Shown here: positions 1 to 64,000 of the stretch, piece by piece
How positions within the stretch are numbered: the first letter of the stretch is position 1
Layout of the letters: the number at the start of each line of letters is the position of its first letter
Origin: Oligosphaera ethanolica
GTDB lineage: Bacteria > Verrucomicrobiota > Lentisphaeria > Oligosphaerales > Oligosphaeraceae
Direction of reading: 5' to 3'
DNA length: 64,000 nucleotides
Assembly (NCBI RefSeq): GCF_030814695.1
Contig: NZ_JAUSVL010000001.1
Coordinates: 4,314,227 to 4,378,226 of the forward strand
Made by a program: the position numbers and the translations under genes
Notes under the pieces: generated by a model
What the model saw: the letters and a program-made list of their open reading frames with translations, nothing else
What the model was told of the DNA's origin: nothing
The model's database searches: none

Positions 1-40
1 CCGCTATCACAGCGCAAGTTGTGATAGCGGTTTATTTTTT
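1..40 (+). terminator. Rho-independent terminator at the left prophage end
   Basis: A perfect 10-bp stem (CCGCTATCAC / GTGATAGCGG) with a 10-nt loop is followed by a T-rich run on the + strand. It lies just before the integrase, so it ends transcription entering from the left, probably from the tRNA rebuilt at attL. The host's own tRNA terminator has been moved to 51,143-51,180 by the integration. Confidence 0.8.
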
Positions 41-48
41 TGTGTACT

Positions 49-66
49 GTGTTATGTTGTGTTATG
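49..66 (+). repeat. Two direct copies of GTGTTATG before int
   Basis: GTGTTATG occurs at 49-56 and 59-66, a 10-bp period that places both on the same face of the helix. Next to an integrase and an expected att site, such repeats could be integrase arm sites or operator half-sites. This is inference only. Confidence 0.3.
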
Positions 67-129
67 AACGGTTTTGATCGTGCTCCGTTATACTGGAAAT
101 TAACACAATCATAGCACAGGGGGTTAGCC

Positions 130-1209
130 ATGAAATTGTATCTTCGTGGCCAGGTGTGGTGGGTGACCCACTGGGACGGGAAAAAACAGACCAGAAAATC
201 CACCGGTTGCACAGATAAATCGCAAGCCGAGGCGGTCGCTTTTTCCATTTTGGCGCCGATGCTTGCCGCCGGGGACGACCGGAAAATTGATGCCGTCGCT
301 GAATCCATCAAGAAAAGTAAAGCGGTGGATCGGGCTGCCAACGCCTCCGGGTTGCGCATTGCTGATTGTTGGCGATTGCACCCGCATACTGGTCGTAATG
401 GCCGCGAGCTGAAGCAGAGCAGTATTGACGCGGCGCAGATGTGCTGGAGGTTATTCGTTGAGTTTTGCGCTGAACGTGGACTGGTTACTGTTGCTGATGT
501 GACGGCGTCGACGGCGGATGAGTTTCTCAAATCGCAAACCCCGAGGATGCGTGTCGTCTGCTATCTCTACTGTAGGGCAATGTTCGCGCGCCTGGGGGGG
601 AAGCAACCATTTATCAGCAAACCCTCCGCATCAACGCCGGTGCATCGTGAGCCGCTGACGCGCGAGCAGATCAGTGCGCTGTTAGCCAGGGTCGATGCCC
701 TGGCGACCGCGAAGCCCGTACACGCTGATGCCCCCGAGTTTGCCACTTTCACTCGGTTTTTGCTTTACACTGGCATGCGCTTGGGCGACGCGGCGACGAT
801 GCGTGTGGTTCAGGTTGATTACGAAGCTGGAACCATTGAACGTATCATGGCAAAAACAACTCGCCCTGTACGCTTCCCTCTGCACCCTGATATCATCAAC
901 CGTTTGCCACGCGAGGGAAACTTTTTGTTTCCATCGATGGCGGCGCAATATCAGCGCGACAAGATAGTCATTTCGCGCCGTTTTTCCCGAGCTATGAAAT
1001 CATGCAGCATCAAGGGCGATGCGCACCAATACTGTGCCCACGCGCTCAGGACGACGTTCGCTTCTATTTGCGCCGAGAACGGCATCCCTTTGGCTGTAAT
1101 CCAGAGTTGGCTGGGGCACAACTGCCCCAGTGTGACGCGCATTTATGCTCGCATTGAGGACATGCGCGCGAAACGCGCCGCCTTGGCTAAATTTCCGACG
1201 CTTGGATAA
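130..1209 (+). CDS. int: Tyrosine recombinase (phage integrase)
   Basis: Catalyses site-specific recombination between the phage and chromosomal att sites. The 359-aa protein has an N-terminal arm/core-binding part and a C-terminal catalytic domain from about residue 175. Catalytic residues visible are Arg217 (TGMRLGD), a Lys in the beta-hairpin (AKTTRPVRF), His304 and Arg307 (HALR), His330 (WLGH) and Tyr339 (TRIYARI), the complete R-K-H-R-H-Y set. The ATG follows a G-rich stretch (caggggg). The gene lies at the left prophage end, and the tRNA fragment at 51,085 is the matching right junction. No excisionase was recognised beside it. Confidence 0.95.
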   Translation: MKLYLRGQVWWVTHWDGKKQTRKSTGCTDKSQAEAVAFSILAPMLAAGDDRKIDAVAESIKKSKAVDRAANASGLRIADCWRLHPHTGRNGRELKQSSIDAAQMCWRLFVEFCAERGLVTVADVTASTADEFLKSQTPRMRVVCYLYCRAMFARLGGKQPFISKPSASTPVHREPLTREQISALLARVDALATAKPVHADAPEFATFTRFLLYTGMRLGDAATMRVVQVDYEAGTIERIMAKTTRPVRFPLHPDIINRLPREGNFLFPSMAAQYQRDKIVISRRFSRAMKSCSIKGDAHQYCAHALRTTFASICAENGIPLAVIQSWLGHNCPSVTRIYARIEDMRAKRAALAKFPTLG

Positions 1210-1267
1210 AAAAGGCCCCGGCGACCACGGGGGAAGAGAGGGAGGGAGGGGGAGTGATCGCCGGGGC
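1207..1267 (-). terminator. Terminator at the end of the leftward late block
   Basis: Arms of 14 nt (1215-1228 and 1254-1267, GCCCCGGCGA core, one G-U pair) can fold. On the minus strand they are followed by TTTTTT. It ends the long leftward block and separates it from the convergent integrase. Confidence 0.75.
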
Positions 1268-1283
1268 AAGAATAGTATAGCGC

Positions 1284-1691
1284 CTATTTCGACCAGCGCA
1301 AAGCACTGGCGGCGAGTCTTCCGACCGCGCAGAACCGCCGGTGCTCAAACACCGGCTTGCCGCCCTCGACGGGCCGCGTGACGTTCCACGCGGCGTAACA
1401 TTCCACGCCGCTCCACTCGCTCTTCTGCACAGCGTCCTGCGCCGTCCGCGCGAGGGCTTCTTGCATTGGAGCCGCCCAAACACCGATAATGGCGGCGGCG
1501 TTGTGCTCGGCAGCGAGTCCGAGAAGGGCCTGGCCGATGGCGTACACGTCGCCGTCGTCCATGATGTTGCGGGCCCCAAGTTCAATGCCCTGATCGAGGG
1601 CGACGACATTCCAGCCGCGTTGCTCGCACTCAGCGAGCTGCGTGGCGGTCGGCTGATGGCGCGAGAACCAAATCACATTCTTCTTTTCCAT
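1284..1691 (-). CDS. Conserved-looking hypothetical protein, 135 aa
   Basis: Function not recognised. The protein starts with a beta-strand and the sequence VIWFSRHQPT. It then alternates predicted helices and short hydrophobic strands (AAAIIGVWAAP), suggesting a small alpha/beta Rossmann-like fold. No membrane segment or signal peptide. It is the last gene of the leftward block, directly before the terminator at 1207-1267. The position beside int is typical of accessory (moron) genes. Confidence 0.6.
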   Translation of the reverse strand: MEKKNVIWFSRHQPTATQLAECEQRGWNVVALDQGIELGARNIMDDGDVYAIGQALLGLAAEHNAAAIIGVWAAPMQEALARTAQDAVQKSEWSGVECYAAWNVTRPVEGGKPVFEHRRFCAVGRLAASALRWSK

Positions 1692-1705
1692 GATCTTCCC
1701 CTTTT

Positions 1706-2710
1706 TCAGATTTTGCCCGTCCTGCGGGCGTTGTGGAGCGCTATGCGGCGCTTCTTCTCAGACAGTGCCTGCCACTCGGCAGGCGACATTCCTAGCAGGG
1801 CGGCCGTTTTGGCTTCCTGCTCGGCGGCGATTCGCGCCGATTCGGCCGCCTTGGCTTCTGCTGCCGCTTTGGCTTTCGCCGCTTCCTCTGCGGCAATTTC
1901 TGCCTCGAGCGCGGCCATCTCGGCGGTTTCGCGGTCGGCCTTGGCCTTTGCGGCCGGCGCGGCCAGCATGATCGCCACCAGCTCATCGGTCGATAGGGCC
2001 GGGTTTTCTTTTTGTGCCGCAGTACCGGCGGCGTGAGCGGTACGCAAGGCGTCGCCCCAAGCCCTGTTTGCGTCCCGCAAGGCGTCGCCCGAAAGCCGGG
2101 TCCTATCGGGCGCGTATTCTTTGCGGATGGCGTCATCAACGACGCCTTTGGCCGCCCATAGTCGGCGGTCGAGGATCGCCTGTGCATCACGGCACTGTCC
2201 CGGCGTCATACCGGTCAGGCGCAGCGAGTCGGCCACCACGCCTTGGAGCCCGGCCAGAGCGGGGATGGCTGGCATCCCGGACCACAAGACGACGGCCCAC
2301 GTGCCGTGATTGTTGGTCACGGGGGCCGACGGGGCGCTACTGTGGCCCCGTCGGCTCTGGCATACCGCCAGGATGTCAGCTGGCCGCGCTAAATCGATGA
2401 TCCAACGGCCCCTCCGGGTGACAGTCGCCTTGCTGCCGTCGATGGCGTACAGCGCGGCTCCGCATGCCTTGGGCTCGGCCAAGGCAGCCAAGAAAGCCTC
2501 GCGACGCGCGTCGTCGAGGCGGTCAATGCCGACGACCTCGATGGGGGGGCAATCGCGTCCCGCGCCGGAGATCACGGCGCGGTTAGTCTGCTCCGCGCTG
2601 GCGGCGCGGTCTAGGGCGTCGGCAGCGACGCAGGCATGGCGATAGCCATTTTGCCCGCACATGGCGCGGGCATAGTCACGGGCAGCGGCGGCGGCGGTGG
2701 AGTAGCTCAT
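1706..2710 (-). CDS. Hypothetical protein with Ala-rich coiled coil, 334 aa
   Basis: Function not recognised. The first ~220 residues are globular, with Cys residues near 18 and 27. Residues ~240-310 are a strongly helical Ala/Glu/Lys stretch predicted to form a coiled coil. The basic tail ends KKRRIALHNARRTGKI. The start overlaps the previous gene by 4 nt (ATGA), so the two are translationally coupled. Confidence 0.65.
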   Translation of the reverse strand: MSYSTAAAAARDYARAMCGQNGYRHACVAADALDRAASAEQTNRAVISGAGRDCPPIEVVGIDRLDDARREAFLAALAEPKACGAALYAIDGSKATVTRRGRWIIDLARPADILAVCQSRRGHSSAPSAPVTNNHGTWAVVLWSGMPAIPALAGLQGVVADSLRLTGMTPGQCRDAQAILDRRLWAAKGVVDDAIRKEYAPDRTRLSGDALRDANRAWGDALRTAHAAGTAAQKENPALSTDELVAIMLAAPAAKAKADRETAEMAALEAEIAAEEAAKAKAAAEAKAAESARIAAEQEAKTAALLGMSPAEWQALSEKKRRIALHNARRTGKI

Positions 2711-2931
2711 TGCTCCACCTCCTCGAGACGGTCAAGGTGCTCCGTCTCGTAGCCCTCGCGGACCGTGACCTTGACGATCACGGTCGCGCCGGCGAGCGTC
2801 AAGAACTCGCCGCCGTTGACGCGGACGATGTCGCCCGCGTTGAGCGCGACCCGCCCATTGGCGGGCAGGCGGATTTGACGGCCAGTGCGGCCGTCATACG
2901 CCTCGATGTTTTTGTATTCGCTCATAATCAT
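2707..2931 (-). CDS. Small beta-rich hypothetical protein, 74 aa
   Basis: No family recognised. The sequence is mostly beta-strand (RQIRLPANGRVALNAGDIVRV, GATVIVKVTV) and resembles a small barrel. AAAGGAG lies just upstream of the ATG. It overlaps the next gene by ATGA. Confidence 0.6.
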   Translation of the reverse strand: MIMSEYKNIEAYDGRTGRQIRLPANGRVALNAGDIVRVNGGEFLTLAGATVIVKVTVREGYETEHLDRLEEVEQ

Positions 2932-2981
2932 TGCTCCTTTGTCCTACCCCATATAGGGCAGGGCATTCTCGTTTTTCCGGC

Positions 2982-3131
2982 CTACTCTTCTTTTTTCTCG
3001 TTTTTTGTCTTTGCCCACCGCGCCTTGGCGGCCTTGCGTGCGTTCTCGCTGCGCTGCTCGGGCGTCAGCGCGGCGAGCGCCTTGCGACCCTTGGCCAGGC
3101 CCACGTTTGCGCGAGCTTTGGCGCCGGCGAG
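2982..3131 (-). other. In-frame 49-codon continuation after an amber stop
   Basis: Directly after the TAG at 3132-3134 the same frame stays open for 49 more codons to a second TAG at 2982-2984. The translation begins LAGAKARANVGLAKGRK and contains ALTPEQRSENARKAAKARW, a Lys/Arg/Ala-rich tail of a kind common at the ends of phage and bacterial DNA-binding proteins. No start codon or RBS of its own is visible. It is probably the original C-terminus of the 3132-3539 gene, lost by a nonsense mutation or made by readthrough. Confidence 0.65.
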
Positions 3132-3539
3132 CTATGCCAACTGAGCGGCGTAGCTCTCGACAGACCTGTCAGTATCATCCCAAAATGCGGCGGCCCACTG
3201 GGCCAGGACGATCCACTGAGGCATTGTAAGGGCATCCATTTTTGCCAGCGTGGAGGCCTTGTCAAGGCCCCACTTGCTGTCCATGCCATCGAGCGAGCAG
3301 GCATCCTCAAACTCATATCGCAGGCTGTTGGCGTGCGCCACGTCGATGATGGTTGCATTGAGGATGTCGATAAGAGCGCAGAGCTCACGGACCGTAAAAA
3401 AGCCCTTAAGCGCCCTGCGTGCATCTTTTTCGCATGCAATCCAGCTCTCGATGGCCCTGTTGGCCGCCGCGCTCTTGTTTTTTGCTGTGGCAAGATACTT
3501 ATCGACTTGAGGCGTTAGTCTGACCGTGATGTTTGACAT
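3132..3539 (-). CDS. RHH-like DNA-binding hypothetical protein, amber-terminated
   Basis: 135 aa to the first stop. The N-terminus (NITVRLTPQVDKYL, then a helix through about residue 35) fits the strand-helix start of ribbon-helix-helix proteins. The rest is helical with several Trp. Translation continues in frame past the TAG for 49 sensible codons, ending in a basic tail (see 2982-3131), so the ancestral product was about 185 aa. The TAG is followed by C, a context that can be leaky. A DNA-binding or regulatory role is inferred. Confidence 0.6.
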   Translation of the reverse strand: MSNITVRLTPQVDKYLATAKNKSAAANRAIESWIACEKDARRALKGFFTVRELCALIDILNATIIDVAHANSLRYEFEDACSLDGMDSKWGLDKASTLAKMDALTMPQWIVLAQWAAAFWDDTDRSVESYAAQLA

Positions 3540-3592
3540 GATGGTTATCTCCCTTACTGTAGTTGTGGAGCCGGTCTGGCTCCGTTTGTTGG

Positions 3593-3628
3593 CCGCCGGG
3601 ACGGTGCTGCGCCCCGGCGGTTTTTTTT
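3593..3628 (+). terminator. Terminator oriented against the late block
   Basis: CCGCCGGG (3593-3600) pairs with CCCGGCGG (3613-3620), followed by eight T on the + strand. On the minus strand no T-run follows, so it stops rightward transcription, that is, transcripts antisense to the late genes or readthrough from int. Confidence 0.65.
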
Positions 3629-3630
3629 GT

Positions 3631-3807
3631 TTATTTTTCCACGATCCAGCACAGGGGGCCGTAAAAATCTAGTTTTCGATTCTTTTCCTTTGCCCAAACG
3701 TGCGCATCGGAAACACTGCGTCGAACAGCAGTGATGCAGCGAGTTCCGCCGGCTTCGCGTTTCATAAGACGAATTTTTGCGTTGTTGTTGTTGATCTTGC
3801 TGTTCAT
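3631..3807 (-). CDS. Small basic hypothetical protein, 58 aa
   Basis: ATG at 3807, preceded by AGGAGA at a good distance. The product starts MNSKINNNNAKIRLMKREAG and ends GPLCWIVEK. It is basic, with one Trp in VWAKEK. No family recognised. A promoter-like sequence at 3873-3902 reads into it. The clear RBS and ordinary amino-acid makeup support it over the overlapping longer frame, which is Gln- and Arg-rich and lacks such a start. Confidence 0.55.
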   Translation of the reverse strand: MNSKINNNNAKIRLMKREAGGTRCITAVRRSVSDAHVWAKEKNRKLDFYGPLCWIVEK

Positions 3808-3872
3808 GGTCTGTCTCCTGTTGTTGTTTCTGGTTGCCTCGGGGTTGCTGCCCCGTTCTTGCTGTCTGAGAT

Positions 3873-3902
3873 ATACTATCAGGCATTAAATTACGTTTGC
3901 AA
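3873..3902 (-). promoter_or_regulatory. Sigma70-like promoter
   Basis: Minus strand: TTGCAA (3902-3897), 18-nt spacer, TAGTAT (3878-3873). It is placed to transcribe the 58-aa gene at 3631-3807. The region to its right also holds two copies of TTTTGTAATTA. Confidence 0.4.
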
Positions 3903-3954
3903 GTGCGTTTTGTAATTATTTTGTAATTATTTTAACGGGCAGGTGTTCTGAGCA

Positions 3955-3996
3955 CAAAAAAGCCCGGCACCTGGGGAGTGTGGCCAGATGCCGGGC
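3955..3996 (-). terminator. Terminator after the lysis-like cassette
   Basis: GCCCGGCACCTGG and CCAGATGCCGGGC (13-nt arms, one mismatch) fold. On the minus strand TTTTTTT follows. It ends the group 4034-5370. Confidence 0.75.
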
Positions 3997-4033
3997 GGGG
4001 ATGGTGGGCTCAATGCGCAGCCCACCGGGTATG

Positions 4034-4339
4034 TCATTTCAGGAGCCAGCCGATGCCGACCTTGTCGATTACTGCGAGGATGCCGCCGATGATTGATGCA
4101 ATAAGTAGGCCCAAAAAGAAGCGTCCGATGGCCACTTTGCCCTGCCTGTAGCATCCAGACAAGTCGCGCAGCCCACGCAGTTCAGACTCGGTAAGCCCTA
4201 GAGGGCACTCGCGCGGTATCTCCCGGGCGACGGCCTGGGCGATGTCCCGGATGAGAGCCTTGCGGCGTTGCTCGCTTTCAGATTCGCGCAACAGGTTCAT
4301 GATGACGTCTTCTGTCTCTCCCATTACAGCGTCTTTCAT
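4034..4339 (-). CDS. Single-pass membrane protein, holin candidate, 101 aa
   Basis: A helical soluble N-terminal part (about residues 1-65, charged, one CPLG) is followed by one hydrophobic segment (about 72-98, FFLGLLIASIIGGILAVI) near the C-terminus, ending GIGWLLK. The size and tail-anchored layout fit a holin or another phage membrane protein. It lies between a terminator and two lysis-like genes. Overlaps the upstream gene by 4 nt (ATGA). The holin call is inference from position and topology. Confidence 0.55.
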   Translation of the reverse strand: MKDAVMGETEDVIMNLLRESESEQRRKALIRDIAQAVAREIPRECPLGLTESELRGLRDLSGCYRQGKVAIGRFFLGLLIASIIGGILAVIDKVGIGWLLK

Positions 4340-4737
4340 TTGTAGTGGAAATAATTGTGGCCAACCAGGCGGACGGCCTTGTAGGCTGGATTGATTTTGC
4401 GGCGGTCAACGAGCGCAGCCGGCCGGAACCAGCGCCAGCGGCCGTATTTGGCAACCCACTCTTTGATCATGTTATCGCGGAACTCCTCATCAATGCGCTT
4501 GCGGTCCTCGGCCTCACCTCCGACGTGATAGCCTTCGTCATGGATGGCCGCCGACGCCTGGTGATTGTGGTACACCCACGTCAGGATGTCATTATACCAG
4601 CAGCCCTCCCCGCCGACGCCGTTGCAGATGTCAATCAATTCCGACGCCGGGCGATGAAAGAAGGATGTGTTCGCGACGAGCCCGAGGGTAAAGGCGCGTT
4701 CGCGGAGTCGCTCAATTTCGCGTTCCGTGTACTTCAT
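4336..4737 (-). CDS. Phospholipase A2-like HD-motif protein, possible lysis factor
   Basis: 133 aa. It contains Cys-Asn-Gly-Val-Gly-Gly-Glu-Gly-Cys followed by an ASAAIHDEGYHVGG segment and then DR...D..F..NM. A helix bearing HDxxY plus a later Asp resembles the His-Asp active site of PLA2-like domains. It sits directly upstream of a putative holin and downstream of a lipoprotein, so a role in envelope lysis is possible. The alternative is a non-enzymatic phage protein of the same fold. No lysozyme or amidase was recognised elsewhere in the prophage. Confidence 0.5.
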   Translation of the reverse strand: MKYTEREIERLRERAFTLGLVANTSFFHRPASELIDICNGVGGEGCWYNDILTWVYHNHQASAAIHDEGYHVGGEAEDRKRIDEEFRDNMIKEWVAKYGRWRWFRPAALVDRRKINPAYKAVRLVGHNYFHYK

Positions 4738-4740
4738 GGC

Positions 4741-5370
4741 TTATTTCCCCGTGGCAGCCTTCAGTGCTGCTTCCTCTTCAGCAGTCAGGCCCAAGCACTC
4801 GGGGCACTCCCTATAGGCCGCCACGAGCCATTTCCAGTCCTCCAGACTCATATTCAATCCTTCAGGAACAGAAGTGATAGTGGTGTCGGAGGATACCCAT
4901 TCCTTGAGTTTAGCCAGTGTGAGCTTGGTGATACCAGTTCCATTTGACTGGGGCAGAGGCAGGGTAACAAGGTGGGGAGATAGCTTCACGCCGTCAACGG
5001 TCTGCAATTCAGCTGCCTGTTTGATGTATGCCTCGGCCGCTTCCGGCGCTGCTACCGCAAGGTCTACCAGATAGCCAGTAATTTGCACACCGGTTTTGCG
5101 GCTGATCTTCCGCACGCCCTTTAGCGTGTTCGTTGCAGGGTCGAACTGCAGGCCCATGCCCTCATCGACTTCAAGCTCCCAGCTGGAGTTTTCGCGAGGA
5201 ACGTCGACAATATTTAGGCCGTCCGTCCAGCTGACGTTTGCTGTGAGCTGCCCAGGATCGAAACCGATGTTGGTTCTTTTCCCGACAGTGAAAACAGCTG
5301 GGTTGTGCGAACAGCTGCAGGTGATAAAAGCCAGGATCAGGATCAGAGGGATGATGCAGGTGTGTTTCAT
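4741..5370 (-). CDS. Putative phage lipoprotein, 209 aa
   Basis: The N-terminus is a signal peptide (basic MKHT, hydrophobic CIIPLILILAFIT) with a Cys-Ser-Cys that could be a lipobox. The mature part is about 190 aa of unknown fold. A lipoprotein next to holin-like and lipase-like genes could be a spanin-type or superinfection-exclusion factor, but nothing in the sequence decides between them. A TATAAATA box lies 41 nt upstream of the start. Confidence 0.6.
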   Translation of the reverse strand: MKHTCIIPLILILAFITCSCSHNPAVFTVGKRTNIGFDPGQLTANVSWTDGLNIVDVPRENSSWELEVDEGMGLQFDPATNTLKGVRKISRKTGVQITGYLVDLAVAAPEAAEAYIKQAAELQTVDGVKLSPHLVTLPLPQSNGTGITKLTLAKLKEWVSSDTTITSVPEGLNMSLEDWKWLVAAYRECPECLGLTAEEEAALKAATGK

Positions 5371-5410
5371 GGTGGCCTCCGTGGTTGAGTGCGGGCGTAA
5401 AGGGCTCTGC

Positions 5411-5418
5411 TATTTATA
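5411..5418 (-). promoter_or_regulatory. TATAAATA late-promoter-like box
   Basis: The minus strand reads GCGTATAAATAGCAG. The same 15-nt context occurs at 11,617-11,624, and GTATAAATAG recurs at 29,638-29,645. It sits between a terminator (5446-5478) and the lipoprotein gene start at 5370, where a promoter is expected. No -35 at normal spacing is visible. Confidence 0.5.
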
Positions 5419-5445
5419 CGCAGAGCGTCAACCTGCGGGGAAAGA

Positions 5446-5478
5446 GAAAAGCCCGCCGACGCAATTACGCCAGCGGGC
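5446..5478 (-). terminator. Terminator after the glycosyltransferase group
   Basis: GCCCGC (5451-5456) pairs with GCGGGC (5473-5478). On the minus strand TTTT follows. It ends the tail-fibre/glycosyltransferase group before the lysis-like genes. Confidence 0.6.
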
Positions 5479-5500
5479 CGGGGGTGGAGAGAGTGGATTG

Positions 5501-5686
5501 TCACAATTCTGGTTGTTGAGGTGCTTTTTCATCCGGCTGGTATTCGTCGCCGTGGTCAGGAACGTTACAGGCGTTGCCGTCCTGCGCCAGTTCGCCAGTG
5601 ATGGCGCATACTCCTTCGCAGCGGCTGACGCCGGTCGGTTGCCAGTACGGACAATCAGGTCCGCAGGTCTGATATGGGGTGCTCAT
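5501..5686 (-). CDS. Small Cys-rich hypothetical protein, 61 aa
   Basis: Start set at 5686 because its ATG overlaps the stop of the glycosyltransferase gene (ATGA) and has GGAGG upstream. Cys at CGPDCPYW, CEGVC and NAC could bind a metal. The C-terminus is acidic. Function unknown. Confidence 0.6.
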   Translation of the reverse strand: MSTPYQTCGPDCPYWQPTGVSRCEGVCAITGELAQDGNACNVPDHGDEYQPDEKAPQQPEL

Positions 5687-7632
5687 GAATTTTCCTCCAG
5701 TGGCGGAACCCAGCCGGGGCGTGGCGTGAGTTCCCAAGGTTTGGGGTGGTCGGGGAAGATCGCAAAGTGGGCCTCGGGTGGAATGGACTCTTTGAAGCCC
5801 TGGTAGTAGCGCACACTGAAATGGGCCTCGATGTCACGGGGATACACCCCGTTGGCTCTCAGGCAGATTGCGACGTATTCCTGGGGCGCGATGCACTGGT
5901 AATGCGGGTGCTGCTGGCCGCCGGCGGCACAATCAAGCTGAAATGACTGAAAGATGAAGCTGAAGTCGCCTCTGAAATAGGTCAGGCCGCCGCCCCAGGT
6001 CGCCCACGCAGATCGATACCAGTTGCCTATCTCACGCAACATGAACAGCTCCCCCTGCGGACAGCGATGCGGCGTGAAGTCGCGGAAGACCACCGTGTCC
6101 AGATCACAGGTCAGTATGGACGCTTCTGCCGGCCAGATGTCGCGGTAGTGTTCGACCTGCCCCCAGAAGGTGGCGCCGGCGGTGCGATCGAGCACGAGCG
6201 GGATTGTCTCGATGCCAGGCACATCGACATCGCTCTGACAGACGAAGCGGAATGGCGCCGAGCAGTGCACATCAAATTGTCGTTTGAGCCAGTGGACGTG
6301 CTGCGGCCCATAGGCACCGCCGGATCGGAGCAGGCAGGTGATGATCAGTGGATGCTCATCATCAATGACGCCGTACTCATCGATGGCGTGCTGATCATAT
6401 ACATCACGCGCTCGGACCGGCCCCACGGCCTGACCGTCACGGGCATCATGCAGCAGCTGCCCGTAACTCAGCGGTAGCAGCCGGCCGCCGGGTGTGTCGC
6501 GCCATGCAGGCATGCCGTCGTCAAGATACTCGAATTCCTCGCCCAGGGCCGACGCGCAGGCCCTGGTGCAGATGGTGCGCTCGCGATAGCAGCGCCCAGC
6601 CAATGGCCCATGCGGATAGTGCACCAGGAGCAGGCCGCCGTGGCCGATGCGTGGAGCCGGGCGCATGCCATGATACTGCTGTGGGGTAAGCGAGTGATTG
6701 AACGTCGCCCGGTTGATGGGAAACTTCTTGGTGCCGGCGACGTACCCCCAGAAATAGGTGTCGCCTGAGCCAGTCGAGAGCAACGGGATGCGGCCGCCCA
6801 TGGCACGCTCGTAGAATTCTCTGGTCATGGCCAATGCCATGCCGGGGTGACCGTATGCGCCCCTTTCCGACAATGCTCGGCCCGCCGACTCCAACACACC
6901 GAGACGCCGGCCGTCATCTTGCTCGGCATAGTACATGTGGCTGTGCGGGCTGATGACATCGCGCTCGCGCAACGCCGAGGCGACTGCGGCGGCCCAGTCC
7001 TGGCGGGCGAAGGCACAATCCACGTCCAGGAAAACCAGCCCCTCGATGCGGCTGTCCTCCAGCGCGGCGTTGGCACCAATTGTCCACAGGGCCTCCTTGA
7101 GCCAGATGCGACGGGAACGCTTACCGATGGTTCGCGCGATGTAGCGCACGCCCGATAGGCCGGGAAAATATCTGTCTGCGTCGGGCTCGGCGGCCTCGAC
7201 CATGACAATGGCGCCGGGCAGCGGTCGTGATTGCAGGGTCCACGCCAGTGCCCGCCGGGCGGCAGCGACGCGCTGTGGATCATGCCCATGATGGCAGAGG
7301 ACGAGCGCGAGGTCAGCGATCGGCGGTTGATCCGTAGCTGGCGCGATGACATGCAGTGGCTGCCAGTCGTCACCTGATAGCATGGCCTGCAGGGCCGCCA
7401 TGACCAAAGCTTGCCGTGGCGACGTGATGATAGGCAGGGTAATTTCTGGCGCCGTCGGCAGTGCCTCGACGGTCCAGCCAAGGGCCTCGCAGTTATCGTC
7501 AGTCAGTCCGCCTTTGCCCTGCCATAGGGCCGGCAGGGCCGCGTGCGCGATGCCGTCAGGGGCGAGGTAACGCTTGGCCTGCGTTCGTGGCTGTATGGTT
7601 TTGGGGCGAGTGTCGATTTTGCGGTTGAGCAT
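5683..7632 (-). CDS. Two-domain GT-A-type glycosyltransferase-like protein, 649 aa
   Basis: Two glycosyltransferase-like domains in one chain. Domain 1 (about residues 60-340) has LVFLDVDCAF with a DxD near residue 202, followed by a galactosyltransferase-like region (GHPGMALAMTREFY, GSGDTYFWGY). Domain 2 (about 430-640) starts LIITCLLRSGGAYGPQHVHWL and has CDLDTVVF, another DxD, near residue 509. DxD coordinates the metal/nucleotide sugar in GT-A enzymes. Being the last gene of the tail-fibre group, it may glycosylate virion proteins or change host surface sugars. RBS AGGAGA precedes the ATG. Confident of the fold class, not of the substrate. Confidence 0.75.
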   Translation of the reverse strand: MLNRKIDTRPKTIQPRTQAKRYLAPDGIAHAALPALWQGKGGLTDDNCEALGWTVEALPTAPEITLPIITSPRQALVMAALQAMLSGDDWQPLHVIAPATDQPPIADLALVLCHHGHDPQRVAAARRALAWTLQSRPLPGAIVMVEAAEPDADRYFPGLSGVRYIARTIGKRSRRIWLKEALWTIGANAALEDSRIEGLVFLDVDCAFARQDWAAAVASALRERDVISPHSHMYYAEQDDGRRLGVLESAGRALSERGAYGHPGMALAMTREFYERAMGGRIPLLSTGSGDTYFWGYVAGTKKFPINRATFNHSLTPQQYHGMRPAPRIGHGGLLLVHYPHGPLAGRCYRERTICTRACASALGEEFEYLDDGMPAWRDTPGGRLLPLSYGQLLHDARDGQAVGPVRARDVYDQHAIDEYGVIDDEHPLIITCLLRSGGAYGPQHVHWLKRQFDVHCSAPFRFVCQSDVDVPGIETIPLVLDRTAGATFWGQVEHYRDIWPAEASILTCDLDTVVFRDFTPHRCPQGELFMLREIGNWYRSAWATWGGGLTYFRGDFSFIFQSFQLDCAAGGQQHPHYQCIAPQEYVAICLRANGVYPRDIEAHFSVRYYQGFKESIPPEAHFAIFPDHPKPWELTPRPGWVPPLEENS

Positions 7633-7642
7633 GTTATATCTC

Positions 7643-8560
7643 CTATTCTGCGGGAACCTTGCGTATTACGACTGCGGAGTCAGGCGATACCATCCACGCA
7701 CGATGGACGTACGCAGCAATGATTGGCGCGTACTCGCCTGAGCCATCTATGTTAGTCGAGTAGATGCGGTGTAGCGCACTGTTGCGTATGCCATAGCCGC
7801 CACGGTAAAACCACGATTGATATCCAGACTCTTCTACTGCATGGTATCCAGTTACAGCAGTCCATCCATCAGTTAGATTGTACTGGTCGAGACGCGATGC
7901 AGTAACTACTCCCGCGTAGTCTGCTTTTATCCCCATTAGGTTGCCATTCTTTATGGCAAATCCACCGTTCCAGGGCTCATACAGATTGAGCATCCCAGAT
8001 ACATCTGTATAACCAGGGCCATCAATTGGAGTGGATATATCGTCCATGCGATACAGATAGCCACCGGCGACCCCTAGAGCTACATAGCCACCACCATGGC
8101 GGCCGCTAATGCGATCAAAAGATCCACCAAGACCAGTCAGGCCCTGGCTATCTATGAGGTATGCGTAGCCTCCGAGCGTAGCAATTCCTGTCCCATCGCC
8201 TGCAACCATGTCCCAGCCTGATGATTCTGACAAAACAACCTCGCCGCCGCCAGCAAGGATTCGCCATAGGGTAGTATCAGTTTTAATTCCAAATCTGTCA
8301 AAACCTGAAAAACCACCAGATACTGCTATGTAGCCATCTGGTACCACGTGCAGCTCAAGGCCATCCTCGTTGTACTGGTAGTCTGCCAGGTCAATATTGG
8401 TCTCATATAACTGAGCAGAGTTGCCTGTGACATCCCATGACTCATAGGTATATTGCTGCTCCGGCGCTGGCGGGGTGTAGCGCAGCCCGGCGGCAGCCAG
8501 GTCGCTGTAGCGGTTGGGCACCCCTAGCGCGTTGCGCGTGTTGGGCAGGATGATGGCCAT
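7643..8560 (-). CDS. Tail-tip or fibre protein, beta-propeller-like, 305 aa
   Basis: After a short linker the protein repeats Gly/Tyr/Trp-rich beta segments of roughly 40-50 residues (GGFAIKNGNLMGIK, GGYGIRNSALHRI, GGYAYLIDSQGLT), the look of a beta-propeller or similar repeat domain. The location between the collagen-containing fibre and the glycosyltransferase suggests a receptor-binding role. Codon use is slightly more AT-rich than neighbours, as often seen in exchangeable adhesins. Confidence 0.55.
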   Translation of the reverse strand: MAIILPNTRNALGVPNRYSDLAAAGLRYTPPAPEQQYTYESWDVTGNSAQLYETNIDLADYQYNEDGLELHVVPDGYIAVSGGFSGFDRFGIKTDTTLWRILAGGGEVVLSESSGWDMVAGDGTGIATLGGYAYLIDSQGLTGLGGSFDRISGRHGGGYVALGVAGGYLYRMDDISTPIDGPGYTDVSGMLNLYEPWNGGFAIKNGNLMGIKADYAGVVTASRLDQYNLTDGWTAVTGYHAVEESGYQSWFYRGGYGIRNSALHRIYSTNIDGSGEYAPIIAAYVHRAWMVSPDSAVVIRKVPAE

Positions 8561-8562
8561 GC

Positions 8563-8865
8563 TTACACCTCGCTATCGTCGGCGCTGACCATGACCTTGA
8601 TGCCATCCACGCTACCAGCGACTTTGAGCAAGTAGCCGGCGGGGAGGAAGATTTTTGAGTCCAGGAACGCGGCGTTGTTGGCAGTTAAGGCCATGATGCA
8701 TGACCAGATGTCGCTAGTCCCGTCATTGACCGCCACGGTCAAGTTGCCGGCGTTGTCGCCTGCAGCGGCCAGTAGCGACACAATGGCCACCTCATGCCCC
8801 GTGTCGACCGTGACCAGTGTGGCGGGCGTTGATGCGACAGTGGTGTGCGAGTAGTTCTTCAGCAT
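8563..8865 (-). CDS. Small beta-rich virion-associated protein, 100 aa
   Basis: Almost entirely beta-strand with small residues (TVASTPATLVTVDTGHEVAIV, NLTVAVNDGTSDIW). No family recognised. RBS AGGAGG upstream of the ATG. Its position between two fibre-type genes suggests a small structural or fibre-associated protein. Confidence 0.6.
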   Translation of the reverse strand: MLKNYSHTTVASTPATLVTVDTGHEVAIVSLLAAAGDNAGNLTVAVNDGTSDIWSCIMALTANNAAFLDSKIFLPAGYLLKVAGSVDGIKVMVSADDSEV

Positions 8866-8879
8866 GGGCTATCCTCCTA

Positions 8880-11324
8880 TTATCCAAAAATGAGCGCTTG
8901 TTTCTTTGCGATCCTGCGTGCTTCGGCGGCGGTGATTCCCGTTGTCCCGCCGGCACTCGCAAATCGCACGCGGCCACCGCGTGACACATCAAGCTCGCCG
9001 AAGTAAATGATGGTTTCGCCGGCCGACCAGCGCGTGACGATCATGCAGCGGCCATTCTCGGCAGCGTCACCACGCTCTATGACGATGCCGTTTCCTGCAG
9101 CGTCGTAAAGCTCAACTTGGGCGATGGGTGTAGTGCCGTCGAGGAGCAGGTGATTGCCGTGGTCGATGTCTTCGAGCAGCTCAGCCGAGGTGAACTCAAA
9201 ATCGGGCACAATCGGAGCGGCCGCCCCGGGAGCGCCGTCAATGCCGTCTTTGCCCTTTGGTCCCACCGTGACCGGGACTGGGCTTGACCACGTGCCCTGC
9301 GTCGCGCTGGAGCGCTGGAACAGAGCCGGGCCGCCGGAGCCGTCGCCGTCGGAGGCGAGGTAGACAAACCCGAGCGGCGTCGAGTCGTAATTGTCGCGCT
9401 CCGCGAGCGTGCCGGATGCATCGATATGGATGCCAGACCCTGGGGCGCCGGGGACGCCGGGCTCACCCTTAAGACTGTCGAGGAAATCCTCCCTGGTGCC
9501 GATGTTTCCCGCCGCCAGCCACTCATCGTAGGCCGACTCAGCGTTGATACGGAACACACCGCCCCAGGTTGCGCCGCCGTCAACGGAGATTTTCATGTAG
9601 TGGTCGGCGACCTGCGGGATGTCGTGCCACGCAATACCGGCGCCAACAGCGACCTCAAACGCGGCGATATCCACGCCAGCAGTTCCTCCTAGATTCCACA
9701 CCACGCGCACCGTGCCGGCGGCGTTGTAGAGCCGGACGCAACGGTCGCCGGCGGCAAGCGCGCCGTGCCAGTCGCCATCCTCGGCGGACGTGGCGGAGTA
9801 TTGAATGCTCAGGTCTGCCGATAGGAGCAGATTCTCGGCGGCCGTGACTTCCTCTGGCGTCGGGTCGCCTTCCAGCTGGATGATGAGCGATTCGGGACTG
9901 AACGACCCGCCCGCGAGCTTGAAGCGGAAATAGGCACAGCGAGCGGTGGCGAACTCAACGCCAGGCTCTGCTACGGGAGCCCACCAGTCGGCGTCAGCCT
10001 CGACGTAGGTGGCTGCAAAACGCGCAATAGGCAACACCGCAGCCTGCGATAATGCAACGGCGGCCGTCCAGGTCACGCCGCCATTCATAGAGTCGCGGTA
10101 GTATATGTCGTCGGCCATCTGCGTCGTATGCCAGCCTGTGTCATTGGCGTCGGGCACGGTGTTGTAACCCCGGATTACGTTGTAGCCGTTGCGACCGTTG
10201 GCGACGATCAACTGCCAGCTATCGGAGGTAGCCGGCGGCACGGGGGGCGCGGCGTTGTTGTTGTCGACGAGCGACAAAAACCAGCCATAGGCCGTCGTCA
10301 CCATATCATGCAAGTCGTAGGGCGAGTTGCCCGCCGACCACGCGCCCTGCGGTGTAACACCGAAGCCGTCGATACCGTCGGTACCCAGGTACTTGACCCA
10401 TGTCGCGCCGCCGAAGTCAGCGAGCACAGGCGTCAGGTCGAGGTTGCTGCTGATGAACTCGGCGCGGTACGGCTTGTCGGCGCCGGGGGTAAGGCTGAAA
10501 CCGCTGCCGTCGACGGCCGTGGCGTAGGCCACATAGAGCTTGCTCGATGCGCCAGCGGCGCCGGGTACGATGTAGCGAACAAAGACCGCGTTGGCGGTGA
10601 TAAAGTCATCAATGTCGGGCTCGGAGATTAGCGTGCTTGACACGAACTCGGCGCGGTACTCCAGCTCGCCACTTGGCGTGAGGCTGAAGTCGGTGCCGTC
10701 GGCGTCGCTCGCGTAGGCGACATAGGTGTAGCTGGGCGTGCCGGGATCGCCCCGCAGGGCGGCGGCGGCGACCTCGGCGGCAATGATGGCGCGCACCCCA
10801 GGCAGCCAAGCGGGGTCGTCCGGATCGGGCGTGTCCGGCGAGTCGCCGGGAATGTATCGGCGGTTCCGCAGCCCGAGGTTGAATTGAATCACAAACACGG
10901 TTGCGTTGGAGTCATCCACGCCGCCGAGCTCGCACCCGAACGATATGCTGGCGCCCTTGTTGAGGGCCGTGTGGAGTGCTGCAATGTTGGTATTGGGCAC
11001 CACGAACTCGACCTGCGTAGCGCCCGCTTCCGTCGTTGATACCGAGATGTCAGATGTGCGTATCAGCTTTGGGATGGTCCCCTGGTCATAGTCTGAGTCC
11101 ATCGCAAAATAGAGCCCGGTACTGGCCAGCTGCGCGATTGGGTATGCTGGCAACACGGCATCCACGCTGGAGGAAACCGAGCGATCAAGGGGTTGGCGGA
11201 TGTCCAGCACGATCTTGGTACTCACCGCGATGGTAAGCGCCGGATCGGCGGCTGAGTTACCGAACTGATCAACCCAGCTGGCGACGCCGTCCTTGAGTAG
11301 CAGGATGCCACGGATTATTTGCAT
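8880..11324 (-). CDS. Tail fibre protein with collagen-like segments, 814 aa
   Basis: The N-terminal domain (about 1-150) is a likely tail-attachment domain. Tandem modules follow (YVAYASDADGTDFSLTP and YVAYATAVDGSGFSLTP), then a PQGAWS...YDLHDMV region with carbohydrate-binding style aromatics. Two short Gly-X-Y stretches (GEPGVPGAPGSG and KGKDGIDGAPGAAAP) are typical of trimeric phage fibres. Overlaps the upstream gene by 10 nt. Likely the main side or central fibre. Confidence 0.75.
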   Translation of the reverse strand: MQIIRGILLLKDGVASWVDQFGNSAADPALTIAVSTKIVLDIRQPLDRSVSSSVDAVLPAYPIAQLASTGLYFAMDSDYDQGTIPKLIRTSDISVSTTEAGATQVEFVVPNTNIAALHTALNKGASISFGCELGGVDDSNATVFVIQFNLGLRNRRYIPGDSPDTPDPDDPAWLPGVRAIIAAEVAAAALRGDPGTPSYTYVAYASDADGTDFSLTPSGELEYRAEFVSSTLISEPDIDDFITANAVFVRYIVPGAAGASSKLYVAYATAVDGSGFSLTPGADKPYRAEFISSNLDLTPVLADFGGATWVKYLGTDGIDGFGVTPQGAWSAGNSPYDLHDMVTTAYGWFLSLVDNNNAAPPVPPATSDSWQLIVANGRNGYNVIRGYNTVPDANDTGWHTTQMADDIYYRDSMNGGVTWTAAVALSQAAVLPIARFAATYVEADADWWAPVAEPGVEFATARCAYFRFKLAGGSFSPESLIIQLEGDPTPEEVTAAENLLLSADLSIQYSATSAEDGDWHGALAAGDRCVRLYNAAGTVRVVWNLGGTAGVDIAAFEVAVGAGIAWHDIPQVADHYMKISVDGGATWGGVFRINAESAYDEWLAAGNIGTREDFLDSLKGEPGVPGAPGSGIHIDASGTLAERDNYDSTPLGFVYLASDGDGSGGPALFQRSSATQGTWSSPVPVTVGPKGKDGIDGAPGAAAPIVPDFEFTSAELLEDIDHGNHLLLDGTTPIAQVELYDAAGNGIVIERGDAAENGRCMIVTRWSAGETIIYFGELDVSRGGRVRFASAGGTTGITAAEARRIAKKQALIFG

Positions 11325-11605
11325 GGTTTTGACCCTTCGATTAAAAACAAGAGCCGACCCCAGTCAGGGGCGACATTCTCCAGCTGCAGCAGCCTGCGCG
11401 CAACCACAAGCTCATCATGCGCCTCTCCAGCCACACGAGCCGCTGCGGACCCCAGGTGCCATACGGCTTCGCAGCGCGCACGCAAGCCAGGCTGTGTCAA
11501 CGCCTGCTTGGCCAGGGCAATGTGTTCCCCGGCGCAGCGTCGGCACGGCTGCATGCGCCGCTCTTGGCACTTCTGCTGTTGTTGGCATGTGGTACATGTG
11601 GACAT
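11315..11605 (-). CDS. Small Cys-rich hypothetical protein, 96 aa
   Basis: The N-terminus has CTTCQQQQKCQERRMQPCRRC, five Cys that could form a zinc site, followed by helices. AGGTGA lies before the ATG. It overlaps the fibre gene by 10 nt. Function unknown; it could be a fibre chaperone or a zinc-binding regulator. Confidence 0.55.
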   Translation of the reverse strand: MSTCTTCQQQQKCQERRMQPCRRCAGEHIALAKQALTQPGLRARCEAVWHLGSAAARVAGEAHDELVVARRLLQLENVAPDWGRLLFLIEGSKPCK

Positions 11606-11616
11606 ATTTCACCTGC

Positions 11617-11624
11617 TATTTATA
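11617..11624 (-). promoter_or_regulatory. TATAAATA late-promoter-like box
   Basis: The minus strand reads GCGTATAAATAGCAG, identical over 15 nt to the box at 5411. It is only 12 nt before the ATG of 11315-11605, so a transcript starting here would barely include that gene's RBS. It would, however, carry the fibre genes downstream. Confidence 0.4.
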
Positions 11625-11634
11625 CGCTCGTGGC

Positions 11635-13131
11635 CTATTCGCCCCAGCCCGGGATGTTCGTATGGAGAGCGTCGGGCGTGCCTGTAGAGTCGATGATGTC
11701 GCGGCTGTTGTGATAGGCCCGGACGCGCCAGCCATAGCGGCGTGGGTGGGTGGCTTGGGCGGCGCAGATCATGTCTGCCGCATAAATCATCGTCGTGGAA
11801 TTTCTTACACCTATGGCGGACGCTTCGGACATGCCACCGACCGTGCCTTTGCTGGTCGTGCCGGTCTTGTGATTCGTGCGGTGTGGCTCGTTTTTGAACT
11901 CCACATTGGCGGATGCTGCTGTGTCGCCGATAGCACCGACGATACTGGAGTCAGTTAGCCCCAGCAACGTGTCGGCCTGAGCTTCGACCTGTAACGCGTA
12001 ATTGCGCACGCCGGACTCAATAAGCACGTCATCCTCGTAAACTTCGTACGTGTCGCCGCCGCCAACAGCCAGGCCGTCTACATCGACGTGACCGATGAAG
12101 GCGTCCATAATGGCCCGGCGGGCGTTCTGGATGTTTCGCCCTAGCAGCCGGATGCCGCCCGTTGCGCGTACGTTCGCCGTGATGGTCGATGCAGCCGAGG
12201 TGAAGTCGCCACGGTTGCAGCCGTAGAAGCCGACCATGAGCAACTGCACGTTGTAGCCGCCCAGCCACCAGGGGGCGTCTCCTTCATCGTCATCCCTTGG
12301 GAACTCGTATTCATCCCATTCGCCGCCTCCACCGCCTCCACCGCCCCCACTGCCGCCGCCGCCTCCACCGCCTCCACCGCCTCCACCGCCCCCACTGCCG
12401 TAGCCCCATCCGGGGCCACCCTCGCCATCTTCCATGTCGTCGGCCTGCGTGTAGTACTTCCACACCTTGGTTTCGGGGTCCACAACCACGTCCATGACGA
12501 CGTTGACGTCCGCTTTCGAGCCTGGGAAGCGCGAACCTGTGACGCCATCGACGCAGACCATACGGCCGAGGATGCGGATGTCTGGCTGCACGTCGTCATC
12601 TTCGGAGTCGTCTTCGGCGTCCTCTGGCTTCTCATAGTGCGCCGAGACGCTGATAGCGAGATCAGCATCCTGCAGGATAATCCCGCGCACGTTGCCGACT
12701 ATGACCAGGTCGGTGCGGGCGGTGAAGTCGTCATCAATGGTCAAGTCCACAGCGATCTTGGCTGATATTCTGCCGCCGTCATCCCACGGGCGGATGCGTA
12801 GGCGTCCCGCGTAATCGCGACCCTTGCCGTCGACGGCCAGCATGGATTCCGGCAGCTTGTCCAAGGTTTCGCCGATGGCTCCCTTGACGCGAACTACGAT
12901 TTCGTCGCAGCATAGCGCGCGACAGGTGCACTCGACCTCGTCGTCATCAAAGACCGCATCGAGCGAATCGAGAGGCTTTCCTCGTGTGCCGTCGCCATTC
13001 TCTGCGGCGTCATAATCGACCCATATCACCCTGTTACGGTAGAGCTGCCTGCGGTTGCCGTGGATGGCGTTGTTAGGCGCCGCCATGATCGGCAATAGCC
13101 ACTGATTGACCTTTCGCGTCAGCAGCGACAT
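11635..13131 (-). CDS. Virion protein with poly-glycine hinge, 498 aa
   Basis: The N-terminal part (about 1-240) is beta-rich and acidic (EDAEDDSEDDD). It is followed by a run of about 24 residues that is Gly with a single Ser, then an acidic linker and a second beta-rich domain to the C-terminus (repeats such as AIGVRNSTTMIYAADMI suggest a beta-helix). The Gly run is encoded by a CCGCCTCCA-type repeat. Located between tail-tip genes, so probably a tail fibre or baseplate protein with a flexible hinge. Confidence 0.6.
   Translation of the reverse strand: MSLLTRKVNQWLLPIMAAPNNAIHGNRRQLYRNRVIWVDYDAAENGDGTRGKPLDSLDAVFDDDEVECTCRALCCDEIVVRVKGAIGETLDKLPESMLAVDGKGRDYAGRLRIRPWDDGGRISAKIAVDLTIDDDFTARTDLVIVGNVRGIILQDADLAISVSAHYEKPEDAEDDSEDDDVQPDIRILGRMVCVDGVTGSRFPGSKADVNVVMDVVVDPETKVWKYYTQADDMEDGEGGPGWGYGSGGGGGGGGGGGGGGSGGGGGGGGGEWDEYEFPRDDDEGDAPWWLGGYNVQLLMVGFYGCNRGDFTSAASTITANVRATGGIRLLGRNIQNARRAIMDAFIGHVDVDGLAVGGGDTYEVYEDDVLIESGVRNYALQVEAQADTLLGLTDSSIVGAIGDTAASANVEFKNEPHRTNHKTGTTSKGTVGGMSEASAIGVRNSTTMIYAADMICAAQATHPRRYGWRVRAYHNSRDIIDSTGTPDALHTNIPGWGE
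12322..12400 (+). repeat. Trinucleotide-based repeat encoding poly-Gly
   Basis: Tandem CCGCCTCCA/CCGCCC units on the + strand encode Gly codons on the minus strand. The repeat is in frame and could vary in length by slippage without breaking the gene. Confidence 0.8.
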
Positions 13132-14094
13132 CTAATCTTTCTCCAGGCATGGGCCGAACCAGTCAATGTATGCGTTGCCGGGCTCATGGTCCTGAGCGAT
13201 GGTGGCGGCCTCGCCCTCAACGCGGACGCGTCCAAGGAGATACCACACGACGGCCGGCGTCGTCGTCTGCGTGGCGGACTGCACGGATATTTCACAGGTC
13301 GCCGGCGTGTCATCGGCGCCTTCCTCGGAGGCCTCGACGGGCGCCGTAAACTTGATGTATATGTAACATGTCGCGGCGGGCAAAGTGAACTCGGATCGCG
13401 CCACGGTGAATGGCTGGTTATTGACGTGGCAGACGCCGCAGAATTCGTCATCGGGGAAATTGCCGTCAACGACCTTGAAGAGCCGTGCGGGTGGCTGCGG
13501 ATTGTCGCCCTCGGCCGGCTCTGCGGGCGTGGTCATGCCTGCCTGCATGATCTGGAACATGCCGCGCCTGGCGCCCGCGGAGTCGCTCAGTAGGAGCACA
13601 GCCCACTTGTCCGCGCCGACGCCCTGTCGCCAGAGGATGCGCGCAGGGCCGGCGTTGACGCTCTCAAGACTGCCACTGACCACGTCGGCATAGTCGTCAT
13701 CCGCGCTGTGGATGGTGATCTGCGCCCGCGCCAGGCCGGTGAGCGTCACCAGGCCGGACTCGCCGGATGGTATGGCCGTCATCGCCACGCCCCACACGTC
13801 GGCGGGAGGCGCCGCGACAAAAGCGACGGCGCCCTGCAGGCTGAGCTCGTCATCGAATGACCCGGCCGGGAAGAGCGCGTCGCCAAGGCCAACCGCCTGG
13901 CCAGCCGCAATGTCCGCGCCAGAGTTGACAACAGGGACGACGACGCCGCCCGAGGCGCCGGAGGAGATTACGCCGCTCTTGCCATTGACGCCCATGCCGC
14001 GCACGCGCTCGGTGGCGCTGAGGATGTCATTCCACACGTCGGCGCGCATGTGTCGCGCTACATTCTCGCCCCGTTGCACGCGTTGGTAGGTCAT
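13132..14094 (-). CDS. Tail/baseplate hypothetical protein, 320 aa
   Basis: No family firmly recognised. Residues 1-40 are helical and basic. The centre (about 45-150) has Gly/Val-rich strands (GADIAAGQAVGLGDALF) resembling the capsid-decoration or ppGAxF-type beta domains. The C-terminal part includes CGVCHVNN and ends in an acidic segment. Overlaps the previous gene by ATGA. Likely a tail-tip component. Confidence 0.55.
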   Translation of the reverse strand: MTYQRVQRGENVARHMRADVWNDILSATERVRGMGVNGKSGVISSGASGGVVVPVVNSGADIAAGQAVGLGDALFPAGSFDDELSLQGAVAFVAAPPADVWGVAMTAIPSGESGLVTLTGLARAQITIHSADDDYADVVSGSLESVNAGPARILWRQGVGADKWAVLLLSDSAGARRGMFQIMQAGMTTPAEPAEGDNPQPPARLFKVVDGNFPDDEFCGVCHVNNQPFTVARSEFTLPAATCYIYIKFTAPVEASEEGADDTPATCEISVQSATQTTTPAVVWYLLGRVRVEGEAATIAQDHEPGNAYIDWFGPCLEKD

Positions 14095-14948
14095 AGCAGG
14101 TTAACCCCCAGTGCGTTGAGGTCGACATACTCGTACACTTGCTCCACGTAGACCGCGACTATTTTCTTGCCAGTGGCAGCGCCGTCTTTCTGATCGGCGT
14201 AGCGACACCATAGGTAGTCCCAGCCTCGTTTGTTGACGCGGAAGTTGTCGCCTACCAACATGTCAAAGGCATTGACGCTGATTCCGAAGTGATAGGTAAG
14301 CGTCCAGCGATCGGACCGCTTCATCCCGTCTCCCTCGCCCTCGACGCCCTTGAAGAGCACCTCGCCGGGCATAAAGCCCGAGAATGGCTGGGAATTGACC
14401 TTGTTGGTCATCTCGGCGATGTCCTTCCAGAAGCGAGCGTTGATTTTTCGCGGCTGGATTGACTTTGTGACGGTGAGCGTGATCGAGTCGGTAGACACCT
14501 CGACGCCGTTCACGTTGCCTGCGTTGTCGACGTTAATCAACCCGTTGTAGCTCGGGGCTGTTTCAGGGTAACGATTTTTGGTCTGAATGCTCTGGTAGCG
14601 AGTAGCTGACGATTGGCCAACGCTTACGCGAACAGTCTGCTTGTCGCGGTTGTAGATCGTCATCGATCCAGACGACCCGTCGAACTTGTAGTGCGCGGTG
14701 ACGCGGTAGGTTGTTTCGTTCAGCTTCTCGGCGATTTCGCAGAAAGGCCTGTCGGCGCGCGCCAGGTCGTTAACCCGTGCTGGCGCGTTGGCACTGACGT
14801 GCTCCAATGCCGTTTTTTCGGGATCGTCGCCTGTCACGTTAAGCACGATATACGGAACGTCGATCTGATTAAAGGCGCCGGTCGAGTCCAGCGACACGCC
14901 GCGCTGACTGTACGCCTCGATCATCGTGAGTTGAGTTAGAACAGCCAT
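14091..14948 (-). CDS. Tail structural protein, 285 aa
   Basis: No family recognised by name. The order tape measure - this gene - fibres corresponds to distal tail or baseplate proteins in other phages. Sequence features are strands and aromatic residues throughout (RWTLTYHFGISVNAF, YLWCRYADQ), a globular virion protein. Coupled by ATGA to the next gene. Confidence 0.6.
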   Translation of the reverse strand: MAVLTQLTMIEAYSQRGVSLDSTGAFNQIDVPYIVLNVTGDDPEKTALEHVSANAPARVNDLARADRPFCEIAEKLNETTYRVTAHYKFDGSSGSMTIYNRDKQTVRVSVGQSSATRYQSIQTKNRYPETAPSYNGLINVDNAGNVNGVEVSTDSITLTVTKSIQPRKINARFWKDIAEMTNKVNSQPFSGFMPGEVLFKGVEGEGDGMKRSDRWTLTYHFGISVNAFDMLVGDNFRVNKRGWDYLWCRYADQKDGAATGKKIVAVYVEQVYEYVDLNALGVNLL

Positions 14949-14957
14949 GATAACCCT

Positions 14958-16964
14958 TCATCCAAAAGACAGTAAATTGTTGCGCAGAAGCTCGTTCGTT
15001 TGCGCGAGCTTGCGGTTGGTTTCCTCGACGCCCTTGGCCGTGCGTTCGGCCGCGTTGCCGCCTGTGCCAAGGAGCGACGCCGCCGATGCGCTGAAAGCGC
15101 CGGAGGGGCCCACGGCGCGCATCTTCTCGATGTTATCCACCGTGGAGTCTCCCATGTCGATCATGTTGTCAAAAGTCTCCGGTGGCGGCTGAAACTCCGG
15201 CACCGTAACCTGCGCCACTGCTTCGGCGATAGCCTTGCCGACGTCCGGCACACCACGCGCGGCCAAGGCGGACTGAGCATCGACGACCGTCTGCGAGTTG
15301 TCCGCGCCGGTTGTTTCGCGTAGCATCTTGCGCAGGACGCGGACACGATTGGCCTCCGCTTCCAACTCAGCGGAGTTCTTTTCAAGTTCGGCGTTGCGGT
15401 CACGGTGAGCGGTGAGTGGGTTGAAACGCTTGCGGTTCATGATCACCTCGCCCTGTTCGCGCAACGAATCGCGACGGGATTCGGAGGTGTGTAGCGCAGC
15501 GATAATTGCGTTCTTCTTGTCCGCGCCTGTTTTCCAGCGCACGCTGTTGAATGCCGTGTCGCTTGCCACCAGGGCTGCGTCGGCGTCATTCTGCGCGGCC
15601 GCGTCCTGCGCGGCAGACTGTTTCGCTTGCTGTACCGACCACGCGATAGCTGCCACCGCGCCGACGATTGGCAGCAATGAAATCATTGATGCGGTCAATG
15701 CCGGGCCCAGCAAAGCCGCTAGCTTGAGGATGGCCCCGAGGGCGCTAGACAGCTTGCCGATGACAATTAACGCCCCGCCGAGCGCAGCGAACTTCAGAGC
15801 CATCTCGCCAATAGTTGTGATTAGCTCCTGGTTGCGCTGAATAAAACTTGTGACGACACCCGCGATATCGGTCAGCTTGATCTGATACTCGGTCATCTTG
15901 CCGCTTATCGCTTCCCCAAGCGCGATATTGACGCCCTCAATGGCGCTCTTCATAATGCGCCAAGCGCCGCCCTGGCCGGACTCCATGAAGTTGTAAGTCC
16001 GTTGCGCCTCGCCAGCAGCCTGTTGCAGGCGGGAAAGAAACGCGTCTATGCCGCCCGCGCCCATGGACAGCGCGCCGCCGCCAAGCGAGCCACGAATATC
16101 AAAAATCTTGATGATAGCCTGAACACGCTCTGCAGTCGGCAGCCCCTCGACCGCTCGCCCAACCTCAGTAAAAATATCCAGCATGTTGCGCAAGTTGCCG
16201 CTGCCGTCCGTGGTCATGATTCCAAACGTATCCTTGAGATACTTCTGCACGCCCGGATCGGCCATCTGCTGAAAACTGCGGGAGATGGCCGTGCCGGCCT
16301 GCTCGCCACGGATGCCCATGTTGGCCAGGAGCCCAAGCTGCGCCAACAAGTCCTGGAAGCCAACGCCGGCCGTGACCGCGCGTGGGCCAGCGGTCTTTAG
16401 CGCCTCGCCCAGGTCGTGCAACGTCTGCGCACTCCCGTTGGCCGTGGCGGTGAGCAGGTCCGCGATGCTGGTCATGTCGGATGCCTGCATCCCGAAGACC
16501 ACCATATTGTTGCCTGCAATCTTGGCCGCTTCGGCAAGTTCCGTGCCGGTGGCTCTTGACAGATGCAGCATGGGCTCAATGCTATTGATGATCGAATCAG
16601 GAGAGAAACCCATGCGCGACATGGACAGCATGCCATTGGCAACCTCCTCGGCGGTGAACGATGTCGTGCGGCCGAGCTCCTTTGCCGTGTTGGTAAGCCG
16701 CTGAAAATCGTCGCCGCTGGCGCGGGACGTCGCCGCGACCATGCGCATGGCGTCATCAAAGCCCATAAACACCCGAGCAGCGTTGCCATAGGCAAGCAGG
16801 GCCGGCGTGGCGGCCTGGACCATGCCGGTGCCGGCCGCCGTCATCGTCGCCCCAAACTGCTGCAGGCGTGCCGCAGCAAGCCGCAGGCCCTTCTGCAACT
16901 CGCTGGCGTCAGTCGTCAGGTAGACGACGGCCTTGCCCGCTAATACGCTGCCGACTGTCGCCAT
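14958..16964 (-). CDS. Tail tape measure protein, 668 aa
   Basis: Sets tail length and takes part in DNA ejection. The first ~330 residues match the TP901-type tape measure core (AARVFMGFDDAMRMVAATSRASG, FTAEEVANGMLSMSRMGFSPDSI, GVGFQDLLAQLGLLANMGIRGEQAGTAISR). A hydrophobic stretch around residues 395-445 (LGALLKLAALLGPALTASMISLLPIVGAVAAIAW, read with minor gaps) follows, then a helical C-terminus. At 668 aa it is short, suggesting a tail near 100 nm by the usual ~0.15 nm per residue rule. Confidence 0.9.
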   Translation of the reverse strand: MATVGSVLAGKAVVYLTTDASELQKGLRLAAARLQQFGATMTAAGTGMVQAATPALLAYGNAARVFMGFDDAMRMVAATSRASGDDFQRLTNTAKELGRTTSFTAEEVANGMLSMSRMGFSPDSIINSIEPMLHLSRATGTELAEAAKIAGNNMVVFGMQASDMTSIADLLTATANGSAQTLHDLGEALKTAGPRAVTAGVGFQDLLAQLGLLANMGIRGEQAGTAISRSFQQMADPGVQKYLKDTFGIMTTDGSGNLRNMLDIFTEVGRAVEGLPTAERVQAIIKIFDIRGSLGGGALSMGAGGIDAFLSRLQQAAGEAQRTYNFMESGQGGAWRIMKSAIEGVNIALGEAISGKMTEYQIKLTDIAGVVTSFIQRNQELITTIGEMALKFAALGGALIVIGKLSSALGAILKLAALLGPALTASMISLLPIVGAVAAIAWSVQQAKQSAAQDAAAQNDADAALVASDTAFNSVRWKTGADKKNAIIAALHTSESRRDSLREQGEVIMNRKRFNPLTAHRDRNAELEKNSAELEAEANRVRVLRKMLRETTGADNSQTVVDAQSALAARGVPDVGKAIAEAVAQVTVPEFQPPPETFDNMIDMGDSTVDNIEKMRAVGPSGAFSASAASLLGTGGNAAERTAKGVEETNRKLAQTNELLRNNLLSFG

Positions 16965-16965
16965 G

Positions 16966-17205
16966 TTAGTTCCGCCTCCGGTATGCTGGATTGTCGTTGA
17001 AAATCGATGTCATCACCCTATCCAGCTCCTCGCCATGCAATTCAATCTCTGGCGGCTTCTGCACTCGCCTGGTGAAAGGGTTGAACTCCGCTGCCGTGAA
17101 CGGCTTTTTGCGCAGCTTCGGATCGCGATTGACCTCCGCGATCACTGCGATTACCGACGCCGTGCGCACCCAGTTTTCTTCCACGCGGGCACGCCACATC
17201 GCCAT
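16966..17205 (-). CDS. Tail assembly chaperone, T-like partner
   Basis: 79 aa from its own ATG at 17205, which overlaps the stop of the upstream gene (TAATG). The frame is open and clearly coding well upstream of this ATG: it encodes SAAELWISVVQAAGVLGVNP and GYTYGDLMAMW, a typical start of the downstream chaperone domain. The main product is therefore probably made by a -1 frameshift from 17205-17681. It would help assemble the tape measure, encoded next. Contains KLRKKPFTAAEFNPF. Confidence 0.7.
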   Translation of the reverse strand: MAMWRARVEENWVRTASVIAVIAEVNRDPKLRKKPFTAAEFNPFTRRVQKPPEIELHGEELDRVMTSIFNDNPAYRRRN

Positions 17206-17681
17206 TAGGTCGCCGTAGGTGTATCCATCGGGGTTGACGCCGAGGACGCCGGCAGCTTGGACAACAGATATCCACAGCTCTGCTGCACTAGCGCGTCGAT
17301 GTCCAGATTGTCCAGCGCTTCGCGCAGTTGGCTGTCCACCCTCTGCATCGCCTCCAGCGTCTTCCGCGCTGCTACCCGACGCGCACCCGGAAAAAAATCA
17401 GCCAGCTCCTCCAGGAACACCGTGGTCGCGCGCTCGATGACCTCGCCCGACAGGCCGCGCCCAAAGTCCTCGTCTGATAGTTGGCGCTTGTCAGCCTGGG
17501 GCTTGCAGATCACATAGAGCGCGTCACACAGGAGGATGGGATCGGCGGCCAACTGTTGGACGGCGCCACCCTGGCTGATGTCCATCAGATCAAGGCCCAC
17601 CAGGCTCCGTACGCGCTTGGCGGCGGCGATGTCAATCGTCACCTGCCAAGCGCGTCCTTCAGTATCTTTGAACTCTCGCAT
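17205..17681 (-). CDS. Tail assembly chaperone, G-like
   Basis: Start set at 17681 (MREFKDTEGRAWQV), which has GGGAGGTG upstream; the frame opens further upstream without support. 158 aa, mostly helical, located between tail tube and tape measure, the conserved position of the G/GT chaperones. A T7 run at 17391-17397 in the X-XXY-YYZ frame allows a -1 shift into the open frame that ends at 16966, giving a longer fusion product. Confidence 0.75.
   Translation of the reverse strand: MREFKDTEGRAWQVTIDIAAAKRVRSLVGLDLMDISQGGAVQQLAADPILLCDALYVICKPQADKRQLSDEDFGRGLSGEVIERATTVFLEELADFFPGARRVAARKTLEAMQRVDSQLREALDNLDIDALVQQSCGYLLSKLPASSASTPMDTPTAT
17391..17397 (-). promoter_or_regulatory. Candidate -1 frameshift slippery site (TTTTTTT)
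   Basis: Minus-strand codons GAT-TTT-TTT-CCG give the heptamer T-TTT-TTT in the correct phase. After a -1 slip the new frame (S-G-C-A-S...) has no stop through to the end of the downstream chaperone gene at 16966. The region between contains the conserved-looking AAELW segment. Whether slippage happens here or nearer to AAELW cannot be settled by eye. Confidence 0.5.
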
Positions 17682-17692
17682 GAGCACCTCCC

Positions 17693-18121
17693 TTACTGCC
17701 ACTTCGGCGGACGCGTGTCGTCGTAGAGCGTAGGCACAGCCTTGCACTCATACCACACCACGTCATCGAGGTCTTGGGTTTCGTCCATTGACTCGATGTG
17801 AAAATCAGCGTCCAACCCCTTCGCCCCGGCTTCCTTGCTCGGCTTAGCGTAAAACGCTAGCGGAGTGCCTGCCATAATCGCGCCCATAAGCGTGTCGTAG
17901 TCGTCGCTGCCACCCTTGACAGTAAAAGACAACTCGCCCTCCTTGAGCCCTGGGGAGCTAGTTTTCCAGCCTCCCGACGCGCGCGTGGTCGAGTCGATCA
18001 TCGTCGTTTTGATGCCGACCTTGACGTCCTTGATGTGCTTGAGTTCGGTCGATGCCTGCGTGCCTGCCGCGCCCTGGTAGAGCACTGCGTCTTTGCCGAG
18101 GAATACGGTTACAACTGACAT
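17693..18121 (-). CDS. Major tail tube protein, 142 aa
   Basis: Start set at 18121 (MSVVTVFLGKDAVLYQG) because AAGGAGA lies upstream; the open frame upstream is not supported. The segment IKDVKVGIKTTMIDSTTRASGGW followed by GLKEGELSFTVKGG is typical of siphophage tail tube proteins. The position right before the chaperones and tape measure agrees. Polymerises into the tail tube. Confidence 0.8.
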   Translation of the reverse strand: MSVVTVFLGKDAVLYQGAAGTQASTELKHIKDVKVGIKTTMIDSTTRASGGWKTSSPGLKEGELSFTVKGGSDDYDTLMGAIMAGTPLAFYAKPSKEAGAKGLDADFHIESMDETQDLDDVVWYECKAVPTLYDDTRPPKWQ

Positions 18122-18134
18122 GCTGATTTCTCCT

Positions 18135-18701
18135 TTACGCTCTGATTTTGAAGTTCTTATATTGGCGGGACATGACATCAACAAAGGCTGGCGCCATGAA
18201 TGGGCGCTGCGGGTAGACATTCCCTTTGGCCTCGCGGCCAACGTTGAGCATGGTGTATTCATCGAGCGCCCGTTGCGAAGCTACCATCTCCTTGCGCGTT
18301 CTAATCTTGCGCCAAATGATCGCGCCATCGCTATTGAAAACCGGCCCAGGCTTACCCACGCGCAGCTTCCTTGGCGCGGATGGCTTACGAGCCTGTGATC
18401 CTCCAAATTCATGGTAATGACCAGTTAGCCCGGTGCCGCCGTGGGCTGGACCGACAACTGCCTCTTCCTTAGTCGTGGTCAAGGAGTACACGATGGACTT
18501 TTTCAGGCTGTGACGACCGCCGAGAGTCGTTGGTGGACGGCCAGGCAACGACCGCGCGCCTGATATGGAGCGTTTCTTTATGGACGCCTTGGCGGCGCGC
18601 GCGATCGACGAAGCTGCCTGACGCATCGGGTCGCGCATGGCCTCACGTATCCTTTGCGCTACCTCGGGGTTCATCTTGGTTTTGACGCGTACTACAGCCA
18701 T
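18135..18701 (-). CDS. HK97 gp10-like tail completion protein, 188 aa
   Basis: Helical N-terminus (residues 10-45) with SIARAAKASIKKRSISG, a middle part with HYHEFGGS, and the C-terminal RPFMAPAF, which is the hallmark of the gp10-like neck/tail-completion family. It lies in the connector block between capsid and tail tube. Overlaps its upstream neighbour by 10 nt. Confidence 0.7.
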   Translation of the reverse strand: MAVVRVKTKMNPEVAQRIREAMRDPMRQAASSIARAAKASIKKRSISGARSLPGRPPTTLGGRHSLKKSIVYSLTTTKEEAVVGPAHGGTGLTGHYHEFGGSQARKPSAPRKLRVGKPGPVFNSDGAIIWRKIRTRKEMVASQRALDEYTMLNVGREAKGNVYPQRPFMAPAFVDVMSRQYKNFKIRA

Positions 18702-19132
18702 GGATTCTCCACGTCCTTACTTGCTTTGATCTCGATTTCAGCGTAAAAAACGCCCGAGCTTCTAAGCTTCTCCATGTCCATGCCAAGAAATTTCGGACGG
18801 ATGTTGAAGTAGTCTGGCAATGTCGCCGCAACGGCCTCCATAAGTTCGTTGAGCGTCGCCATGTGACCGCTCACGTCCACATCGTTGGCCTCGCGTACAT
18901 ACACCAGTACGACCGTCGCTGTGTAACGCACGCTGGCCCTGTCAACAACCACGAAGCTGTACTCACCAGGCACCACTTCGACCATAGCCACGCGCCCTGC
19001 TAACTCACTGCCTGTAGCCGATGGCGCCCAGCTTACCCGAGGAGGTGTGTCGGTTGGCAAGATGCCAGCGGCGATTTCTGCCACAGCACTTGCGAGTTGC
19101 TCCGATTCGGATGACATTTTCCCGCGCGTCAT
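18692..19132 (-). CDS. Tail terminator/neck-type protein, 146 aa
   Basis: alpha/beta protein with a central sheet (GRVAMVEVVPGEYSFVVVDR, YTATVVLVYVRE), an acidic loop and a helix. The order and size fit a tail terminator or neck protein. No signature motif, so the call rests mainly on gene order. ATGA overlap with the upstream gene. Confidence 0.5.
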   Translation of the reverse strand: MTRGKMSSESEQLASAVAEIAAGILPTDTPPRVSWAPSATGSELAGRVAMVEVVPGEYSFVVVDRASVRYTATVVLVYVREANDVDVSGHMATLNELMEAVAATLPDYFNIRPKFLGMDMEKLRSSGVFYAEIEIKASKDVENPWL

Positions 19133-19479
19133 GGTTTCGGCCCTAGGTATTGCGTGTAGATGGAAATTTCCTTGTAGTCACCACCGTGAAAAGACCATGG
19201 CTCGCCGTCTGGATTGCCGACGCGGAAGCGCAGGTCACCGAGGATGATTTCGTCTTTCTGCTTCGGCACCACACCGCCAAGGTCTTCACGCTTGACGATG
19301 AATCGCTGGGCGTGGACGTACACTGGGAATTCGCCGTCGTACTTTTTGAATCGCTTGACGGCGACCTTGGCTTCGATGTTTTCAGCGACAGTGACGCCCC
19401 CTGACATGTAGGTGATCTTCTCTGTGCTCACCCCGTACATGTCACGCAGCATCTGCCGCCCATCCGAGAAAAAGCCCAT
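19129..19479 (-). CDS. Head-tail joining-type protein, 116 aa
   Basis: A small beta-rich protein (ITYMSGGVTVAENIEAKVAVK, VYVHAQRFIVKREDLG, DEIILGDLRFRVGNP) of the type found as head-tail joining proteins. It lies between capsid-region genes and the tail terminator, where such stoppers are usual. Fold assignment is inference. Confidence 0.55.
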   Translation of the reverse strand: MGFFSDGRQMLRDMYGVSTEKITYMSGGVTVAENIEAKVAVKRFKKYDGEFPVYVHAQRFIVKREDLGGVVPKQKDEIILGDLRFRVGNPDGEPWSFHGGDYKEISIYTQYLGPKP

Positions 19480-19481
19480 CG

Positions 19482-19955
19482 TTATGCCTCCGGTATGGCG
19501 ATCTTCTCGCCAAGGATGCGCAGCTCGAACGTAGTGCCGTCCGCACTGCTCAGAGTGATCTCGTTGTTGGCCGCGTCGGTGATGTCCAAGCCTGCTGGCT
19601 CGGAGAGCATGAGCGCACCGCCGCCAGCAAGGACGATGCCGGCGGATACGCCGAAGAACGAGCCCGATGCAATGAGGTCGTTTTCGCCCTTGTTGAGCAG
19701 GAACAGCCCCTTGACTTTCGCAAAGCCCTCGAGGGCGCCGGACGCCTCGTCTTCAACCGCAGTGAGGTCGATCGTCATGGGTGAACTCGACGCGTCGGCT
19801 TTTTCAGCATACGACAGATCGTATTTGCCGGCGCCTGTGCCGGCAGCGAGTGTCAAGCCTAGCGACACCGCGCCTTGGCCGGCAATCTGCCCCGACACCA
19901 AGCCGGAAAGCTGCTCAGTAAAGCTGTTTTGGAACTCAAAAAGTAATCGTGCCAT
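19482..19955 (-). CDS. Small virion protein of the connector region, 157 aa
   Basis: Rich in Ala, Gly, Ser and beta-strands (AVSLGLTLAAGTGAGKYDLSY, ASGSFFGVSAGIVLAGGGALML). Not recognised. It lies directly downstream of the capsid-region terminator at 20020-20063, so it needs its own promoter or readthrough. It could be a capsid cement or connector protein. Confidence 0.5.
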   Translation of the reverse strand: MARLLFEFQNSFTEQLSGLVSGQIAGQGAVSLGLTLAAGTGAGKYDLSYAEKADASSSPMTIDLTAVEDEASGALEGFAKVKGLFLLNKGENDLIASGSFFGVSAGIVLAGGGALMLSEPAGLDITDAANNEITLSSADGTTFELRILGEKIAIPEA

Positions 19956-20019
19956 AGTGGACTCCTATTCACCTGGCGCCACTTGACATGCCATGCCACA
20001 CCAGGTATGTGCTAGGTTG

Positions 20020-20063
20020 AAAAAGGCGCGGTGGTGGTGGAGGGAGAACACCACCACCGCGCC
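20020..20063 (-). terminator. Strong terminator after the capsid genes
   Basis: Perfect 15-bp stem (GGCGCGGTGGTGGTG / CACCACCACCGCGCC) with a 9-nt loop, then TTTTT on the minus strand. Placed after the capsid and DUF2190-like genes, it would keep capsid transcripts above those for downstream connectors. Confidence 0.85.
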
Positions 20064-20127
20064 GGCGGAATGGCCGGAACCGGGTAAAAGGTAGGAGGGA
20101 AACCCCCGGTCCCGGCCAGCGGGGGGC

Positions 20128-20766
20128 TTACTCGAAGATGCCGGCGGTCTTCAACTTCGCAACGATGGCGGCAATGTCATCGTTGATCTTGTTGAGGTTG
20201 GTCGCCAGGGCGCCGATGTCAGTCTTGGCCGCGCCTGCCCAGGTAAGGATGGCGGCGACGTCCGCCCGGTTGGCGTTGATGGCGGCTTCAAGGGCGTCAT
20301 CGTCATCGGCGTAGGTGCCGGTCACGGTAACGTCGGCGGCATTGGTGGCGGTTGGGGCGTTGCCCACGGTCGGGGTGACGTCAGCAGCGGAAGGAGCGGG
20401 CTCGGCCTGGGCTTCAGGCGCCGAAACGGTGCCGATATTGCTGGCGTTGAGAGCAAGCAGCACGTCTGCGTCATCGTCGCCAGCAGCGGCGGCCGCACGG
20501 CCGATGTACGCGTTGTCGATGGGCGTGGTCTGCGCCTGTTTGGTCAAGGCGTTCCAGTACAACAGCGCGCCGAAAGCGATCGCTCCGGCCGGCTTCCCAA
20601 CCTTGAAAACACCGGCCACGGCCAGGCAGCCGAGGGCATTGGCTGCAATGTCCAGCTTCGCGACGCCCCAGTAGTTGTTCTGGAGAGCGATGACGTCACC
20701 GGCGCCAACGGCCGAGGTCGGCGTGTAATCCAGCGAGTTCCCCTGTTGATAGTAGATTGCGTCCAT
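20128..20766 (-). CDS. DUF2190-like capsid-associated protein, 212 aa
   Basis: Residues 1-100 match the DUF2190 pattern (IYYQQGNSLDYTP, AGDVIALQNNYWGVAKLDIAAN, LGCLAVAGVFKV), a small beta-barrel domain found next to major capsid genes and thought to decorate the capsid. A low-complexity Ala/Pro/Thr linker (about 110-150) and a helical C-terminus (LATNLNKINDDIAAIVAKL) are extra to the usual ~110-aa family, so this is a long version. Confidence 0.75.
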   Translation of the reverse strand: MDAIYYQQGNSLDYTPTSAVGAGDVIALQNNYWGVAKLDIAANALGCLAVAGVFKVGKPAGAIAFGALLYWNALTKQAQTTPIDNAYIGRAAAAAGDDDADVLLALNASNIGTVSAPEAQAEPAPSAADVTPTVGNAPTATNAADVTVTGTYADDDDALEAAINANRADVAAILTWAGAAKTDIGALATNLNKINDDIAAIVAKLKTAGIFE

Positions 20767-20811
20767 AGTTTTATCCTTCTGATGTTGGTTTTGGAGTTGG
20801 TTTTTTGACTA

Positions 20812-20842
20812 TTGCCGGGCTGGCTGATACCAGTCCCGGCAA
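20812..20842. promoter_or_regulatory. Stem-loop between capsid and DUF2190-like genes
   Basis: TTGCCGGG+CTGG pairs with CCAG+CCCGGCAA around a 6-nt loop, with one bulged base. No T-run on the minus strand, so it is not a standard terminator. It could stabilise or process capsid mRNA. Confidence 0.5.
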
Positions 20843-20853
20843 CATGGTCTCAC

Positions 20854-23016
20854 TTAGACTTTGCCCTTGTTGAACACAATGCCCCGGTGATCCTGCTCAC
20901 GGACGCCGAAGTCGAAGTACACCCGGAAGCTCATGCCCAGGGTGTTGAAGTTGGTCTCGCCGAGCTCAACAGTCGGGGACTTCTTGCCACGGAAGTAGCC
21001 GATTTCGAAGGTGTCAACCTGGTTGGGATCGCCCCACAGGTACCAGCCGGTATCGCTGAAGCCGGTGTACGTGGCGTTGGTCAGATACGGACTCGCGATC
21101 GGAGTCAGCCCGTATTTGGCGATGACGTTGCCGGCTGGCACCACTGCGTCGCCACCAATCAGCAGCGTGCTCATGGTCAGGCGCTGAGCGACCGGGAACA
21201 GCACAGTCGGGACAAGCAGGAACTTCGGTTCGACCGAGATCGGCTGGCCATCACTGTCCACCTGGTCCATGAACTTGGTGATAGCCTTTTCCAGCGACTC
21301 AACGCCGAGGGCGCTTGTCAACCCGCCAGTGTAGTTCTTGTGGTCGGTAGAGAACAGCGCTTTACCGTCAGCCTGCACCGGATTGCTGAGCAGGCGACTG
21401 AAAAACACCTGGTCAATCTTGCGCTTGCCACGGCTGCCGAACCCGGTTGGAATCTTCAGAAACTCGCCAAGATCATCGTCGTAGATCATCTTCCGCGTCA
21501 GGGTGAACACCTTGCCGTAGGTGCTGAGTTTGTTGGTTGCCCGGTCTTCCGAGACCGTACTGTCCTTCAGCTCGCCATCAGCGCCGACCAGCTCAAGGTC
21601 ACCGACATCAACAAGGCGAACCCGTTCAGCCTCTTTGAAGTCATTCAGGTCGCCAACCGAGCACAGCTTCGAGGCGATGCTGTCGATGGCGTTGTACGCC
21701 TGCAAGGCCTTCTTGTTGGCGACGTTGCTCAGGATGCCTGGCAAACTGACAGTGGAGAACGCCGCCTTGATGGTGTCGTTGTTGAACGCCACGCCAACGT
21801 TTTTGCCCTCCAGGCGGCACGCTTCGACCATGACGTCTTTCAGGCCCATGCCCCGGAGATGCTTGTCCGCAATGTCCATGGCTTTCTCGCCACATGTCGC
21901 CTTGATGATGTCCTCTTTGATGCCGCACTGGAAACTGAGGGACGCCTCAAGCGCCGACGCGTCAACACTCGGCCCGTTGCGAACGATGATGTTGCCGGTA
22001 GCGCCGGGAAGTTTCGACGCGTACGCCTTGAGCACTTCGACCGCCTGTTCGGTCTGGATCTTGCTCCACCCGGCAGAAATGGCTTTCTCCCGAATGTCGG
22101 GGTATTCAGCTGTGATTTTGTTGATGTCGGTGATGCGAGTGGTTTCTTGGGTTCGAGCGGCCTCCAGGGCCTTTTCGACCGTCTTGCCGACGACATTTTC
22201 AAGGTTGAGTGCCCCTGCGGTGAGCGTGGGCGTGTCAACCGTGGGCGTGGCAGTGTTGTGCAAAGTCTCGCCAGCACTGCTGCCATGAGCGGCCGCCTTC
22301 AGCATGTCGGCCTTTTCAGCCTCCACGTTACTGCCGACCGTGGTCAGGTGCGCCTTGATGGCGGTTTCGTCCCAGTCGGGACCGAGGGAATACTTGGCAC
22401 GGATGAAGTCTTGCAGAATTTTGTCCATTTGATGCTGTTCCTTCTGGGTTTGGGGGTGGGGCTGGTTGGATGCAAGAGTGATCATGTTGAAACTGGCGGC
22501 AATTTTTAAATGAGTCGAAATGTCAGCGCCGACCGCGACTATCGAAACCTCACGCAACAGCGCTTTGGTCACATGGACGATTGGCCCTTGAAATTTTTGC
22601 CCGTTGATCGTCCTCTCTTCACCTTCTGGGATGCGTTCGCTCGCCATGACGTCGGCGCCAATCGACAGCTGCCAGTCAATTTTTTTGCCCGCTTCGGCGA
22701 TGTACTTTCCCTTCTCATTCGATGTGTCAATGCCACCGGAAACAAGAAGCTGATTGCTTGCCTTCTTTGCCGTCACAACACCAAGGCGAGCGCCGGGGTC
22801 GTTCCAGTGAGCAAGGAGCAGCGGGATTTGTGGGGCCATTTCCATGCTGGCAATATCCACAACAACCCGATCTCGCCAGCCCAAATTCATCATGCCGCCG
22901 GAATAGGCAACGCCAGAAACCTTCGTCAAGTCGCGATATGTTTGGCCGGTCGCCTCGACGTACTGAATGGAATCAGCGCATTCGCCGCCAGTGGCCATGA
23001 TAAAAGGTTTACTCAT
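20854..23016 (-). CDS. Fused prohead protease - major capsid protein, 720 aa
   Basis: Residues ~1-175 are an HK97-type (S78) prohead protease: catalytic His70 in PLLLAHWNDPGARLG and Ser158 in LLREVSIVAVGAD. A charged, helical, Gln-rich linker (about 180-340) fits a scaffold or delta domain. The rest (about 350-720) is an HK97-fold-type major capsid protein. The protease should cleave itself and the scaffold during head maturation. The 8-nt overlap with the portal gene is normal for head modules. Protease-MCP fusions are known, but separate genes are commoner. Confidence 0.85.
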   Translation of the reverse strand: MSKPFIMATGGECADSIQYVEATGQTYRDLTKVSGVAYSGGMMNLGWRDRVVVDIASMEMAPQIPLLLAHWNDPGARLGVVTAKKASNQLLVSGGIDTSNEKGKYIAEAGKKIDWQLSIGADVMASERIPEGEERTINGQKFQGPIVHVTKALLREVSIVAVGADISTHLKIAASFNMITLASNQPHPQTQKEQHQMDKILQDFIRAKYSLGPDWDETAIKAHLTTVGSNVEAEKADMLKAAAHGSSAGETLHNTATPTVDTPTLTAGALNLENVVGKTVEKALEAARTQETTRITDINKITAEYPDIREKAISAGWSKIQTEQAVEVLKAYASKLPGATGNIIVRNGPSVDASALEASLSFQCGIKEDIIKATCGEKAMDIADKHLRGMGLKDVMVEACRLEGKNVGVAFNNDTIKAAFSTVSLPGILSNVANKKALQAYNAIDSIASKLCSVGDLNDFKEAERVRLVDVGDLELVGADGELKDSTVSEDRATNKLSTYGKVFTLTRKMIYDDDLGEFLKIPTGFGSRGKRKIDQVFFSRLLSNPVQADGKALFSTDHKNYTGGLTSALGVESLEKAITKFMDQVDSDGQPISVEPKFLLVPTVLFPVAQRLTMSTLLIGGDAVVPAGNVIAKYGLTPIASPYLTNATYTGFSDTGWYLWGDPNQVDTFEIGYFRGKKSPTVELGETNFNTLGMSFRVYFDFGVREQDHRGIVFNKGKV

Positions 23017-24526
23017 CGTCTTCGTCCTCGTTTCGAGTTGTGGCTGATTCGCTTCCGGGTTGTTCTGGTGTTGGTATCCCTAGTTTTATACGCATGCGAT
23101 TTTCTCGGGCGACCTGTCTCAAGACTCGACTCCAGTCCTTGCCATCCTTGGCACATTCGTCGGCCAGTGTTGTGGTCCCTGACGCCAAGCGTATCTTCTG
23201 GGCGTTGGCCTCCTTGACGGGGTCAACGTGATCAAATCCGTCCCACATCCACTCATGCTCAGTTTCGATGGAATCATCATAATCTTCCGGGAAGAACACC
23301 CTGTCGATGGCCTCGAAGTCATGAAGGAGGTCATCCAGGATAACCTCGCCAATGTCTGCGCGTTCGTTTCTGATGGCCCTGAAGTACGTTTGATGATCCA
23401 GCCGGCCTGATGCGTAGTTGTATCCGGAGGAATCCCCCATGGCGACGTTCATGGCCATAGAGAGGGGCCTGGCTGCCTCACGGATTTTGGTTTTCACAAA
23501 GTCCGAGTGTGTCGACGTGGGCTGTTCGGCCTTCATTTGGCTCGCTGTCCAGCCGGCCGGAAGTGCTATCCCTGCGTTGCGACACAGGTCGATCACCGTT
23601 CCAGGAGTTAGGGGAACGGGATTTTTCACGTCTTCGTCGTCAACCGGGGCGTTGCTCGACAAAATGAAGCTGATCTCTGCTGCCACCTCGGCGGCAGCAA
23701 GAACGGCAGTCGTGAACCGGCGTAGATCGTTGAACCCGGGCAGCGTACTCGCGATTTCGGAGATGCCACGGTGCTGCCCTGGCCGCCATATGTTGGCATA
23801 ATGGATGACGTTCTCAGCCTTCACCATATAAGAGTCGGCCGTCGTCACGCTTCCAACGCTGGAAGAACCGGGGTGAATGCGCCAGAAACGGTATGCAATC
23901 GGGTTTCCGTGCTGGTCGTATTCAATTCCGTCAAATTCCTTCGGAACTCCGGTGCTGTGGAAGTCGGTCAGTGTTGAATGAAAAGCGGAACCGACCTGTT
24001 CGGCCTCGAAAGTGTCAATGCCGATTTTTACATGACTTCGAATCCTTGGGTTGTTGTTTTTCATCAAAAACACCTCGCCGTCAAGGGCTTTCGACCGCCG
24101 AGCCATTTTCAGGGTTTTCGCAAGGTGTACTGCCTTCGCCCACTTCCGCCAGCGTGCTTCGCGCCGGTTGAGTCGGGTTTCCCATTCGAGCACAATGTCG
24201 TCTTCCTCGTTTTCGCACAGCGACAACTGGAGTCGCGGGCCCGTGCCGATGACGTCGTCTGCCAGGGTCTTGAGAATTCCCTCACAGTAGCCATTGTTCG
24301 CGGCTTCATACCTGGCCCTGGAAATGATGATATGCCTGATAGAAGGCGCCATCGCGGCATCTGCCGACAAGAAGTCTGCTCCCTGCCAGTGCCGGCTTGA
24401 TTCGGCTTCTCTGCTGGCAGCGTCGAATTTGCCACGCACCGGAAAAATGAAGTCACCGCGTCCTGGCGTAACCGGGCCGGTCGACTTCACAACGGCCTTC
24501 GATTTTGGCTTGCTCTTCACTGTCAT
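23009..24526 (-). CDS. Portal protein, lambda type, about 505 aa
   Basis: Forms the dodecameric DNA entry channel at the capsid vertex. Lambda-portal features include the early segment with YCEGILKTLADDVIGTGPRLQ, GEVFLMKNNNPR, GIDTFEAEQVG, IEYDQHGNPIAYRFW, NVIHYANIWRPGQHRGISEI and AMGDSSGYNYASGRLD. Start chosen at 24526, where the ATG overlaps the stop of the upstream gene (ATGA); an in-frame ATG 48 nt further upstream lacks an RBS. Its end overlaps the protease-capsid gene. Confidence 0.92.
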   Translation of the reverse strand: MTVKSKPKSKAVVKSTGPVTPGRGDFIFPVRGKFDAASREAESSRHWQGADFLSADAAMAPSIRHIIISRARYEAANNGYCEGILKTLADDVIGTGPRLQLSLCENEEDDIVLEWETRLNRREARWRKWAKAVHLAKTLKMARRSKALDGEVFLMKNNNPRIRSHVKIGIDTFEAEQVGSAFHSTLTDFHSTGVPKEFDGIEYDQHGNPIAYRFWRIHPGSSSVGSVTTADSYMVKAENVIHYANIWRPGQHRGISEIASTLPGFNDLRRFTTAVLAAAEVAAEISFILSSNAPVDDEDVKNPVPLTPGTVIDLCRNAGIALPAGWTASQMKAEQPTSTHSDFVKTKIREAARPLSMAMNVAMGDSSGYNYASGRLDHQTYFRAIRNERADIGEVILDDLLHDFEAIDRVFFPEDYDDSIETEHEWMWDGFDHVDPVKEANAQKIRLASGTTTLADECAKDGKDWSRVLRQVARENRMRIKLGIPTPEQPGSESATTRNEDEDDE

Positions 24527-24732
24527 CGTTCTGGGCCTTGGGTGGATATCCTGGCAATTTTCATTCCTGCCCATGGATTTCTGGATGCGCGCTTCTTGGA
24601 TAGATGTTCATCCAGCTTGATCATGTCCGGGATTGGGCGGCTGCGGACCTTTTCGCCGTCGATTTCGTATTCTTCAGGCTGGACAGCCTTCTCAAGAATT
24701 TTCTTTTCAAGGTCTGATGCGTCTGTGCTCAT
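24523..24732 (-). CDS. gpW-like head completion protein, 69 aa
   Basis: A 69-aa protein between terminase and portal, the position and size of lambda gpW. The segment YEIDGEKVRSRPIPDMIKLDEHL resembles the hairpin-helix part of such proteins. The call depends on gene order and size. Confidence 0.5.
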   Translation of the reverse strand: MSTDASDLEKKILEKAVQPEEYEIDGEKVRSRPIPDMIKLDEHLSKKRASRNPWAGMKIARISTQGPER

Positions 24733-24775
24733 TTTTCCTCCAAAGGTTTACTGATTATACGCTGAGGAAAAAAAA

Positions 24776-27115
24776 TCAGCGCAGCGGCGTTATCCTGGTA
24801 CTTGATGGGGAAATGCGCCCAGACGGTGAAATGCGTCCAGTCACGGCCGACACTATGTCGTGGGCGTGAAGTTGTGGCCGCCCCGCGTTGGGCTTGCCCT
24901 CGTTACCACCGCCGAGCTTGCAGCCTACGATGCTTGCCGCCACCATGCACCCCACCACGCAGTCCAGCCAGTGGTTTTCGCGACCCGGCAACGTTTCCCA
25001 TATTTCCACCCGGCGTCCACGTCCGGCGGTCGCTACGCTGTACTCGCTGGACAAATGCTGAGAAAAAAGAAAATGGGACTCCGGGCTGCTTCCCCATATC
25101 GATAGGCTGCCGATGTCGCCCATAGTCGTCAGCAGGCGCTCGCGGAAGAATGTTTTCCAGAAGTTCGCATCGTACAGGACGTACCGTCCAGTCCTTTTCC
25201 GAGGCGCGCGCACGATGTACCAGTTCAGCCCGTGCTTCTCGCCCGGACGCCGTTGATATTCAGTCATCGGCTTCATGGACGCGGTGATACCGACGCCCTT
25301 ACTCGGAAGCAATCGAGCCGAGTGGATTGATTCCTTGCACACTTTGTAGACGGTATCGGTCGACAACCCCCAGCCAGAATCGACCATACACCTGTCGAGG
25401 TGCATATCGGCGCCATCTTCACGCTGCCAGGTCCTGGACAGCAACGAATCTGTTATTTCCTTGGTTGCCGAGTAAATAGCGCCTTCAAGCCCGGCACCCG
25501 CATATAGGTCAGGGTAGGTTTTGATGACGTCGTCCAAGCTGAAGGTTTTTCTTCCCTGTTCTGGAAATGTTCCATAATCAACAACCCAGCCAGTGAAGTC
25601 GCTTGAGAAAGCGCAGACCGTGTAAAAGAGGACCTTCTTCTGCACGTCAACAAAAGCGACAAGGTTTTCTGCCGCCACGGGGATGGTGTACCTGGGACGG
25701 TTGTTGAGCCGGTCGAACACGTGTTGCTCTGTGATGCGCTCGGCGTCGCCGTAGTCTGGGGGCAGGGGCTCGTTCTGGCACTCCGCGTAGAAGGAGTCCT
25801 TGTCTTCCAGAAACTTGGTCATAGCATGCTGAATTGCCGACGCTTCGTCGTCCTCGTAGTTGCCTTCCCACGACACGACGGCTCCTTCGTCCATGGCTTC
25901 CCGATTGGCCAGATAGAATTCGGTCGCGTCGCGGCGTTCTCGGCCAGCGCGCTGGGATTCCCTGAGTGTGTCCGAAAACTTGAGCCACAGGTCCATGTTT
26001 TTGGGGAACTGGAGCACCATCTTCATTCGCTCGCCATTCCAGCGAGGATGCTTGTCTCGATCAAGAATTTGGTCTGCCATATCTCCTGGTTTTATGACTG
26101 TGCAGGGCATTACTCCTGATAGCTTCACGCCTGGGCCGGGCAAGCCGAGGATTGCCTTGCTGAGAATCTCCAGTCTCTTGTTATTCTGGTCCATGCTTGC
26201 GGCTGACTCGTCTGTCTGCGGGTCGTCGATGAGGACATATTGCGGACGGACGCTGGTACCATCGCCAAGCGATGCCTTGCGGCCGCGAATCCGGCCGGTG
26301 ATGCCAACCACCTGAATGGCGATGCCAGACGCTGGTGAATCCTGAATGCAGGGCAGGGATATCTCCGCGTCTTTCCACTTGATCCTGGTTCGTTCGCCTC
26401 GGCAGGTCTGGCCGGATGACCGATTGACAATGCCGTCCAAGCGTCGAACCGGGTAACACACTTCCGGGAAGTCCTCGTGCAGGAGGTCGTTGCTTTCGAT
26501 CTCGAACTTGATTTCGGACAGCGATTTGGTCGCAGCGTCTTCCGTCGCTCCGATCAGCAGGATGTATTTGCGGTGCCCATACAGGGCTGCCCAAATGGCC
26601 GACATCTCGCAGATCGTTGTTTTCCCCGACGCCCGTGGCATCGCCAAGGCGAACAGGCCACCATGAAGAAGTGATCTCTCTATTTTTTCAATCACCCGCA
26701 GGTGGTCCGGGCCCCAGCCGCGATTGAATTTGGCCGGGAAGTAAGTCTCAAAAAACAGTTTGAGGTTGAGTCTGCAATTCTCTTTTCGTTGCGAGTCAAC
26801 AACTTGCGGTATTGGCCCAATGTCACGCCCTGACTGCGACGCGACCGCGCTGCGCTCTCGGGCCGCTTCTTTGATTTCATCGTAGGTCCGGGGCGATGTG
26901 TTTTTTCGTTGTTCTTCTTTTGCCGCTCGTTCATCCGCCAGCCAGGCGACGTACCTCAGCATGCTTACGGTTTTCCCGGCCGGGTCGCCTGCGATGCGGT
27001 ACCCTGCGCGCTGCAGGTGGCGACTCACCTGACGCTCGCCCATCACTTGACCAAGAGGGGTTGAATTCAGAATCCTGGTCGCTGCGGCTGGCGTCATCTT
27101 GTTCAGGTTAATCAC
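24776..27115 (-). CDS. Terminase large subunit (gpA-like), 779 aa
   Basis: Packages DNA and cuts concatemers. Walker A AMPRASGKTT (residues ~158-167), Walker B YVLIDDPQTDE (~293-303). The nuclease domain starts near residue 485 (LVAFVDVQKK, first acidic residue), with LDRCMVDSGW and WETLPGRENHWLDCVVGCMVAA at the C-terminus, as in gpA-type terminases. The first ~110 residues are an extra DNA-binding-like region. The start is GTG at 27115, overlapping the stop of the preceding gene (GTGA). The C-terminus carries two copies of GRISPS from a short tandem repeat. Confidence 0.92.
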   Translation of the reverse strand: MINLNKMTPAAATRILNSTPLGQVMGERQVSRHLQRAGYRIAGDPAGKTVSMLRYVAWLADERAAKEEQRKNTSPRTYDEIKEAARERSAVASQSGRDIGPIPQVVDSQRKENCRLNLKLFFETYFPAKFNRGWGPDHLRVIEKIERSLLHGGLFALAMPRASGKTTICEMSAIWAALYGHRKYILLIGATEDAATKSLSEIKFEIESNDLLHEDFPEVCYPVRRLDGIVNRSSGQTCRGERTRIKWKDAEISLPCIQDSPASGIAIQVVGITGRIRGRKASLGDGTSVRPQYVLIDDPQTDESAASMDQNNKRLEILSKAILGLPGPGVKLSGVMPCTVIKPGDMADQILDRDKHPRWNGERMKMVLQFPKNMDLWLKFSDTLRESQRAGRERRDATEFYLANREAMDEGAVVSWEGNYEDDEASAIQHAMTKFLEDKDSFYAECQNEPLPPDYGDAERITEQHVFDRLNNRPRYTIPVAAENLVAFVDVQKKVLFYTVCAFSSDFTGWVVDYGTFPEQGRKTFSLDDVIKTYPDLYAGAGLEGAIYSATKEITDSLLSRTWQREDGADMHLDRCMVDSGWGLSTDTVYKVCKESIHSARLLPSKGVGITASMKPMTEYQRRPGEKHGLNWYIVRAPRKRTGRYVLYDANFWKTFFRERLLTTMGDIGSLSIWGSSPESHFLFSQHLSSEYSVATAGRGRRVEIWETLPGRENHWLDCVVGCMVAASIVGCKLGGGNEGKPNAGRPQLHAHDIVSAVTGRISPSGRISPSSTRITPLR

Positions 27116-27306
27116 TCATCGTTCTCCCGTATTAGCCATGCAGCATAGTGAATCAGGTTGATGGTGCCATCATCGTTCACAGGAGCCCCTTTGGAAATGT
27201 CAGACTCCAGCGTGTCCCTCGATATTGTCGATGAGCCCACCTTAACCAGCAGTTCTACCAACTGTTCCTTTGTTAGTGCTACAAGATTTATACGCTTCAA
27301 CGCCAT
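27112..27306 (-). CDS. Small packaging-associated protein, 64 aa
   Basis: Contains ISRDTLESDISKGAPVNDDGTINLIHYAAWLIRE, a pattern seen in small phage proteins directly upstream of gpA-type terminases; it may be a short small-terminase analogue. AAGGAGG precedes the ATG, which lies inside the end of the upstream gene. Confidence 0.6.
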   Translation of the reverse strand: MALKRINLVALTKEQLVELLVKVGSSTISRDTLESDISKGAPVNDDGTINLIHYAAWLIRENDE

Positions 27307-27923
27307 TCCTCCTTGTCGAAAGAGACGATCCCGTTGTAAAACTCGAAGTAAAAGTCGGCCAGACGCCTATCTATCGTGACGACCGTTTGTTCCGTCCGTG
27401 GGTTCGTGTTGATGTTCGCGCTCGACTCAATCGCAAATGCGAATTTCTCCCCGTAGCCAGCCATGACCTTGCTGTGATTGCGAAACACGGCGACGCGGCC
27501 GCCAGTGTCCTTGCACACCTCGCAGATTTCAGCGTATTCGTCAGGGTACGATCCAGGGAAAATTTCGCCAACGTAAAAGCTCAGCTCGCCAATTCGGCCG
27601 AGCATGATCTGCCGGTGAAACTCTTGGACATCTAGCTTTGCCATGCACCAGGTCGAACACAGCAGCTTCTTGACGCGTTGCATGCGGAGAATCCACATCA
27701 GGAAGCTGAAGCTGTCGACGTCGCCGCCGCTGATGAAGTGGTAGCTCGCCCCCAGTTCAATCTCCCTGGGCATGATTTCCTCGAGCATCCGTTCGCTGGT
27801 CAGCCGGTGGAACAGATGTCGGTTGTGAATCTTGATTACCTGGGATTCGATCTTCTGGTCTGAGTCCTCGATCTGGTTAATCAATTCTGGGAGGGTGAAC
27901 TCCGCCTGGAATTCGTCAGTCAT
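27297..27923 (-). CDS. Phospholipase D-like domain protein, 208 aa
   Basis: The C-terminal half has FRNHSKVMAGYGEKFAFAIESSANINTNPRTEQ: an HxK motif followed by SSAN..N...EQ, as in PLD-superfamily nucleases/phosphodiesterases with a single HKD copy. Such proteins usually act as dimers. It lies between methyltransferase and packaging genes, so a nuclease used in DNA processing or defence is likely. A strict HxK(x)4D is not seen (the Asp is replaced), so activity is uncertain. Confidence 0.65.
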   Translation of the reverse strand: MTDEFQAEFTLPELINQIEDSDQKIESQVIKIHNRHLFHRLTSERMLEEIMPREIELGASYHFISGGDVDSFSFLMWILRMQRVKKLLCSTWCMAKLDVQEFHRQIMLGRIGELSFYVGEIFPGSYPDEYAEICEVCKDTGGRVAVFRNHSKVMAGYGEKFAFAIESSANINTNPRTEQTVVTIDRRLADFYFEFYNGIVSFDKEEWR

Positions 27924-29307
27924 GCTTGCTGTCCTCCGCCGGCGTGAGCTTCTCCCAGGCGCAGCCTACGCCGTGAATAAACTCCGCGTATCGTTTCCAG
28001 ATTACATCAGCGTAGCGTTCGTCTAGCTCCATCAGGAAAGCCTTCCGGCCGGTCTGCTCGGCCGCTATCAAGGTCGAGCCGCTTCCGCCGAAGGTGTCCA
28101 TTATGATGTCGCCGCGCTGGCACGAGTGCTTGAGCAGCCGAATCAGCAGCTCGACCGGCTTCATGGTTGGGTGGACGTCATTTCGAATTGGGCGAGGGTG
28201 CTCGATGACCGTTGTGGGCTCTTCCTCGCACACCGCGTCGGCCGGAATGCTGTAAATGTGATTCCTGACCTTCAGTTGCCAGCGACCGTCGTCGCGCTTC
28301 ACGAAGGGCTGATCTGGGACGTCTACGACCGTTGACTGCTTGCGGTCGCTGAACCAGCTATGCGACGCACCGTCCTTCCACCCATAGATGATCGGCTCAT
28401 GCGCGTAGTGATAGTCTTGGCGGCTCATCACAAAGCCGTTTTTCACCCAGACAAGAATCTGCCGCATGGCCATCCCGGTTGCAGCCAGCGAGGTGAGAAA
28501 TGAAACCGAGGTGCTCGTCGAATGAAAAATGTAAAAACTCGCTCCCGGCTTGAGAATGAGTGCCACCAGGCCGAATGCGCGCCGGAGGAAGTCGTCAAAC
28601 TCGGACGTCTTCATGTTATCGTTTTTGATCTTCAGACCGTGCTCGCCCTCGTAGGCCACGTTGTAGGGCGGGTCGGTCAACCACAGATCCGCTTCTTGCC
28701 CGTTCATAAGCTTGATGAGGTCGTCCTTCTCCGTTGCGTCCCCACACATGAGTCGGTGGCGTCCGAGGATGTACACCTCGCCTCGCTTGCTGACCGGCTC
28801 CTGCGGCGTCTCGGGGATGTCATCAGGATTAGTCTTCCCTTGTTTGACAGGGTCCTTCTCGCCGAAGATTTGATTAAGCTCTAGCTCGCTGAAGCCGAAC
28901 TCCTCAATTGAAAAATTCAGCTGTTCGAGGTCCTCAACTTCCAAGCCCAGGAGCTCAAGGTCCCAACGCGACAGCTCGCTGGTCCTGTTGTCGGCCAGGC
29001 GAAGGGCTTTGACCTGCTCCGGGGAGAGGTCCGCCGCCACATGGACCGGGACCATTGCCAGTCCGAGTTTCTGGGCCGCCTTCAGCCGCGTGTGACCGCA
29101 GATGATTACGTTGTCCTTGTCCACTACGATTGGCGACCGAAAGCCAAACTCTGAAATGCTTTTGGCCACCGGGCCAATCGCGTCGTCATTGACTCGCGGG
29201 TTTTTGTCATAGGGGCGAAGGTTGCCGATTGGCATCTGGATTATTTTCAGTCCCTGGGCCCTGTCGTCATCGCTTGTTGTTAATATTTCGATTGTCGAAT
29301 TTTTCAT
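27916..29307 (-). CDS. ParB-like domain fused to DNA methyltransferase, 463 aa
   Basis: Residues ~20-110 are a ParB/Srx-type domain (LRPYDKNPRVND, VIICGHTRLKAAQKLG, ALRLADNRTSE). Residues ~175-450 are a beta-class amino-methyltransferase with DPPY at 212-215 (motif IV) and TFGGSGSTLIAAEQTGR (motif I, AdoMet binding) near residue 420, so motif IV precedes motif I. It methylates adenine N6 or cytosine N4. No partner restriction enzyme is present, suggesting an orphan enzyme that protects phage DNA or marks packaging DNA. First gene of the leftward block. Confidence 0.9.
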   Translation of the reverse strand: MKNSTIEILTTSDDDRAQGLKIIQMPIGNLRPYDKNPRVNDDAIGPVAKSISEFGFRSPIVVDKDNVIICGHTRLKAAQKLGLAMVPVHVAADLSPEQVKALRLADNRTSELSRWDLELLGLEVEDLEQLNFSIEEFGFSELELNQIFGEKDPVKQGKTNPDDIPETPQEPVSKRGEVYILGRHRLMCGDATEKDDLIKLMNGQEADLWLTDPPYNVAYEGEHGLKIKNDNMKTSEFDDFLRRAFGLVALILKPGASFYIFHSTSTSVSFLTSLAATGMAMRQILVWVKNGFVMSRQDYHYAHEPIIYGWKDGASHSWFSDRKQSTVVDVPDQPFVKRDDGRWQLKVRNHIYSIPADAVCEEEPTTVIEHPRPIRNDVHPTMKPVELLIRLLKHSCQRGDIIMDTFGGSGSTLIAAEQTGRKAFLMELDERYADVIWKRYAEFIHGVGCAWEKLTPAEDSKHD

Positions 29308-29637
29308 GATATGAACCTTCTAAAATAAAAACCGTCCGCAAAAAGAAAGTGTGTGGACCCTCAGCGCTCCTCCGCGTGCCCAAGGCGCGCCCCGGCCCCG
29401 CCGGGAGGACCCAAACCCCCCCCCTAGACGACCCCCTTGGGCCACGTCCAAGAGGCTATCCGAGCCCCCAAACGGCCCCGCATTCGCGTTTTATGGCGAT
29501 TAGCCGGGCAGCTTGCAGCTTTCGATAGAAGATGGCTACAATCGCTTGTTTTCGGCCGCTGTGAACGCCCCGCGCTGAGCTGCAGGCGACCGGCCGCCGA
29601 CGAGCTGAGAAGGCCCAGGGGCAGGCGGGCCTCTCTC

Positions 29638-29645
29638 TATTTATA
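29638..29645 (-). promoter_or_regulatory. TATAAATA late-promoter-like box before the late block
   Basis: The minus strand reads GGAGTATAAATAGAGAG, about 330 nt upstream of the first late gene. It shares GTATAAATAG with the boxes at 5411 and 11,617. It could drive the whole leftward block. Confidence 0.5.
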
Positions 29646-29754
29646 CTCCGACGCTTTTTTAGCCTGGGGCAGGCACGATCGCTGCTCTGAACGTGGCGTT
29701 GACGGCGTGCCGGCCTGGAGTGAAAGAGAAGGAAAGAATCGTTTGGCGCTGGCG

Positions 29755-30031
29755 TTTTTGCCCATTTTTTTGACCAAATAAAAAAGTGGTCACGCAACTT
29801 GTTTATATTTGGTCAGTTATGGCTCGGATTCGTTTTTGCCCAGAAGATTTTCCCTTTAAAGGGTAGACGCATATTTAGAAAATTAGAGGGCTAGGCATGA
29901 GATAGTAATAATTACTAATAAAAATGGGCATGTACTTTCTAGGACTATATACTATGCTTAATGTATTTGGGCAGTATAGTTAAGTTGTTTATATTGAGGT
30001 TTTTATGTGCCCGATTTTTTGCCCATTTTTT
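29755..30031. repeat. Dispersed TTTTTGCCCA motifs
   Basis: TTTTTGCCCATTTTTT occurs at 29,755-29,770 and 30,016-30,031. A shorter copy (TTTTTGCCCA) lies at 29,833-29,842 and an inverted copy (AAAATGGGCA) at 29,921-29,930. Such repetition in an AT-rich control region suggests operator or origin-type binding sites. Confidence 0.5.
29771..29792. promoter_or_regulatory. Palindrome TGACCA-N10-TGGTCA
   Basis: A perfect 6-bp inverted repeat with a 10-nt A-rich spacer. A further TGGTCA-like half site (TTGGTCA) follows near 29,810. Looks like an operator for a dimeric regulator. No assigned protein. Confidence 0.4.
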
Positions 30032-30478
30032 AATCTTACTTTGTTAAGTGCTACCAGTTTCTATTTTCATAAGCTACTTGTAATTATGGCTATATCGCAT
30101 GCTTTTTCCGCCCAACTTAGTTTAGATTAATTCTGGTTGCGTTTCTGGGCGTGTAACTAGCTGACAAATGGTTGTTTGTAGACCAGCCGTATGAAAATGA
30201 AGAAGAAAGCAAGTTTCAGGCGCGAAAAGCCGCTAAGAGCTTCCGTTTTCGTTTAATGTGATTGCATTCAATGCAACTCTTGCATAGCGTCCGTCCAATT
30301 TTTCTACTCATTTTTCTATAACTTTTTTCTTTTTTTATCGTTAATAAATACTTGTAAACGACACTAAAAGCTGTAATGTATAGGTGTTGGCGGAAAAGCC
30401 CAGGCCGCCAGCCCCGGGGACCGATCGGTCGAGGGTTTCAGCAGGGCAAGGCTCCGCGAGTAAATAGGGGACGTTCCC

Positions 30479-31387
30479 ATGTCAGTTCTGGAAAGCATTC
30501 AGTCCATCACCTTCGGCACCGAGCTTGAATACACCGGTATCACGCGGCGTGCGGCCGCCATAGCCATCTTCAACGTCCTTGGCGGCAATGTGCGCCACGT
30601 TGGCGGCGCCTACGATACTTGGACGGTGTTCGCTCCGGACGGCCGCGAATGGAATGTGGTCAGCGATGCCAGCCTGGGCGATCGTGGCAACAGCGCCGAA
30701 GTCGTCACGCCGATTCTCCGGTATGCTGACATGGCGACCCTGCAGAACGTCGTGCGCGCGCTCCGCAAGGCTGGCGCGCAGACCCCGGCGTGCACCAGCC
30801 AGCACGTGCACATCGGCGTCGTCGACTGGGCACCCCGGCAGATAGCCAATCTCGCGCGCATTTATTACAAGCAGGAGGCGCTCATCCTTCGGGCGGTCGG
30901 CACCCTGCAGGAGCGCTTGGAACGCTACACGAGGCCGGTCGACCGCGAGTTTATCGCCCGTCTCGAGGCCATGAAACCCACCACGCGTGAGGAGCTTAAC
31001 GTCGCCTGGTTCGGCTACGCGAATCCGTCGCCGACGCACTACGACAGCCATCGCTACCGTGGGCTCAATCTGAACAACGTGTGGCGGACCGGCACCGTAG
31101 AATTCCGCGTGTTCAATGGCACGAGCCACGCGGGCGTCGTCAGAACGAACATTCTGTTCTGCTTGACTCTGGCCGCCATGGCTCTTTCGGCCAAGTGCGC
31201 CAGCTCGAAGGCACCGCGCGAATACTCGGCCGCCAGCGCGCGCTACGACATGCGCGTGTTCCTGCTCCGCCTCGGGTGGATCGGTGCGGAATTTAAAAAC
31301 CCCAGAATGCACCTTCTGGGGAATCTTCCGGGTAGCGCGGCCTGGAAAAACGGCCGGCGGGACGCGGTACCTGGCCAGGTGGGCTAA
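30479..31387 (+). CDS. Amidoligase (COOH-NH2 ligase) family protein, 302 aa
   Basis: Matches the putative amidoligase family (Amidoligase_2; glutamine synthetase/glutamate-cysteine ligase-like fold). Family features: TFGTELEYTG (residues ~11-20, acidic nucleotide/metal site), QHVHIG near 108, YYKQEALILRAVG near 140, and LNLNNVWRTGTVEFRVFNGT near 197-216. The family forms amide bonds between a carboxylate and an amine, often modifying peptides or lipids; the substrate here is unknown. GGGGA precedes the ATG. First gene of the rightward accessory region, directly followed by two T-arm-like hairpins. Confidence 0.85.
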   Translation: MSVLESIQSITFGTELEYTGITRRAAAIAIFNVLGGNVRHVGGAYDTWTVFAPDGREWNVVSDASLGDRGNSAEVVTPILRYADMATLQNVVRALRKAGAQTPACTSQHVHIGVVDWAPRQIANLARIYYKQEALILRAVGTLQERLERYTRPVDREFIARLEAMKPTTREELNVAWFGYANPSPTHYDSHRYRGLNLNNVWRTGTVEFRVFNGTSHAGVVRTNILFCLTLAAMALSAKCASSKAPREYSAASARYDMRVFLLRLGWIGAEFKNPRMHLLGNLPGSAAWKNGRRDAVPGQVG

Positions 31388-31398
31388 ATTATCGCACG

Positions 31399-31451
31399 AG
31401 AGGCGGGAGTCGAACCCGCCTCTTATAGTGGGGGCGGGATTTGAACCCGCC
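31399..31451 (-). ncRNA. Two tandem tRNA T-arm-like hairpins
   Basis: On the minus strand a hairpin GGCGGG-TTCAAAT-CCCGCC (31,451-31,433) is followed 9 nt later by AGAGGCGGG-TTCGACT-CCCGCCTCT (31,423-31,399). Both loops are 7 nt and fit the T-loop consensus TTCRANT. No D-arm, anticodon arm or matching acceptor strand is visible, so these are not complete tRNAs. They may be tRNA 3'-end remnants, T-arm mimics, or a hairpin pair ending the amidoligase transcript. Confidence 0.5.
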
Positions 31452-31550
31452 TCGAGCACCATGTGGGTTGCGTGTTCTTTTGCTGCAAAAACTGAATTTT
31501 ACATGGTTGTTTACGGCGTGCAATAGCATTTATCTGAAAGGCGGTGCTAG

Positions 31551-31811
31551 ATGGTTATTCGTGTGCATGAAGCTGATTCAAATGGTCCTATAGCTGGTTC
31601 CGGCGAGGTGTTTCGCGGTGGTGCTCTGGACGTCGTTCAGGGCATGAAGCTTAACCCCTTCAATGCCAGCCTGGGACCGGTCGAGTATATGCGGAAAACG
31701 CTCAAGGCGATCGGGCAGGACGCCGTGGTGCTGCCGGAGGATGCCAATGCGGCATCGGCCGTGTTTATCGGCGTGCTGATCAAATCTGGCTATGCAACGC
31801 TGGTTGACTGA
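31551..31811 (+). CDS. Hypothetical protein, 86 aa
   Basis: Not recognised. A helix-strand protein with GPVEYMRKTLKAIGQDAVVLPEDANAA. AAAGGCGG lies 7 nt before the ATG. Same strand as the amidoligase, after the T-arm-like hairpins. Confidence 0.6.
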   Translation: MVIRVHEADSNGPIAGSGEVFRGGALDVVQGMKLNPFNASLGPVEYMRKTLKAIGQDAVVLPEDANAASAVFIGVLIKSGYATLVD

Positions 31812-31878
31812 GACTGTCGGGGGTCTGGTGATGCTGGCGAGGCAATGTATGGCGCCGTGATGCGCAGGAGGTTATGCT

Positions 31879-32271
31879 ATGAGCGATGAGGCGATAGACA
31901 TCAGTAAACTTGCGGCGGCTCTTGGACGCCGTGGCGGGAAGGCGAAAACCGAGAAGAAGGTCGCGTCGTCCCGGGAAAACGTCAAGAAGGCCAGGGAGGC
32001 TAAAACGCCCGGAAAGCAGTCCAAGGTGGCGGCTGCGGTCAACGCGAAACGCTGGGCAATTGTGATCACCGAGGACCGCGAGCGCGGGCGGCTGCTGTGG
32101 GGGGAGGCGGCTTTGCCTGGTGACGCGGTTATCGTTGGCACGGTTGAGCGTGACCGTAAATGCGGCGCGCTTCTGAAGCTACCTGGCGATCAGTGGGCAA
32201 TGGGAACGGCCGGCGTGATTAAGCGACTGCCGGCTGAGAAGGTCGCTGCGGTTTTCCGTAGAAGCATATAA
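31879..32271 (+). CDS. Hypothetical protein with basic N-terminus, 130 aa
   Basis: Residues ~12-60 are Ala/Lys/Arg-rich (LAAALGRRGGKAKTEKK), similar to basic tails in many small phage proteins and likely to touch nucleic acid. The C-terminal half is a compact beta domain (GDAVIVGTVERDRKCGALLKL). AGGAGG precedes the ATG. Function unknown. Confidence 0.6.
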   Translation: MSDEAIDISKLAAALGRRGGKAKTEKKVASSRENVKKAREAKTPGKQSKVAAAVNAKRWAIVITEDRERGRLLWGEAALPGDAVIVGTVERDRKCGALLKLPGDQWAMGTAGVIKRLPAEKVAAVFRRSI

Positions 32272-32416
32272 TGTTAGGAAGGGGCTTGTCCTGGACGTGA
32301 TCGTAACAGCGGCGTCCCTGCAACAACCCTCCATCGGCCGCCAAGCGCACAGAATTTCTCTTGGCCAATATCCGCATAAAACCCTCGAAAACGCACGTGT
32401 TCAGGGCGTTGCCTCG

Positions 32417-33115
32417 CTAATCACAAGTGTTGTTTGAATTTGGCGAATGATGACCGTACGCCCATTTCCACCCATGCCATGATTCAACCTGGTTCATCAC
32501 GCCAGGTCGAAGTTTGCCAAGGGCGAACGACGCCAGAGGGCCTGGGTTATGCCGGCCGGAAAGCTGCAGTTCTTCTGCGGTGAAAAGTCCAGGGTGTTGC
32601 CTGATAAAATGCCGCAAGTTTCTGAATTGGTATAAGGTTCCGTCTGGGGCGAGCAGGGACCAGTCTCGGGCGTTAACATGCCGTTCGTCTGGCTGAAGCA
32701 AGGGTGACGCCGCGATGCCGCGCATCATGGCTTCATAATCTGGATTTGCTGACTTCCTGTGAGCCCACGTGGTGCATTCTTTGCGTCGGCAGGTCACTCT
32801 TTTGTTGCTGGGCGAGTCTGCAAACTCGCGGCCACAGCACACGCACCTTTTGGTATTCTTTGGGCGCAGCGCCAGCGCTTGCAGGCGGAACTTCTCTGAA
32901 TGGCATTCTGGAGAGCAGGTTACCGTATTGTCACTGGGTGGGCATTGGAACTCGCGGCCACAGATATCGCAGGTCTTCATGTTCCGCCGGTTTACCCAGC
33001 GCGCGGTCATGACCTGGCTTTTCCTGATCATTTTGCAGGCTTCTGCCCCGCAGGTCACGCAGTGATTCCTGGGGGTGAACTCCTTGCCACAGATGATGCA
33101 CGTGCTTGTTGGCAT
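32417..33115 (-). CDS. Multi-zinc-ribbon protein with NUMOD-like C-terminus, 232 aa
   Basis: Three tandem Cys4-type zinc knuckles: CIICGKEF..CVTCGAEAC (residues ~6-27), CDICGREF..CSPEC (~49-71), CVCCGREF..CRRKEC (~91-113). The C-terminal part has WSLLAPDGTLYQFRNLRHFIRQHPGLF, a DNA-binding module type found with HNH homing endonucleases. No nuclease motif was seen, so this may be a DNA-binding relic or a regulator. Oriented leftward among rightward genes, as for an independent moron. Confidence 0.65.
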   Translation of the reverse strand: MPTSTCIICGKEFTPRNHCVTCGAEACKMIRKSQVMTARWVNRRNMKTCDICGREFQCPPSDNTVTCSPECHSEKFRLQALALRPKNTKRCVCCGREFADSPSNKRVTCRRKECTTWAHRKSANPDYEAMMRGIAASPLLQPDERHVNARDWSLLAPDGTLYQFRNLRHFIRQHPGLFTAEELQLSGRHNPGPLASFALGKLRPGVMNQVESWHGWKWAYGHHSPNSNNTCD

Positions 33116-33138
33116 GTCAGTCTATGCTCATGTGTGCA

Positions 33139-33390
33139 CTACTCTTCGCCGAGTTGCAGTCGCAGGAACTTCTCCACCTCTTCTTGGGTGGTCTGCTCCC
33201 CCTCGTATATTTCCCGCGACAGTACGAAGTCGAAAACGTGCTCGGCGGCCTCGTTGAAGTGCCGTTCGGCACTCTCCATGCTTTCCCGCTTGTCTGCGAA
33301 AATACCTTCTGACCATCGATAATACCACAGGTTCTTGACGATGGTCGGCTTGGCCTTGGCGATCATTTCTCTGACTTGGTCGTCATCCAT
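33139..33390 (-). CDS. Hypothetical protein, 83 aa
   Basis: Start set at 33390 (MDDDQVREMIAKAKPTIVK) with GGAAGAGGG upstream; the frame is open further upstream. A helical, acidic protein with NLWYYRWSEGIF. Not recognised. Lies just upstream of the zinc-ribbon gene on the same strand. Confidence 0.6.
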   Translation of the reverse strand: MDDDQVREMIAKAKPTIVKNLWYYRWSEGIFADKRESMESAERHFNEAAEHVFDFVLSREIYEGEQTTQEEVEKFLRLQLGEE

Positions 33391-33521
33391 TACCCTCTTC
33401 CTAGTTGACCCTCTTTCCATCAATGTAGATCAGCGTCTGTTTCGACACCTTGTTGTTGGTGACCTTGCGTATAGTTATTGGGAGTCAGGATGCGGAAGCC
33501 AACGAAAAACGGAGAAAAGTC

Positions 33522-33884
33522 ATGGTGCCGAACGCGAAATATGAAAAATTGGTCAGTGTCCTCAGGGAAGAGCTCTATTGTAGAGGGCACTGGTGGCAAA
33601 AGGATATGTATCAGGCAATGAAAGCGGGACGGTCGCTTGGTGATTCATATATCGTTGCAGCTGAGTCTTGTAGGCTGTATGATATTATCAAATCTGCAGG
33701 CTGCGATGACCTTAATAAATTTAAGCCGCCAGTCTGGGATCACTTTAAGGAATGTTTAGAAAAGCTACTTGCTGATTCAGAAAATCGTTTTTGGAGCATT
33801 GAAAAAGAATATCAGCGGCGTTACCCGGAAGACGGCATTGCACCAATTGCCTTCGCTTCAATCTATAAAGGGTGCCGCCTCTAA
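33522..33884 (+). CDS. Hypothetical protein, 120 aa
   Basis: Start set at 33522 (MVPNAKYEK) after GGAGA. Helical, with paired Trp (GHWWQKDMYQAM) and YQRRYPEDGIAP. Lower GC than its neighbours and the opposite orientation, so probably an independent accessory gene. Its end overlaps the convergent gene by 4 nt. Confidence 0.55.
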   Translation: MVPNAKYEKLVSVLREELYCRGHWWQKDMYQAMKAGRSLGDSYIVAAESCRLYDIIKSAGCDDLNKFKPPVWDHFKECLEKLLADSENRFWSIEKEYQRRYPEDGIAPIAFASIYKGCRL

Positions 33885-34297
33885 AACTTGCTCCAGAAGC
33901 GTTCCCTGGCTTCCTCCCATTCTCTCGATTTCGGGTAGCCTTGGCAACCATAGAGTGTGCGTAGGATTGGAATGAATTCGGTGGTAAGCGGAGTGTTAGT
34001 TGCTTCTGTGAATGCCGCGACGGCATATTTGATCTTCTTGTGTTTGGAGACAGCCTTTAGTGCCTCGCTCCATTGAGTGTAGCTTCTCTTAAACCCCCAA
34101 TACCGTTCCAGCGGTTCGCGCTCACTGTCGGGAAAGCGGCGAGACTTGTTCTTTTTCATGATAGCCTGTGCGTTTTCAAACGCACCGATGGCTTGATTAT
34201 CCATTTCGGAAAGCAACTTGCTGGCCTTGTCGATAATGTCGACGAGGCCGTTTCTGTTTATCCCGTCTAAGGCATCTTGAATCTGGAATTGGTCCAT
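33881..34297 (-). CDS. Hypothetical protein next to repressor, 138 aa
   Basis: Start set at 34297 (MDQFQIQDALDG) with GGGAGGA upstream. Helical and basic (IMKKNKSRRFPDSEREPLERYWGFKRSY). It follows the repressor gene on the same strand with a short gap, so it is probably expressed in the lysogen. Could be an exclusion or regulatory factor. Confidence 0.6.
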   Translation of the reverse strand: MDQFQIQDALDGINRNGLVDIIDKASKLLSEMDNQAIGAFENAQAIMKKNKSRRFPDSEREPLERYWGFKRSYTQWSEALKAVSKHKKIKYAVAAFTEATNTPLTTEFIPILRTLYGCQGYPKSREWEEARERFWSKF

Positions 34298-34313
34298 TGC
34301 GTCCTCCCTTTCC

Positions 34314-35036
34314 TCACGTCTTCTCGTCCAGGTAGCGTTCCCAGAAGTGGTGCTTGCCGTTGGCGTGCATGGTTTCGCGGAGTTTAATCTCGTCGCGGAT
34401 GCTGGTGACAACCAGATAGATGCCGCGCACGGCGAAGTGGTCCGATTTTTTGAATTCGAGCTTGCAGCCGTTGTCTTCGTTGATGGAGAGCAGGAGGAAG
34501 GTGTCCTTGCGCTCGACGTAGGTCTTGAAGACGACTGATCCGTCGGCCAGGATGGCAATGACGCCGTCACCATTGCGCAGGCGTGCGCCGGGCCGGACAA
34601 GGACAATGGTCCCGGCAGGGTACCATGGTTCCATCGAATCGCCGACGACGCGAATGGCAACGTCTCCGGGGCGGCCATTATGGACTGACACGCGCTCCTC
34701 GGAGTTGGCGTCGGCGTAATCGGCCATGGGTATGATAGCGGTGTTGCACTCGGCTGCGGCAGCCAAGCTGATGACGGGGTAGGTGGGCAGGGGCTCGGTG
34801 ACGAACTCCGCGTTGGATTCGCACCGGGTAGGATGTGTCGGTGGATTGTGGGTCATGTAAGGACGCAGTACAGGCTCAAGGCTTTCCCAGTTCGAAGGCC
34901 TAATGAACGTTGCAATGCCTGACTTCCACCCTCTGACGGCTGTGTGACTCATTTTCACTGCGCGAGCGAGCTCGCTCATTGAATGCTTCTCAAGGTACTT
35001 GTTGATGGCGGCTCTGATTTCAGGTGTAATGTCCAT
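34314..35036 (-). CDS. CI-like repressor, HTH + S24 peptidase, 240 aa
   Basis: Keeps the lysogenic state. Residues ~1-45 form a helix-turn-helix (SMSELARAVKMSHTAVRGWKSG). Residues ~88-225 form a LexA/UmuD-type S24 domain with Ser133 (VVGDSMEPWYPAGT) and Lys171 (GSVVFKTYVER). Autocleavage normally occurs at Ala-Gly or Cys-Gly; here the matching place reads ISLAAAAECN, with no Gly. It is divergent from the Arc-like and antirepressor genes, forming the genetic switch. Confidence 0.9.
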   Translation of the reverse strand: MDITPEIRAAINKYLEKHSMSELARAVKMSHTAVRGWKSGIATFIRPSNWESLEPVLRPYMTHNPPTHPTRCESNAEFVTEPLPTYPVISLAAAAECNTAIIPMADYADANSEERVSVHNGRPGDVAIRVVGDSMEPWYPAGTIVLVRPGARLRNGDGVIAILADGSVVFKTYVERKDTFLLLSINEDNGCKLEFKKSDHFAVRGIYLVVTSIRDEIKLRETMHANGKHHFWERYLDEKT

Positions 35037-35200
35037 GTCCCACCTCCTTTCTAGATTTTTATTTTATGCGTAGCTACAAGAAGTTACACGAAAAAAAGGC
35101 AGTTTCAATTTTTTTTCGTGTTTTTTGATTTGCATGTTAAACATTCAAGGTTTAACTTTCATCTCAGCTTCTCAAAAAGCAGAAAGGAGGAAGCTAGGTG
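35037..35200. promoter_or_regulatory. Lysogeny switch operator region
   Basis: Two inverted repeats are visible between the divergent repressor and Arc-like genes. One is ACACGAAAAAAA (35,086-35,097) with TTTTTTTCGTGT (35,110-35,121). The other is GTTAAAC (35,136-35,142), a 7-nt spacer, then GTTTAAC (35,150-35,156). A related half (ATGTTAAAC) recurs near 35,375 before the antirepressor start. These are good candidates for repressor or Arc-like operators. Confidence 0.55.
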
Positions 35201-35344
35201 ATGCAAAAACAGAAGGAAAGTAGAAAGACGGTCAGTGTCACAATCCCTGCTGAAGTTCACCGTAAACTGGTAGAGGAAAAAAAGAGGACTGGTAAAGCTA
35301 TTTGGTTCTTAATCAAGGAGGCGGTCGACAAGGTGTTTATCTAA
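35201..35344 (+). CDS. Arc-like ribbon-helix-helix regulator, 47 aa
   Basis: ATG preceded by AAAGGAGG. The product has SRKTVSVTIPAEVHRKLVEE followed by a second helix (GKAIWFLIKEAVDKVF), the strand-helix-helix layout of Arc/MetJ-type repressors. As the first rightward gene opposite the CI-like repressor it takes the Cro/Arc position and probably controls antirepressor or early transcription. Low GC for this prophage. Confidence 0.75.
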   Translation: MQKQKESRKTVSVTIPAEVHRKLVEEKKRTGKAIWFLIKEAVDKVFI

Positions 35345-35398
35345 TTTTTTTTGCTTTTGATTGAATGTTACGGAATGTTAAACAGCGAGGAGTGGCGT

Positions 35399-36127
35399 AT
35401 GTCTAGTGAAATCGAGAAAATTGAGTTTTGCGGGCGCGGGTTGGTTGCGGTGAAAGAAAATGAAACAGTTCTTGTTGCTTTGAAACCGATCTGCGATGCT
35501 TTGGAATTGCATTGGTCAACGCAACGGGAAACCATCAAAAACGACCCCGTTCTTGATTCAGTTGTGCGCGAAATCCGCACAACTGGCGCCGACGGGAAGC
35601 AGTACGTGATGCTCTGCCTCCCCCTTGACTACCTCAACGGGTGGTTGTTCAAGATCAGCGCGAAGCGCTACACCGGCGCGCGCCGGGACGCCATCGTCCG
35701 CTACCAGAAGGAATGTTACCGCGTCCTCGCGGAGCACTTCTCGTCACAATCGCTCAGCAGCGACAAGCCCTCCAAGGCGACGATCCGCCTGCAGACGCCC
35801 GAAGAGGTTGCCCGCGAGGTGACCCAAACCGCTAACAGCATCCAACAAGAACTTCAGCGCCGCGCGTGGGAAGAGACCGGCGAGCTTCGCTGTCAGCTGT
35901 ACTTCTTCGCGATCCAGCGGGGAATTGAAGACGCCGATGAACTCGCCGATCTGGCCCGCACGGCCATGTCGCATCCGGATCGGATGGATTTGTTCAAGGG
36001 CGTCACCATGCCGCCGGATTTTCGCCTTTGGCGGTACAGCCACTACCACCCTGCGACGTTCGCCCGGGTGCTGAAGCGGTTCTGCAACAGCCGCGTCCAT
36101 GGTTCTGGGGCTGAGTCCCTCGGGTGA
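35399..36127 (+). CDS. Phage antirepressor (P22 AR-N-like domain), 242 aa
   Basis: Start set at 35399 (MSSEIEKIEFCGRGL) with GAGGAG upstream; an upstream in-frame ATG lacks support. Residues ~5-110 match the P22-type antirepressor N-terminal domain (LVAVKENETVLVALKPICDAL, STQRETIKNDPVL, MLCLPLDYLNGWLFKI, YQKECYRVLAEHF). The C-terminal part is helical and unrecognised. Paired with the Arc-like gene, as in the P22 immI region, it may inactivate the CI-like repressor. Confidence 0.85.
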   Translation: MSSEIEKIEFCGRGLVAVKENETVLVALKPICDALELHWSTQRETIKNDPVLDSVVREIRTTGADGKQYVMLCLPLDYLNGWLFKISAKRYTGARRDAIVRYQKECYRVLAEHFSSQSLSSDKPSKATIRLQTPEEVAREVTQTANSIQQELQRRAWEETGELRCQLYFFAIQRGIEDADELADLARTAMSHPDRMDLFKGVTMPPDFRLWRYSHYHPATFARVLKRFCNSRVHGSGAESLG

Positions 36128-36156
36128 GGTTAGGCCTGTTGGAGAAGGAGTAGGTC

Positions 36157-36546
36157 ATGTCGCTGTCGCTAGAAGATAACATGTGCTCCCGTTGCGGTTG
36201 GCCGGTCGGTCCAGGCGCCTATGTCATCGAGCATGGCGATGATGACGACGGCAGCCGCGCCTGTGAGTTTGTGTGCCGTAAGTGCGCGCTGAAGGATGAC
36301 AAGCTGAAGGAGATCGCTATGAAGGACCAGAAAAAACTTGATGCGGACAAAAAGAACGCTCTCGACAATCTGATCTATCTGTTCGCAGGCTTGAGCCTGG
36401 TGGGCATCGTCGCCTTGATTGTCAAGGGCCTCCGCGCTCTTGGCGACATCGCCATGGTGGCCGTCCTGGCGGCCGTTGGCATCGGCGGCGCGTGCGCGTG
36501 GCTCGCGGCGGGTGCCGCATGCCTCAAGTGGGCGATTTTGGGCTGA
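36157..36546 (+). CDS. Zinc-finger membrane protein, 129 aa
   Basis: CSRCGWP (residues 10-16) and CRKCALK (40-46) form a likely zinc ribbon. A charged helix and two hydrophobic segments follow (about 70-89 LIYLFAGLSLVGIVALIV and 95-128). GGAGAAGGAG upstream. Unknown function; possibly a membrane-bound exclusion or sensing protein. Confidence 0.6.
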   Translation: MSLSLEDNMCSRCGWPVGPGAYVIEHGDDDDGSRACEFVCRKCALKDDKLKEIAMKDQKKLDADKKNALDNLIYLFAGLSLVGIVALIVKGLRALGDIAMVAVLAAVGIGGACAWLAAGAACLKWAILG

Positions 36547-36573
36547 GGGAAACAACAAAAGGAGAAGAAGACA

Positions 36574-37398
36574 ATGATAAGAATCACCCCGCAACCATTA
36601 CCGACCGGAACAAACGACGTATTCGTCGTAACAGAGGAGGTCACGCGGAAACGCGCCGAGATGATGCTGGCGTCGTCGCCTGGAAATCGCAAATGCACCC
36701 GCGTGGACGTGTATGTAAAACAGATGAGGGAAGGCAAGTGGAAGCTCGTTCCCGATTGTATTGGCATCGACGAAGAAGGTCGATTGCTCAATGGCCATAA
36801 CCGCCTTGAGGCCGTTATCAAGGCCGATGCCACCGTGAAGATGCTTGTTGCTTACAACATCAAACGCGCAGACATGGCGATGATCGACATAGGGAAAATG
36901 CGCACCCCGGGCGACATCCTCGCATTCGCCTTCGACAATATCGACAACTACAACAACATCGCGGCTACTGTTCGGCTTCTCGTTCCGTACTATCGCAACA
37001 ACTGCGAAGGGTTGTCAGCTCGCGATACGCGCCTGGTGACGGGCGCTGACATCGCCGATTTTGTCGCCGCAAATCAAGACGAAATCGTTGCCCTGAGATT
37101 TCCGCATCGGATTCCTTTCTCGCCTTCCGCAATCATGGCCGCGTGCTTTGTTTTTAACCGCATTGACGTCTTTGATTCAGGACAGTTTATGGAATGCCTG
37201 AAAAACAGCTACAACCCTTACGATGGTTTCCCGATAAAGACGCTGGAAAAAGCACTTGTTAACCTTGGCGCGCGTAATGACAACAACCGCATCGCCGCGT
37301 TCGCCAAGGCCATCAAGGCTTGGAACTTCTGGCGGCAGAACAAGGCATGCAAACAGCTTAAATGGCTGGATTCGGAGCCATTTCCCAAGCCAATTTGA
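36574..37398 (+). CDS. ParB-like fold phage protein, 274 aa
   Basis: Contains CIGIDEEGRLLNGHNRLEAV (about residues 62-81) followed by a strand and RADMAMIDIGKMRTPGD. GRLLNGHNRLEA resembles the G(H/Q)xR motif of the ParB/sulfiredoxin fold. The C-terminal half is helical. Such proteins are common in phage early regions without a known role. RBS AAGGAG present. Confidence 0.6.
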   Translation: MIRITPQPLPTGTNDVFVVTEEVTRKRAEMMLASSPGNRKCTRVDVYVKQMREGKWKLVPDCIGIDEEGRLLNGHNRLEAVIKADATVKMLVAYNIKRADMAMIDIGKMRTPGDILAFAFDNIDNYNNIAATVRLLVPYYRNNCEGLSARDTRLVTGADIADFVAANQDEIVALRFPHRIPFSPSAIMAACFVFNRIDVFDSGQFMECLKNSYNPYDGFPIKTLEKALVNLGARNDNNRIAAFAKAIKAWNFWRQNKACKQLKWLDSEPFPKPI

Positions 37399-37415
37399 TT
37401 TTCGGGAGGTGCGTA

Positions 37416-37694
37416 ATGCGGGAATGTCCTGATTACATCGTCGAGGGTATCTCGGTCCTTGTCGGGCCGCACATCGGCCGCCGTCCCGAGGAAAGCGAAG
37501 TCCGGCGCCTGTTGGACCAGCTCCGCAGCGGCAAGCCGGCAACGCTCAGCACATGGGCGAACCGGTACGGAATCAAGACCGGTACTCTGCGCGCCCGGCT
37601 GCGTAAGGCCAGCATCGAGCCCTGCGGCATGGAGGCCAATCGTGAGCTCTACTCGGCGGCTCAAATTGCCGAGGTGTGTCCGTCGGTGTCTTGA
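37416..37694 (+). CDS. HTH-type hypothetical protein, 92 aa
   Basis: Start set at 37416 (MRECPDYIVEG) after GGGAGG. The segment TLSTWANRYGIKTGTLRARLRKASIEP is a likely helix-turn-helix, followed by a short helix. Probably a small DNA-binding regulator of the early block. Confidence 0.6.
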   Translation: MRECPDYIVEGISVLVGPHIGRRPEESEVRRLLDQLRSGKPATLSTWANRYGIKTGTLRARLRKASIEPCGMEANRELYSAAQIAEVCPSVS

Positions 37695-37718
37695 ATCAAA
37701 GAGTAGGAGGCTTGTTCA

Positions 37719-39332
37719 ATGAATTTTTTCGATGAGGACTTGATTGCCCCGTTGGCGGCTGGGATTGAAAAGCGCGTTGGCGGCGCCGTCGCCAAAAATG
37801 TGCCGTGGATTTTGCGTGACCTTGAGAAAAACATCGAGGATACCAAGGCCGAGGAAATGGATCTGCCTGTCACTGTGAAACTGCGCGTGGTCGGTGTCAG
37901 CGCCAATCGCGTGAAGGTCATCATCGACCAGATTCAATGGGTGCGGAAAATTCAGCGTGTTGAGAAGGGCTTCCAGTCGCTGGACGTCGATCTTGACCAG
38001 CCATTGCTTCCTGGCCTTGACGACGAAAGCCAGAGCGCACCGACGGTTGTCTACGATGAAGATCACGATGACATGAAGTCCATCCTTCGCTTCGCCGAGA
38101 AGTACAGCAAAAAATTGATGCGCCTGGCCGATCCCACCGACGTCAATTGTCGGGTTCTGCAGGTCTGGAAGGGTGACAGCGGCTGGGAGAACTACCCCGT
38201 CGAGACCGTCGAAGAAGTTTACTCAATCATGAATGAACTCGTTGCGGCCGAGGGCGGTTTGGCCTTCGCGAGCGAGGGCGTGTTGCTTCTCGCGGCCTGG
38301 GACGTCATTGAGGACGCCGGGCACGTCTTGTATGGGAGGAGCGAAAAGGGCGCGATTTACAATCCCCGTTCAGCTGGGCCGGTTACTCTCGACCAGGATT
38401 GCGTCTGCGTGAAGATGCCGTATCACTGCGAGAAGGTTACGCAGCCCGTGGTTGATGCCGAGATTGACCCTCTGGACGAGTTGGAGGTTGGGCCAGATGC
38501 TGCCGACATTGCCGAGGTTGATGCCGCCGCTTCTGCCAACGCCGACGCCGCCGATGCGCCCGCTGACCCCGTCGTTGATGCCACCGGGAATTCTGAATCC
38601 GTCAACACCGTCGAAAAGCCGAAAGACGAAAAATGGGAAGCGTTGCTGGCTGAAGCGCAAAACGTGATACAGGACTTCCCAACGGTGTCGGAAGACCTGT
38701 TGCAGCGATGCATGAACCAAAGTTTCGCGACAGCTGGTAATCTTTTGGATGACCTTCAGGCTCGCGGCGTCGTTGGGGCGCCACTGCCGCCGTTCGGTCA
38801 TCGCAATGTTCTCAAACCTGCCGGCGACGCCCAAGTCGCTGCCAATGAAGCCGCCGAAGCGCCTGATGAATCCGATGTGCTCGACGTCCCTGAAACCCTC
38901 AGTGACTCTGATGATGAGTGGTGGCGGGCGCGCACAGCCAATGCCAAGAAGCTGCTCGCGGCCGGAATTCCGTCTTGCTGCGTTCTGCCTTCTGGTACAG
39001 CCGCTGCAATGTCAGCGACGCTTCTCGATGACTTCATGTGGGAGATACGTAAGTTCCCCACCAAGACCGCCGCAAAGGCCCATGTCGTGAACTTGCGCGT
39101 GACTGCTGGCTATGTGGACCCGTCGATTACGTCCAACGATTACGACACCATTAAAGCGGCTGCCTTCGCCATCATCCGCAAGGGGCTTGTGTATTCCGAC
39201 AAGACGCCTTTCTACACCATCCGCGCCCAGGAGGGCAAGGGGTGGAGTGTCCAGGCGAAGTACCCAACCGAGGCTGAGCGCGACACGGCCTTCGAGAAGT
39301 TGCTGAAGGATCAGAATGTGCTCGAAGGATGA
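37719..39332 (+). CDS. Early protein with FtsK-gamma-like winged helix, 537 aa
   Basis: The N-terminal ~100 residues have alternating strands (PVTVKLRVVGVSANRVKVIIDQIQ, first part) of unknown fold. An acidic Ala-rich linker spans ~245-300. Residues ~305-365 read ALLAEAQNVIQDFPTVSEDLLQ, then ...AGNLLDDLQARGVVG, matching the FtsK gamma winged-helix pattern that reads KOPS sequences. The C-terminal region (about 420-537) is a mixed alpha/beta domain. Function unknown; sequence-specific DNA binding is inferred. RBS AGGAGG. Confidence 0.6.
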   Translation: MNFFDEDLIAPLAAGIEKRVGGAVAKNVPWILRDLEKNIEDTKAEEMDLPVTVKLRVVGVSANRVKVIIDQIQWVRKIQRVEKGFQSLDVDLDQPLLPGLDDESQSAPTVVYDEDHDDMKSILRFAEKYSKKLMRLADPTDVNCRVLQVWKGDSGWENYPVETVEEVYSIMNELVAAEGGLAFASEGVLLLAAWDVIEDAGHVLYGRSEKGAIYNPRSAGPVTLDQDCVCVKMPYHCEKVTQPVVDAEIDPLDELEVGPDAADIAEVDAAASANADAADAPADPVVDATGNSESVNTVEKPKDEKWEALLAEAQNVIQDFPTVSEDLLQRCMNQSFATAGNLLDDLQARGVVGAPLPPFGHRNVLKPAGDAQVAANEAAEAPDESDVLDVPETLSDSDDEWWRARTANAKKLLAAGIPSCCVLPSGTAAAMSATLLDDFMWEIRKFPTKTAAKAHVVNLRVTAGYVDPSITSNDYDTIKAAAFAIIRKGLVYSDKTPFYTIRAQEGKGWSVQAKYPTEAERDTAFEKLLKDQNVLEG

Positions 39333-39333
39333 C

Positions 39334-39702
39334 ATGCGCACACGCAAGGCGTCATCTCTCGATGCTCTCGCCAGCCTGGTGAAAATCGGACTGGCGTCTT
39401 CCGAAAGCCAGACCCGTCTGGCGAGTGAGACCATGCGGTGCGCTCGGATCGCGGCGATCATGGCTGTGAAGAGTGGTTTGGTAACGTGGGACGATGTCGA
39501 CGACATCACCCAGTCAATAACCCTAAAATCCTGGCGGTACCTGCAACGCTGGGAGTCATCAAAAGGAGGATGGTCGACCTATGTGGGAAAGATCGCGCAG
39601 TCCGTGATTGGCGATTATGGCCGGCGCAATGGGCGCAGGCAGGATGCGGAGAACGCCTATCGTGACATGAACAGTAGTGAATTAGGAGCTGATGATGAGT
39701 GA
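39334..39702 (+). CDS. Sigma region 2-like small protein, 122 aa
   Basis: Start chosen at 39334 (MRTRKASSLDALA) with GAAGGA 6 nt upstream. Residues ~50-105 match sigma70-family region 2: WDDVDDITQSITLKSWRYL followed by W...GGWSTYVGKIAQSVIGDYGRRNGRR, that is the D(x)2D(I/L)TQ core-binding helix and the aromatic/basic -10-recognition helix. No region 4 is present. T4 gp55 is also a minimal sigma lacking region 4 and reads TATAAATA. A role in late transcription is inferred. Confidence 0.6.
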   Translation: MRTRKASSLDALASLVKIGLASSESQTRLASETMRCARIAAIMAVKSGLVTWDDVDDITQSITLKSWRYLQRWESSKGGWSTYVGKIAQSVIGDYGRRNGRRQDAENAYRDMNSSELGADDE

Positions 39703-40642
39703 CGAAAACAAAACAACGAGTCTCGAGCGTGTCGTCCCGGCCCAGTCGCCGTGTCGCCAACTGCCCGTGAACTCAATGCAGGACATCGCGGTGGCCGGCG
39801 AGCTGATCGCCCGCAGTGGCATGCTCGGTGCGAAGAATCCGGCCGAGGGCTTTTTGATTGCCGCTACCTGCCTGCAGGAGGGGATGAGCTTTCTGAAATT
39901 CGGCGAAAAGTATAACGTGATCGCTGGCCGAATAGCGATCAAGGCCGAGGCAATGCTCGCAAAGCTGCTGGAGTTGGGCGGTGACTACAAGGTTCTCGAC
40001 CGGTCGGCCGACAAGGCCAGCCTGAAGCTGCGGTTCCGTGAGGCTGAGTTTGTCTCCACCATGACTTGGGAAGAGGCGCAGATCGAAAGTTACACACGCG
40101 CGAAGGACGGGAAAAGTCTCAAGGACAACTGGAGCACACCCCGGCGCCGCGCTCAGATGCTTTGGGCTCGGGCGGTCAGCGACGGCGTGCGCGTTGTCTG
40201 TCCGCTGGCGACCCAGGGCACTTACACGCCTGAAGAGGTCATGGATTTTGACGATCCGCGCCCCGTCAGCCAAGTAGGTGAGGTGATTGATCTGCCTGCG
40301 GTCGCTCCGACTCCAGTAGCGGCCTCTGCCGCAGCTCCCGCGCCGCAGCCTGAGTCTGCGCCCGCAACGATGGCGGCGACGCCACGCCAATCGCAGCCAT
40401 CGGCGGCAACCAAGGCCGCATCCATGCAGATGCCGTCCGTCACCGCTGGCACGCCCTTTGACATTCCGCCGGCGCAGCCTGACGTGGATTACAGCATCTG
40501 TCGGGCGCCTGGCATCTTCCAGGGCAAACCCTGGCGGGACGTCCCGACCGATCAGCTCAAGCTGGCGCTGAACGTCACAACGCCGAACCTCACGCAGGGC
40601 GACCACGCAGTAATCAAACAAATCATCGAGGAAAGGGGCTGA
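39695..40642 (+). CDS. RecT-type single-strand annealing protein candidate, 315 aa
   Basis: The first ~185 residues have the pattern of phage recombinases of the RecT/Bet type: VAGELIARSGML, AATCLQEGMSFLKFGEKYNVIAG, IAIKAEAMLAKLLELGGDY, then TWEEAQ...NWSTPRRRAQMLWARAVSDGVRVVCP and GTYTPEEV. A Pro/Ala-rich linker follows, then a C-terminal motif FQGKPWRDVPTDQL as in phage replication accessory proteins. Starts at one of two adjacent ATGs; the second has better RBS spacing (AGGAG). Works with the neighbouring SSB-like and nuclease genes. Confidence 0.65.
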   Translation: MSDENKTTSLERVVPAQSPCRQLPVNSMQDIAVAGELIARSGMLGAKNPAEGFLIAATCLQEGMSFLKFGEKYNVIAGRIAIKAEAMLAKLLELGGDYKVLDRSADKASLKLRFREAEFVSTMTWEEAQIESYTRAKDGKSLKDNWSTPRRRAQMLWARAVSDGVRVVCPLATQGTYTPEEVMDFDDPRPVSQVGEVIDLPAVAPTPVAASAAAPAPQPESAPATMAATPRQSQPSAATKAASMQMPSVTAGTPFDIPPAQPDVDYSICRAPGIFQGKPWRDVPTDQLKLALNVTTPNLTQGDHAVIKQIIEERG

Positions 40643-40644
40643 TC

Positions 40645-41298
40645 ATGGGCCAGGAGATCATCATCAAAAACATCAACCTCGCGGCGCAGGACTGGATCGA
40701 GCTCCGTAACGAGCTGCTGAACCGCTCTGAGGCGATTCGTGTCGTCGTCGATGACCACGATTTTCAAGAGGCGACTGGCTTGGTTTCTCGCCTGAGCAAA
40801 CAGCGCCGCGAGCTCGAAGAACAGCGCAAGTCCGTAACCTCGCGCATCGATGCCATCAAAAAAGACATCATGGCGCAAGAGAAGGAGCTTGGCGGCGGCA
40901 TTGAGCAGGAATATTCCCGCCTGCGTGAACTCTGCAGCGCCTACGCCACGCGCCTGGCCGAAGAGCGCGAGGCGGCTGAGCGTGCGCGTCGCGAAGCCGA
41001 GGCCGAGCAGGAAATGGCGCAGGAGGCTGCGCAGGCCGCGTTCGGTGCGGATGCCGTGGCTGTCGCGTCGCCCTTCATTCCTCCAGCACCGGATCGTCTC
41101 AAGGCGGCCGGTGGCGTGCGGCAGGTCACGCAGTATGTGTTTGAGGTTACCGACCCGACGCTGCTTGATCGGAAGTTCCTGTCTCCCGACGAGAAGAAAA
41201 TCCGTGCCTTTGTGCAGTATGTGAAAACTCAGGGCATCGCGCCCGAGGCCGTCAATGAACCCGGCTTGAAGATTACGAAAAAAGTCGGGATTAACTGA
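40645..41298 (+). CDS. Coiled-coil recombination-associated protein, 217 aa
   Basis: Residues ~40-135 form a long charged coiled coil (LSKQRRELEEQRKSVTSRI, RLAEEREAAERARREAEAEQ). The C-terminal domain has QYVFEVTDPTLLDRKFLSPDEKKIRAFVQYVKTQG, seen in phage proteins next to RecT/Erf genes. Located 2 nt after the annealing protein gene, so coupled. May be an accessory or Gam-like protein; role inferred. Confidence 0.6.
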   Translation: MGQEIIIKNINLAAQDWIELRNELLNRSEAIRVVVDDHDFQEATGLVSRLSKQRRELEEQRKSVTSRIDAIKKDIMAQEKELGGGIEQEYSRLRELCSAYATRLAEEREAAERARREAEAEQEMAQEAAQAAFGADAVAVASPFIPPAPDRLKAAGGVRQVTQYVFEVTDPTLLDRKFLSPDEKKIRAFVQYVKTQGIAPEAVNEPGLKITKKVGIN

Positions 41299-41339
41299 GT
41301 CCAGAATCCGTAAATCGAACGAAGGAAAGGTGTACCATC

Positions 41340-42140
41340 ATGCAGATCAATGAAATCCGTACCGACAAAAACTGGGTTGATTTTGCCATCGCAAACGGCC
41401 AGAAGACCATGCAGTTGCTCTCCCAGGCAGAGGGCGCCGAGCAGCGTATGAAAAACGGCGTCAGCCATCTTCCCCGTTTTTCTGCGGAAGGGAATGAAAC
41501 CGCTCGCGTCATCTATGTCGGCGCCGAGCCGAGCCGCTTCAACGAGGGCGAGGTCGTTTTGTGCATGTATCTCTGGAATGAGGCGTTGAGCCAGGGCGAC
41601 TGGTGGCGCGGGAGCTTGTCCAGCGACTACATGACCGGCAACAACGCAGGCAAGACGTACATGCAGGGCACGATTGAGTCCCTGGGCAAGGTCGGCTATG
41701 ATGCCTATGCCGCCGGCGGCTTTGGTGGCCTGCCGCAGCTCATCGGGCAGGAAATCCCGATCTGGGTCAAGCGCACGGAAAAAAATGGCAAGGTTTACTT
41801 CAACATTGGCGCCATCGGCAGCAACTTCGAGGTTGCCCCGAGCTTGTCGCTGAACAACATCGGCCTTGGCGCTCCGGGGGCGGCAGCAGCTCCGGCGTTC
41901 GGCCAGCCAGCCGCGCCAGCTGCGTCGCAGTCCCAGCCGCAGTTTGCGCAGCCGGCACCCCAGCAGCCCCAGCAGCAGTACCGTCCGGCGCAGCAACCCC
42001 AGCAACAGCCTGGTTACGCGCAGCCAGCCGCGCCGCAGCCGGCTTTCGGTCAGCAGCCCGGCCAGCACCAAGCCGCGCAGTCTGCCTTCGGCCCGTCGCC
42101 TTACGGACAGTGGGGTGGTGGTAACGGGAGCGGGCTCTGA
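41340..42140 (+). CDS. SSB-like protein with Gln/Pro-rich tail, 266 aa
   Basis: Residues ~1-180 are beta-rich (ARVIYVGAEPSRFNEGEVVLC, GNNAGKTYMQGTIESLG, IPIWVKRTEKNGKVYFNIGAIG), consistent with an OB-fold ssDNA-binding core. The tail (about 180-266) is disordered, rich in Gln, Pro and Ala, as in SSB linkers, but it ends GGGNGSGL rather than the DDIPF-type acidic tip. It sits between the recombinase group and an ERCC4 nuclease. Confidence 0.55.
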   Translation: MQINEIRTDKNWVDFAIANGQKTMQLLSQAEGAEQRMKNGVSHLPRFSAEGNETARVIYVGAEPSRFNEGEVVLCMYLWNEALSQGDWWRGSLSSDYMTGNNAGKTYMQGTIESLGKVGYDAYAAGGFGGLPQLIGQEIPIWVKRTEKNGKVYFNIGAIGSNFEVAPSLSLNNIGLGAPGAAAAPAFGQPAAPAASQSQPQFAQPAPQQPQQQYRPAQQPQQQPGYAQPAAPQPAFGQQPGQHQAAQSAFGPSPYGQWGGGNGSGL

Positions 42141-42619
42141 TGCAGTCCATGTTGCGTGAGATGCTGATTATTCAGGATACCCGGGAGCAGCGCCCATGGG
42201 TGTTCCCGGAGTACGTCCGCACTAAGGTCGGCACACTCCGCACTGGCGACTATGCGCTCGCTGGCGACGATCGGTTCGCCATCGAGCGCAAATCCCTAGA
42301 CGACTTCGTCGGCACCATCTTCTCAGGCTGGGGGCGCTTCCTGCGCGAGATCGGCCGGATGGAGGGTGCCGGCTTCGTCGCCCGGGTGATCATCGTCGAG
42401 GCAGATTACGAGATGCTGATGATGCGTCAGGGGCCCTCGGGCGAGGTGATTCCGCCGTCGCATCACCACCCGATGATTACGCCGCAGGCTGTTGCCGGGA
42501 GGATCGCTGAGTTGACGCTGATGGGTGTGAGCTGCCTGTTTTGTCGCGACGCCGGGCACGCCGCATTGCAGGCCTATTATCTACTGTGCCGGCGGTGGGC
42601 ACAGATCGCTGTGGGTTGA
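42140..42619 (+). CDS. ERCC4-type nuclease, 159 aa
   Basis: The ERCC4/XPF nuclease signature is clear: IIQDTREQRPW (about residues 9-19), LRTGDYALAGDDRFAIERKSLDDF (GDY and ERK, residues ~31-54). The metal-binding V/ERKx3D motif is intact. A structure-specific endonuclease in phage recombination or repair. TGATG overlap with the SSB-like gene indicates coupling. Confidence 0.85.
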   Translation: MQSMLREMLIIQDTREQRPWVFPEYVRTKVGTLRTGDYALAGDDRFAIERKSLDDFVGTIFSGWGRFLREIGRMEGAGFVARVIIVEADYEMLMMRQGPSGEVIPPSHHHPMITPQAVAGRIAELTLMGVSCLFCRDAGHAALQAYYLLCRRWAQIAVG

Positions 42620-42640
42620 ATGGCGATAGGAGGTGTTGGA

Positions 42641-42859
42641 GTGAAAAGGAAGAAGATTTTCCTGCGATACCGGAGGGCTACGGAAGGCGAGGGGCGATGT
42701 ACGGATTGTCGGCACTCGCTAGAGTGCGGTACTATCTGGTGGCCGCAGCTCCGCTGTCAGACGGGATCGGTTGTGATGCCTGTTGTTGACCGTAGCGGTA
42801 CGTGCGACGGTTGGGAGAAAAAAACGGATACTACGGAGCACTATTACTTATGCCGTTGA
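42641..42859 (+). CDS. Small Cys-rich protein, 72 aa (GTG start)
   Basis: GTG at 42641 preceded by AGGAGG at ideal spacing; an upstream in-frame ATG lies before the RBS. Contains CTDCRHSLEC and a later CDGWE, a CxxCxH...CxxWE layout shared with several neighbours. Probably binds zinc or an Fe-S cluster. Function unknown. Confidence 0.55.
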   Translation: MKRKKIFLRYRRATEGEGRCTDCRHSLECGTIWWPQLRCQTGSVVMPVVDRSGTCDGWEKKTDTTEHYYLCR

Positions 42860-42929
42860 TGTACTTAGCAAACACGCAAGTACATGCAGCGTGTGGGCGG
42901 CAATAAGCGAGGTAAAAGAGGAGACACAC

Positions 42930-43385
42930 ATGACCGTGAGCGAGTTGTTAACACACCATTTCGCCGTAATGAGCGACCGGCAGATCGCCAGAAAACTCCT
43001 GTCGCTGGCCGCCTTTGTCGGCAAAAACGAAACGGGCCTTGCAAAAGAAAAGAGCATTGCGCTCCTGGTCGTCGCGGCTGCTCGGGTAGAGTCGAAAAAA
43101 GAGCGTCTGCGGAAGGACATTGACGATGTGAAACAGCTTGCCAGGAAAATAGCGGCAAATGCAGCTGAAGTCGCGCGCGAAAACCAGCGGCTGCGGCTGC
43201 TTAACACGGAAATGATGAATGTGCTTTGCGACAGGTGCGCAGAAGAGTCAGGCGGCGGATCGGATCGGTGCCCGGAATATCGCGCTGATGGTGAATTAGG
43301 TAGATGTGTTTATTCCACCCAAGGCTATTGCACTACCAGGGACTTGATAAATAAAGCAATGGCAGAAGGAGTGATAACAAAATGA
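42930..43385 (+). CDS. Coiled-coil protein with Cys-rich tail, 151 aa
   Basis: Start set at 42930 (MTVSELLTHHFAVMSD) after GAGGAG. Residues ~50-105 form a coiled coil; the C-terminus has CDRC...RCPEY...RCVYSTQGYC. Not recognised. Overlaps the next gene by ATGA. Confidence 0.6.
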   Translation: MTVSELLTHHFAVMSDRQIARKLLSLAAFVGKNETGLAKEKSIALLVVAAARVESKKERLRKDIDDVKQLARKIAANAAEVARENQRLRLLNTEMMNVLCDRCAEESGGGSDRCPEYRADGELGRCVYSTQGYCTTRDLINKAMAEGVITK

Positions 43386-43633
43386 CACTGAAAGAAGCAT
43401 ACAGAATCTTGCGGCGCTACGAAGACTTCCGCATAGGTTTTGACCATCGTTGCGTTTGCGACGCGTTCCCATCCGGGGAGCACCGCGAAGCCGTGCAGCT
43501 GATCCTCGCGTCGCGGGGGCTGGGCAAGCCCATTATCAACTGTGCGCAATGCGTGCATCAGGGCGTTGGCATGGTGGCGTGCTGGAAGAAAGTGAAGGGC
43601 GAGTGCTCGAAGTTCGAGGAGGTGCATGGATGA
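43382..43633 (+). CDS. Small Cys-rich protein, 83 aa
   Basis: Helical N-terminus, then CAQCVHQGVGMVACWKK followed by GECSKFEE. Same CxxCxH...C...CxxFE signature as the genes at 42641 and 45268. Coupled by ATGA overlaps on both sides. Probably a metal-binding mini-protein. Confidence 0.6.
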   Translation: MTLKEAYRILRRYEDFRIGFDHRCVCDAFPSGEHREAVQLILASRGLGKPIINCAQCVHQGVGMVACWKKVKGECSKFEEVHG

Positions 43634-43845
43634 TCAAACGCCCTCACAACTACTCCGGCGAGTGCGTGAGCTGCACCAACAAGGGCAAGTGCCTGTGGGC
43701 GCTGGAGTGTCCGCTGATCGACAGCGACAGTCGCCTGAAATCGCACCGCAAGAAGGGACTCGCTGTGCGGTACCTGTATGGATGCGTCCATTACCGCACG
43801 TTCGCATCGGGTAGCATTATAGCGTCGCCAGAGGCAAAGGAGTAA
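43630..43845 (+). CDS. Small Cys-rich protein, 71 aa
   Basis: Start at 43630 (MIKRPHNYSGECVSCTNKG) overlaps the previous stop (ATGA). CVSCTNKGKC and LECPL and GCVHY give five Cys in a similar layout to its neighbours. Function unknown. Confidence 0.6.
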   Translation: MIKRPHNYSGECVSCTNKGKCLWALECPLIDSDSRLKSHRKKGLAVRYLYGCVHYRTFASGSIIASPEAKE

Positions 43846-43847
43846 CC

Positions 43848-44291
43848 ATGACCAAACCAATTTTGACGATCGTCCGGGGCCTTCCCGGCTCCGGCAAAAC
43901 GACCTATGCTCGCAAGCTCGCCGCCGAGACCGGCGCGATGCTGATTGAGCCGGACGCGTTGCTAGTGCGCGGCGGGGTGTACTGGTACACGCCGGAACGA
44001 TACGCAGAAGCAAAAAAATGGAGTTTCGAGCTAGTTATAGACACCACAAACTGTGGCGGGGCGGATGTTGTTTATGCTGATGTGCTACCAAAAAAAGAAG
44101 ACGTGCAAGGCATTATATCACAATACAAATATGGGAGTTACAACGTACAAGTCACCGTCATTGACATGCCGCTGCTGACCGTCGATGAGTCCATGGCACG
44201 CAATAAGCACGCCGTCCGCCGCGAGGACATCGAGCGCATGGCGCGGGAGTGGCAGCCGTGGGAGGGGGGGACTACAAATGCCAGTTATTGA
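43848..44291 (+). CDS. P-loop kinase (AAA_33/polynucleotide-kinase-like), 147 aa
   Basis: Walker A RGLPGSGKTTYARKLA (residues ~10-25), followed by an acidic strand (MLIEPDALLV), LVIDTTNC, and the lid/base region with MPLLTVDESMARNKHAVRREDIERM. The ...R..H.V......M pattern is typical of small phage kinases related to T4 Pnk and zeta-type kinases. Probably phosphorylates a nucleic acid end or a nucleotide-like substrate. Confidence 0.75.
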   Translation: MTKPILTIVRGLPGSGKTTYARKLAAETGAMLIEPDALLVRGGVYWYTPERYAEAKKWSFELVIDTTNCGGADVVYADVLPKKEDVQGIISQYKYGSYNVQVTVIDMPLLTVDESMARNKHAVRREDIERMAREWQPWEGGTTNASY

Positions 44292-44535
44292 CCGTCCATC
44301 ACACGAAGATAATCAAGTACCGCCTACCATGGCCGAGCTACTGCGTGAGCGCGAGGTCAACGCCGGTCTTGCCAGGTGGATTGACAAAGAGATTTTCAAT
44401 GTTGCCAACAATCTCAAGTATGGGCCCGGCGAAATAAAGGAATTGGTTGTTGAGCTGCACACGCTGGCTACCGTGAAACAAGCAATGCGTTGCCTATGGG
44501 ACGGTACAAAAACGAAAGAAGAGGTGGGGAAATGA
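44278..44535 (+). CDS. Hypothetical protein, 85 aa
   Basis: Start set at 44278 (MPVIDRPSHEDN) after GGAGGGGGG. Helical (ELLREREVNAGLARWIDKEI). Overlaps the kinase gene by 14 nt and the next gene by ATGA. Not recognised. Confidence 0.55.
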   Translation: MPVIDRPSHEDNQVPPTMAELLREREVNAGLARWIDKEIFNVANNLKYGPGEIKELVVELHTLATVKQAMRCLWDGTKTKEEVGK

Positions 44536-44909
44536 CAAAGCTAAAACACACATCGGGCGAGTTGGCGTTGAAGATTGGTGACGACAACCGGCGGGCTACC
44601 ATCATCACCGAAGATGGCCGCGAGGTGATGAATATCGAAGTGTCTCATAAAATAATGTCGACAGAGACGTTCGCTAACGCGCTCGCTATGACGGCGGCTG
44701 GCAAGATGCTGGAGACGCTGGTTGAGATGTGCCCCGCTGTAAATGGACACGATTACGCCCTTAGCTGCTACTATTTCGGCCCGAAGCTGAGCAACGGCAT
44801 GTGCGGTTCGGCGCAAAAAGGAACGTGCAAAATCTGGAACGCCATTTGTGCCGCCACTGGGCATTGCAAATCACTGCCGTTCGATGAGCCGCTGGAGGTG
44901 AAGCCATGA
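44532..44909 (+). CDS. Cys-rich hypothetical protein, 125 aa
   Basis: Start at 44532 (MTKLKHTSGELALKI), overlapping the previous stop. The N-terminal part has short strands (RRATIITEDGREVMNIE), and a helix with FANALAMTAAGKMLETL, a pattern seen in many small phage proteins. The C-terminus has six Cys (MCPAVN, SCYYF, MCGSA, TCKIW, ICAATGHC). Confidence 0.6.
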   Translation: MTKLKHTSGELALKIGDDNRRATIITEDGREVMNIEVSHKIMSTETFANALAMTAAGKMLETLVEMCPAVNGHDYALSCYYFGPKLSNGMCGSAQKGTCKIWNAICAATGHCKSLPFDEPLEVKP

Positions 44910-45271
44910 GTGATAAAAAGTGTGTCAAGTGGACCGGCCATAATTTGCGAGAGGTCATTGACGCCATTGGTTTGCATCCGTCTGCAAGCAAGTTGACATG
45001 GGAAGAGTACGAGGCTGTCGTTAAGAATGAAGGCCTTAAGGTGTGCTTCGATGGCACGTGGATCAAGATAGAAATCGGCTATGGCTTGCGCAAAGATGGG
45101 GATAATATCCAGGCAATCCGCAAGGGTGGCAGACACTGTGGTTTCTACACCATCGAATGGCTTAGTAATGGAAAATGGAGCAAGATTTTGCACTCTCAAC
45201 GCAAACGCCACCGGGATGAAGTATTTGAGGCGCTCTGCGATGGCCATAAGCCGCTGGAGGTGGGGAAATGA
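44906..45271 (+). CDS. Hypothetical protein, 121 aa
   Basis: Not recognised. Mixed alpha/beta with several Trp and basic residues (KWSKILHSQRKRHRDEVF). ATGA overlaps on both sides place it in the same translational chain as the Cys-rich genes. Confidence 0.6.
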   Translation: MSDKKCVKWTGHNLREVIDAIGLHPSASKLTWEEYEAVVKNEGLKVCFDGTWIKIEIGYGLRKDGDNIQAIRKGGRHCGFYTIEWLSNGKWSKILHSQRKRHRDEVFEALCDGHKPLEVGK

Positions 45272-45576
45272 TCTCTAACAGCAAAGCCAGTATCTGCTGC
45301 GAATGTGTACACGCCAAACGGCGATTTTTCATGTGGTTCTGCACATGCCCGGAACTTATTGAAGATTACCGGGATGTCATTACGGGTAAAGTTTGCAAGC
45401 ACATGACCACTTGCCACTCTATCCGCGTCTGGAGGGTCTGCCCGCAGTTTGAAAAGCGCCATTTTGCTCAGCCGATACCAGAAGAACGCCGCAACCCGAT
45501 ACCGCCTTTGCCGCCGCGTTCTTTCGTTCCGCCGAAGGAAACGCCGATGCATCCAGCGCCACCCAGTAAGCGATAA
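45268..45576 (+). CDS. Small Cys-rich protein with Pro-rich tail, 102 aa
   Basis: CCECVHAKRRFF, FCTCPEL, VCKH, TCHS and VCPQFEK give eight Cys, including the CxxCxH and CxxFE elements shared with neighbouring genes. The tail from about residue 75 is Pro-rich. Likely binds two metal ions. Function unknown. Confidence 0.6.
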   Translation: MISNSKASICCECVHAKRRFFMWFCTCPELIEDYRDVITGKVCKHMTTCHSIRVWRVCPQFEKRHFAQPIPEERRNPIPPLPPRSFVPPKETPMHPAPPSKR

Positions 45577-45595
45577 TCATGGAAAGAAAAAACGA

Positions 45596-46504
45596 ATGGA
45601 AACCATCGAAATCAAGGTGAACGCGGTCCGCTACCCAAAGGAGGACGTCGACCGCAAAAACCGCGCCGAGGGCCAGACCAAGGCATGGTATATCCTCGAG
45701 GCTGAATTTGCCGGCGGTCGCGGTTCTCTCACCGCCAAGGGCGACATGATTTTTCGCCCGGCTGTCGGCGAGTACCTGAAGCTGAACGGCGCATGGGCGG
45801 TCTACAACGGCCAGCGTGAGTTCAAATTTTCCTCGGCCGAGGTCAATATGCCCGTTGCCGAGCGTGATATGCTCCGCTACGCATGTGAGCTCACTCCGGG
45901 GTTCGGTCCGGCCACTGAGGAAGCTGTCTGGGAGCTCAAGGGCGATGACTGGCGTGATATCAAGGCAGGGGACATCAAAGGTTTGACGGAGCAGAAGGTC
46001 AGCGCCTTGCGCGAAACCATCGAGACGCTGCGGCTCAAGGAAGCACAGCACCGGAGTATCGCGTGGCTGATGAGCAAGGGTGCCACGCCGGGCATGGCCG
46101 TCTCGGCCTGGGGCGCGTGGGGTGCTGACATGGTCGGCATCGTCACTGCCAACTGCTACCGCCTGGCTGAGTTGCCCAATTTCGGCTTTACGTCAGTGGA
46201 TCGTGAGGTTCGCCAGGCCTTTGGGATCGGCGATAACGACTCGCGCCGCATTGAGGCCGCTATCCACTATTGCATGGGTCTTTTGACCGAGCGTGGCAAC
46301 ACGGCCGTGTCGTGGTTCGAGCTCGATGCCGAGCTCGCGCAGCGTTTGCCTGGGGTGGGCAAGTCGCTAATAATCGACATCATTCACGCCATGTTCGCGG
46401 ATCAGCGGCTCTATGGGATGCCGGCACGTCAGGCGCTGATCAGCGGCGTCCACTTCCGCGCCGAGAAGGACATTTACGATTTTTGCAAAGGGGCTTCCGC
46501 ATGA
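45596..46504 (+). CDS. RecD2-like N-terminal protein (OB + HhH), 302 aa
   Basis: Start set at 45596 (METIEIKVNAVRYPKE). The first ~95 residues match the N-terminal OB-like region of RecD2 helicases (ARAEGQ..WYILEAEF, GDMIFRPAVGEYLKLNG). Helix-hairpin-helix-type segments follow (LRYACELTPGFGPATEEAVWEL, then SIAWLMSKGATPGMA...AYRLAELPNFGF-like, and VDREVRQAFGI). It ends with a winged-helix-like part (WFELDAELAQRLPGVGKSLI). The motor domain is encoded by the next gene, which overlaps by ATGA. Confidence 0.7.
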   Translation: METIEIKVNAVRYPKEDVDRKNRAEGQTKAWYILEAEFAGGRGSLTAKGDMIFRPAVGEYLKLNGAWAVYNGQREFKFSSAEVNMPVAERDMLRYACELTPGFGPATEEAVWELKGDDWRDIKAGDIKGLTEQKVSALRETIETLRLKEAQHRSIAWLMSKGATPGMAVSAWGAWGADMVGIVTANCYRLAELPNFGFTSVDREVRQAFGIGDNDSRRIEAAIHYCMGLLTERGNTAVSWFELDAELAQRLPGVGKSLIIDIIHAMFADQRLYGMPARQALISGVHFRAEKDIYDFCKGASA

Positions 46505-47688
46505 CCATTCAACTCGACGACAATCAGCTGGCGGCTGTTGCACACGCCTGTTCTCGCCGCCGACTGGCAGTGATAACCGGCGGCGCCGGTACGGGGAAAA
46601 CGACCATCATCAAAAATATCACCGAGGCACTCGAGGCGGACCGCGAAACGGTGCACCTGGCCGCCTTCGCGGGCAAGGCCGCAGCCCGGATGCGCGAGGC
46701 GACCGGTCACGAGGCGTCAACCATCCACCGGCTGCTTGGATGGAATGGCGACAGATTCACCGCCGGCAGCCTGGACCGCGATAACGTCATCATCGACGAG
46801 GCGAGCATGGTCAATTCCGCGCTGATGGCTGAGCTGATCCGCCGCAGCCCGCGTCGGCTGATCCTGGTCGGCGACGAGGCGCAGCTTCCGCCGGTCGGCC
46901 CCGGGCAGCCATTCCACGACGTCATCGCGCTCATGCCTGAGTTGGTCCATAATCTGACCACCTGCTACAGGGCGACCGAGGCTGTCTATCGTGCGGCGTT
47001 GCTCGTTCGCCAGGGCCAGACGCCCTGTCAGAAGGACCACACGGCGCAGGAGCGATGGGAAATGCGCAACACCGGCGGACCGCGCGAAACTCACGCCTAT
47101 ATCCTACAGATGGCCAAGGCGGGGGAATTCGATTTTCAGCAGGACATCATCTTGTCGCCTCGGAATGACGACGAAACGAGCGGCGCAGCGGCAATTGCGC
47201 CATTGAATGCGGACATTGTCGAGATCGTCAATCCACACACCGACGGGGAACGCTTCCGGCCGGGTGACCGCGTGATCAACACGAAAAACAACCCGGACCT
47301 CGATATCTGGAACGGTACCACGGCGACTGTTCACTCTGTGGACGGTTCCGGCCGGATGCATATCAGAACGGACTTTCCATGTCGGCCGAATGGGGAAATT
47401 GAAGAGACACACGATGTCGAGGTGCCACGGGACTGGGTAAAAAATTTCAAGCTGGCGTATGCATTGACAGTGCATAAATCGCAAGGGTCCCAGTATCGGA
47501 AGGTTGTTTTTGTTGTCCTCTCGCGGGACGCCTTCGCGTTACTCGACCGCGCTATGACCTACACCGCTATAACTCGCGCCAGGCAGGAATGCCTCATTCT
47601 GGGCGAGCTGTCTGCATTTTCAAACGCCATCCGCCGCGTGACCAACCGGAATACGGTCATGAAGCTCTTGGCAGAAATCATGGGATAG
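46501..47688 (+). CDS. RecD-like SF1 helicase, 395 aa
   Basis: SF1B helicase motor: motif I GGAGTGKTTIIK (residues ~27-38), motif Ia LAAFAGKAAARM, STIHRLLG, motif II NVIIDEASMVN, motif III LILVGDEAQLPPVGPGQPF, and C-terminal LAYALTVHKSQGSQYRKVVFV and YTAITRARQECLILG (motifs V/VI). It lacks the usual N-terminal region of RecD2, which is the preceding gene; their 4-nt overlap suggests the two products act together. Unwinds DNA 5'-3' by family. Confidence 0.85.
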   Translation: MTIQLDDNQLAAVAHACSRRRLAVITGGAGTGKTTIIKNITEALEADRETVHLAAFAGKAAARMREATGHEASTIHRLLGWNGDRFTAGSLDRDNVIIDEASMVNSALMAELIRRSPRRLILVGDEAQLPPVGPGQPFHDVIALMPELVHNLTTCYRATEAVYRAALLVRQGQTPCQKDHTAQERWEMRNTGGPRETHAYILQMAKAGEFDFQQDIILSPRNDDETSGAAAIAPLNADIVEIVNPHTDGERFRPGDRVINTKNNPDLDIWNGTTATVHSVDGSGRMHIRTDFPCRPNGEIEETHDVEVPRDWVKNFKLAYALTVHKSQGSQYRKVVFVVLSRDAFALLDRAMTYTAITRARQECLILGELSAFSNAIRRVTNRNTVMKLLAEIMG

Positions 47689-47696
47689 GCAAACCG

Positions 47697-50222
47697 ATGA
47701 TGAAATACGATCTGGACGAGCTACGCCAACGGGTGTCAGCGCGCGAGGTAGCCGAGCGCGAGCTGGGGGTGACGATATCTGGGACTCGTTGCGTCGCCGT
47801 GTGGCGCGGGGGAAAAAACCCAAATGTCGAATTCTACGAGGACGGCTGTTTCCGCGACCACAAGACCGAGGATCACGGCGGGCCCGCGACGTTGCTGTCC
47901 ATCGCCCGGGGGATATCGCTCGAGGATGCCGCTAACGAGCTGGGCGACCGCTATTGTCCCGATCTGGATCGCACGCAGAAGGCCAATGCGCGCTCACTGA
48001 CGCCGAAAAAACGCGCGACGCGTGCAATGACGACTGCTGCTGTTGCCGCGCCGGCAAACGCGGAGAAACAAGCCAATCCGGCGGCGTTTCTGCCGGTTGG
48101 CCTGGCGGTCTTGCCGTCAGCGCCAGCAAATCGCTATGATGAGTTGATCTCGCAGGGCTTCCTGCGCGTTGCCGATTATCACTACCGTGACGCCGATGGT
48201 AACATCATTTATACCGTCGTTCGCTTGGAAAAGGTCGCCAACGGTAGCTGCACGAAGGAATTCCTGCAGAAGACCGAGGCAGGCTGGGGAATCAAGGGCA
48301 TCAAGCCCATCATGTACAATTTGCCTAATGTGCTGGCGGCCGGCAGGGTGTACGTGGTCGAGGGGGAAAAAGACGCCGACACGCTGAACAGTCGTGGTTT
48401 TGTGGCCACCACCTGCAGCGGTGGTGCGGGCAAGTGGCGCGAGGAATTTTCCGAGCTGCTGGCCGGCAAAGATGTTGTCATCCTGGGCGACAACGACGAG
48501 AAGGGTTATATCCACATCGAGCGTGTTGCCCAGTCGTTGTGTAAGCGTGCTCGGGCGCTCAAGGTCATCCTTCCGAGCAGGGCAGCCAAGGGGGACGTCA
48601 CCGACTACTTCCTGAAAAACCACACCAACGCCGATTTCCTGACGATGGTCAACTCTGCGCCGCTCTACCGTCCGTTGCGGCCTGGGATGGTTACGCCGGC
48701 GATGCTCCATGACGCCAAGGAACTCAACAAGACGCCATTCAAAAACTTTCGGGTGGTCAAGGTCGGCGACCAGATCAATCATGAGCCCGTCGGCATCCAG
48801 GAGATGCTTGTGGACTCGTCGCGCCGCCTGCTGGGTTATCCGTATCGCCTTGGCTCAACGACCCTTTTTGATCACGACAAGGACAGTCGGGAAATTTACG
48901 AGATCACCTCGCCGGACAAATTCTTCGAGTGGCTCCAGCGCAAAACGAAGCAAAACTATCAATGGAAAAACGGGACCGGCCTGGTCGTTAAGCGCGAGTT
49001 CTACGAGTCTGTCTTCGCCACAGCGCGGCGTTTTGAGGCCATCAGCGACGTGCCTGGCTATCCTGAGAATCCTGACGTCTACTACACTTTCAGCGATTTG
49101 CCTGAGCCGTCGCCGAATCACGAGGTGTTCGAGAAGTTCCTCGACTTCTTTTGCCCAGCCTTTCCCTGGCAGCGGCCGATGCTGCGGTGCTTCTTCGCGG
49201 CGCCGATCTGGTACCGACGGAACTGCTCGCGTCCCAGTTGGGTGATTGACTCCGTGGCTGGCACCAAGGTCGGTAAAACAACCCTGGTGGAAACCCTGGC
49301 CGATCTCTACAGGTGCTCTCCCATCCGCATGAGCCGGCGGGATATCGATAACCATCCCGAGGAAATCATCAAGCGCCTGATTTCGTCCAGCGGCCGCAAG
49401 TCAAAAATTGCCCTGATTGACAACGTCCAGGGTGAGTTTCACAATGAGGTCCTGGCGGACTGGATTACTGCCCGGATGCTCAGCGGTCGTGCCCCATATT
49501 CCGCTGGCGAGGAGCAGCGCCCCAATGACATCACGTGGGTTATCACCTCAAATGGCGCACGCCTGGACACCGACCTGTCCGGCCGGAGCTTCTTCGTGTC
49601 CCTGCAGCGGCCGGAGCACAACCTGGGCCGGTGGAACGACATGGTGAATTCTTACATCACGGACAACCGCATGCAAATCTTCGCCGATATCCTGGACATC
49701 CTGGAAAAACATCAGCCATTTGAAATCCCGCCTGCTACCCGCCACGCTGAGTTCGAGCGTGAGGTGCTGCAGGCTATGTGCTTCGACGAAACCACATATA
49801 CGACCATCGTTGAGCACATGCGCGACTCGCGCGAAACGGCAAACGTGGAGCTGGACGAGTGCTACCAGATTATCGACTCCGTCCGGGCGGCCCTTGCGGA
49901 AATACCCGGCATCAATCCTGCGGAGGATTGCGTGTGGATTTATTCCGACCTGTTCAAGAATTGGACCAAGGACATCCTCGAACGCCGGGTGACCTGCCAG
50001 GACTGCAGGAACTTCGCCCGGGAGGGCATGACCCCCCACTTCGACAAGATTCTGGATCGGTTCCCCAGGTCCACCATGAACAGCCTGCGGCGCTCGGGCA
50101 TTATGTGGGTAGGGGAGCAGGCGGATCGCCAAAAGGCAAAAATCGTAGGCTTCCTCAATCGCGGGAAACCAGTCATAAAGGGAGAGGCAAGGTATGAAGA
50201 AGGCAAAGCACCCACAGCTTGA
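47697..50222 (+). CDS. Primase-helicase, 841 aa
   Basis: Start at 47697 or 47700 (two adjacent ATGs). The N-terminus resembles a CHC2-like primase domain without the zinc Cys (CVAVWRGGKNPNVEFYEDG, HGGPATLLSIARGISLEDA). TOPRIM near residues 218-265 has YVVEGEKDADTL and DVVILGDNDEKG. A C-terminal helicase ATPase starts near 515 with SVAGTKVGKTTLVETLA and IALIDNVQGEF. Such fusions replicate phage DNA. It overlaps the nuclease gene by 29 nt. Confidence 0.85.
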   Translation: MMKYDLDELRQRVSAREVAERELGVTISGTRCVAVWRGGKNPNVEFYEDGCFRDHKTEDHGGPATLLSIARGISLEDAANELGDRYCPDLDRTQKANARSLTPKKRATRAMTTAAVAAPANAEKQANPAAFLPVGLAVLPSAPANRYDELISQGFLRVADYHYRDADGNIIYTVVRLEKVANGSCTKEFLQKTEAGWGIKGIKPIMYNLPNVLAAGRVYVVEGEKDADTLNSRGFVATTCSGGAGKWREEFSELLAGKDVVILGDNDEKGYIHIERVAQSLCKRARALKVILPSRAAKGDVTDYFLKNHTNADFLTMVNSAPLYRPLRPGMVTPAMLHDAKELNKTPFKNFRVVKVGDQINHEPVGIQEMLVDSSRRLLGYPYRLGSTTLFDHDKDSREIYEITSPDKFFEWLQRKTKQNYQWKNGTGLVVKREFYESVFATARRFEAISDVPGYPENPDVYYTFSDLPEPSPNHEVFEKFLDFFCPAFPWQRPMLRCFFAAPIWYRRNCSRPSWVIDSVAGTKVGKTTLVETLADLYRCSPIRMSRRDIDNHPEEIIKRLISSSGRKSKIALIDNVQGEFHNEVLADWITARMLSGRAPYSAGEEQRPNDITWVITSNGARLDTDLSGRSFFVSLQRPEHNLGRWNDMVNSYITDNRMQIFADILDILEKHQPFEIPPATRHAEFEREVLQAMCFDETTYTTIVEHMRDSRETANVELDECYQIIDSVRAALAEIPGINPAEDCVWIYSDLFKNWTKDILERRVTCQDCRNFAREGMTPHFDKILDRFPRSTMNSLRRSGIMWVGEQADRQKAKIVGFLNRGKPVIKGEARYEEGKAPTA

Positions 50223-50982
50223 TACGGACGTTGAACTGTTATTCAACGAGGAAACACACGAGTATCGCATGTCAGCGGGCTATGACTGGCAATTCTCGGA
50301 CCCGTTGCCGTCGGTCACGCAGTTTGTCGGGCACTATCTGCCCAAGTTCGACGCGGAGGCGATGGCCGGCAAGACGGCCGCAAAGCACGGCGTGTCGAAG
50401 GAGGCTGTACTCGCCGAGTGGGAAGCAAAGCGTGACGCATCGTGCATCCTCGGGACTCGGGTCCACGAGAATCAGGAGGCCCTGATGAACGCATCGGGAC
50501 CGCCACATCGGCCGGTGGATGAACGTGAGCACGCCATCATGCAGTCCGGCTGGCTGGCGTTCCAGGACATCCTCGCCCATGGCTGGGAGCCCTACGCTGC
50601 CGAGAAGATGGTTTTTAGCGGCTTCTTGCGTCTTGCTGGCACGGTTGACGCCATGTTCATTCGCGGCCGTGAGGTCATGGTCTGCGACTGGAAGACGAAC
50701 GAGAAAATTCAGCAACGCAACGCCTACGGGACAAAGTGTCTCGATCCCATCGCCCACCTTGATGATTGTGAATTTGTGAAGTATGCCTTGCAGCTCAACC
50801 TTTACGAGCGCATATTGAAACGAGACGCCTATATTCCGGGACATATGTCCACGCGGATGAACATTATCCATCTGCGCCCGGACGGCCACCAGGTAATTCC
50901 CGTGCCGCGTCTGCTTGAGGCCGAGGTGCTCTTGGCAGATTATCTGGCGGCTGACTGGACGCGTGAGCCGCCGCCGTTCTAG
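50194..50982 (+). CDS. PD-(D/E)XK exonuclease, RecB/Cas4-like, 262 aa
   Basis: Contains SGFLRLAGTVDAMFIRGREVMVCDWKTNEKI: the catalytic Asp in GTVD and the DxK of CDWKTN. A later YALQLNLYERIL is the Q-x-x-x-Y motif of RecB-type nucleases. Likely a dsDNA exonuclease that makes ends for the annealing protein at 39695, the Red/RecET logic, although the two genes are 10 kb apart. Last phage gene before attR. Confidence 0.8.
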   Translation: MKKAKHPQLDTDVELLFNEETHEYRMSAGYDWQFSDPLPSVTQFVGHYLPKFDAEAMAGKTAAKHGVSKEAVLAEWEAKRDASCILGTRVHENQEALMNASGPPHRPVDEREHAIMQSGWLAFQDILAHGWEPYAAEKMVFSGFLRLAGTVDAMFIRGREVMVCDWKTNEKIQQRNAYGTKCLDPIAHLDDCEFVKYALQLNLYERILKRDAYIPGHMSTRMNIIHLRPDGHQVIPVPRLLEAEVLLADYLAADWTREPPPF

Positions 50983-51084
50983 GCTGTTTTTGCCGCATGC
51001 CCCGCGTGTTGAACGGCTGTAAATGGTATTGGCGAAATTATCACAGTCACGACACAACAAGGCCGTTTTTTGAGTCTAAAGAAT

Positions 51085-51134
51085 GCTGACTCTTAATCAG
51101 TTGGTCGACGGTTCGAATCCGCCCGAGGGCACCA
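51085..51134 (+). tRNA. tRNA-Lys(CUU) 3' half at the attR junction
   Basis: Visible parts: anticodon stem GCTGA/TCAGT with loop CTCTTAA (anticodon CTT, 51,092-51,094), a 5-nt variable loop, T-arm GACGG-TTCGAAT-CCGCC (one A:C mismatch), acceptor strand CGAGGGC, discriminator A and encoded CCA (51,132-51,134). The sequence to the left (…tctaaagaat) cannot form a D-arm or the matching acceptor strand, so only the 3' half is here. This is the usual result of phage integration into a tRNA; the full gene should be at attL. Confidence 0.85.
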
Positions 51135-51142
51135 TCTTCCTA

Positions 51143-51180
51143 AGCTCCTGAACCAGCACCGGTTCAGGAGCTTTATTCTT
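51143..51180 (+). terminator. Native host terminator of the tRNA-Lys gene
   Basis: Perfect 12-bp stem (AGCTCCTGAACC / GGTTCAGGAGCT), 6-nt loop, followed by TTATTCTT. It lies 8 nt after the tRNA 3' end. Integration has separated it from the 5' half of its gene. Confidence 0.85.
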
Positions 51181-51254
51181 ATCCTCCCGATATTCCCTCC
51201 TCGCTGCGGCCCGCTGCGGCCCGTTATATTTTTGTTTCGATGTAGCGAAATGGC

Positions 51255-51282
51255 TTGACAAATTTGCATGCAGCGTTACTGT
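51255..51282 (+). promoter_or_regulatory. Sigma70-like promoter upstream of the ECF operon
   Basis: TTGACA (51,255-51,260), 16-nt spacer, TACTGT (51,277-51,282). A terminator hairpin follows at 51,292, so transcripts begun here would be very short unless it is read through. Confidence 0.5.
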
Positions 51283-51291
51283 AGGTGTTGT

Positions 51292-51317
51292 CATGCCTGC
51301 TGGGCATGGTTTTTTTT
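51292..51317 (+). terminator. Small terminator hairpin just after the promoter
   Basis: CATGCC (51,292-51,297) pairs with GGCATG (51,303-51,308) around a 5-nt loop, then eight T. It could be an attenuator for the ECF operon or the end of a tiny transcript. Confidence 0.6.
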
Positions 51318-51326
51318 GCCCCGCTG

Positions 51327-51346
51327 TGTTCTAATCGACTAGAACA
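51327..51346. promoter_or_regulatory. Operator-like palindrome TGTTCTA-N6-TAGAACA
   Basis: A perfect 7-bp inverted repeat between the hairpin and the ECF operon. Likely the binding site of a dimeric repressor of the transporter. The regulator is not encoded in the window. Confidence 0.5.
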
Positions 51347-51433
51347 AAAAGATCAGCGGCGGCGTTGGGCGTAGAAAGCAATGTATATGAGGCAATCATC
51401 CTGGCGCGGAAGCGCTGGAGAAGGGTCGGGACA

Positions 51434-52033
51434 ATGGGTACGCAGGCGGAGACAGTGGCGGCGGACGCGGCGGTGATGGGCAAGCGGGAGGTCGTGGTGA
51501 AAGCGCGGCATGGCCTGAGCATATCGGATATGCTATTGATTGGCGTGTTGTTGGCGGCGGGCGCGGTGTTGAAGTTCTTTGTTGGCTCGGTGATTAACTT
51601 TGGCATGAAGCCGAATTTCATCATTGCGATGTATTGCCTGGCGCTGTTGTTGATTCGGCCGCGTTTACATGAAGCGCTGATCATCGGACTTTTGGCTGGC
51701 GCGGTGTGTCAGTTTTTTCCAGGTCAGCCCTACATCAATTTTGCGAGCGAGGCGGTTGGGGCGGTAGCGATGGTCTTGTTGCTGAAGATCCCGATGCGCG
51801 TTGGCAAGGTGTCGGCGGCGCCGGTGGTCTGTACCTTTTTAAGTACACTTTGCAGTGGTTTCACCTTTGTCGGCGTGATGTATCTGATGTATTTTAGTGG
51901 GGCTGACATCAAGCCGACGCCGCTGGCGGCCTTTTTGGCCATTATTTGGGGGACGGCGCTGATCAACGCGATTATCGTGCAGATGTTGTATGTGCCGATG
52001 AAACTGGCACTGAAGGGTCGGCAGGGGGCATAA
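51434..52033 (+). CDS. ECF transporter substrate-binding (S) subunit, 199 aa
   Basis: Start set at 51434 (MGTQAETVAADAAVMG); an upstream frame opens with TTG. Five to six hydrophobic segments (DMLLIGVLLAAGAVLKFFVG, FIIAMYCLALLLI, ALIIGLLAGAVCQFF, AVGAVAMVLLLKI, FLSTLCSGFTFVGVMYLMYF, LAAFLAIIWGTALINAII) fit the 6-helix S-component fold. It is followed by two ATPases and a T subunit, a complete ECF transporter. The substrate (vitamin, amino acid or metal) cannot be read from sequence. Confidence 0.75.
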   Translation: MGTQAETVAADAAVMGKREVVVKARHGLSISDMLLIGVLLAAGAVLKFFVGSVINFGMKPNFIIAMYCLALLLIRPRLHEALIIGLLAGAVCQFFPGQPYINFASEAVGAVAMVLLLKIPMRVGKVSAAPVVCTFLSTLCSGFTFVGVMYLMYFSGADIKPTPLAAFLAIIWGTALINAIIVQMLYVPMKLALKGRQGA

Positions 52034-52043
52034 AGGCATTCAG

Positions 52044-52898
52044 ATGATTTCAATCAGGGGACTGCGTTTTCAGTACAAGGGCGCCAAACGGGCGGCGCTA
52101 GACAATATCAATCTGGACATCGCCGACGGCGATTTCGTCGGCATCATCGGCACCAGCGGTGCCGGCAAATCGACGCTGACCTACGCGTTGAACGGTATTG
52201 TCCCGCATCATTTCACGGGCGATTTCTACGGGCAGGTGCTCGTCGACGGCATGGACACGGTCGATAGCAGTCCCGAACAGCTGTCGGCGAAAATCGGTAG
52301 CGTTTTTCAGGACATCGACGCGCAGATGGTCGCTTCGCTGGTGGAAGACGAGATGGCCTTCGGCCTGGAGAATTTTGGCGTGCCGCGCGCGGAGATTGGC
52401 GGGCGGATTGACGAAGCACTGGCGATGGTCGGCATCGGGCCCTTGCGTTATCGGATGATTCGTTCGCTGAGCGGCGGCGAAAAACAGAAGGTGGCCATCG
52501 CGGCGATCGTGGCTTTGCGGCCGTCCATCGTGCTGTTGGACGAACCGACCGGCGAGCTCGATCCGCAGAGCAGCCGGCATATCTTCAGCATGTTGCGCGA
52601 GCTCAATGAGCGCTTTGGCCTGACCATCGTCGTCGTCGAGCAGAAGATCATGCTGCTCTGCGAATTCGTGCGCAAGCTGGTGGTGATGGAGCAGGGGCGT
52701 ATTGCCCACGCCGGCGCGGTGCGCGAAGTCCTGGCGCACAGCGACGAGATGGAGGCCATCGGCGTCAATGTGCCGCGCGTGGTCACTCTGGCCAACCGCC
52801 TACGCGCAGCGGGCCTCTACGATGGGCCGTTGCCATTGAATATCGACGAGGCCGAAGTCATGCTCAAGACCATTCTATCCACAGATTACGCAGATTAA
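52044..52898 (+). CDS. ecfA1: ECF transporter ATPase A1, 284 aa
   Basis: ABC ATPase: Walker A GTSGAGKST (about residue 36), Q-loop VFQDIDAQM, signature LSGGEKQKVAIA, Walker B IVLLDEPTGELD, and a switch region with Glu rather than the usual His (VVVEQK). Energises the transporter with A2 and T. The last six codons (STDYAD) and the stop come from the 'ccacagattacgcagatt' repeat, so the natural C-terminus has been replaced. Confidence 0.88.
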   Translation: MISIRGLRFQYKGAKRAALDNINLDIADGDFVGIIGTSGAGKSTLTYALNGIVPHHFTGDFYGQVLVDGMDTVDSSPEQLSAKIGSVFQDIDAQMVASLVEDEMAFGLENFGVPRAEIGGRIDEALAMVGIGPLRYRMIRSLSGGEKQKVAIAAIVALRPSIVLLDEPTGELDPQSSRHIFSMLRELNERFGLTIVVVEQKIMLLCEFVRKLVVMEQGRIAHAGAVREVLAHSDEMEAIGVNVPRVVTLANRLRAAGLYDGPLPLNIDEAEVMLKTILSTDYAD

Positions 52899-53222
52899 CA
52901 CAGATTTTTTTCTATCCACAGATTACGCAGATTTTTTTCTATCCACAGATTACGCAGATTTTTTTCTATCCACAGATTACGCAGATTAACACAGATTTTT
53001 TTTGATAGATAAAATAGACAGCTCAGGCTCCTCATACGTCCCATACGTCCCATACGTCCCATACGTCCCATCTCTCATCCCCCCCAAAAAGCCCACCCTA
53101 AAAAAATAATCTGCGTTAATCTGCGTAATCTGTGGATAAATAATACCCATGATTGAATTCCCCCCCAAAAAGCCCACCCTAAAAAAATAATCTGCGTTAA
53201 TCTGCGTAATCTGTGGATAAAA
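52874..53222. repeat. 'ccacagattacgcagatt' repeat cluster, inverted copies
   Basis: Four direct copies of ctatccacagattacgcaga start at about 52,875, 52,912, 52,939 and 52,966. Two inverted copies (ctgcgtaatctgtggata) lie at about 53,106-53,140 and 53,187-53,221. The opposing copies can form a large hairpin around the 9-bp minisatellite at 53,033. This repeat type is found between genes in many PVC and related genomes. It separates the two ATPase genes and enters the coding sequence of the first. Confidence 0.85.
53033..53068 (+). repeat. 9-bp minisatellite CATACGTCC x4
   Basis: Four exact tandem units, in the loop of the inverted repeat cluster. Two other 9-bp arrays occur at 63,166 and 63,634. 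Confidence 0.9.
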
Positions 53223-53229
53223 AAGTATT

Positions 53230-54021
53230 ATGATTGAATTCGACCACGTCAGTTTTGAATATGCCGAGGCGACCACCATCAACGACGTCTCTTTTCGCCT
53301 GGTCGCCGGCGACTTCGTGGCCCTCATTGGCGCCAATGGCGCGGGCAAGAGCACCATCAGCAAACTCTGCAATGGCCTCCTCAAGCCCAGTCGTGGCCAC
53401 GTGTTGCTCGATGGCGATGATACCCGCGGCCTGCGCACCAGCGCCCTGGCGCGAAAGGTCGGTTTCCTCTTCCAGAACCCCGACCGGCAAATCTGCCAGA
53501 ACAGCATCCGCGCCGAAATCATGTTCGGGCTCGAAAATGTCCTCGCCGATGCCGCCGAGTGCCAGTGCCGTTGTGACGACGTGCTCGCCGCCTTCGGGTT
53601 TGATGGCGCGGCGGACCCCTTCAGCATGAGTCGCGGCGAACGGCAGCGCATCGCCCTGGCGTCGCTTATCGCCTGCCGCCCGCCCATGCTCATTCTCGAC
53701 GAGCCCACCACCGGCCTGGACTACCGCGAATGCATGCAAATCATGGAGCAGATTCAGGCCCTCAATGACGCCGGCACCACCGTGCTGATGGTCAGCCACG
53801 ACATGGAAATCGTCCAGGACTTCGCCCGGCGCGTCCTCGTGCTCAATCAGGGCCGGCTCCTCGGTGACGGCCCCAAAGATCAGATCATGGCCGACCCGGC
53901 GCTGCTCGCTCAGGCCAAGCTCCTCCCCTCGCAGATCACCGCCCTGGCCCTGCGCATGGGCTTCAACAATGTCCACACCGTCGACGACATGGTCGCCGCC
54001 GTGAGCGCGACTGCATCATAA
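53230..54021 (+). CDS. ecfA2: ECF transporter ATPase A2, 263 aa
   Basis: Walker A GANGAGKST (about residue 36), Q-loop FLFQNPDRQ, signature MSRGERQRIALA (SRGER in place of SGGE), Walker B MLILDEPTTGLD, H-switch VSHDME. The first codons (ATGATTGAATTC) also occur 81 nt upstream at 53,149-53,160 in front of a repeat copy, so the start region was duplicated by an insertion. The present start has no clear RBS; the repeat supplies the leader. Confidence 0.88.
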   Translation: MIEFDHVSFEYAEATTINDVSFRLVAGDFVALIGANGAGKSTISKLCNGLLKPSRGHVLLDGDDTRGLRTSALARKVGFLFQNPDRQICQNSIRAEIMFGLENVLADAAECQCRCDDVLAAFGFDGAADPFSMSRGERQRIALASLIACRPPMLILDEPTTGLDYRECMQIMEQIQALNDAGTTVLMVSHDMEIVQDFARRVLVLNQGRLLGDGPKDQIMADPALLAQAKLLPSQITALALRMGFNNVHTVDDMVAAVSATAS

Positions 54022-54039
54022 GGAAAAAGGGACCTCACT

Positions 54040-54807
54040 ATGGGTGGTTATTTGGATTACATCGCTGGCGAGTCGATCTTGCATCGACTCAATCCGCTGA
54101 CCAAGTTGTGTTTGTCATTTGTGCTCTGCGTGTGTTGTTTTGTGAGCGACTCGCACTGGGTGGTCGCGGGCGTCATGGCGTTGAATGTGCTGTTGGCGGC
54201 GGTGGCCGGCCGGCAGGTGCTGCGGCGCAGCTGCCACATGTTGCGCGCGCTGGTGAAATTTTCGCTGTTTTTGTTTGTGCTGCAGGTCCTCTTTGTCCGC
54301 GATGGCGCCGTGTTGTTGCGGCTGCCCTTCGGGCTGCTGGTGACCGACCTCGGCGTGTCCTTCTCGCTGCTGTTCGTGATGCGGCTCATGGGCGCGACCA
54401 TGCCCCTCGCGCTGGTCCTGTCGGTCACCCCGATGAATGACATCGCGGCCGTCCTGGTCGAAAAACTCCACGTGCCCTACAAATACAGCTTCACCCTCAT
54501 GACCGCCGTGCGCTTCATTCCCATCTTTGCTCACGAAATGGCCGAAATCATGGAAGCCCAGACCGCCCGCGGCGTCGAATTCGACACCCGCAACTTTTTC
54601 CGCAAAATCCGCCTGATCCTGCCCTTGTGCGTGCCGCTGCTCATATCGTCCGTGCGCAAGATCGAAAGCGGCGCCATCGCCGTCGAACTGCGCGGCTTCA
54701 ACTGCCGTAAACGCGGCTGCGCCTACAAACGCTACGATATCCTCCCGCGTGATCTCCTCGCCATGGCCAGCGGCATCGCATTGCTCGCCGCTATCGCCGC
54801 GCTGTAA
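54040..54807 (+). CDS. ecfT: ECF transporter transmembrane (T) subunit, 255 aa
   Basis: Hydrophobic segments in the N-terminal half (LCLSFVLCVCCFVS, WVVAGVMALNVLLAAVAG, FSLFLFVLQVLFV, VSFSLLFVMRLMGATMPLAL) and two coupling-helix motifs, AQTARGVEFD and AVELRGFNC (the A-R-G-type motifs that contact the ATPases). Ends the ECF operon. RBS AAGGA upstream. Confidence 0.88.
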   Translation: MGGYLDYIAGESILHRLNPLTKLCLSFVLCVCCFVSDSHWVVAGVMALNVLLAAVAGRQVLRRSCHMLRALVKFSLFLFVLQVLFVRDGAVLLRLPFGLLVTDLGVSFSLLFVMRLMGATMPLALVLSVTPMNDIAAVLVEKLHVPYKYSFTLMTAVRFIPIFAHEMAEIMEAQTARGVEFDTRNFFRKIRLILPLCVPLLISSVRKIESGAIAVELRGFNCRKRGCAYKRYDILPRDLLAMASGIALLAAIAAL

Positions 54808-54839
54808 GGACGGGGACGGGGGGCGTGGGGGAGGGTTTT

Positions 54840-54951
54840 GCGAGAGGGAGGAAAGGGGCTCGCCCCTTTCCTCCCTCTCGCGCTCTCCCACCTATCCCAT
54901 CTCCCCGCGTTCTGGCGGCTGGCGCGTCGCGCCAGCCGCCAGAACGCGGGG
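54840..54951. repeat. Two large perfect hairpins after the ECF operon
   Basis: The first has 19-bp arms (54,840-54,858 / 54,863-54,881) with a 4-nt loop (GCGAGAGGGAGG...). The second has 23-bp arms (54,903-54,925 / 54,929-54,951) with a 3-nt loop (CCCCGCGTTCTGG...). Neither is followed by a T-run. They may act as transcription barriers or be mobile palindromes. Confidence 0.85.
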
Positions 54952-54959
54952 CTCCCGGT

Positions 54960-56310
54960 CGTGGAGCGGGCGTCTCGCGCCACGGCATGCCGTGGCGCTA
55001 CCGAGTTGCGCGTGCGTTTCCCGGCCGTGGAGTGGGCGTCTCGCCCACTCCGGCGAGACGGCTCATTGACCCGCCTCAGTCATCCACGCCGACCGTACCT
55101 GGCCGCTATCCCGGCCGTCCTGCCTCGCTTGCCCCTCTCCCGGCCGTGGAGAGTGGGCGTCCCGCGCCACGGCATGCCGTGGCGCTACCGAGCCGCGCGT
55201 GCGTTTCGCGGTTGTGGTGCGGGCGTCCCGCGCCACGGCATGCCGTGGCGCTACCGAGTCGCGCGCGCGTTTCGCGGTTGTGGTGCGGGCGTCCCGCCCG
55301 CACCGTCGCATGGGTCCAGGTCCTCACTGACATCCGATCAGCCTTGCGTAAGCGTTCCCGGGATTACTACCCTCGCGGCAAGCCGCGAGGCACCGGACAA
55401 ATCCCGGCCGTCCTCGTCCCGCGTGCGTCTTGCGGTTGTGGTGCGGGCGTCCCGCCCGTCCCTGCCTCGCGCGTGCGTTTCGCGGTTGTGGTGCGGGCGT
55501 CTCGCCCGCACCGTCGCATGGGGCCAGGTCCTCACATGACACCCGATCGGCCTTGCGTAAGCGTTCCCGGGTTTACTACCCTCGCGGCAAGCCGCGAGGC
55601 ACCGGACAGATACCGCCCGTCCTCGTCCCGCGTGTGTCTTGCGGTTGTGGTGCGGGCGTCTCGGCCGTCCTCGTCGCGCGTGCGTCTAGCGGTTGTGGTG
55701 CGGGCGTCTCGCCCGCACCGTCGCATGGGTCCAGGTCCTCACTGACATCCGATCAGCCTTGCGTAAGCGTTCCCGGGATTACTACCCTCGCGGCAAGCCG
55801 CGAGGCACCGGACAAATCCCGGCCGTCCTCGTCCCGCGTGCGTCTTGCGGTTGTGGTGCGGGCGTCTCGGCCGTCCTCGTCGCGCGTGCGTCTAGCGGTT
55901 GTGGTGCGGGCGTCTCGCCCGCACCGTCGCATGGGTCCAGGTCCTCACTGACATCCGATCAGCCTTGCGTAAGCGTTCCCGGGATTACTACCCTCGCGGC
56001 AAGCCGCGAGGCACCGGACAAATCCCGGCCGTCCTCGTCCCGCGTGCGTCTTGCGGTTGTGGTGCGGGCGTCCCGCGCCACGGCATGCCGTGGTGCTACC
56101 GATTCGCGCGTGTGTTTCCCGGCCGTGGTGCGGGCGTCTCGCCCGCACCGTCGCATGGGGCCAGCTCCTCGCACGACACCCGATCGGCCTTGCGTAAGCG
56201 TTCCCGGGTTTACTACCCTCGCGGCAAGCCGCGAGGCACCGGACAAAACCCGCGCCCGTCCTGCGTCCCGCGCCCCTCTTGCGGTTGTGGTGCTCCCCGC
56301 CGGCCCGGGC
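54960..56310. repeat. GC-rich repeat array, five ~206-bp units
   Basis: A unit containing cgcaccgtcgcatggg, gatc(a/g)gccttgcgtaagcg, ctcgcggcaagccgcgag and gtgcgggcgtc recurs with the 'tcctc..atccgatc' point at about 55,321, 55,529, 55,736, 55,942 and 56,166 (spacings 208, 207, 206, 224). Palindrome copies (ccacggcatgccgtgg) are found at about 54,978, 55,169, 55,230 and 56,076. Long open frames on both strands translate to low-complexity Arg/Ser/Pro sequence and are not genes. Confidence 0.85.
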
Positions 56311-56433
56311 CTAGCGATTTGGTCGCTCCTGCAAATAACTCAGCCGGTGAACTTGCCATATTGATATAAAATTGCTATACTGATAGCAGCTAAGTTCAGC
56401 ACAGGCGACAACCAGTACGAAAGGCCCCATTCC

Positions 56434-57183
56434 ATGCGGGAATACCACGCCATCACAGCAGCGGCCGCGAGCCGTCCGCAGGCATTGCGCCGACATTTCA
56501 CCATGGTCGAATTGATGGTGGTCATCGTGATTGTCAGCATTATCTTGGCCTTTTCGGTGCCGGCTTTCCAGAAGCTGGCCGTAGGCAGCGGCGTGGACGC
56601 CGCCGCCCGCATGCTGTCCTCACAACTCAGCCTCGCTCGCGCCGAAGCAATCTCAAGACGCCAATGCATCGCCGTCATCATGCCGGGGCAGCATTTCAAC
56701 AAAGACACCGCCGACGAGAATCTCTACAGGTACCAGAGCTTCCGCGCGGCAAAAGTCAATTTCAACGGCACTACCTACACTTTCGAAGATTGGGTCGAAG
56801 GCACCGAATGGTCTTTCCTCCCCACCGGCACGGTCATCGCCGAGGCGGATGATGACCGTAGTGAGTTAACGACCGCTGATCCCCCCGCTCCTGCCGGCAC
56901 CAGCTGGTCAATCGGCGATGGAACCTTCACAAGGGTGGTCGACGGTAGTGGCACAGCAAAAATGGACTTGGATGCAGACAATCCAACTTCCCCTCCAGAT
57001 CCTCCACAATTCACTGGCGTCCGCGCAGTCATCTTCAAACCCAACGGGCGTTGCGTGCAAAGAACCTACGTGACCATCCTGGAGGGCGCGGCGCCCGAGG
57101 GCACCATCCTCCGCGAAAACAAATTCAACATCCGCGTCATGGAAATCAACGCCTTCACCGGCCAGATCCGCTACCTCTTCTAA
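56434..57183 (+). CDS. gspH: Pseudopilin, GspH-like, 249 aa
   Basis: Class III leader followed by FTMVELMVVIVIVSIILAFSVPAFQKL (Glu at +5), then the GspH/FimT pattern SSQLSLARAEAISRRQCIAVIM. The residue before the cleavage Phe is His, not Gly. The C-terminal part has a beta-rich domain with FKPNGRCVQRTYVTI. Minor pseudopilin of a type II secretion-like or pilus system. It starts the operon after the repeat array. Confidence 0.8.
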   Translation: MREYHAITAAAASRPQALRRHFTMVELMVVIVIVSIILAFSVPAFQKLAVGSGVDAAARMLSSQLSLARAEAISRRQCIAVIMPGQHFNKDTADENLYRYQSFRAAKVNFNGTTYTFEDWVEGTEWSFLPTGTVIAEADDDRSELTTADPPAPAGTSWSIGDGTFTRVVDGSGTAKMDLDADNPTSPPDPPQFTGVRAVIFKPNGRCVQRTYVTILEGAAPEGTILRENKFNIRVMEINAFTGQIRYLF

Positions 57184-57211
57184 TTATCCACCCGCGCACG
57201 AGGACACCCGG

Positions 57212-57754
57212 ATGAAAAGAAAACATCCCTTCAATATGATCGAGATCATGCTGGCCCTCGGCGTCTGCGCCATCGGCATCACCAGCATCATGGTCCTCTT
57301 CCCCGTCGGGTCCGCCGCCACCCGCGATGCCGCCATGGAAACCTACGCCGCACACGCCGCCGACCAAATGCTGCATATGCTGAAATACAAAATGATCACG
57401 TCTTGGGATACTGGGATCGTACCCGCTACCAATCCCCAGGATGACTCCATAACAACCGGTGCTGGTTGGGGGGGGGCCGAGCCTGAAATGGACACGATCT
57501 TCAAGCACAGTACAGCAAGTGGTGTGTACCAAGTGATAAGTGACCGGGGAACAACGCCGTCGCTAACTTCCGAAAACATAGATTTTCGTTCGATTATGTT
57601 CGTGTGGCTGACCGATATAAGTATCGTGGGAAACCAAAACATAGGAATTACCTTAAATATCGAAGTAACGTGGCCGGCTGAGCTCCCCTATGCCAGTCGT
57701 CAGAAAGGCTACTACTCTCTTGAGGTGTTTAACCCCAATTACGTGGCGCCATAA
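57212..57754 (+). CDS. gspI: Pseudopilin, GspI/PilV-like, 180 aa
   Basis: N-terminus MKRKHPFNMIEIMLALGVCAIGITSIMVLFPVG (shown in part: FNMIEIMLALGVCAIG) is a prepilin helix with Glu+5 and Pro before the cleavage Phe. AAHAADQMLHML follows, as in GspI/PilV. The codon use becomes AT-rich in the last third. Second gene of the pseudopilin operon. Confidence 0.75.
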   Translation: MKRKHPFNMIEIMLALGVCAIGITSIMVLFPVGSAATRDAAMETYAAHAADQMLHMLKYKMITSWDTGIVPATNPQDDSITTGAGWGGAEPEMDTIFKHSTASGVYQVISDRGTTPSLTSENIDFRSIMFVWLTDISIVGNQNIGITLNIEVTWPAELPYASRQKGYYSLEVFNPNYVAP

Positions 57755-57795
57755 CGCGGCATTTGAACTAATAATTACACAAGGATGCGCACCCT

Positions 57796-58554
57796 ATGAA
57801 CAGGCCGGTCGCACATAAAACAAGACGCTATACCCTCGTGGAAATCCTGGTCGCCATGGCGATCTTGGTCATCATGATGAGCTTCCTCTTCCAATTCGTC
57901 ATCGGCGCCCAGCGCATTTGGTCGGCGTCAGAGAGCACAGCAGATATATTCGACCAAGCTCAACTTGTAATGGAGTTAGTTGAGAATGATTTGCAGGCTA
58001 TTAACTTCATTTGTGATGAAGATTATCCCGGTCACTCCATACCCATGGGAGTCCAGTTGGACTTAAATGGATTTCTTACCAACAAGTTGTTTTTTGTTAC
58101 AACTGATTTGGCTGGTTCTGGTAGTGTTGGCACATATATGACTCTATATGCCCTGTCTAACAACGAGTTGTCCCGTTATGTCTTTGATTCACCTATAGGA
58201 TCATATAGTCCGCATTCGTTTTATGGGTTTGATCCAATTGCTTACTCGGGGCAAGCCGCGAATTATGTTGCCATTCTTACTTCTGTTGAGGCCGATACGA
58301 CTTTGAAAAACGTAATTGCCAAAGGAATTGAAAGTATTCAGTTGAATTTTTTACCGTCCAATACTGCTTCTCCTATACCAAACACATATTTCTTTAAATC
58401 TGTACCAAATGTTGTCAAAGTTACTATTGTCGCATATGATGCGCAGGCTGTTGAACGATTGATAAGTACTGGATTAGCAGTTGACAGTGATCCAGTAAAT
58501 AACAAAAAAACAGAAACCGCGCGGACATTTACAAAACTGATTTTCATTCGTTAA
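57796..58554 (+). CDS. gspJ: Pseudopilin, GspJ-like, 252 aa
   Basis: Prepilin helix YTLVEILVAMAILVIMMSFLF with Arg before the cleavage Tyr. GAQRIWSASESTADIFDQAQ and VMELVENDLQAINF follow, the typical GspJ start (helix then D-L-x-x). The globular part is much more AT-rich than the first 120 nt of the gene. Confidence 0.75.
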   Translation: MNRPVAHKTRRYTLVEILVAMAILVIMMSFLFQFVIGAQRIWSASESTADIFDQAQLVMELVENDLQAINFICDEDYPGHSIPMGVQLDLNGFLTNKLFFVTTDLAGSGSVGTYMTLYALSNNELSRYVFDSPIGSYSPHSFYGFDPIAYSGQAANYVAILTSVEADTTLKNVIAKGIESIQLNFLPSNTASPIPNTYFFKSVPNVVKVTIVAYDAQAVERLISTGLAVDSDPVNNKKTETARTFTKLIFIR

Positions 58555-58672
58555 TTCTTAAGCAACTTATCACGGAATTAAAGCAACAAATAGTGAATAG
58601 TAATTTTGGCGATATAATTAATCTCACTCAATGGCAATAAAACGAAGTTTGTAGTGGCATGAGGAAGCTGAA

Positions 58673-61381
58673 ATGCGCAGCATAAGAATAAACAAACAAC
58701 GCGGGTCAGCATTGCTTCTGACCTTGGGCATTCTATCATTAGTGCTCATAATGGCCATGAGTTTTGCTTTCAGTGCGCGAACAAGACGCCAAGTTGCCAA
58801 GGTCAATGCCGACCAGATCAAGGCGCGGCTCTTGGCCGAATCTGCGTTAGAACGCGTGAAGGCGGCTATGAAGCTCAACTTTACCAACGCGTACCCGCCA
58901 ATTGAGAGGCAGGCAGCGAATTATCCTGATGATGGCAATGGATTCGTTTTCACATACCATCAGGATACGATTGTAACTCCTTCATGGCGACAAGACTATC
59001 TCGTGAGCAAACAAGGAAGCGGGACTATATCAGCTCAAGATTTGGCAAATCTGGACAAATTTCTTGGCTTGGGGCATTTCAATAAAGCACTACCAATCAC
59101 TGAGCACATTGATTCCGACTTGCCCACACAGCGTGGTTATCAAGATATTTCATCTGGTGGGGAAATCATTGGCCGGATAGCTTTCCTAGTTATTGAGGAT
59201 GCTAATAAACTTGATGTGAATCAAATAGTATCATTAAATTCAAGAGTGCCTTTTATTATTACCGGTCAAGAGGTACTTGCGCCATTTTATTCAACTGATA
59301 CTGCATATGAACATTTTTTCTATGATATATGCGGAGATGGAACCTATGCGACAATGAATTTTAGTGGTGGGAGCTTTGAGCAAGAGACAGTCCGGCTTGG
59401 TTTGCAAATGCAAGAAATTCGTGCGGACTATCGCTACTACTCAGCCTTACCGAGTGGCTTTTCATCTACAAAAGCCCAATGGTTTTCGTATCTACATTTA
59501 TGGAATTGCCTTGGCCATGCAGACACAAGCAAGGGCGCATATGATCCCTCTGCTATTTTTGCTACTGATGTTTTTAAATACACATTCTTCAGTGGCGATG
59601 ACATAGAAGCGTATTGGGACGGCTCAACAGAACTCCAGAGGTTCGACATAACCGGCTTTGAATGGAGAAGTAGTAGCGCATTAGATTTTTATATTCCAGA
59701 CCCCACAGATACTTCTACACCGCCCACTAGATACATTGTCAACCCACTTCAGAGCGGCTGGCATCACGGAGGGACGTTGACTGGGGCACAAGGTTTGGTC
59801 GATACGCTGGTTTCATCAGGTTCATCTCCAGATATTTCTGATTTGTCTCTGCATGCAACTATGATTCCCTACTTGAATAGTATTGTGGATACTTCGGGAG
59901 CTTCTCTTGCACATCAAGTCGCCGCCAACATGGTTGATTTTTGTGATAGCGATTCGTTTGCGACGACGGATGCGACGTGGGCAGGGGCGGTTCCTACGTA
60001 TTGTGGCAATGAGAGAGTTGCGTATGGGAACGAAGTGAAACTTTCATTCAAGATTATTAAGGTTCCATCTGTTGATGGCACAAAGTTTCATTTTAAGATC
60101 GATGTAGATTCTGACTGTGAAATGATTAATATTTACCCATCAGCACCAACTGATGCTAGTGGTGTCTACAAGCTTATTCTTCGCGGAAATATTCAAATTG
60201 GCTCTTCTCCTCTAGTTCCTATACCTGAGACAGCCTGGCAAAAAGTTGTTTCTTCTGGAGATTTTTCCGCCGGATCGACTTATTTTTCTATTCCAGTTAG
60301 TTCAAGTAGCGTTACTATTTATGAAGATGATACAGTTGAGTATGCTAGCGATCCCAATGTAGACATTAGTTTCACTGATATTTCTTTTGTCTTACTGTAT
60401 GGCCAAAGTATTACTGTTGACAATGAACAAATTTTTGATGTTGCTTATGCTGAAAAAGACACCTTGATTTTGTGTACATCGTCAAGTGTTGGGTTTCCAT
60501 CGATGGGATATAGTAGTTACATATATGCTGAAGTGAGTGATCCTAGATGTAACAATAACCCAAACTCTGTCAATTGGACATGGTTAGTAAGTACAACTAA
60601 TAAATCATTGGGTCAAAAGAATTCTCTTAACACAACACCGTCTGGTTCTGATTATGATTATGAAGATTACGCAAATATAGATTTTAGTACGGCTGACAAG
60701 ACTTTTTCCACTGCTTTTATAGCCAACCGTCCATTCAGGTCGTTGTGGGAATTAGGTGCGATTCATCGTGGCGAGCCGTTTCAGACGCTTAATCTGACAG
60801 CTTTTAGTGCTTCTGGCGGCACGTATGCGGCGGGTGATGCTGCCATCTTGGACCAAGTCAAGATTGGGCCACTCAAGAAAACGAAGGGTAAATTTAATGC
60901 AAACAGCACCAATCCCTCAGCTTTTGTTGAACTGCTAAAAGGGATAAGCATATCGGATCCTTACGATGGCAGCTGCAGTTATTCAACGTCGGGCTACTTA
61001 GTACCTGTGACTCTTGATAATACAGTATCAGAAAATCGCGGAGTCTTTGCTTCGCGTATTCCCTCAAGTGGGTTGTATACTACGGAACCTGCCAATGATC
61101 GCGAACGCGAGGCCTTGATTGGTCGCACGGCGAACTTGCTGACGACGCGGGTGGACAAGTACTCGGTGTTGGTGGTGGGGCAGGCGTTGAAAGAGCTAGA
61201 GGGTGTTACTGATGCCACTTGGGCGCAAGTGCAGCAAACAGCTATCAACCCCATTGAATATCCCTCTGGTTCAAAAAACTATTATTCGAGATTAGGTACG
61301 CAGCGGATATTGGCGCACATTGTTCGCGACGCCTGGCGGAATGAGTACAAGGTCGTACAGATGCAGCTCTTGGAGGACTAA
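58673..61381 (+). CDS. gspK: GspK-like large minor pseudopilin, 902 aa
   Basis: N-terminus NKQRGSALLLTLGILSLVL and AMSFAFSARTRRQVAKVNAD followed by LLAESALERVKAAM matches the GspK/PilX start; here Gly does precede the cleavage site. GspK normally has ~300-350 aa, so this 902-aa form has about 550 extra residues of beta-rich sequence. A late segment (ANRPFRSLWELGAIHRGEPFQTLNL) resembles the GspK helical region. The centre is AT-rich, the ends GC-rich. GspK caps the pseudopilus tip with H, I and J. Confidence 0.75.
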   Translation: MRSIRINKQRGSALLLTLGILSLVLIMAMSFAFSARTRRQVAKVNADQIKARLLAESALERVKAAMKLNFTNAYPPIERQAANYPDDGNGFVFTYHQDTIVTPSWRQDYLVSKQGSGTISAQDLANLDKFLGLGHFNKALPITEHIDSDLPTQRGYQDISSGGEIIGRIAFLVIEDANKLDVNQIVSLNSRVPFIITGQEVLAPFYSTDTAYEHFFYDICGDGTYATMNFSGGSFEQETVRLGLQMQEIRADYRYYSALPSGFSSTKAQWFSYLHLWNCLGHADTSKGAYDPSAIFATDVFKYTFFSGDDIEAYWDGSTELQRFDITGFEWRSSSALDFYIPDPTDTSTPPTRYIVNPLQSGWHHGGTLTGAQGLVDTLVSSGSSPDISDLSLHATMIPYLNSIVDTSGASLAHQVAANMVDFCDSDSFATTDATWAGAVPTYCGNERVAYGNEVKLSFKIIKVPSVDGTKFHFKIDVDSDCEMINIYPSAPTDASGVYKLILRGNIQIGSSPLVPIPETAWQKVVSSGDFSAGSTYFSIPVSSSSVTIYEDDTVEYASDPNVDISFTDISFVLLYGQSITVDNEQIFDVAYAEKDTLILCTSSSVGFPSMGYSSYIYAEVSDPRCNNNPNSVNWTWLVSTTNKSLGQKNSLNTTPSGSDYDYEDYANIDFSTADKTFSTAFIANRPFRSLWELGAIHRGEPFQTLNLTAFSASGGTYAAGDAAILDQVKIGPLKKTKGKFNANSTNPSAFVELLKGISISDPYDGSCSYSTSGYLVPVTLDNTVSENRGVFASRIPSSGLYTTEPANDREREALIGRTANLLTTRVDKYSVLVVGQALKELEGVTDATWAQVQQTAINPIEYPSGSKNYYSRLGTQRILAHIVRDAWRNEYKVVQMQLLED

Positions 61382-61384
61382 AAT

Positions 61385-61897
61385 ATGCGTGCAGTAGGCT
61401 TGCTTTCTCTTTTTTTTCTTTTGATGTCCTTTTGCTGCTATTCGCAGGAAAATGACAAGCTGACCAAGTTGCAACGACAGCATCTGATGGTTCACAAAAA
61501 TGCCCAAGCGGCAGTCAGGCAGAAAAATCCCGACCACCGTAAGATTTTCAAGGCGATATACACCTTTGTGTCCGAGTCTAACAAGCAGATGTTCGTATGG
61601 AATCAACGTGAGGCTCAGGGGCACCTGGAAAAGGCCAACAGGGCTCTTGCCGATAATAAACCAGCCATGGCCCAGAAGCTGAAGACAATAGCAATAGCGT
61701 ACGACAATATGAGCAAGATCAACAAGCAAATAGTGGAGGCCTTTGAAAAGGAGGACTCGAACTCGCTGCAGGTGCTCACTGCTACCTATATTGAGCAGGA
61801 AATGGTTATGAAGAACAACGGTTTGAAGACTTTTCCTCGTGAGTGGTTTGGTGAAGCAGAGGCCGTTGTTGTGCTCCGGCAGATGGCACAAAAGTGA
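61385..61897 (+). CDS. Secreted helical hypothetical protein, 170 aa
   Basis: Signal peptide MRAVGLLSLFFLLMSFCCYS with a likely cleavage near residue 20 (YSQEN). The mature part is helical and charged (LTKLQRQHLMVHKNAQAAVRQ, GHLEKANRALADNKPAMAQ). Starts 3 nt after gspK and overlaps the frame before gspG, so it belongs to the operon. Function unknown; perhaps a periplasmic assembly factor. Confidence 0.65.
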   Translation: MRAVGLLSLFFLLMSFCCYSQENDKLTKLQRQHLMVHKNAQAAVRQKNPDHRKIFKAIYTFVSESNKQMFVWNQREAQGHLEKANRALADNKPAMAQKLKTIAIAYDNMSKINKQIVEAFEKEDSNSLQVLTATYIEQEMVMKNNGLKTFPREWFGEAEAVVVLRQMAQK

Positions 61898-61929
61898 TTC
61901 CTTTTCACGTTTATCCTAAGGACAGCTAT

Positions 61930-62496
61930 ATGAAACAGCGACGTCATGCCTTTACGTTGATTGAGTTATTGGTGGTGATTGGGATTATCATGGTGTTGGC
62001 GGGGATCACCATGGCGGGGCTGGGCTTTGCGGGACGTCGGGCGGACGAGACCAAGACGCAGGCGATCATGGAGGAATTCGCGATGGCGCTGGAGACTTTC
62101 CGGCAGGACTACGGGTATTATCCGATACAGACCAGCACGGATGATGAGGGCAAGGACATCAAAGTCGATTTTCACGGCGACACGTGGGATTTGTTCATGA
62201 ATAGGTATGCCCCGCCGCCAGCCCCCATCAATGTCCCCAACAAGAAGAACCGACCGTATATGGAGGGCATTACGGGCAATGCAGGCGACGAGTTGCTGGA
62301 TGCCTATGGCAATGCGCTGTATTATCTGAGTCCGGGCGAGAAGAATCCCCAGAAGTACGATTTGTGGTCCAAGGGACCCGATGGCAAGCACGGCGACAAA
62401 AAAGATAATACGGATGACAAGCTGTGGGACGGCACCACCTTCATACCCGGTACGGCCAACAGCGACGATATATGCAATTGGAAGCAGAAGCGCTGA
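61930..62496 (+). CDS. gspG: Major pseudopilin, GspG-like, 188 aa
   Basis: Start set at 61930 (MKQRRHAFTLIELLVVIGIIM) with AAGGA upstream. AFTLIELLVV has Ala before the cleavage Phe and Glu+5. After the helix come ALETFRQDYGYYP, DAYGNALYYLSPGEKNPQKYDLWSKGPDGKHGDKKDNTDD, the GspG C-terminal signature including the Ca-binding type D-x-W-S-x-G-x-D-G pattern. The main subunit of the pseudopilus; the secretion ATPase and inner-membrane genes are not in the window. Confidence 0.85.
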   Translation: MKQRRHAFTLIELLVVIGIIMVLAGITMAGLGFAGRRADETKTQAIMEEFAMALETFRQDYGYYPIQTSTDDEGKDIKVDFHGDTWDLFMNRYAPPPAPINVPNKKNRPYMEGITGNAGDELLDAYGNALYYLSPGEKNPQKYDLWSKGPDGKHGDKKDNTDDKLWDGTTFIPGTANSDDICNWKQKR

Positions 62497-62811
62497 GTAT
62501 AGCACAGTGATTTTTTGTCTGCCTGGTGCGGATAAAACGGCTCTTTGTCATCAACAAATACACTACGGTGCTTGCCGAAGCAGTGACCGATGGACCTTGC
62601 GGATGCGGACGGCTGCGGAGTCATCGCCGGCCCAGAGTAGCAGCGGCTGCCAGCCGCTGCGCGCACGGCAAGGCTAGGCTGGTTGCATGAAGTGCGCAAG
62701 ACGACCGCAGCACGGTCGGGATACCGGCGTTACGAGGCTGCGGGATACGGGCGAGCTTGGTTGCGCGCATAGTTGACAACCGCCGGCGCCAGCAGCCTGC
62801 TGTTTTCAGCG
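62497..62811. other. Noncoding stretch after gspG
   Basis: No convincing gene. Contains short inverted repeats (gcagcggctgccagccgctgc near 62,640 can fold) and GC-rich sequence. No T-run terminator directly after gspG was found. Confidence 0.5.
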
Positions 62812-63130
62812 CCAAAGGCGCGCCCTAAGATAGCCCAGGGCAAGCGCCCGCAGGGCGCGTCGCCCTGGGTAAGGCCCCGACCAGAAATGAGCCCTGAAGG
62901 GGCGACCTAAAAGACAGCGCGGAACGCGCAAGGAACAAGACAGGGAAGGCGTTCTACCAGGTCCCATTGCCCCTTTGGCGCCAGTCAGCTTCGCCGACTG
63001 GCACCAAAGAGGCCGAGGAACACGGGCCTTGGTGGGGGCGCTACCCAGGGCGGCGCGCGCTTTCAGCGCTGCTTGCCCTGGGCTGGTATGTTTCGCGCTT
63101 TCAGCGCTGCTGCCGCTTTGCGGCGCCGCT
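62812..63130. repeat. Intergenic repeat with 'gccctggg/cccagggc' palindromes
   Basis: The stretch has paired cccagggc...gccctggg (62,834-62,870), ccctgaaggggcgacc, and 'tttcagcgctgcttgccctggg' (63,061) and 'tttcgcgctttcagcgctgctgccgctttg' elements. It resembles the widespread noncoding repeat family of PVC/Bacteroidota-type genomes that translates to arbitrary short frames. Confidence 0.6.
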
Positions 63131-63165
63131 CCCAGAGGGACATAATGCTGGGTGCTGTCCATAGC

Positions 63166-63224
63166 GTCCATACTGTCCATACTGTCCATACTGTCCATAC
63201 TGTCCATACTGTCCATGATGTAAT
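63166..63224 (+). repeat. 9-bp minisatellite GTCCATACT x6
   Basis: Six tandem copies of GTCCATACT (63,166-63,219) plus a partial copy. Second of three 9-bp arrays in the host part. Confidence 0.9.
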
Positions 63225-63276
63225 CGGGCACGTTTGCGTGTGGCTGCTTGGAGGTCGTGGGAGGTTCCTTATCCCA

Positions 63277-63460
63277 TGCGACGGTGCGGGCGGGACGCCC
63301 GCACCACGGCCGCAAGACGAGCCCCGCGATGGCCGGGATATGAGCGCTGCGAGGGTGCCGGGATACGAGCCAGGTACGGTCGGCGTGGATGATCGGGGCG
63401 GGGTAATGAGCCGTCTCGCCGGAGTGGGCGGGACGCCCGCACCACGGCCGCAAGACGAGC
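63277..63460. repeat. Two inverted copies of the gtgcgggcg palindrome repeat
   Basis: cgggacgcccgcaccacggccgcaagacgag occurs at about 63,291 and 63,430. It is the reverse orientation of the element repeated at 55-56 kb, showing this family is dispersed. The spacing between copies is about 139 nt. Confidence 0.75.
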
Positions 63461-63633
63461 GCCGGGACGCGCCGGGATATGAGCGTCGCGACGGTGCCGG
63501 GATATGAGCCCGCGACGGGCCGGGAGGGTACGATATCCGCAGGGCATACAGGCAAGAGGTGGTGTATAGTGTAGAGTTGCCCCAATTGGGGTGCAGATAA
63601 GACGGACTTGTTGGCTGACCATGGGCTAAATTC

Positions 63634-63948
63634 GATCAGTCCGATCAGTCTGATTGATTGTCTTCTTCGCGGACGGATCCGACGGATCAGACGGATCGGA
63701 CCGATCCGACGACCTGATCAGTCCGATCAGTCCGATCAGTCCGATCAGTCCGATTGATTGTCTTTTTCGCGGACGGATCAGACGGATCAGACGGATCAGA
63801 CGGATCCGACGACCTGATCAGTCCGATCAGTCCGATCAGTCCGATCAGTCCGATCAGTCCGATCAGTCCGATCAGTCCGATCAGTCCGATCAGTCCGATC
63901 AGTCCGATCAGTCCGATCAGTCTGATCAGTCCGATCAGTCCGATCAGA
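63634..63948 (+). repeat. GATC-dense 9-bp minisatellite GATCAGTCC
   Basis: Tandem GATCAGTCC units in three blocks (63,634-63,652, 63,715-63,753, 63,815-63,948), separated by blocks of the related unit GGATCAGAC/GGATCCGAC. Nearly every unit holds a GATC. The open frames across it (Ser-Pro-Ile and Asp-Gly-Ser repeats) are by-products of the 9-bp period. Confidence 0.9.
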
Positions 63949-64000
63949 GATATTTGAGACAGCAGTCACAATAGCAAAAGCATAGAAGGGACGGGCATTA

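Follow-up and report, generated by a model that had tools for sequence, protein, structure and literature searches.

The window, by which we mean the whole 64,000-nt stretch analysed here, lies in a genome that consists of a single 5.73-Mb contig. Its left part is a prophage with an integrase gene at 130-1209, a gene for a repressor-like S24 peptidase, and minor tail, portal and terminase genes that read leftward. A tRNA-Lys(CTT) gene ends just before base 1, and its 3' part is repeated at the far prophage end (Table 1). The prophage is thus bracketed by the tRNA-Lys ends (window 1 and 51138), which places the amidoligase region in mid-prophage. Outside the prophage, 15 nt at 57092-57106 also match the 3' end of tRNA-Lys, but this match has only a short extension and looks like chance. 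An Acido-Lenti-1 RNA scored above the Rfam gathering score at 63044-63108, which would fit a host of Lentisphaerae type. No close phage relatives were found: the best terminase was 55% identical among genomes and 49% among viral contigs, and a megablast against phages gave no match to the prophage.

Table 1. Features of the amidoligase spacer and of the prophage end (positions are those of the window).
Feature	Position	Strand	Details
Amidoligase gene, 302 aa, Amidoligase_2 family	30479-31387	+	Pfam PF12224 and PHROG 2443
24-nt tRNA-Leu(TAG)-type 3' piece	31396-31419	-	T-arm and acceptor 3' strand, without CCA
Hairpin A	31399-31423		9-bp stem AGAGGCGGG/CCCGCCTCT, 7-nt loop; minus-strand loop TTCGACT
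TAGTGGGG	31426-31433	+	Collinear with the tRNA-Leu(GAG) anticodon stem/variable arm, same sense
Hairpin B	31433-31451		6-bp stem GGCGGG/CCCGCC, loop 31439-31445; minus-strand loop TTCAAAT
Exact tRNA-Leu(GAG) 3'-end copy, 21 nt	31446-31466	+	T-stem strand, acceptor strand, CCA, 5-nt flank
Operon partner, 86 aa	31551-31811	+	Conserved behind related amidoligases
attR-like copy of the tRNA-Lys(CTT) 3' part, far prophage end	51085-51138	+	54-nt repeat

The amidoligase product matches the Amidoligase_2 profile with 168.7 bits against a cut-off of 22 (2.6e-49) and PHROG 2443 at 1.5e-71. This confirms the first-pass annotation, which had described an amidoligase gene followed within 12 nt of its stop by two tandem hairpins; hairpin A begins 11 bases past the stop. 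Hairpins A and B form a direct repeat of 21 nt with a spacing of 31, and their 7-nt minus-strand loops, which had been likened to the T-loop consensus, both fit TTCRANY. The 86-aa product encoded behind them matched nothing in PHROG, and in Pfam nothing above the cut-off. Its homologues include those of the related loci L106 and L117, and the longer homologue of L117 ends in DUF5049.

Strict T-arms were defined as a perfect 5-bp stem with a TTCRANY loop. Three occur in the window, compared with a mean of 0.165 in 200 dinucleotide shuffles, and a close pair (at most 100 nt apart on one strand) was seen in none of the 200. The rest of a tRNA is lacking, as had been noted earlier: ARAGORN called no genes and no Rfam tRNA reached the gathering score. 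No other Rfam family reached its gathering score at the hairpins either, the best sub-threshold match being tRNA-Sec with 19 bits against 47. ARAGORN and Rfam, the latter at gathering and permissive thresholds, yielded nothing credible as a hidden or split tRNA, a tmRNA or a viral tRNA-like structure.

A comparison of the spacer with the host genome and the host tRNA genes returned tRNA-Leu genes as the best matches. Against five host tRNA-Leu loci, the longest match reaches 21 nt, compared with at most 13 nt in shuffles (n = 200) and at most 12 nt for other segments of the window (n = 390). The host-genome comparison added two weak matches, with E values of 0.135 (at another tRNA) and 0.876. 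A genome repeat family was rejected: besides the element itself, every hit of the pattern was a tRNA-Leu gene or the single tRNA-Leu(TAG) att copy. GC-rich hairpins that resemble T-arms by coincidence might be expected from the GGCGGG-like hairpins found at the same spot in related operons, which make such stems unsurprising there. This is the least probable of all the readings weighed here and was rejected on the shuffle statistics and the lengths of the tRNA matches, foremost the exact 21-nt match that includes CCA and continues into the DNA flanking one host tRNA gene. Both hairpins are real and not products of chance.

The left piece is exact in one genome of the same genus (G001) and 96% identical, with one mismatch, to host tRNA-Leu(TAG); the loop of hairpin A also matches host tRNA-Leu(CAA) over 20 nt. 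The right piece, the 21-nt copy, is present in two of the 59 genomes searched, namely the genome itself and another of the same genus (G002), and on the minus strand 31450-31433 equals the tRNA-Leu(GAG) T-arm exactly over 18 nt. Judged by these matches of 21, 18 and 24 nt, which lie beyond chance, the spacer holds relics of tRNA-Leu genes. The earlier suggestion of tRNA 3'-end relics thereby gains its sources, tRNA-Leu(GAG) and a TAG-type tRNA-Leu, through the very search of the host genome for tRNAs with the same 3' ends that had been proposed with it. Because the five bases past CCA are tRNA-flank DNA, the source was a gene or a precursor and not a mature tRNA. Among the genomes searched, the 21-nt match including these bases is confined to the genus, which suggests capture within the genus.

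The two hairpins differ in orientation. Both had been taken for antisense T-arms, which holds for hairpin A on the minus strand. The right flank of hairpin B is in tRNA-Leu sense on the plus strand, and its T-loop is inverted relative to that flank. On the plus strand TAGTGGGG, GCGGG and CCCGCCTCGAGCACCATGTGG follow the order of the tRNA-Leu(GAG) gene, with 10 nt missing between TAGTGGGG and GCGGG; the reversal is confined to the seven bases of the loop. An 8-mer match of the TAGTGGGG type was obtained with 283 of 20,000 random 25-mers, and this part taken alone is weak, suggestive evidence of a tRNA-Leu(GAG) origin. The simplest account of hairpin B would be a sense piece of tRNA-Leu(GAG) whose T-loop was inverted between its stems.

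The main rival to be considered is a relic attachment site, at which an element integrating into tRNA-Leu once recombined and left tRNA 3' ends behind. A tRNA-Leu-targeting element does exist in the same chromosome (G000:C1:3854397-3861790, L123). It measures about 7.3 kb, lies at tRNA-Leu(TAG) and encodes a tyrosine recombinase together with a primase/AAA protein; its duplicated tRNA 3' part is identical over 44 + 18 nt with one T-loop base different. The fragments in the spacer, like att cores, span T-arm to acceptor end. However, they derive from two different tRNA-Leu genes and stand back to back in a stretch of about 70 bp, one of them lacks 10 nt and has its loop reversed, no integrase gene adjoins them, and they are flanked by a conserved gene pair in a prophage that ends at tRNA-Lys. 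The host tRNA-Leu genes themselves are located elsewhere in the chromosome, and with the boundary at tRNA-Lys the spacer does not qualify as an attachment site. A small element, since lost, may have been at the spacer, and we regard the relic attachment site as unlikely overall. It is also conceivable, at very long odds, that the tRNA-Leu pieces are kept as DNA, serving the integrase of the 7.3-kb element as a landing place or decoy, so that this satellite could be linked to the phage or diverted. If this were true, the T-loop inversion of hairpin B would be a recombinase product and not the result of replication slippage.

The setting of the hairpins was compared across 31 related amidoligase loci (L090-L120) from genomes and viral contigs, 25 of which have a readable 3' end, and across six phage records opened out of 58 that match the amidoligase. 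In 10 of the 25 loci the amidoligase is followed downstream by a gene homologous to that of the 86-aa partner. A stem without mismatches, 6 bp or longer and with five or more G-C pairs, lies no more than 60 nt from the amidoligase stop in 12 of the 25 (L090, L091, L092, L093, L096, L100, L101, L102, L104, L106, L113 and L120), among them eight of the ten with the partner gene. The other 13 fail this strict definition, and two of them (L112 and L117) have the partner. The hairpins of the relatives, with loops such as GAAA, are unrelated in sequence. No T-arm was found within 400 nt behind the stop in any of 31 scored relatives (25 loci and the six phage records), as opposed to the window. Of the 197 class genomes only this one has the tandem T-arm pattern, and no viral contig shows it. 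These counts do not point to a conserved structured RNA.

Since the gene pair is common to relatives and the tRNA pieces are not, amidoligase and partner were paired before the pieces arrived, and hence the pieces are not the borders of an amidoligase cassette. The earlier idea of an old integration boundary for such a cassette is not supported: the relics sit inside the conserved two-gene pair, and the prophage boundary is the tRNA-Lys repeat. The spacer measures 163 nt here versus roughly 15-62 nt in several relatives, so that more than a swap of hairpins must have happened.

Some amidoligase loci do lie beside complete tRNA genes. In the partial locus L095, which was left out of the T-arm scoring, the amidoligase is cut short at residue 104 and is faced by a complete tRNA-Pro gene located behind it. 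The amidoligases that lie beside a tRNA gene in L097 and L098 represent a subtype farther removed (47% identical), and their neighbours differ. Owing to the truncation of the one and the distance of the other two, they do not explain the spacer in the window, and all three were rejected as support for a cassette with a tRNA boundary. Two further amidoligases of a more distant subtype were observed. In L127 (9102-12163) the gene lies about 630 nt behind tRNA-Thr and is directly followed by a putative class II glutamine-amidotransferase-like ORF (MCGQCG start), with a resolvase-like ORF also present; in L128 it occupies a similar place behind tRNA-Asn.

Separately, long amidoligase-partner spacers of 358-428 nt occur in four relatives (L090:2383-2810, L091:1500-1143, L100:3889-4297 and L104:1494-1070). 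Each contains one or two copies of a conserved hairpin motif, GACTTGACTNG....GCAAGTC. They have a predicted fold in which a few pairs (7 of 57, in four sequences) show compensatory changes, and no Rfam match. The motif is absent from the window.

The spacer folds better than shuffles on both strands, with z = -4.32 for the plus strand and z = -3.45 for the minus strand, where an 8-bp helix closes a cloverleaf-like fold. The flanking genes read rightward. Their mRNA carries the loops AGTCGAA and ATTTGAA, which are not T-loops, and is therefore not expected to be a T-arm mimic; as T-loops exist on the minus strand only, a mimic needs leftward transcription. A minus-strand T-arm-like RNA that acts as a tRNA-enzyme decoy or processing signal, as proposed in the first-pass annotation, would agree with the two TTCRANY loops and with the minus-strand fold. 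Yet the plus strand folds still better, the loop of hairpin B contradicts the orientation of its own flank, no homologue was found among the 31 relatives or the 197 class genomes, Rfam gave no tRNA-like match at threshold, and a promoter scan, subject to the proviso that host promoters may differ, showed no minus-strand promoter-like site near 31.5 kb (31550). We hold this reading to be very improbable. Hardly any weight is given to an mRNA tail antisense to tRNA-Leu that would sequester leucine tRNAs: the plus-strand T-arm segments are indeed complementary to tRNA-Leu 3' parts, but being self-complementary they would rather fold, and they are not conserved in the 197 class genomes or the 31 scored relatives.

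A plain terminator pair was the remaining earlier suggestion. Neither hairpin is followed by a T-run, and an intrinsic terminator scan was blank at 31399-31451 on both strands. Nearly half of the readable relatives do, however, have a hairpin at this same position. The most economical role for hairpins A and B would be that of an intercistronic stem-loop.

Taken together, we consider it probable, with some reserve, that hairpins A and B stem from two host tRNA-Leu genes, parts of which were captured between the amidoligase and its 86-aa partner, and that they act there as an intercistronic stem-loop. The established parts of this account are the sequence origin, the site inside a conserved gene pair, the uniqueness of the pieces and the unrelated GC-rich hairpin of many relatives. 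The T-stem GGCGGG/CCCGCC resembles stems of some relatives (L091, L101), which makes recombination with tRNA-Leu genes via short homology plausible; by this route the T-stems would have recombined into, or replaced, a resident hairpin. Such a replacement is an inference, as no close phage relative shows the state before capture. The loop of hairpin B would have flipped later, through a small inversion of the kind promoted by hairpin stems; PMC2903610, which treats hairpin-associated minute inversions, has Kelchner and Wendel 1996 among its references. On the amidoligase mRNA the hairpins would then serve as an intercistronic stem-loop only, for 3'-end protection or gene spacing, and not as T-arm mimics.

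The locus offers a clear case of host tRNA-gene DNA inside a prophage operon without a recognisable attachment site, in which the source genes, their orientation and the loop inversion can all be read. The hairpins look like captured scraps with a routine structural job and not like a new kind of RNA, and they warn that orphan T-arms in phage genomes are not necessarily RNA mimics. A wider point that can be tested is that a hairpin slot is retained in amidoligase operons while its sequence may vary freely. Searches of one open library listed no paper whose title or opening abstract lines describe tRNA-Leu fragments behind a phage amidoligase.

Several known systems resemble parts of this arrangement. 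Intercistronic stem-loops occur in phage and bacterial mRNAs as GC-rich hairpins that lie between a stop and the following gene and lack a T-run. The hairpins described here are likewise GC-rich, directly past a stop and free of a T-run, but differ in being tRNA-derived and doubled. Phage amidoligase/gamma-glutamyl cyclotransferase loci likewise combine an Amidoligase_2 gene of a phage with conserved small genes beside it; a cyclotransferase is annotated near the amidoligase in four of the six opened phage records, two of which are without annotation, whereas the neighbour here is the 86-aa protein. With attR-type tRNA 3' fragments, as exemplified within this prophage by the tRNA-Lys copy, the locus has in common that a 3' piece of a host tRNA gene lies within mobile DNA or at its end. 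Unlike these, it has two different tRNA-Leu pieces with their 5' sides together, in mid-prophage between paired genes, and no adjoining integrase. Finally, small inversions in hairpins have been described for chloroplast spacers, and in that account (PMC2903610) a loop is likewise inverted between intact inverted-repeat stems. By comparison, the present example has a stem of 5-6 bp and a loop of 7 bp, is found in a captured tRNA piece within a prophage, and has an ancestral orientation that is known from the host tRNA gene.

Follow-up and report, generated by a model that had tools for sequence, protein, structure and literature searches.

The question raised by this locus is whether a phage protein that retains region 2 of a sigma factor and no region 4 could switch on the late genes of its phage. 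The window (the whole stretch of DNA that was analysed, 64,000 nucleotides long, positions 4,314,227-4,378,226 in a 5.73-Mb genome) carries a prophage in its first 51 kb. Up to about 29.3 kb the minus strand carries the late genes, which encode a methyltransferase/ParB-like protein, terminase, portal, fused capsid protease, tape measure and fibre, and the repressor, antirepressor and recombination/primase genes occupy 34 to 51 kb. The capsid protein has a single GTDB match, in a Lentisphaerae MAG. Pilin-like genes are present among the host genes, and from these two observations the host is probably a member of the Lentisphaeria.

The prophage and its sigma region 2 protein

The genes that enter the argument are as follows.

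4741..5370, minus strand: lipoprotein-like late gene (its counterpart in the congeneric genome G001 is 71% identical)
8880..11324, minus strand: tail-fibre-like protein (late)
14958..16964, minus strand: tape measure protein (late)
20854..23016, minus strand: fused head protease/major capsid protein (late)
23009..24574, minus strand: portal (late)
24776..27115, minus strand: large terminase (late)
34314..35036, minus strand: CI-like repressor
35351..36127, plus strand: P22 Ant-like antirepressor
37719..39332, plus strand: 537-aa gene directly upstream of the sigma gene
39334..39702, plus strand: sigma region 2-only protein of 122 aa, in the early/replication operon; region 4 absent
39692..40642, plus strand: gene overlapping the 3' end of the sigma gene, with a weak match to a RecT-like annealing protein
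47697..50222, plus strand: primase/helicase of the early operon

The late strand begins with a gene (27916-29307) that fuses a ParB-like domain to a DNA methyltransferase. An amidoligase-like gene (30479-31387, plus strand) lies between the late and early modules, and a gene-poor, A+T-rich stretch of about 700 bp (29700-30400) is located between the late strand and this gene.

The sigma gene has GAAGGA 7 nt ahead of its ATG and overlaps the stop region, or nearly touches the stop, of the preceding 537-aa gene; an alternative in-frame ATG at 39316 would give a product of 128 aa. The first-pass annotation had read a sigma region 2-like core in the 122-aa product and had seen no region 4. Both readings were borne out. 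The protein matched Pfam Sigma70_r2 over residues 52-102 (E=5e-5; at 23.5 bits against a cut-off of 24 the match is half a bit short) and PHROG 1740, 'RNA polymerase sigma factor' (1.5e-5). No match to region 4 with its helix-turn-helix (HTH) was obtained in the protein, and just 20 residues follow the region 2 match. Region 2.2 (DDVDDITQ) and regions 2.3/2.4 (GWSTYVGKIAQSVIGDYGRR) are kept. The structural check against sigma region 2, for which an AlphaFold model (pLDDT 88.9) was searched with Foldseek, agreed with the sequence matches. The top matches were sigma-E region 2 with -10 DNA at a probability of 1.00 (TM 0.62-0.64 of the query, best E-value 6e-3). The structural neighbours also include the Pribnow-box region of SigC and, among viral proteins, phage sigma factors such as the 134-residue sigma-like factor of Klebsiella phage KPV15.

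Six homologues with about 26-37% identity were found in five other genomes of the host family, so that the protein is carried by six of 29 family genomes, and no others turned up in 198 genomes of the class. Most are open frames of 95-137 aa, usually with a primase gene as neighbour; the homologue in G008 has 176 aa, and region 4 was likewise not recognised in it. The C-termini vary among the homologues, and regions 2.2 and 2.3/2.4 are conserved. Sigma70_r2 (PF04542) is matched by six of the seven family members (best 5.1e-11). The alignment is too variable for pattern scans; as a profile searched against the PDB it matched SigC region 2 at 1.2e-6, and 22 of the 24 matches were sigma factors, nearly all of them of the ECF type (among them SigC, sigma-E, CnrH and SigW). 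No relatives of the 122-aa protein or of one homologue were found in IMG/VR, nor any of the former among annotated phages, and scans of viral contigs with flanking genes (the 537-aa gene, the terminase of L060 and the primase of L053) returned none. No description of such a phage sigma was met in the libraries or in the literature, where the search covered papers outside subscription. By sequence and predicted fold, the 122-aa product is an ECF-type protein confined to sigma region 2, and its family looks ECF-derived.

Candidate late boxes in the window and in related phages

In the first-pass annotation TATAAATA had been noted at three minus-strand sites (5411, 11617 and 29638), together with TATAAATC at 27285 and TATAATC at 24753. 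All of these were recovered as described. TATAAATA is present exactly three times in the window, each time on the minus strand (0.27 copies were expected, and one of 100 shuffles reached three), and GTATAAATAG likewise has three copies. The 15-nt identity that had been pointed out between two of the sites is real, GCGTATAAATAGCAG being found at both 5411 and 11617. The core of the box is longer than TATAAATA and reads GCGTATAWAT; GCGTATAA is present in four of the five boxes first noted and is missing at 29638. The candidate boxes in the window are the following.

5410..5421, minus strand: late box GCGTATAAATAG, with the lipoprotein-like gene 4741-5370 starting 50 nt downstream
11616..11627, minus strand: late box GCGTATAAATAG, followed by a 96-aa ORF and the tail-fibre gene 8880-11324
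23084..23093, minus strand: box GCGTATAAAA, within the portal gene at its 3' end; the capsid/protease start is 76 nt further on
24753..24762, minus strand: box GCGTATAATC, in the gap after terminase, ahead of the following gene
27286..27295, minus strand: box GCGTATAAAT, in the opening codons of a small ORF that precedes terminase; coding, a weaker candidate
29637..29646, minus strand: box GTATAAATAG, lacking the upstream GCG; the methyltransferase gene starts about 340 nt further on

The distance from box to gene start is 20-80 nt in most cases, and terminator-like sequence precedes several of the boxes. One of these is the 5410 box, which is conserved in G001 (L129). A hairpin reading of this box (CTCTGC..GCAGAG) was rejected: one arm is mismatched in G001 and the hairpin is absent at the other boxes. 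The 11616 box also has a counterpart in G001 (L132). It had been cautioned that the box at 11617 leaves its nearest gene no room for a ribosome binding site; this difficulty is eased if the box serves the fibre gene, because the equivalent box in G001 is located 56 nt upstream of that gene. Counterparts of the 23084 box are found at L059:3079 and L061:10502, and the gap that holds the 24753 box contains a CGTATAWA box in six relatives. The 27285 box falls in the first codons of an ORF and 23084-23093 in the portal gene; therefore, not all boxes are intergenic. Of the six boxes in the window, three are less clear-cut (27286 and 23084 are coding and 29637 is without GCG), and among the relatives the boxes of L132 and L059:3079 overlap coding sequence.

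The box is rare and confined to the late strand. The entire 5.73-Mb genome contains GCGTATAAATAG twice, each time on the late strand of the prophage. On the 30 kb of the late strand GCGTATAA is present five times against 0.11 expected from a 400-kb sample of host DNA, and it is absent from the opposite strand of the same 30 kb. The claim that the boxes have no -35 was upheld by an alignment of 14 boxes, in which strong information is confined to GCGTATAWAT and the -35 region is flat. Promoter discovery in the host was weak (nine pairs versus 4.5 in shuffles), and a plain sigma-70 promoter scan between the repressor and antirepressor genes yielded nothing. At 24753, at 29637, in L059-L062 and in L156, A or T tracts were seen about 8-13 nt ahead of the CGTATA core, with a stretch rich in G/C after them; these tracts could either belong to the promoter or simply be the T-runs of terminators.

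The GCG extension was spotted after the window sequence had been viewed, and the relatives therefore provide an independent test. A terminase search identified late modules in G001, G015, G017 (two) and G007. In all four modules from genomes that carry the sigma protein, the late strand carries CGTATAWA in the gap that separates terminase from the small gene after it (P<=0.009 per module by dinucleotide shuffles), and outside CGTATAWA these gaps look diverged. The motif is also present between portal and capsid in L059 and L061. The G001 genome has seven copies of GCGTATAWAT, four of them at late-module positions that match the window, i.e. between terminase and the next gene, between portal and capsid, before the fibre gene and before the lipoprotein gene. 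A third, divergent late module in G017 (L151) has no box, and the GCGTATAWAT copies in G008 and G023 are not beside proteins of these phages in the loci returned. A portal profile retrieved 80 phage loci from IMG/VR, 71 of which had enough upstream sequence. Two of these, L155 and L156 (portals 54 and 52% identical), have a CGTATAWA box; both are metagenomic phage fragments, and the sigma gene was not found in either record. The box is absent from L157 (portal 54%) and from the 68 more distant portal relatives. Taken as sequence elements, the boxes are very probably late promoters of the phage.

A proposed late switch and its alternatives

It had been proposed that related prophages be searched for the sigma protein and the box together, and the two were indeed found together. 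Among the 29 family genomes the protein is present in six, the late module in five and both in four (hypergeometric P ~0.003, or ~0.011 without the genome of the window); in G001, G015 and G017 the sigma gene and the late module are on different contigs of fragmented assemblies and are linked by binning alone. The carriers G008 and G023 are without this late module and fall outside the box comparison. G007 is the single genome that has the late module without the protein, and no CGTATAWA was detected on its late strand between the terminase and capsid genes. Just upstream of its terminase genes this phage encodes a 179-aa protein (L064:10254-10793) that has a part resembling region 2 and, on inspection by eye, a tail resembling region 4. 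The link between protein and box is suggestive and comprises few independent lineages; the co-occurrence could reflect shared descent of one phage lineage and not function.

Phages with related portals have sigma-like proteins as well. The 40-kb phage of G214 (L157; L238 and L239), with a portal 54% identical, has its own region 2-only protein (L237:1465-2097, minus strand; Sigma70_r2 E=0.0012). In this phage CACGGTGTAAAWACTA is repeated before two late genes, and the gap that follows terminase has no CGTATAWA box. In G223/G224 a 227-aa protein (L235:1180-1860) combines region 2 (1e-7) with a C-terminal HTH.

We infer that the boxes would be promoters and that they are probably read by the sigma region 2-only protein. 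This minimal sigma would consist of an ECF-type region 2 and a short N-terminal helix, region 4 being missing, and would be expressed together with the early replication genes. The protein would attach to the beta' clamp helices of the host core RNA polymerase, displace the host sigma and steer the polymerase to one-element late promoters, with GCGTATAWAT at -10 and no -35. As the early proteins accumulate, the genes for head, tail and lysis, which lie on the opposite strand, would be switched on. As a complete account, that the protein directs late transcription from GCGTATAWAT boxes is likely, judged from sequence and the structural model.

The late promoters might instead be read by the housekeeping or another sigma factor of the host as strong or extended -10 elements, with another phage activator, while the sigma-like protein does something else. 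TATAAA and TATAAT are similar to the housekeeping -10, and extended -10 promoters can function without a -35; moreover, L155 and L156 have the box in records where no sigma gene was found. However, the box is very rare in host DNA (GCGTATAA is present three times per 800,000 strand-bases of the host sample, and CGTATAWA once in 18.9 kb of host upstream regions), the TATA is preceded by GCG and not by TGN, and no other late activator was recognised among the annotated early genes. In addition, a TTGACA-spacer-TATATT pair in the G007 phage suggests that the host sigma makes use of a -35. We consider this reading unlikely. Were the sigma split and region 4 supplied by a second phage protein, a candidate would be the 94-aa HTH protein encoded at 37410-37694, just upstream of the sigma gene in one operon, which has a weak HTH and a weak Sigma70_r4 match (E=0.075). 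This protein was rejected as a region 4 partner, being present in just two of the six carriers (G000 and G001, 73% identical in the latter) and absent from the others, and the boxes show no -35 that region 4 could contact; such an arrangement is very improbable. It is equally doubtful in the extreme that the protein is a host-takeover factor, which would occupy the beta' clamp and block the host sigma without recognising promoters, the boxes belonging to another system. Phage inhibitors of sigma binding are known, and the clamp-binding region 2.2 is conserved, but so are regions 2.3/2.4, which melt and read the -10, and a rare -10-like box co-occurs with the protein.

Late transcription directed by the region 2-only protein, if true, would give phages of a little-studied group of bacteria a mechanism for the late switch, and would offer a compact promoter system of one domain and one element that is testable in vitro. 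Somewhat speculatively, a late sigma of one domain may have arisen in temperate phages separately from T4, through the loss of region 4 from an ECF factor, with sister phages using different pairs of sigma protein and box. These pairs would then form a natural series for the -10 recognition code.

Comparison with known systems

The well-studied phage late sigma confined to region 2 is gp55 of T4, which works with a coactivator and the sliding clamp. Should small temperate phages have a second case, unrelated to gp55, this would suggest that region 2 can suffice by itself. Sigma similarity in gp55 is restricted to domain 2, and T4 late promoters consist of a TATA-type box of 8 bp that lies about one helical turn ahead of the start, without a -35 (PMC2988020, PMC7892883). 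The present system shares with it a small phage protein with sigma similarity in region 2 only and, in candidate promoters recognised from sequence, a TATA-type late box at -10 without a conserved -35. It differs in that the protein has 122 aa instead of 185 and no recognisable clamp-binding tail, in that the box is GCGTATAWAT and not TATAAATA, and in that the phage is temperate, with a host from another bacterial phylum. Neither a gp33 nor a sliding clamp was recognised among the early proteins scanned. The gp55-like switch suggested in the first-pass annotation thus holds as an analogy (region 2 only, a late box at -10 only) and not as descent: hhalign detected no sequence relationship to gp55 (probability 0.14%, E 0.42), and the protein is ECF-like.

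With ECF sigma factors (TIGR02937, TIGR02989, PF04542) it has in common the sequence and fold of region 2, its closest solved relatives being region 2 of SigC, sigma-E and SigW, whereas region 4 is missing here and the putative promoters are without a -35. SigO/RsoA of Bacillus subtilis also has sigma domains on a protein without the other half, but no conserved partner with the missing domain was found in the carriers of the present protein. The phage sigma factors of PHROG 1740 are matched by four of the seven family members (best 3e-9), but that profile has 567 positions, of which the match spans about 63. The protein was filed as a minimal phage sigma variant, because it has no gp55 match and its nearest families are ECF; it probably follows a gp55-type logic from a different ancestor.
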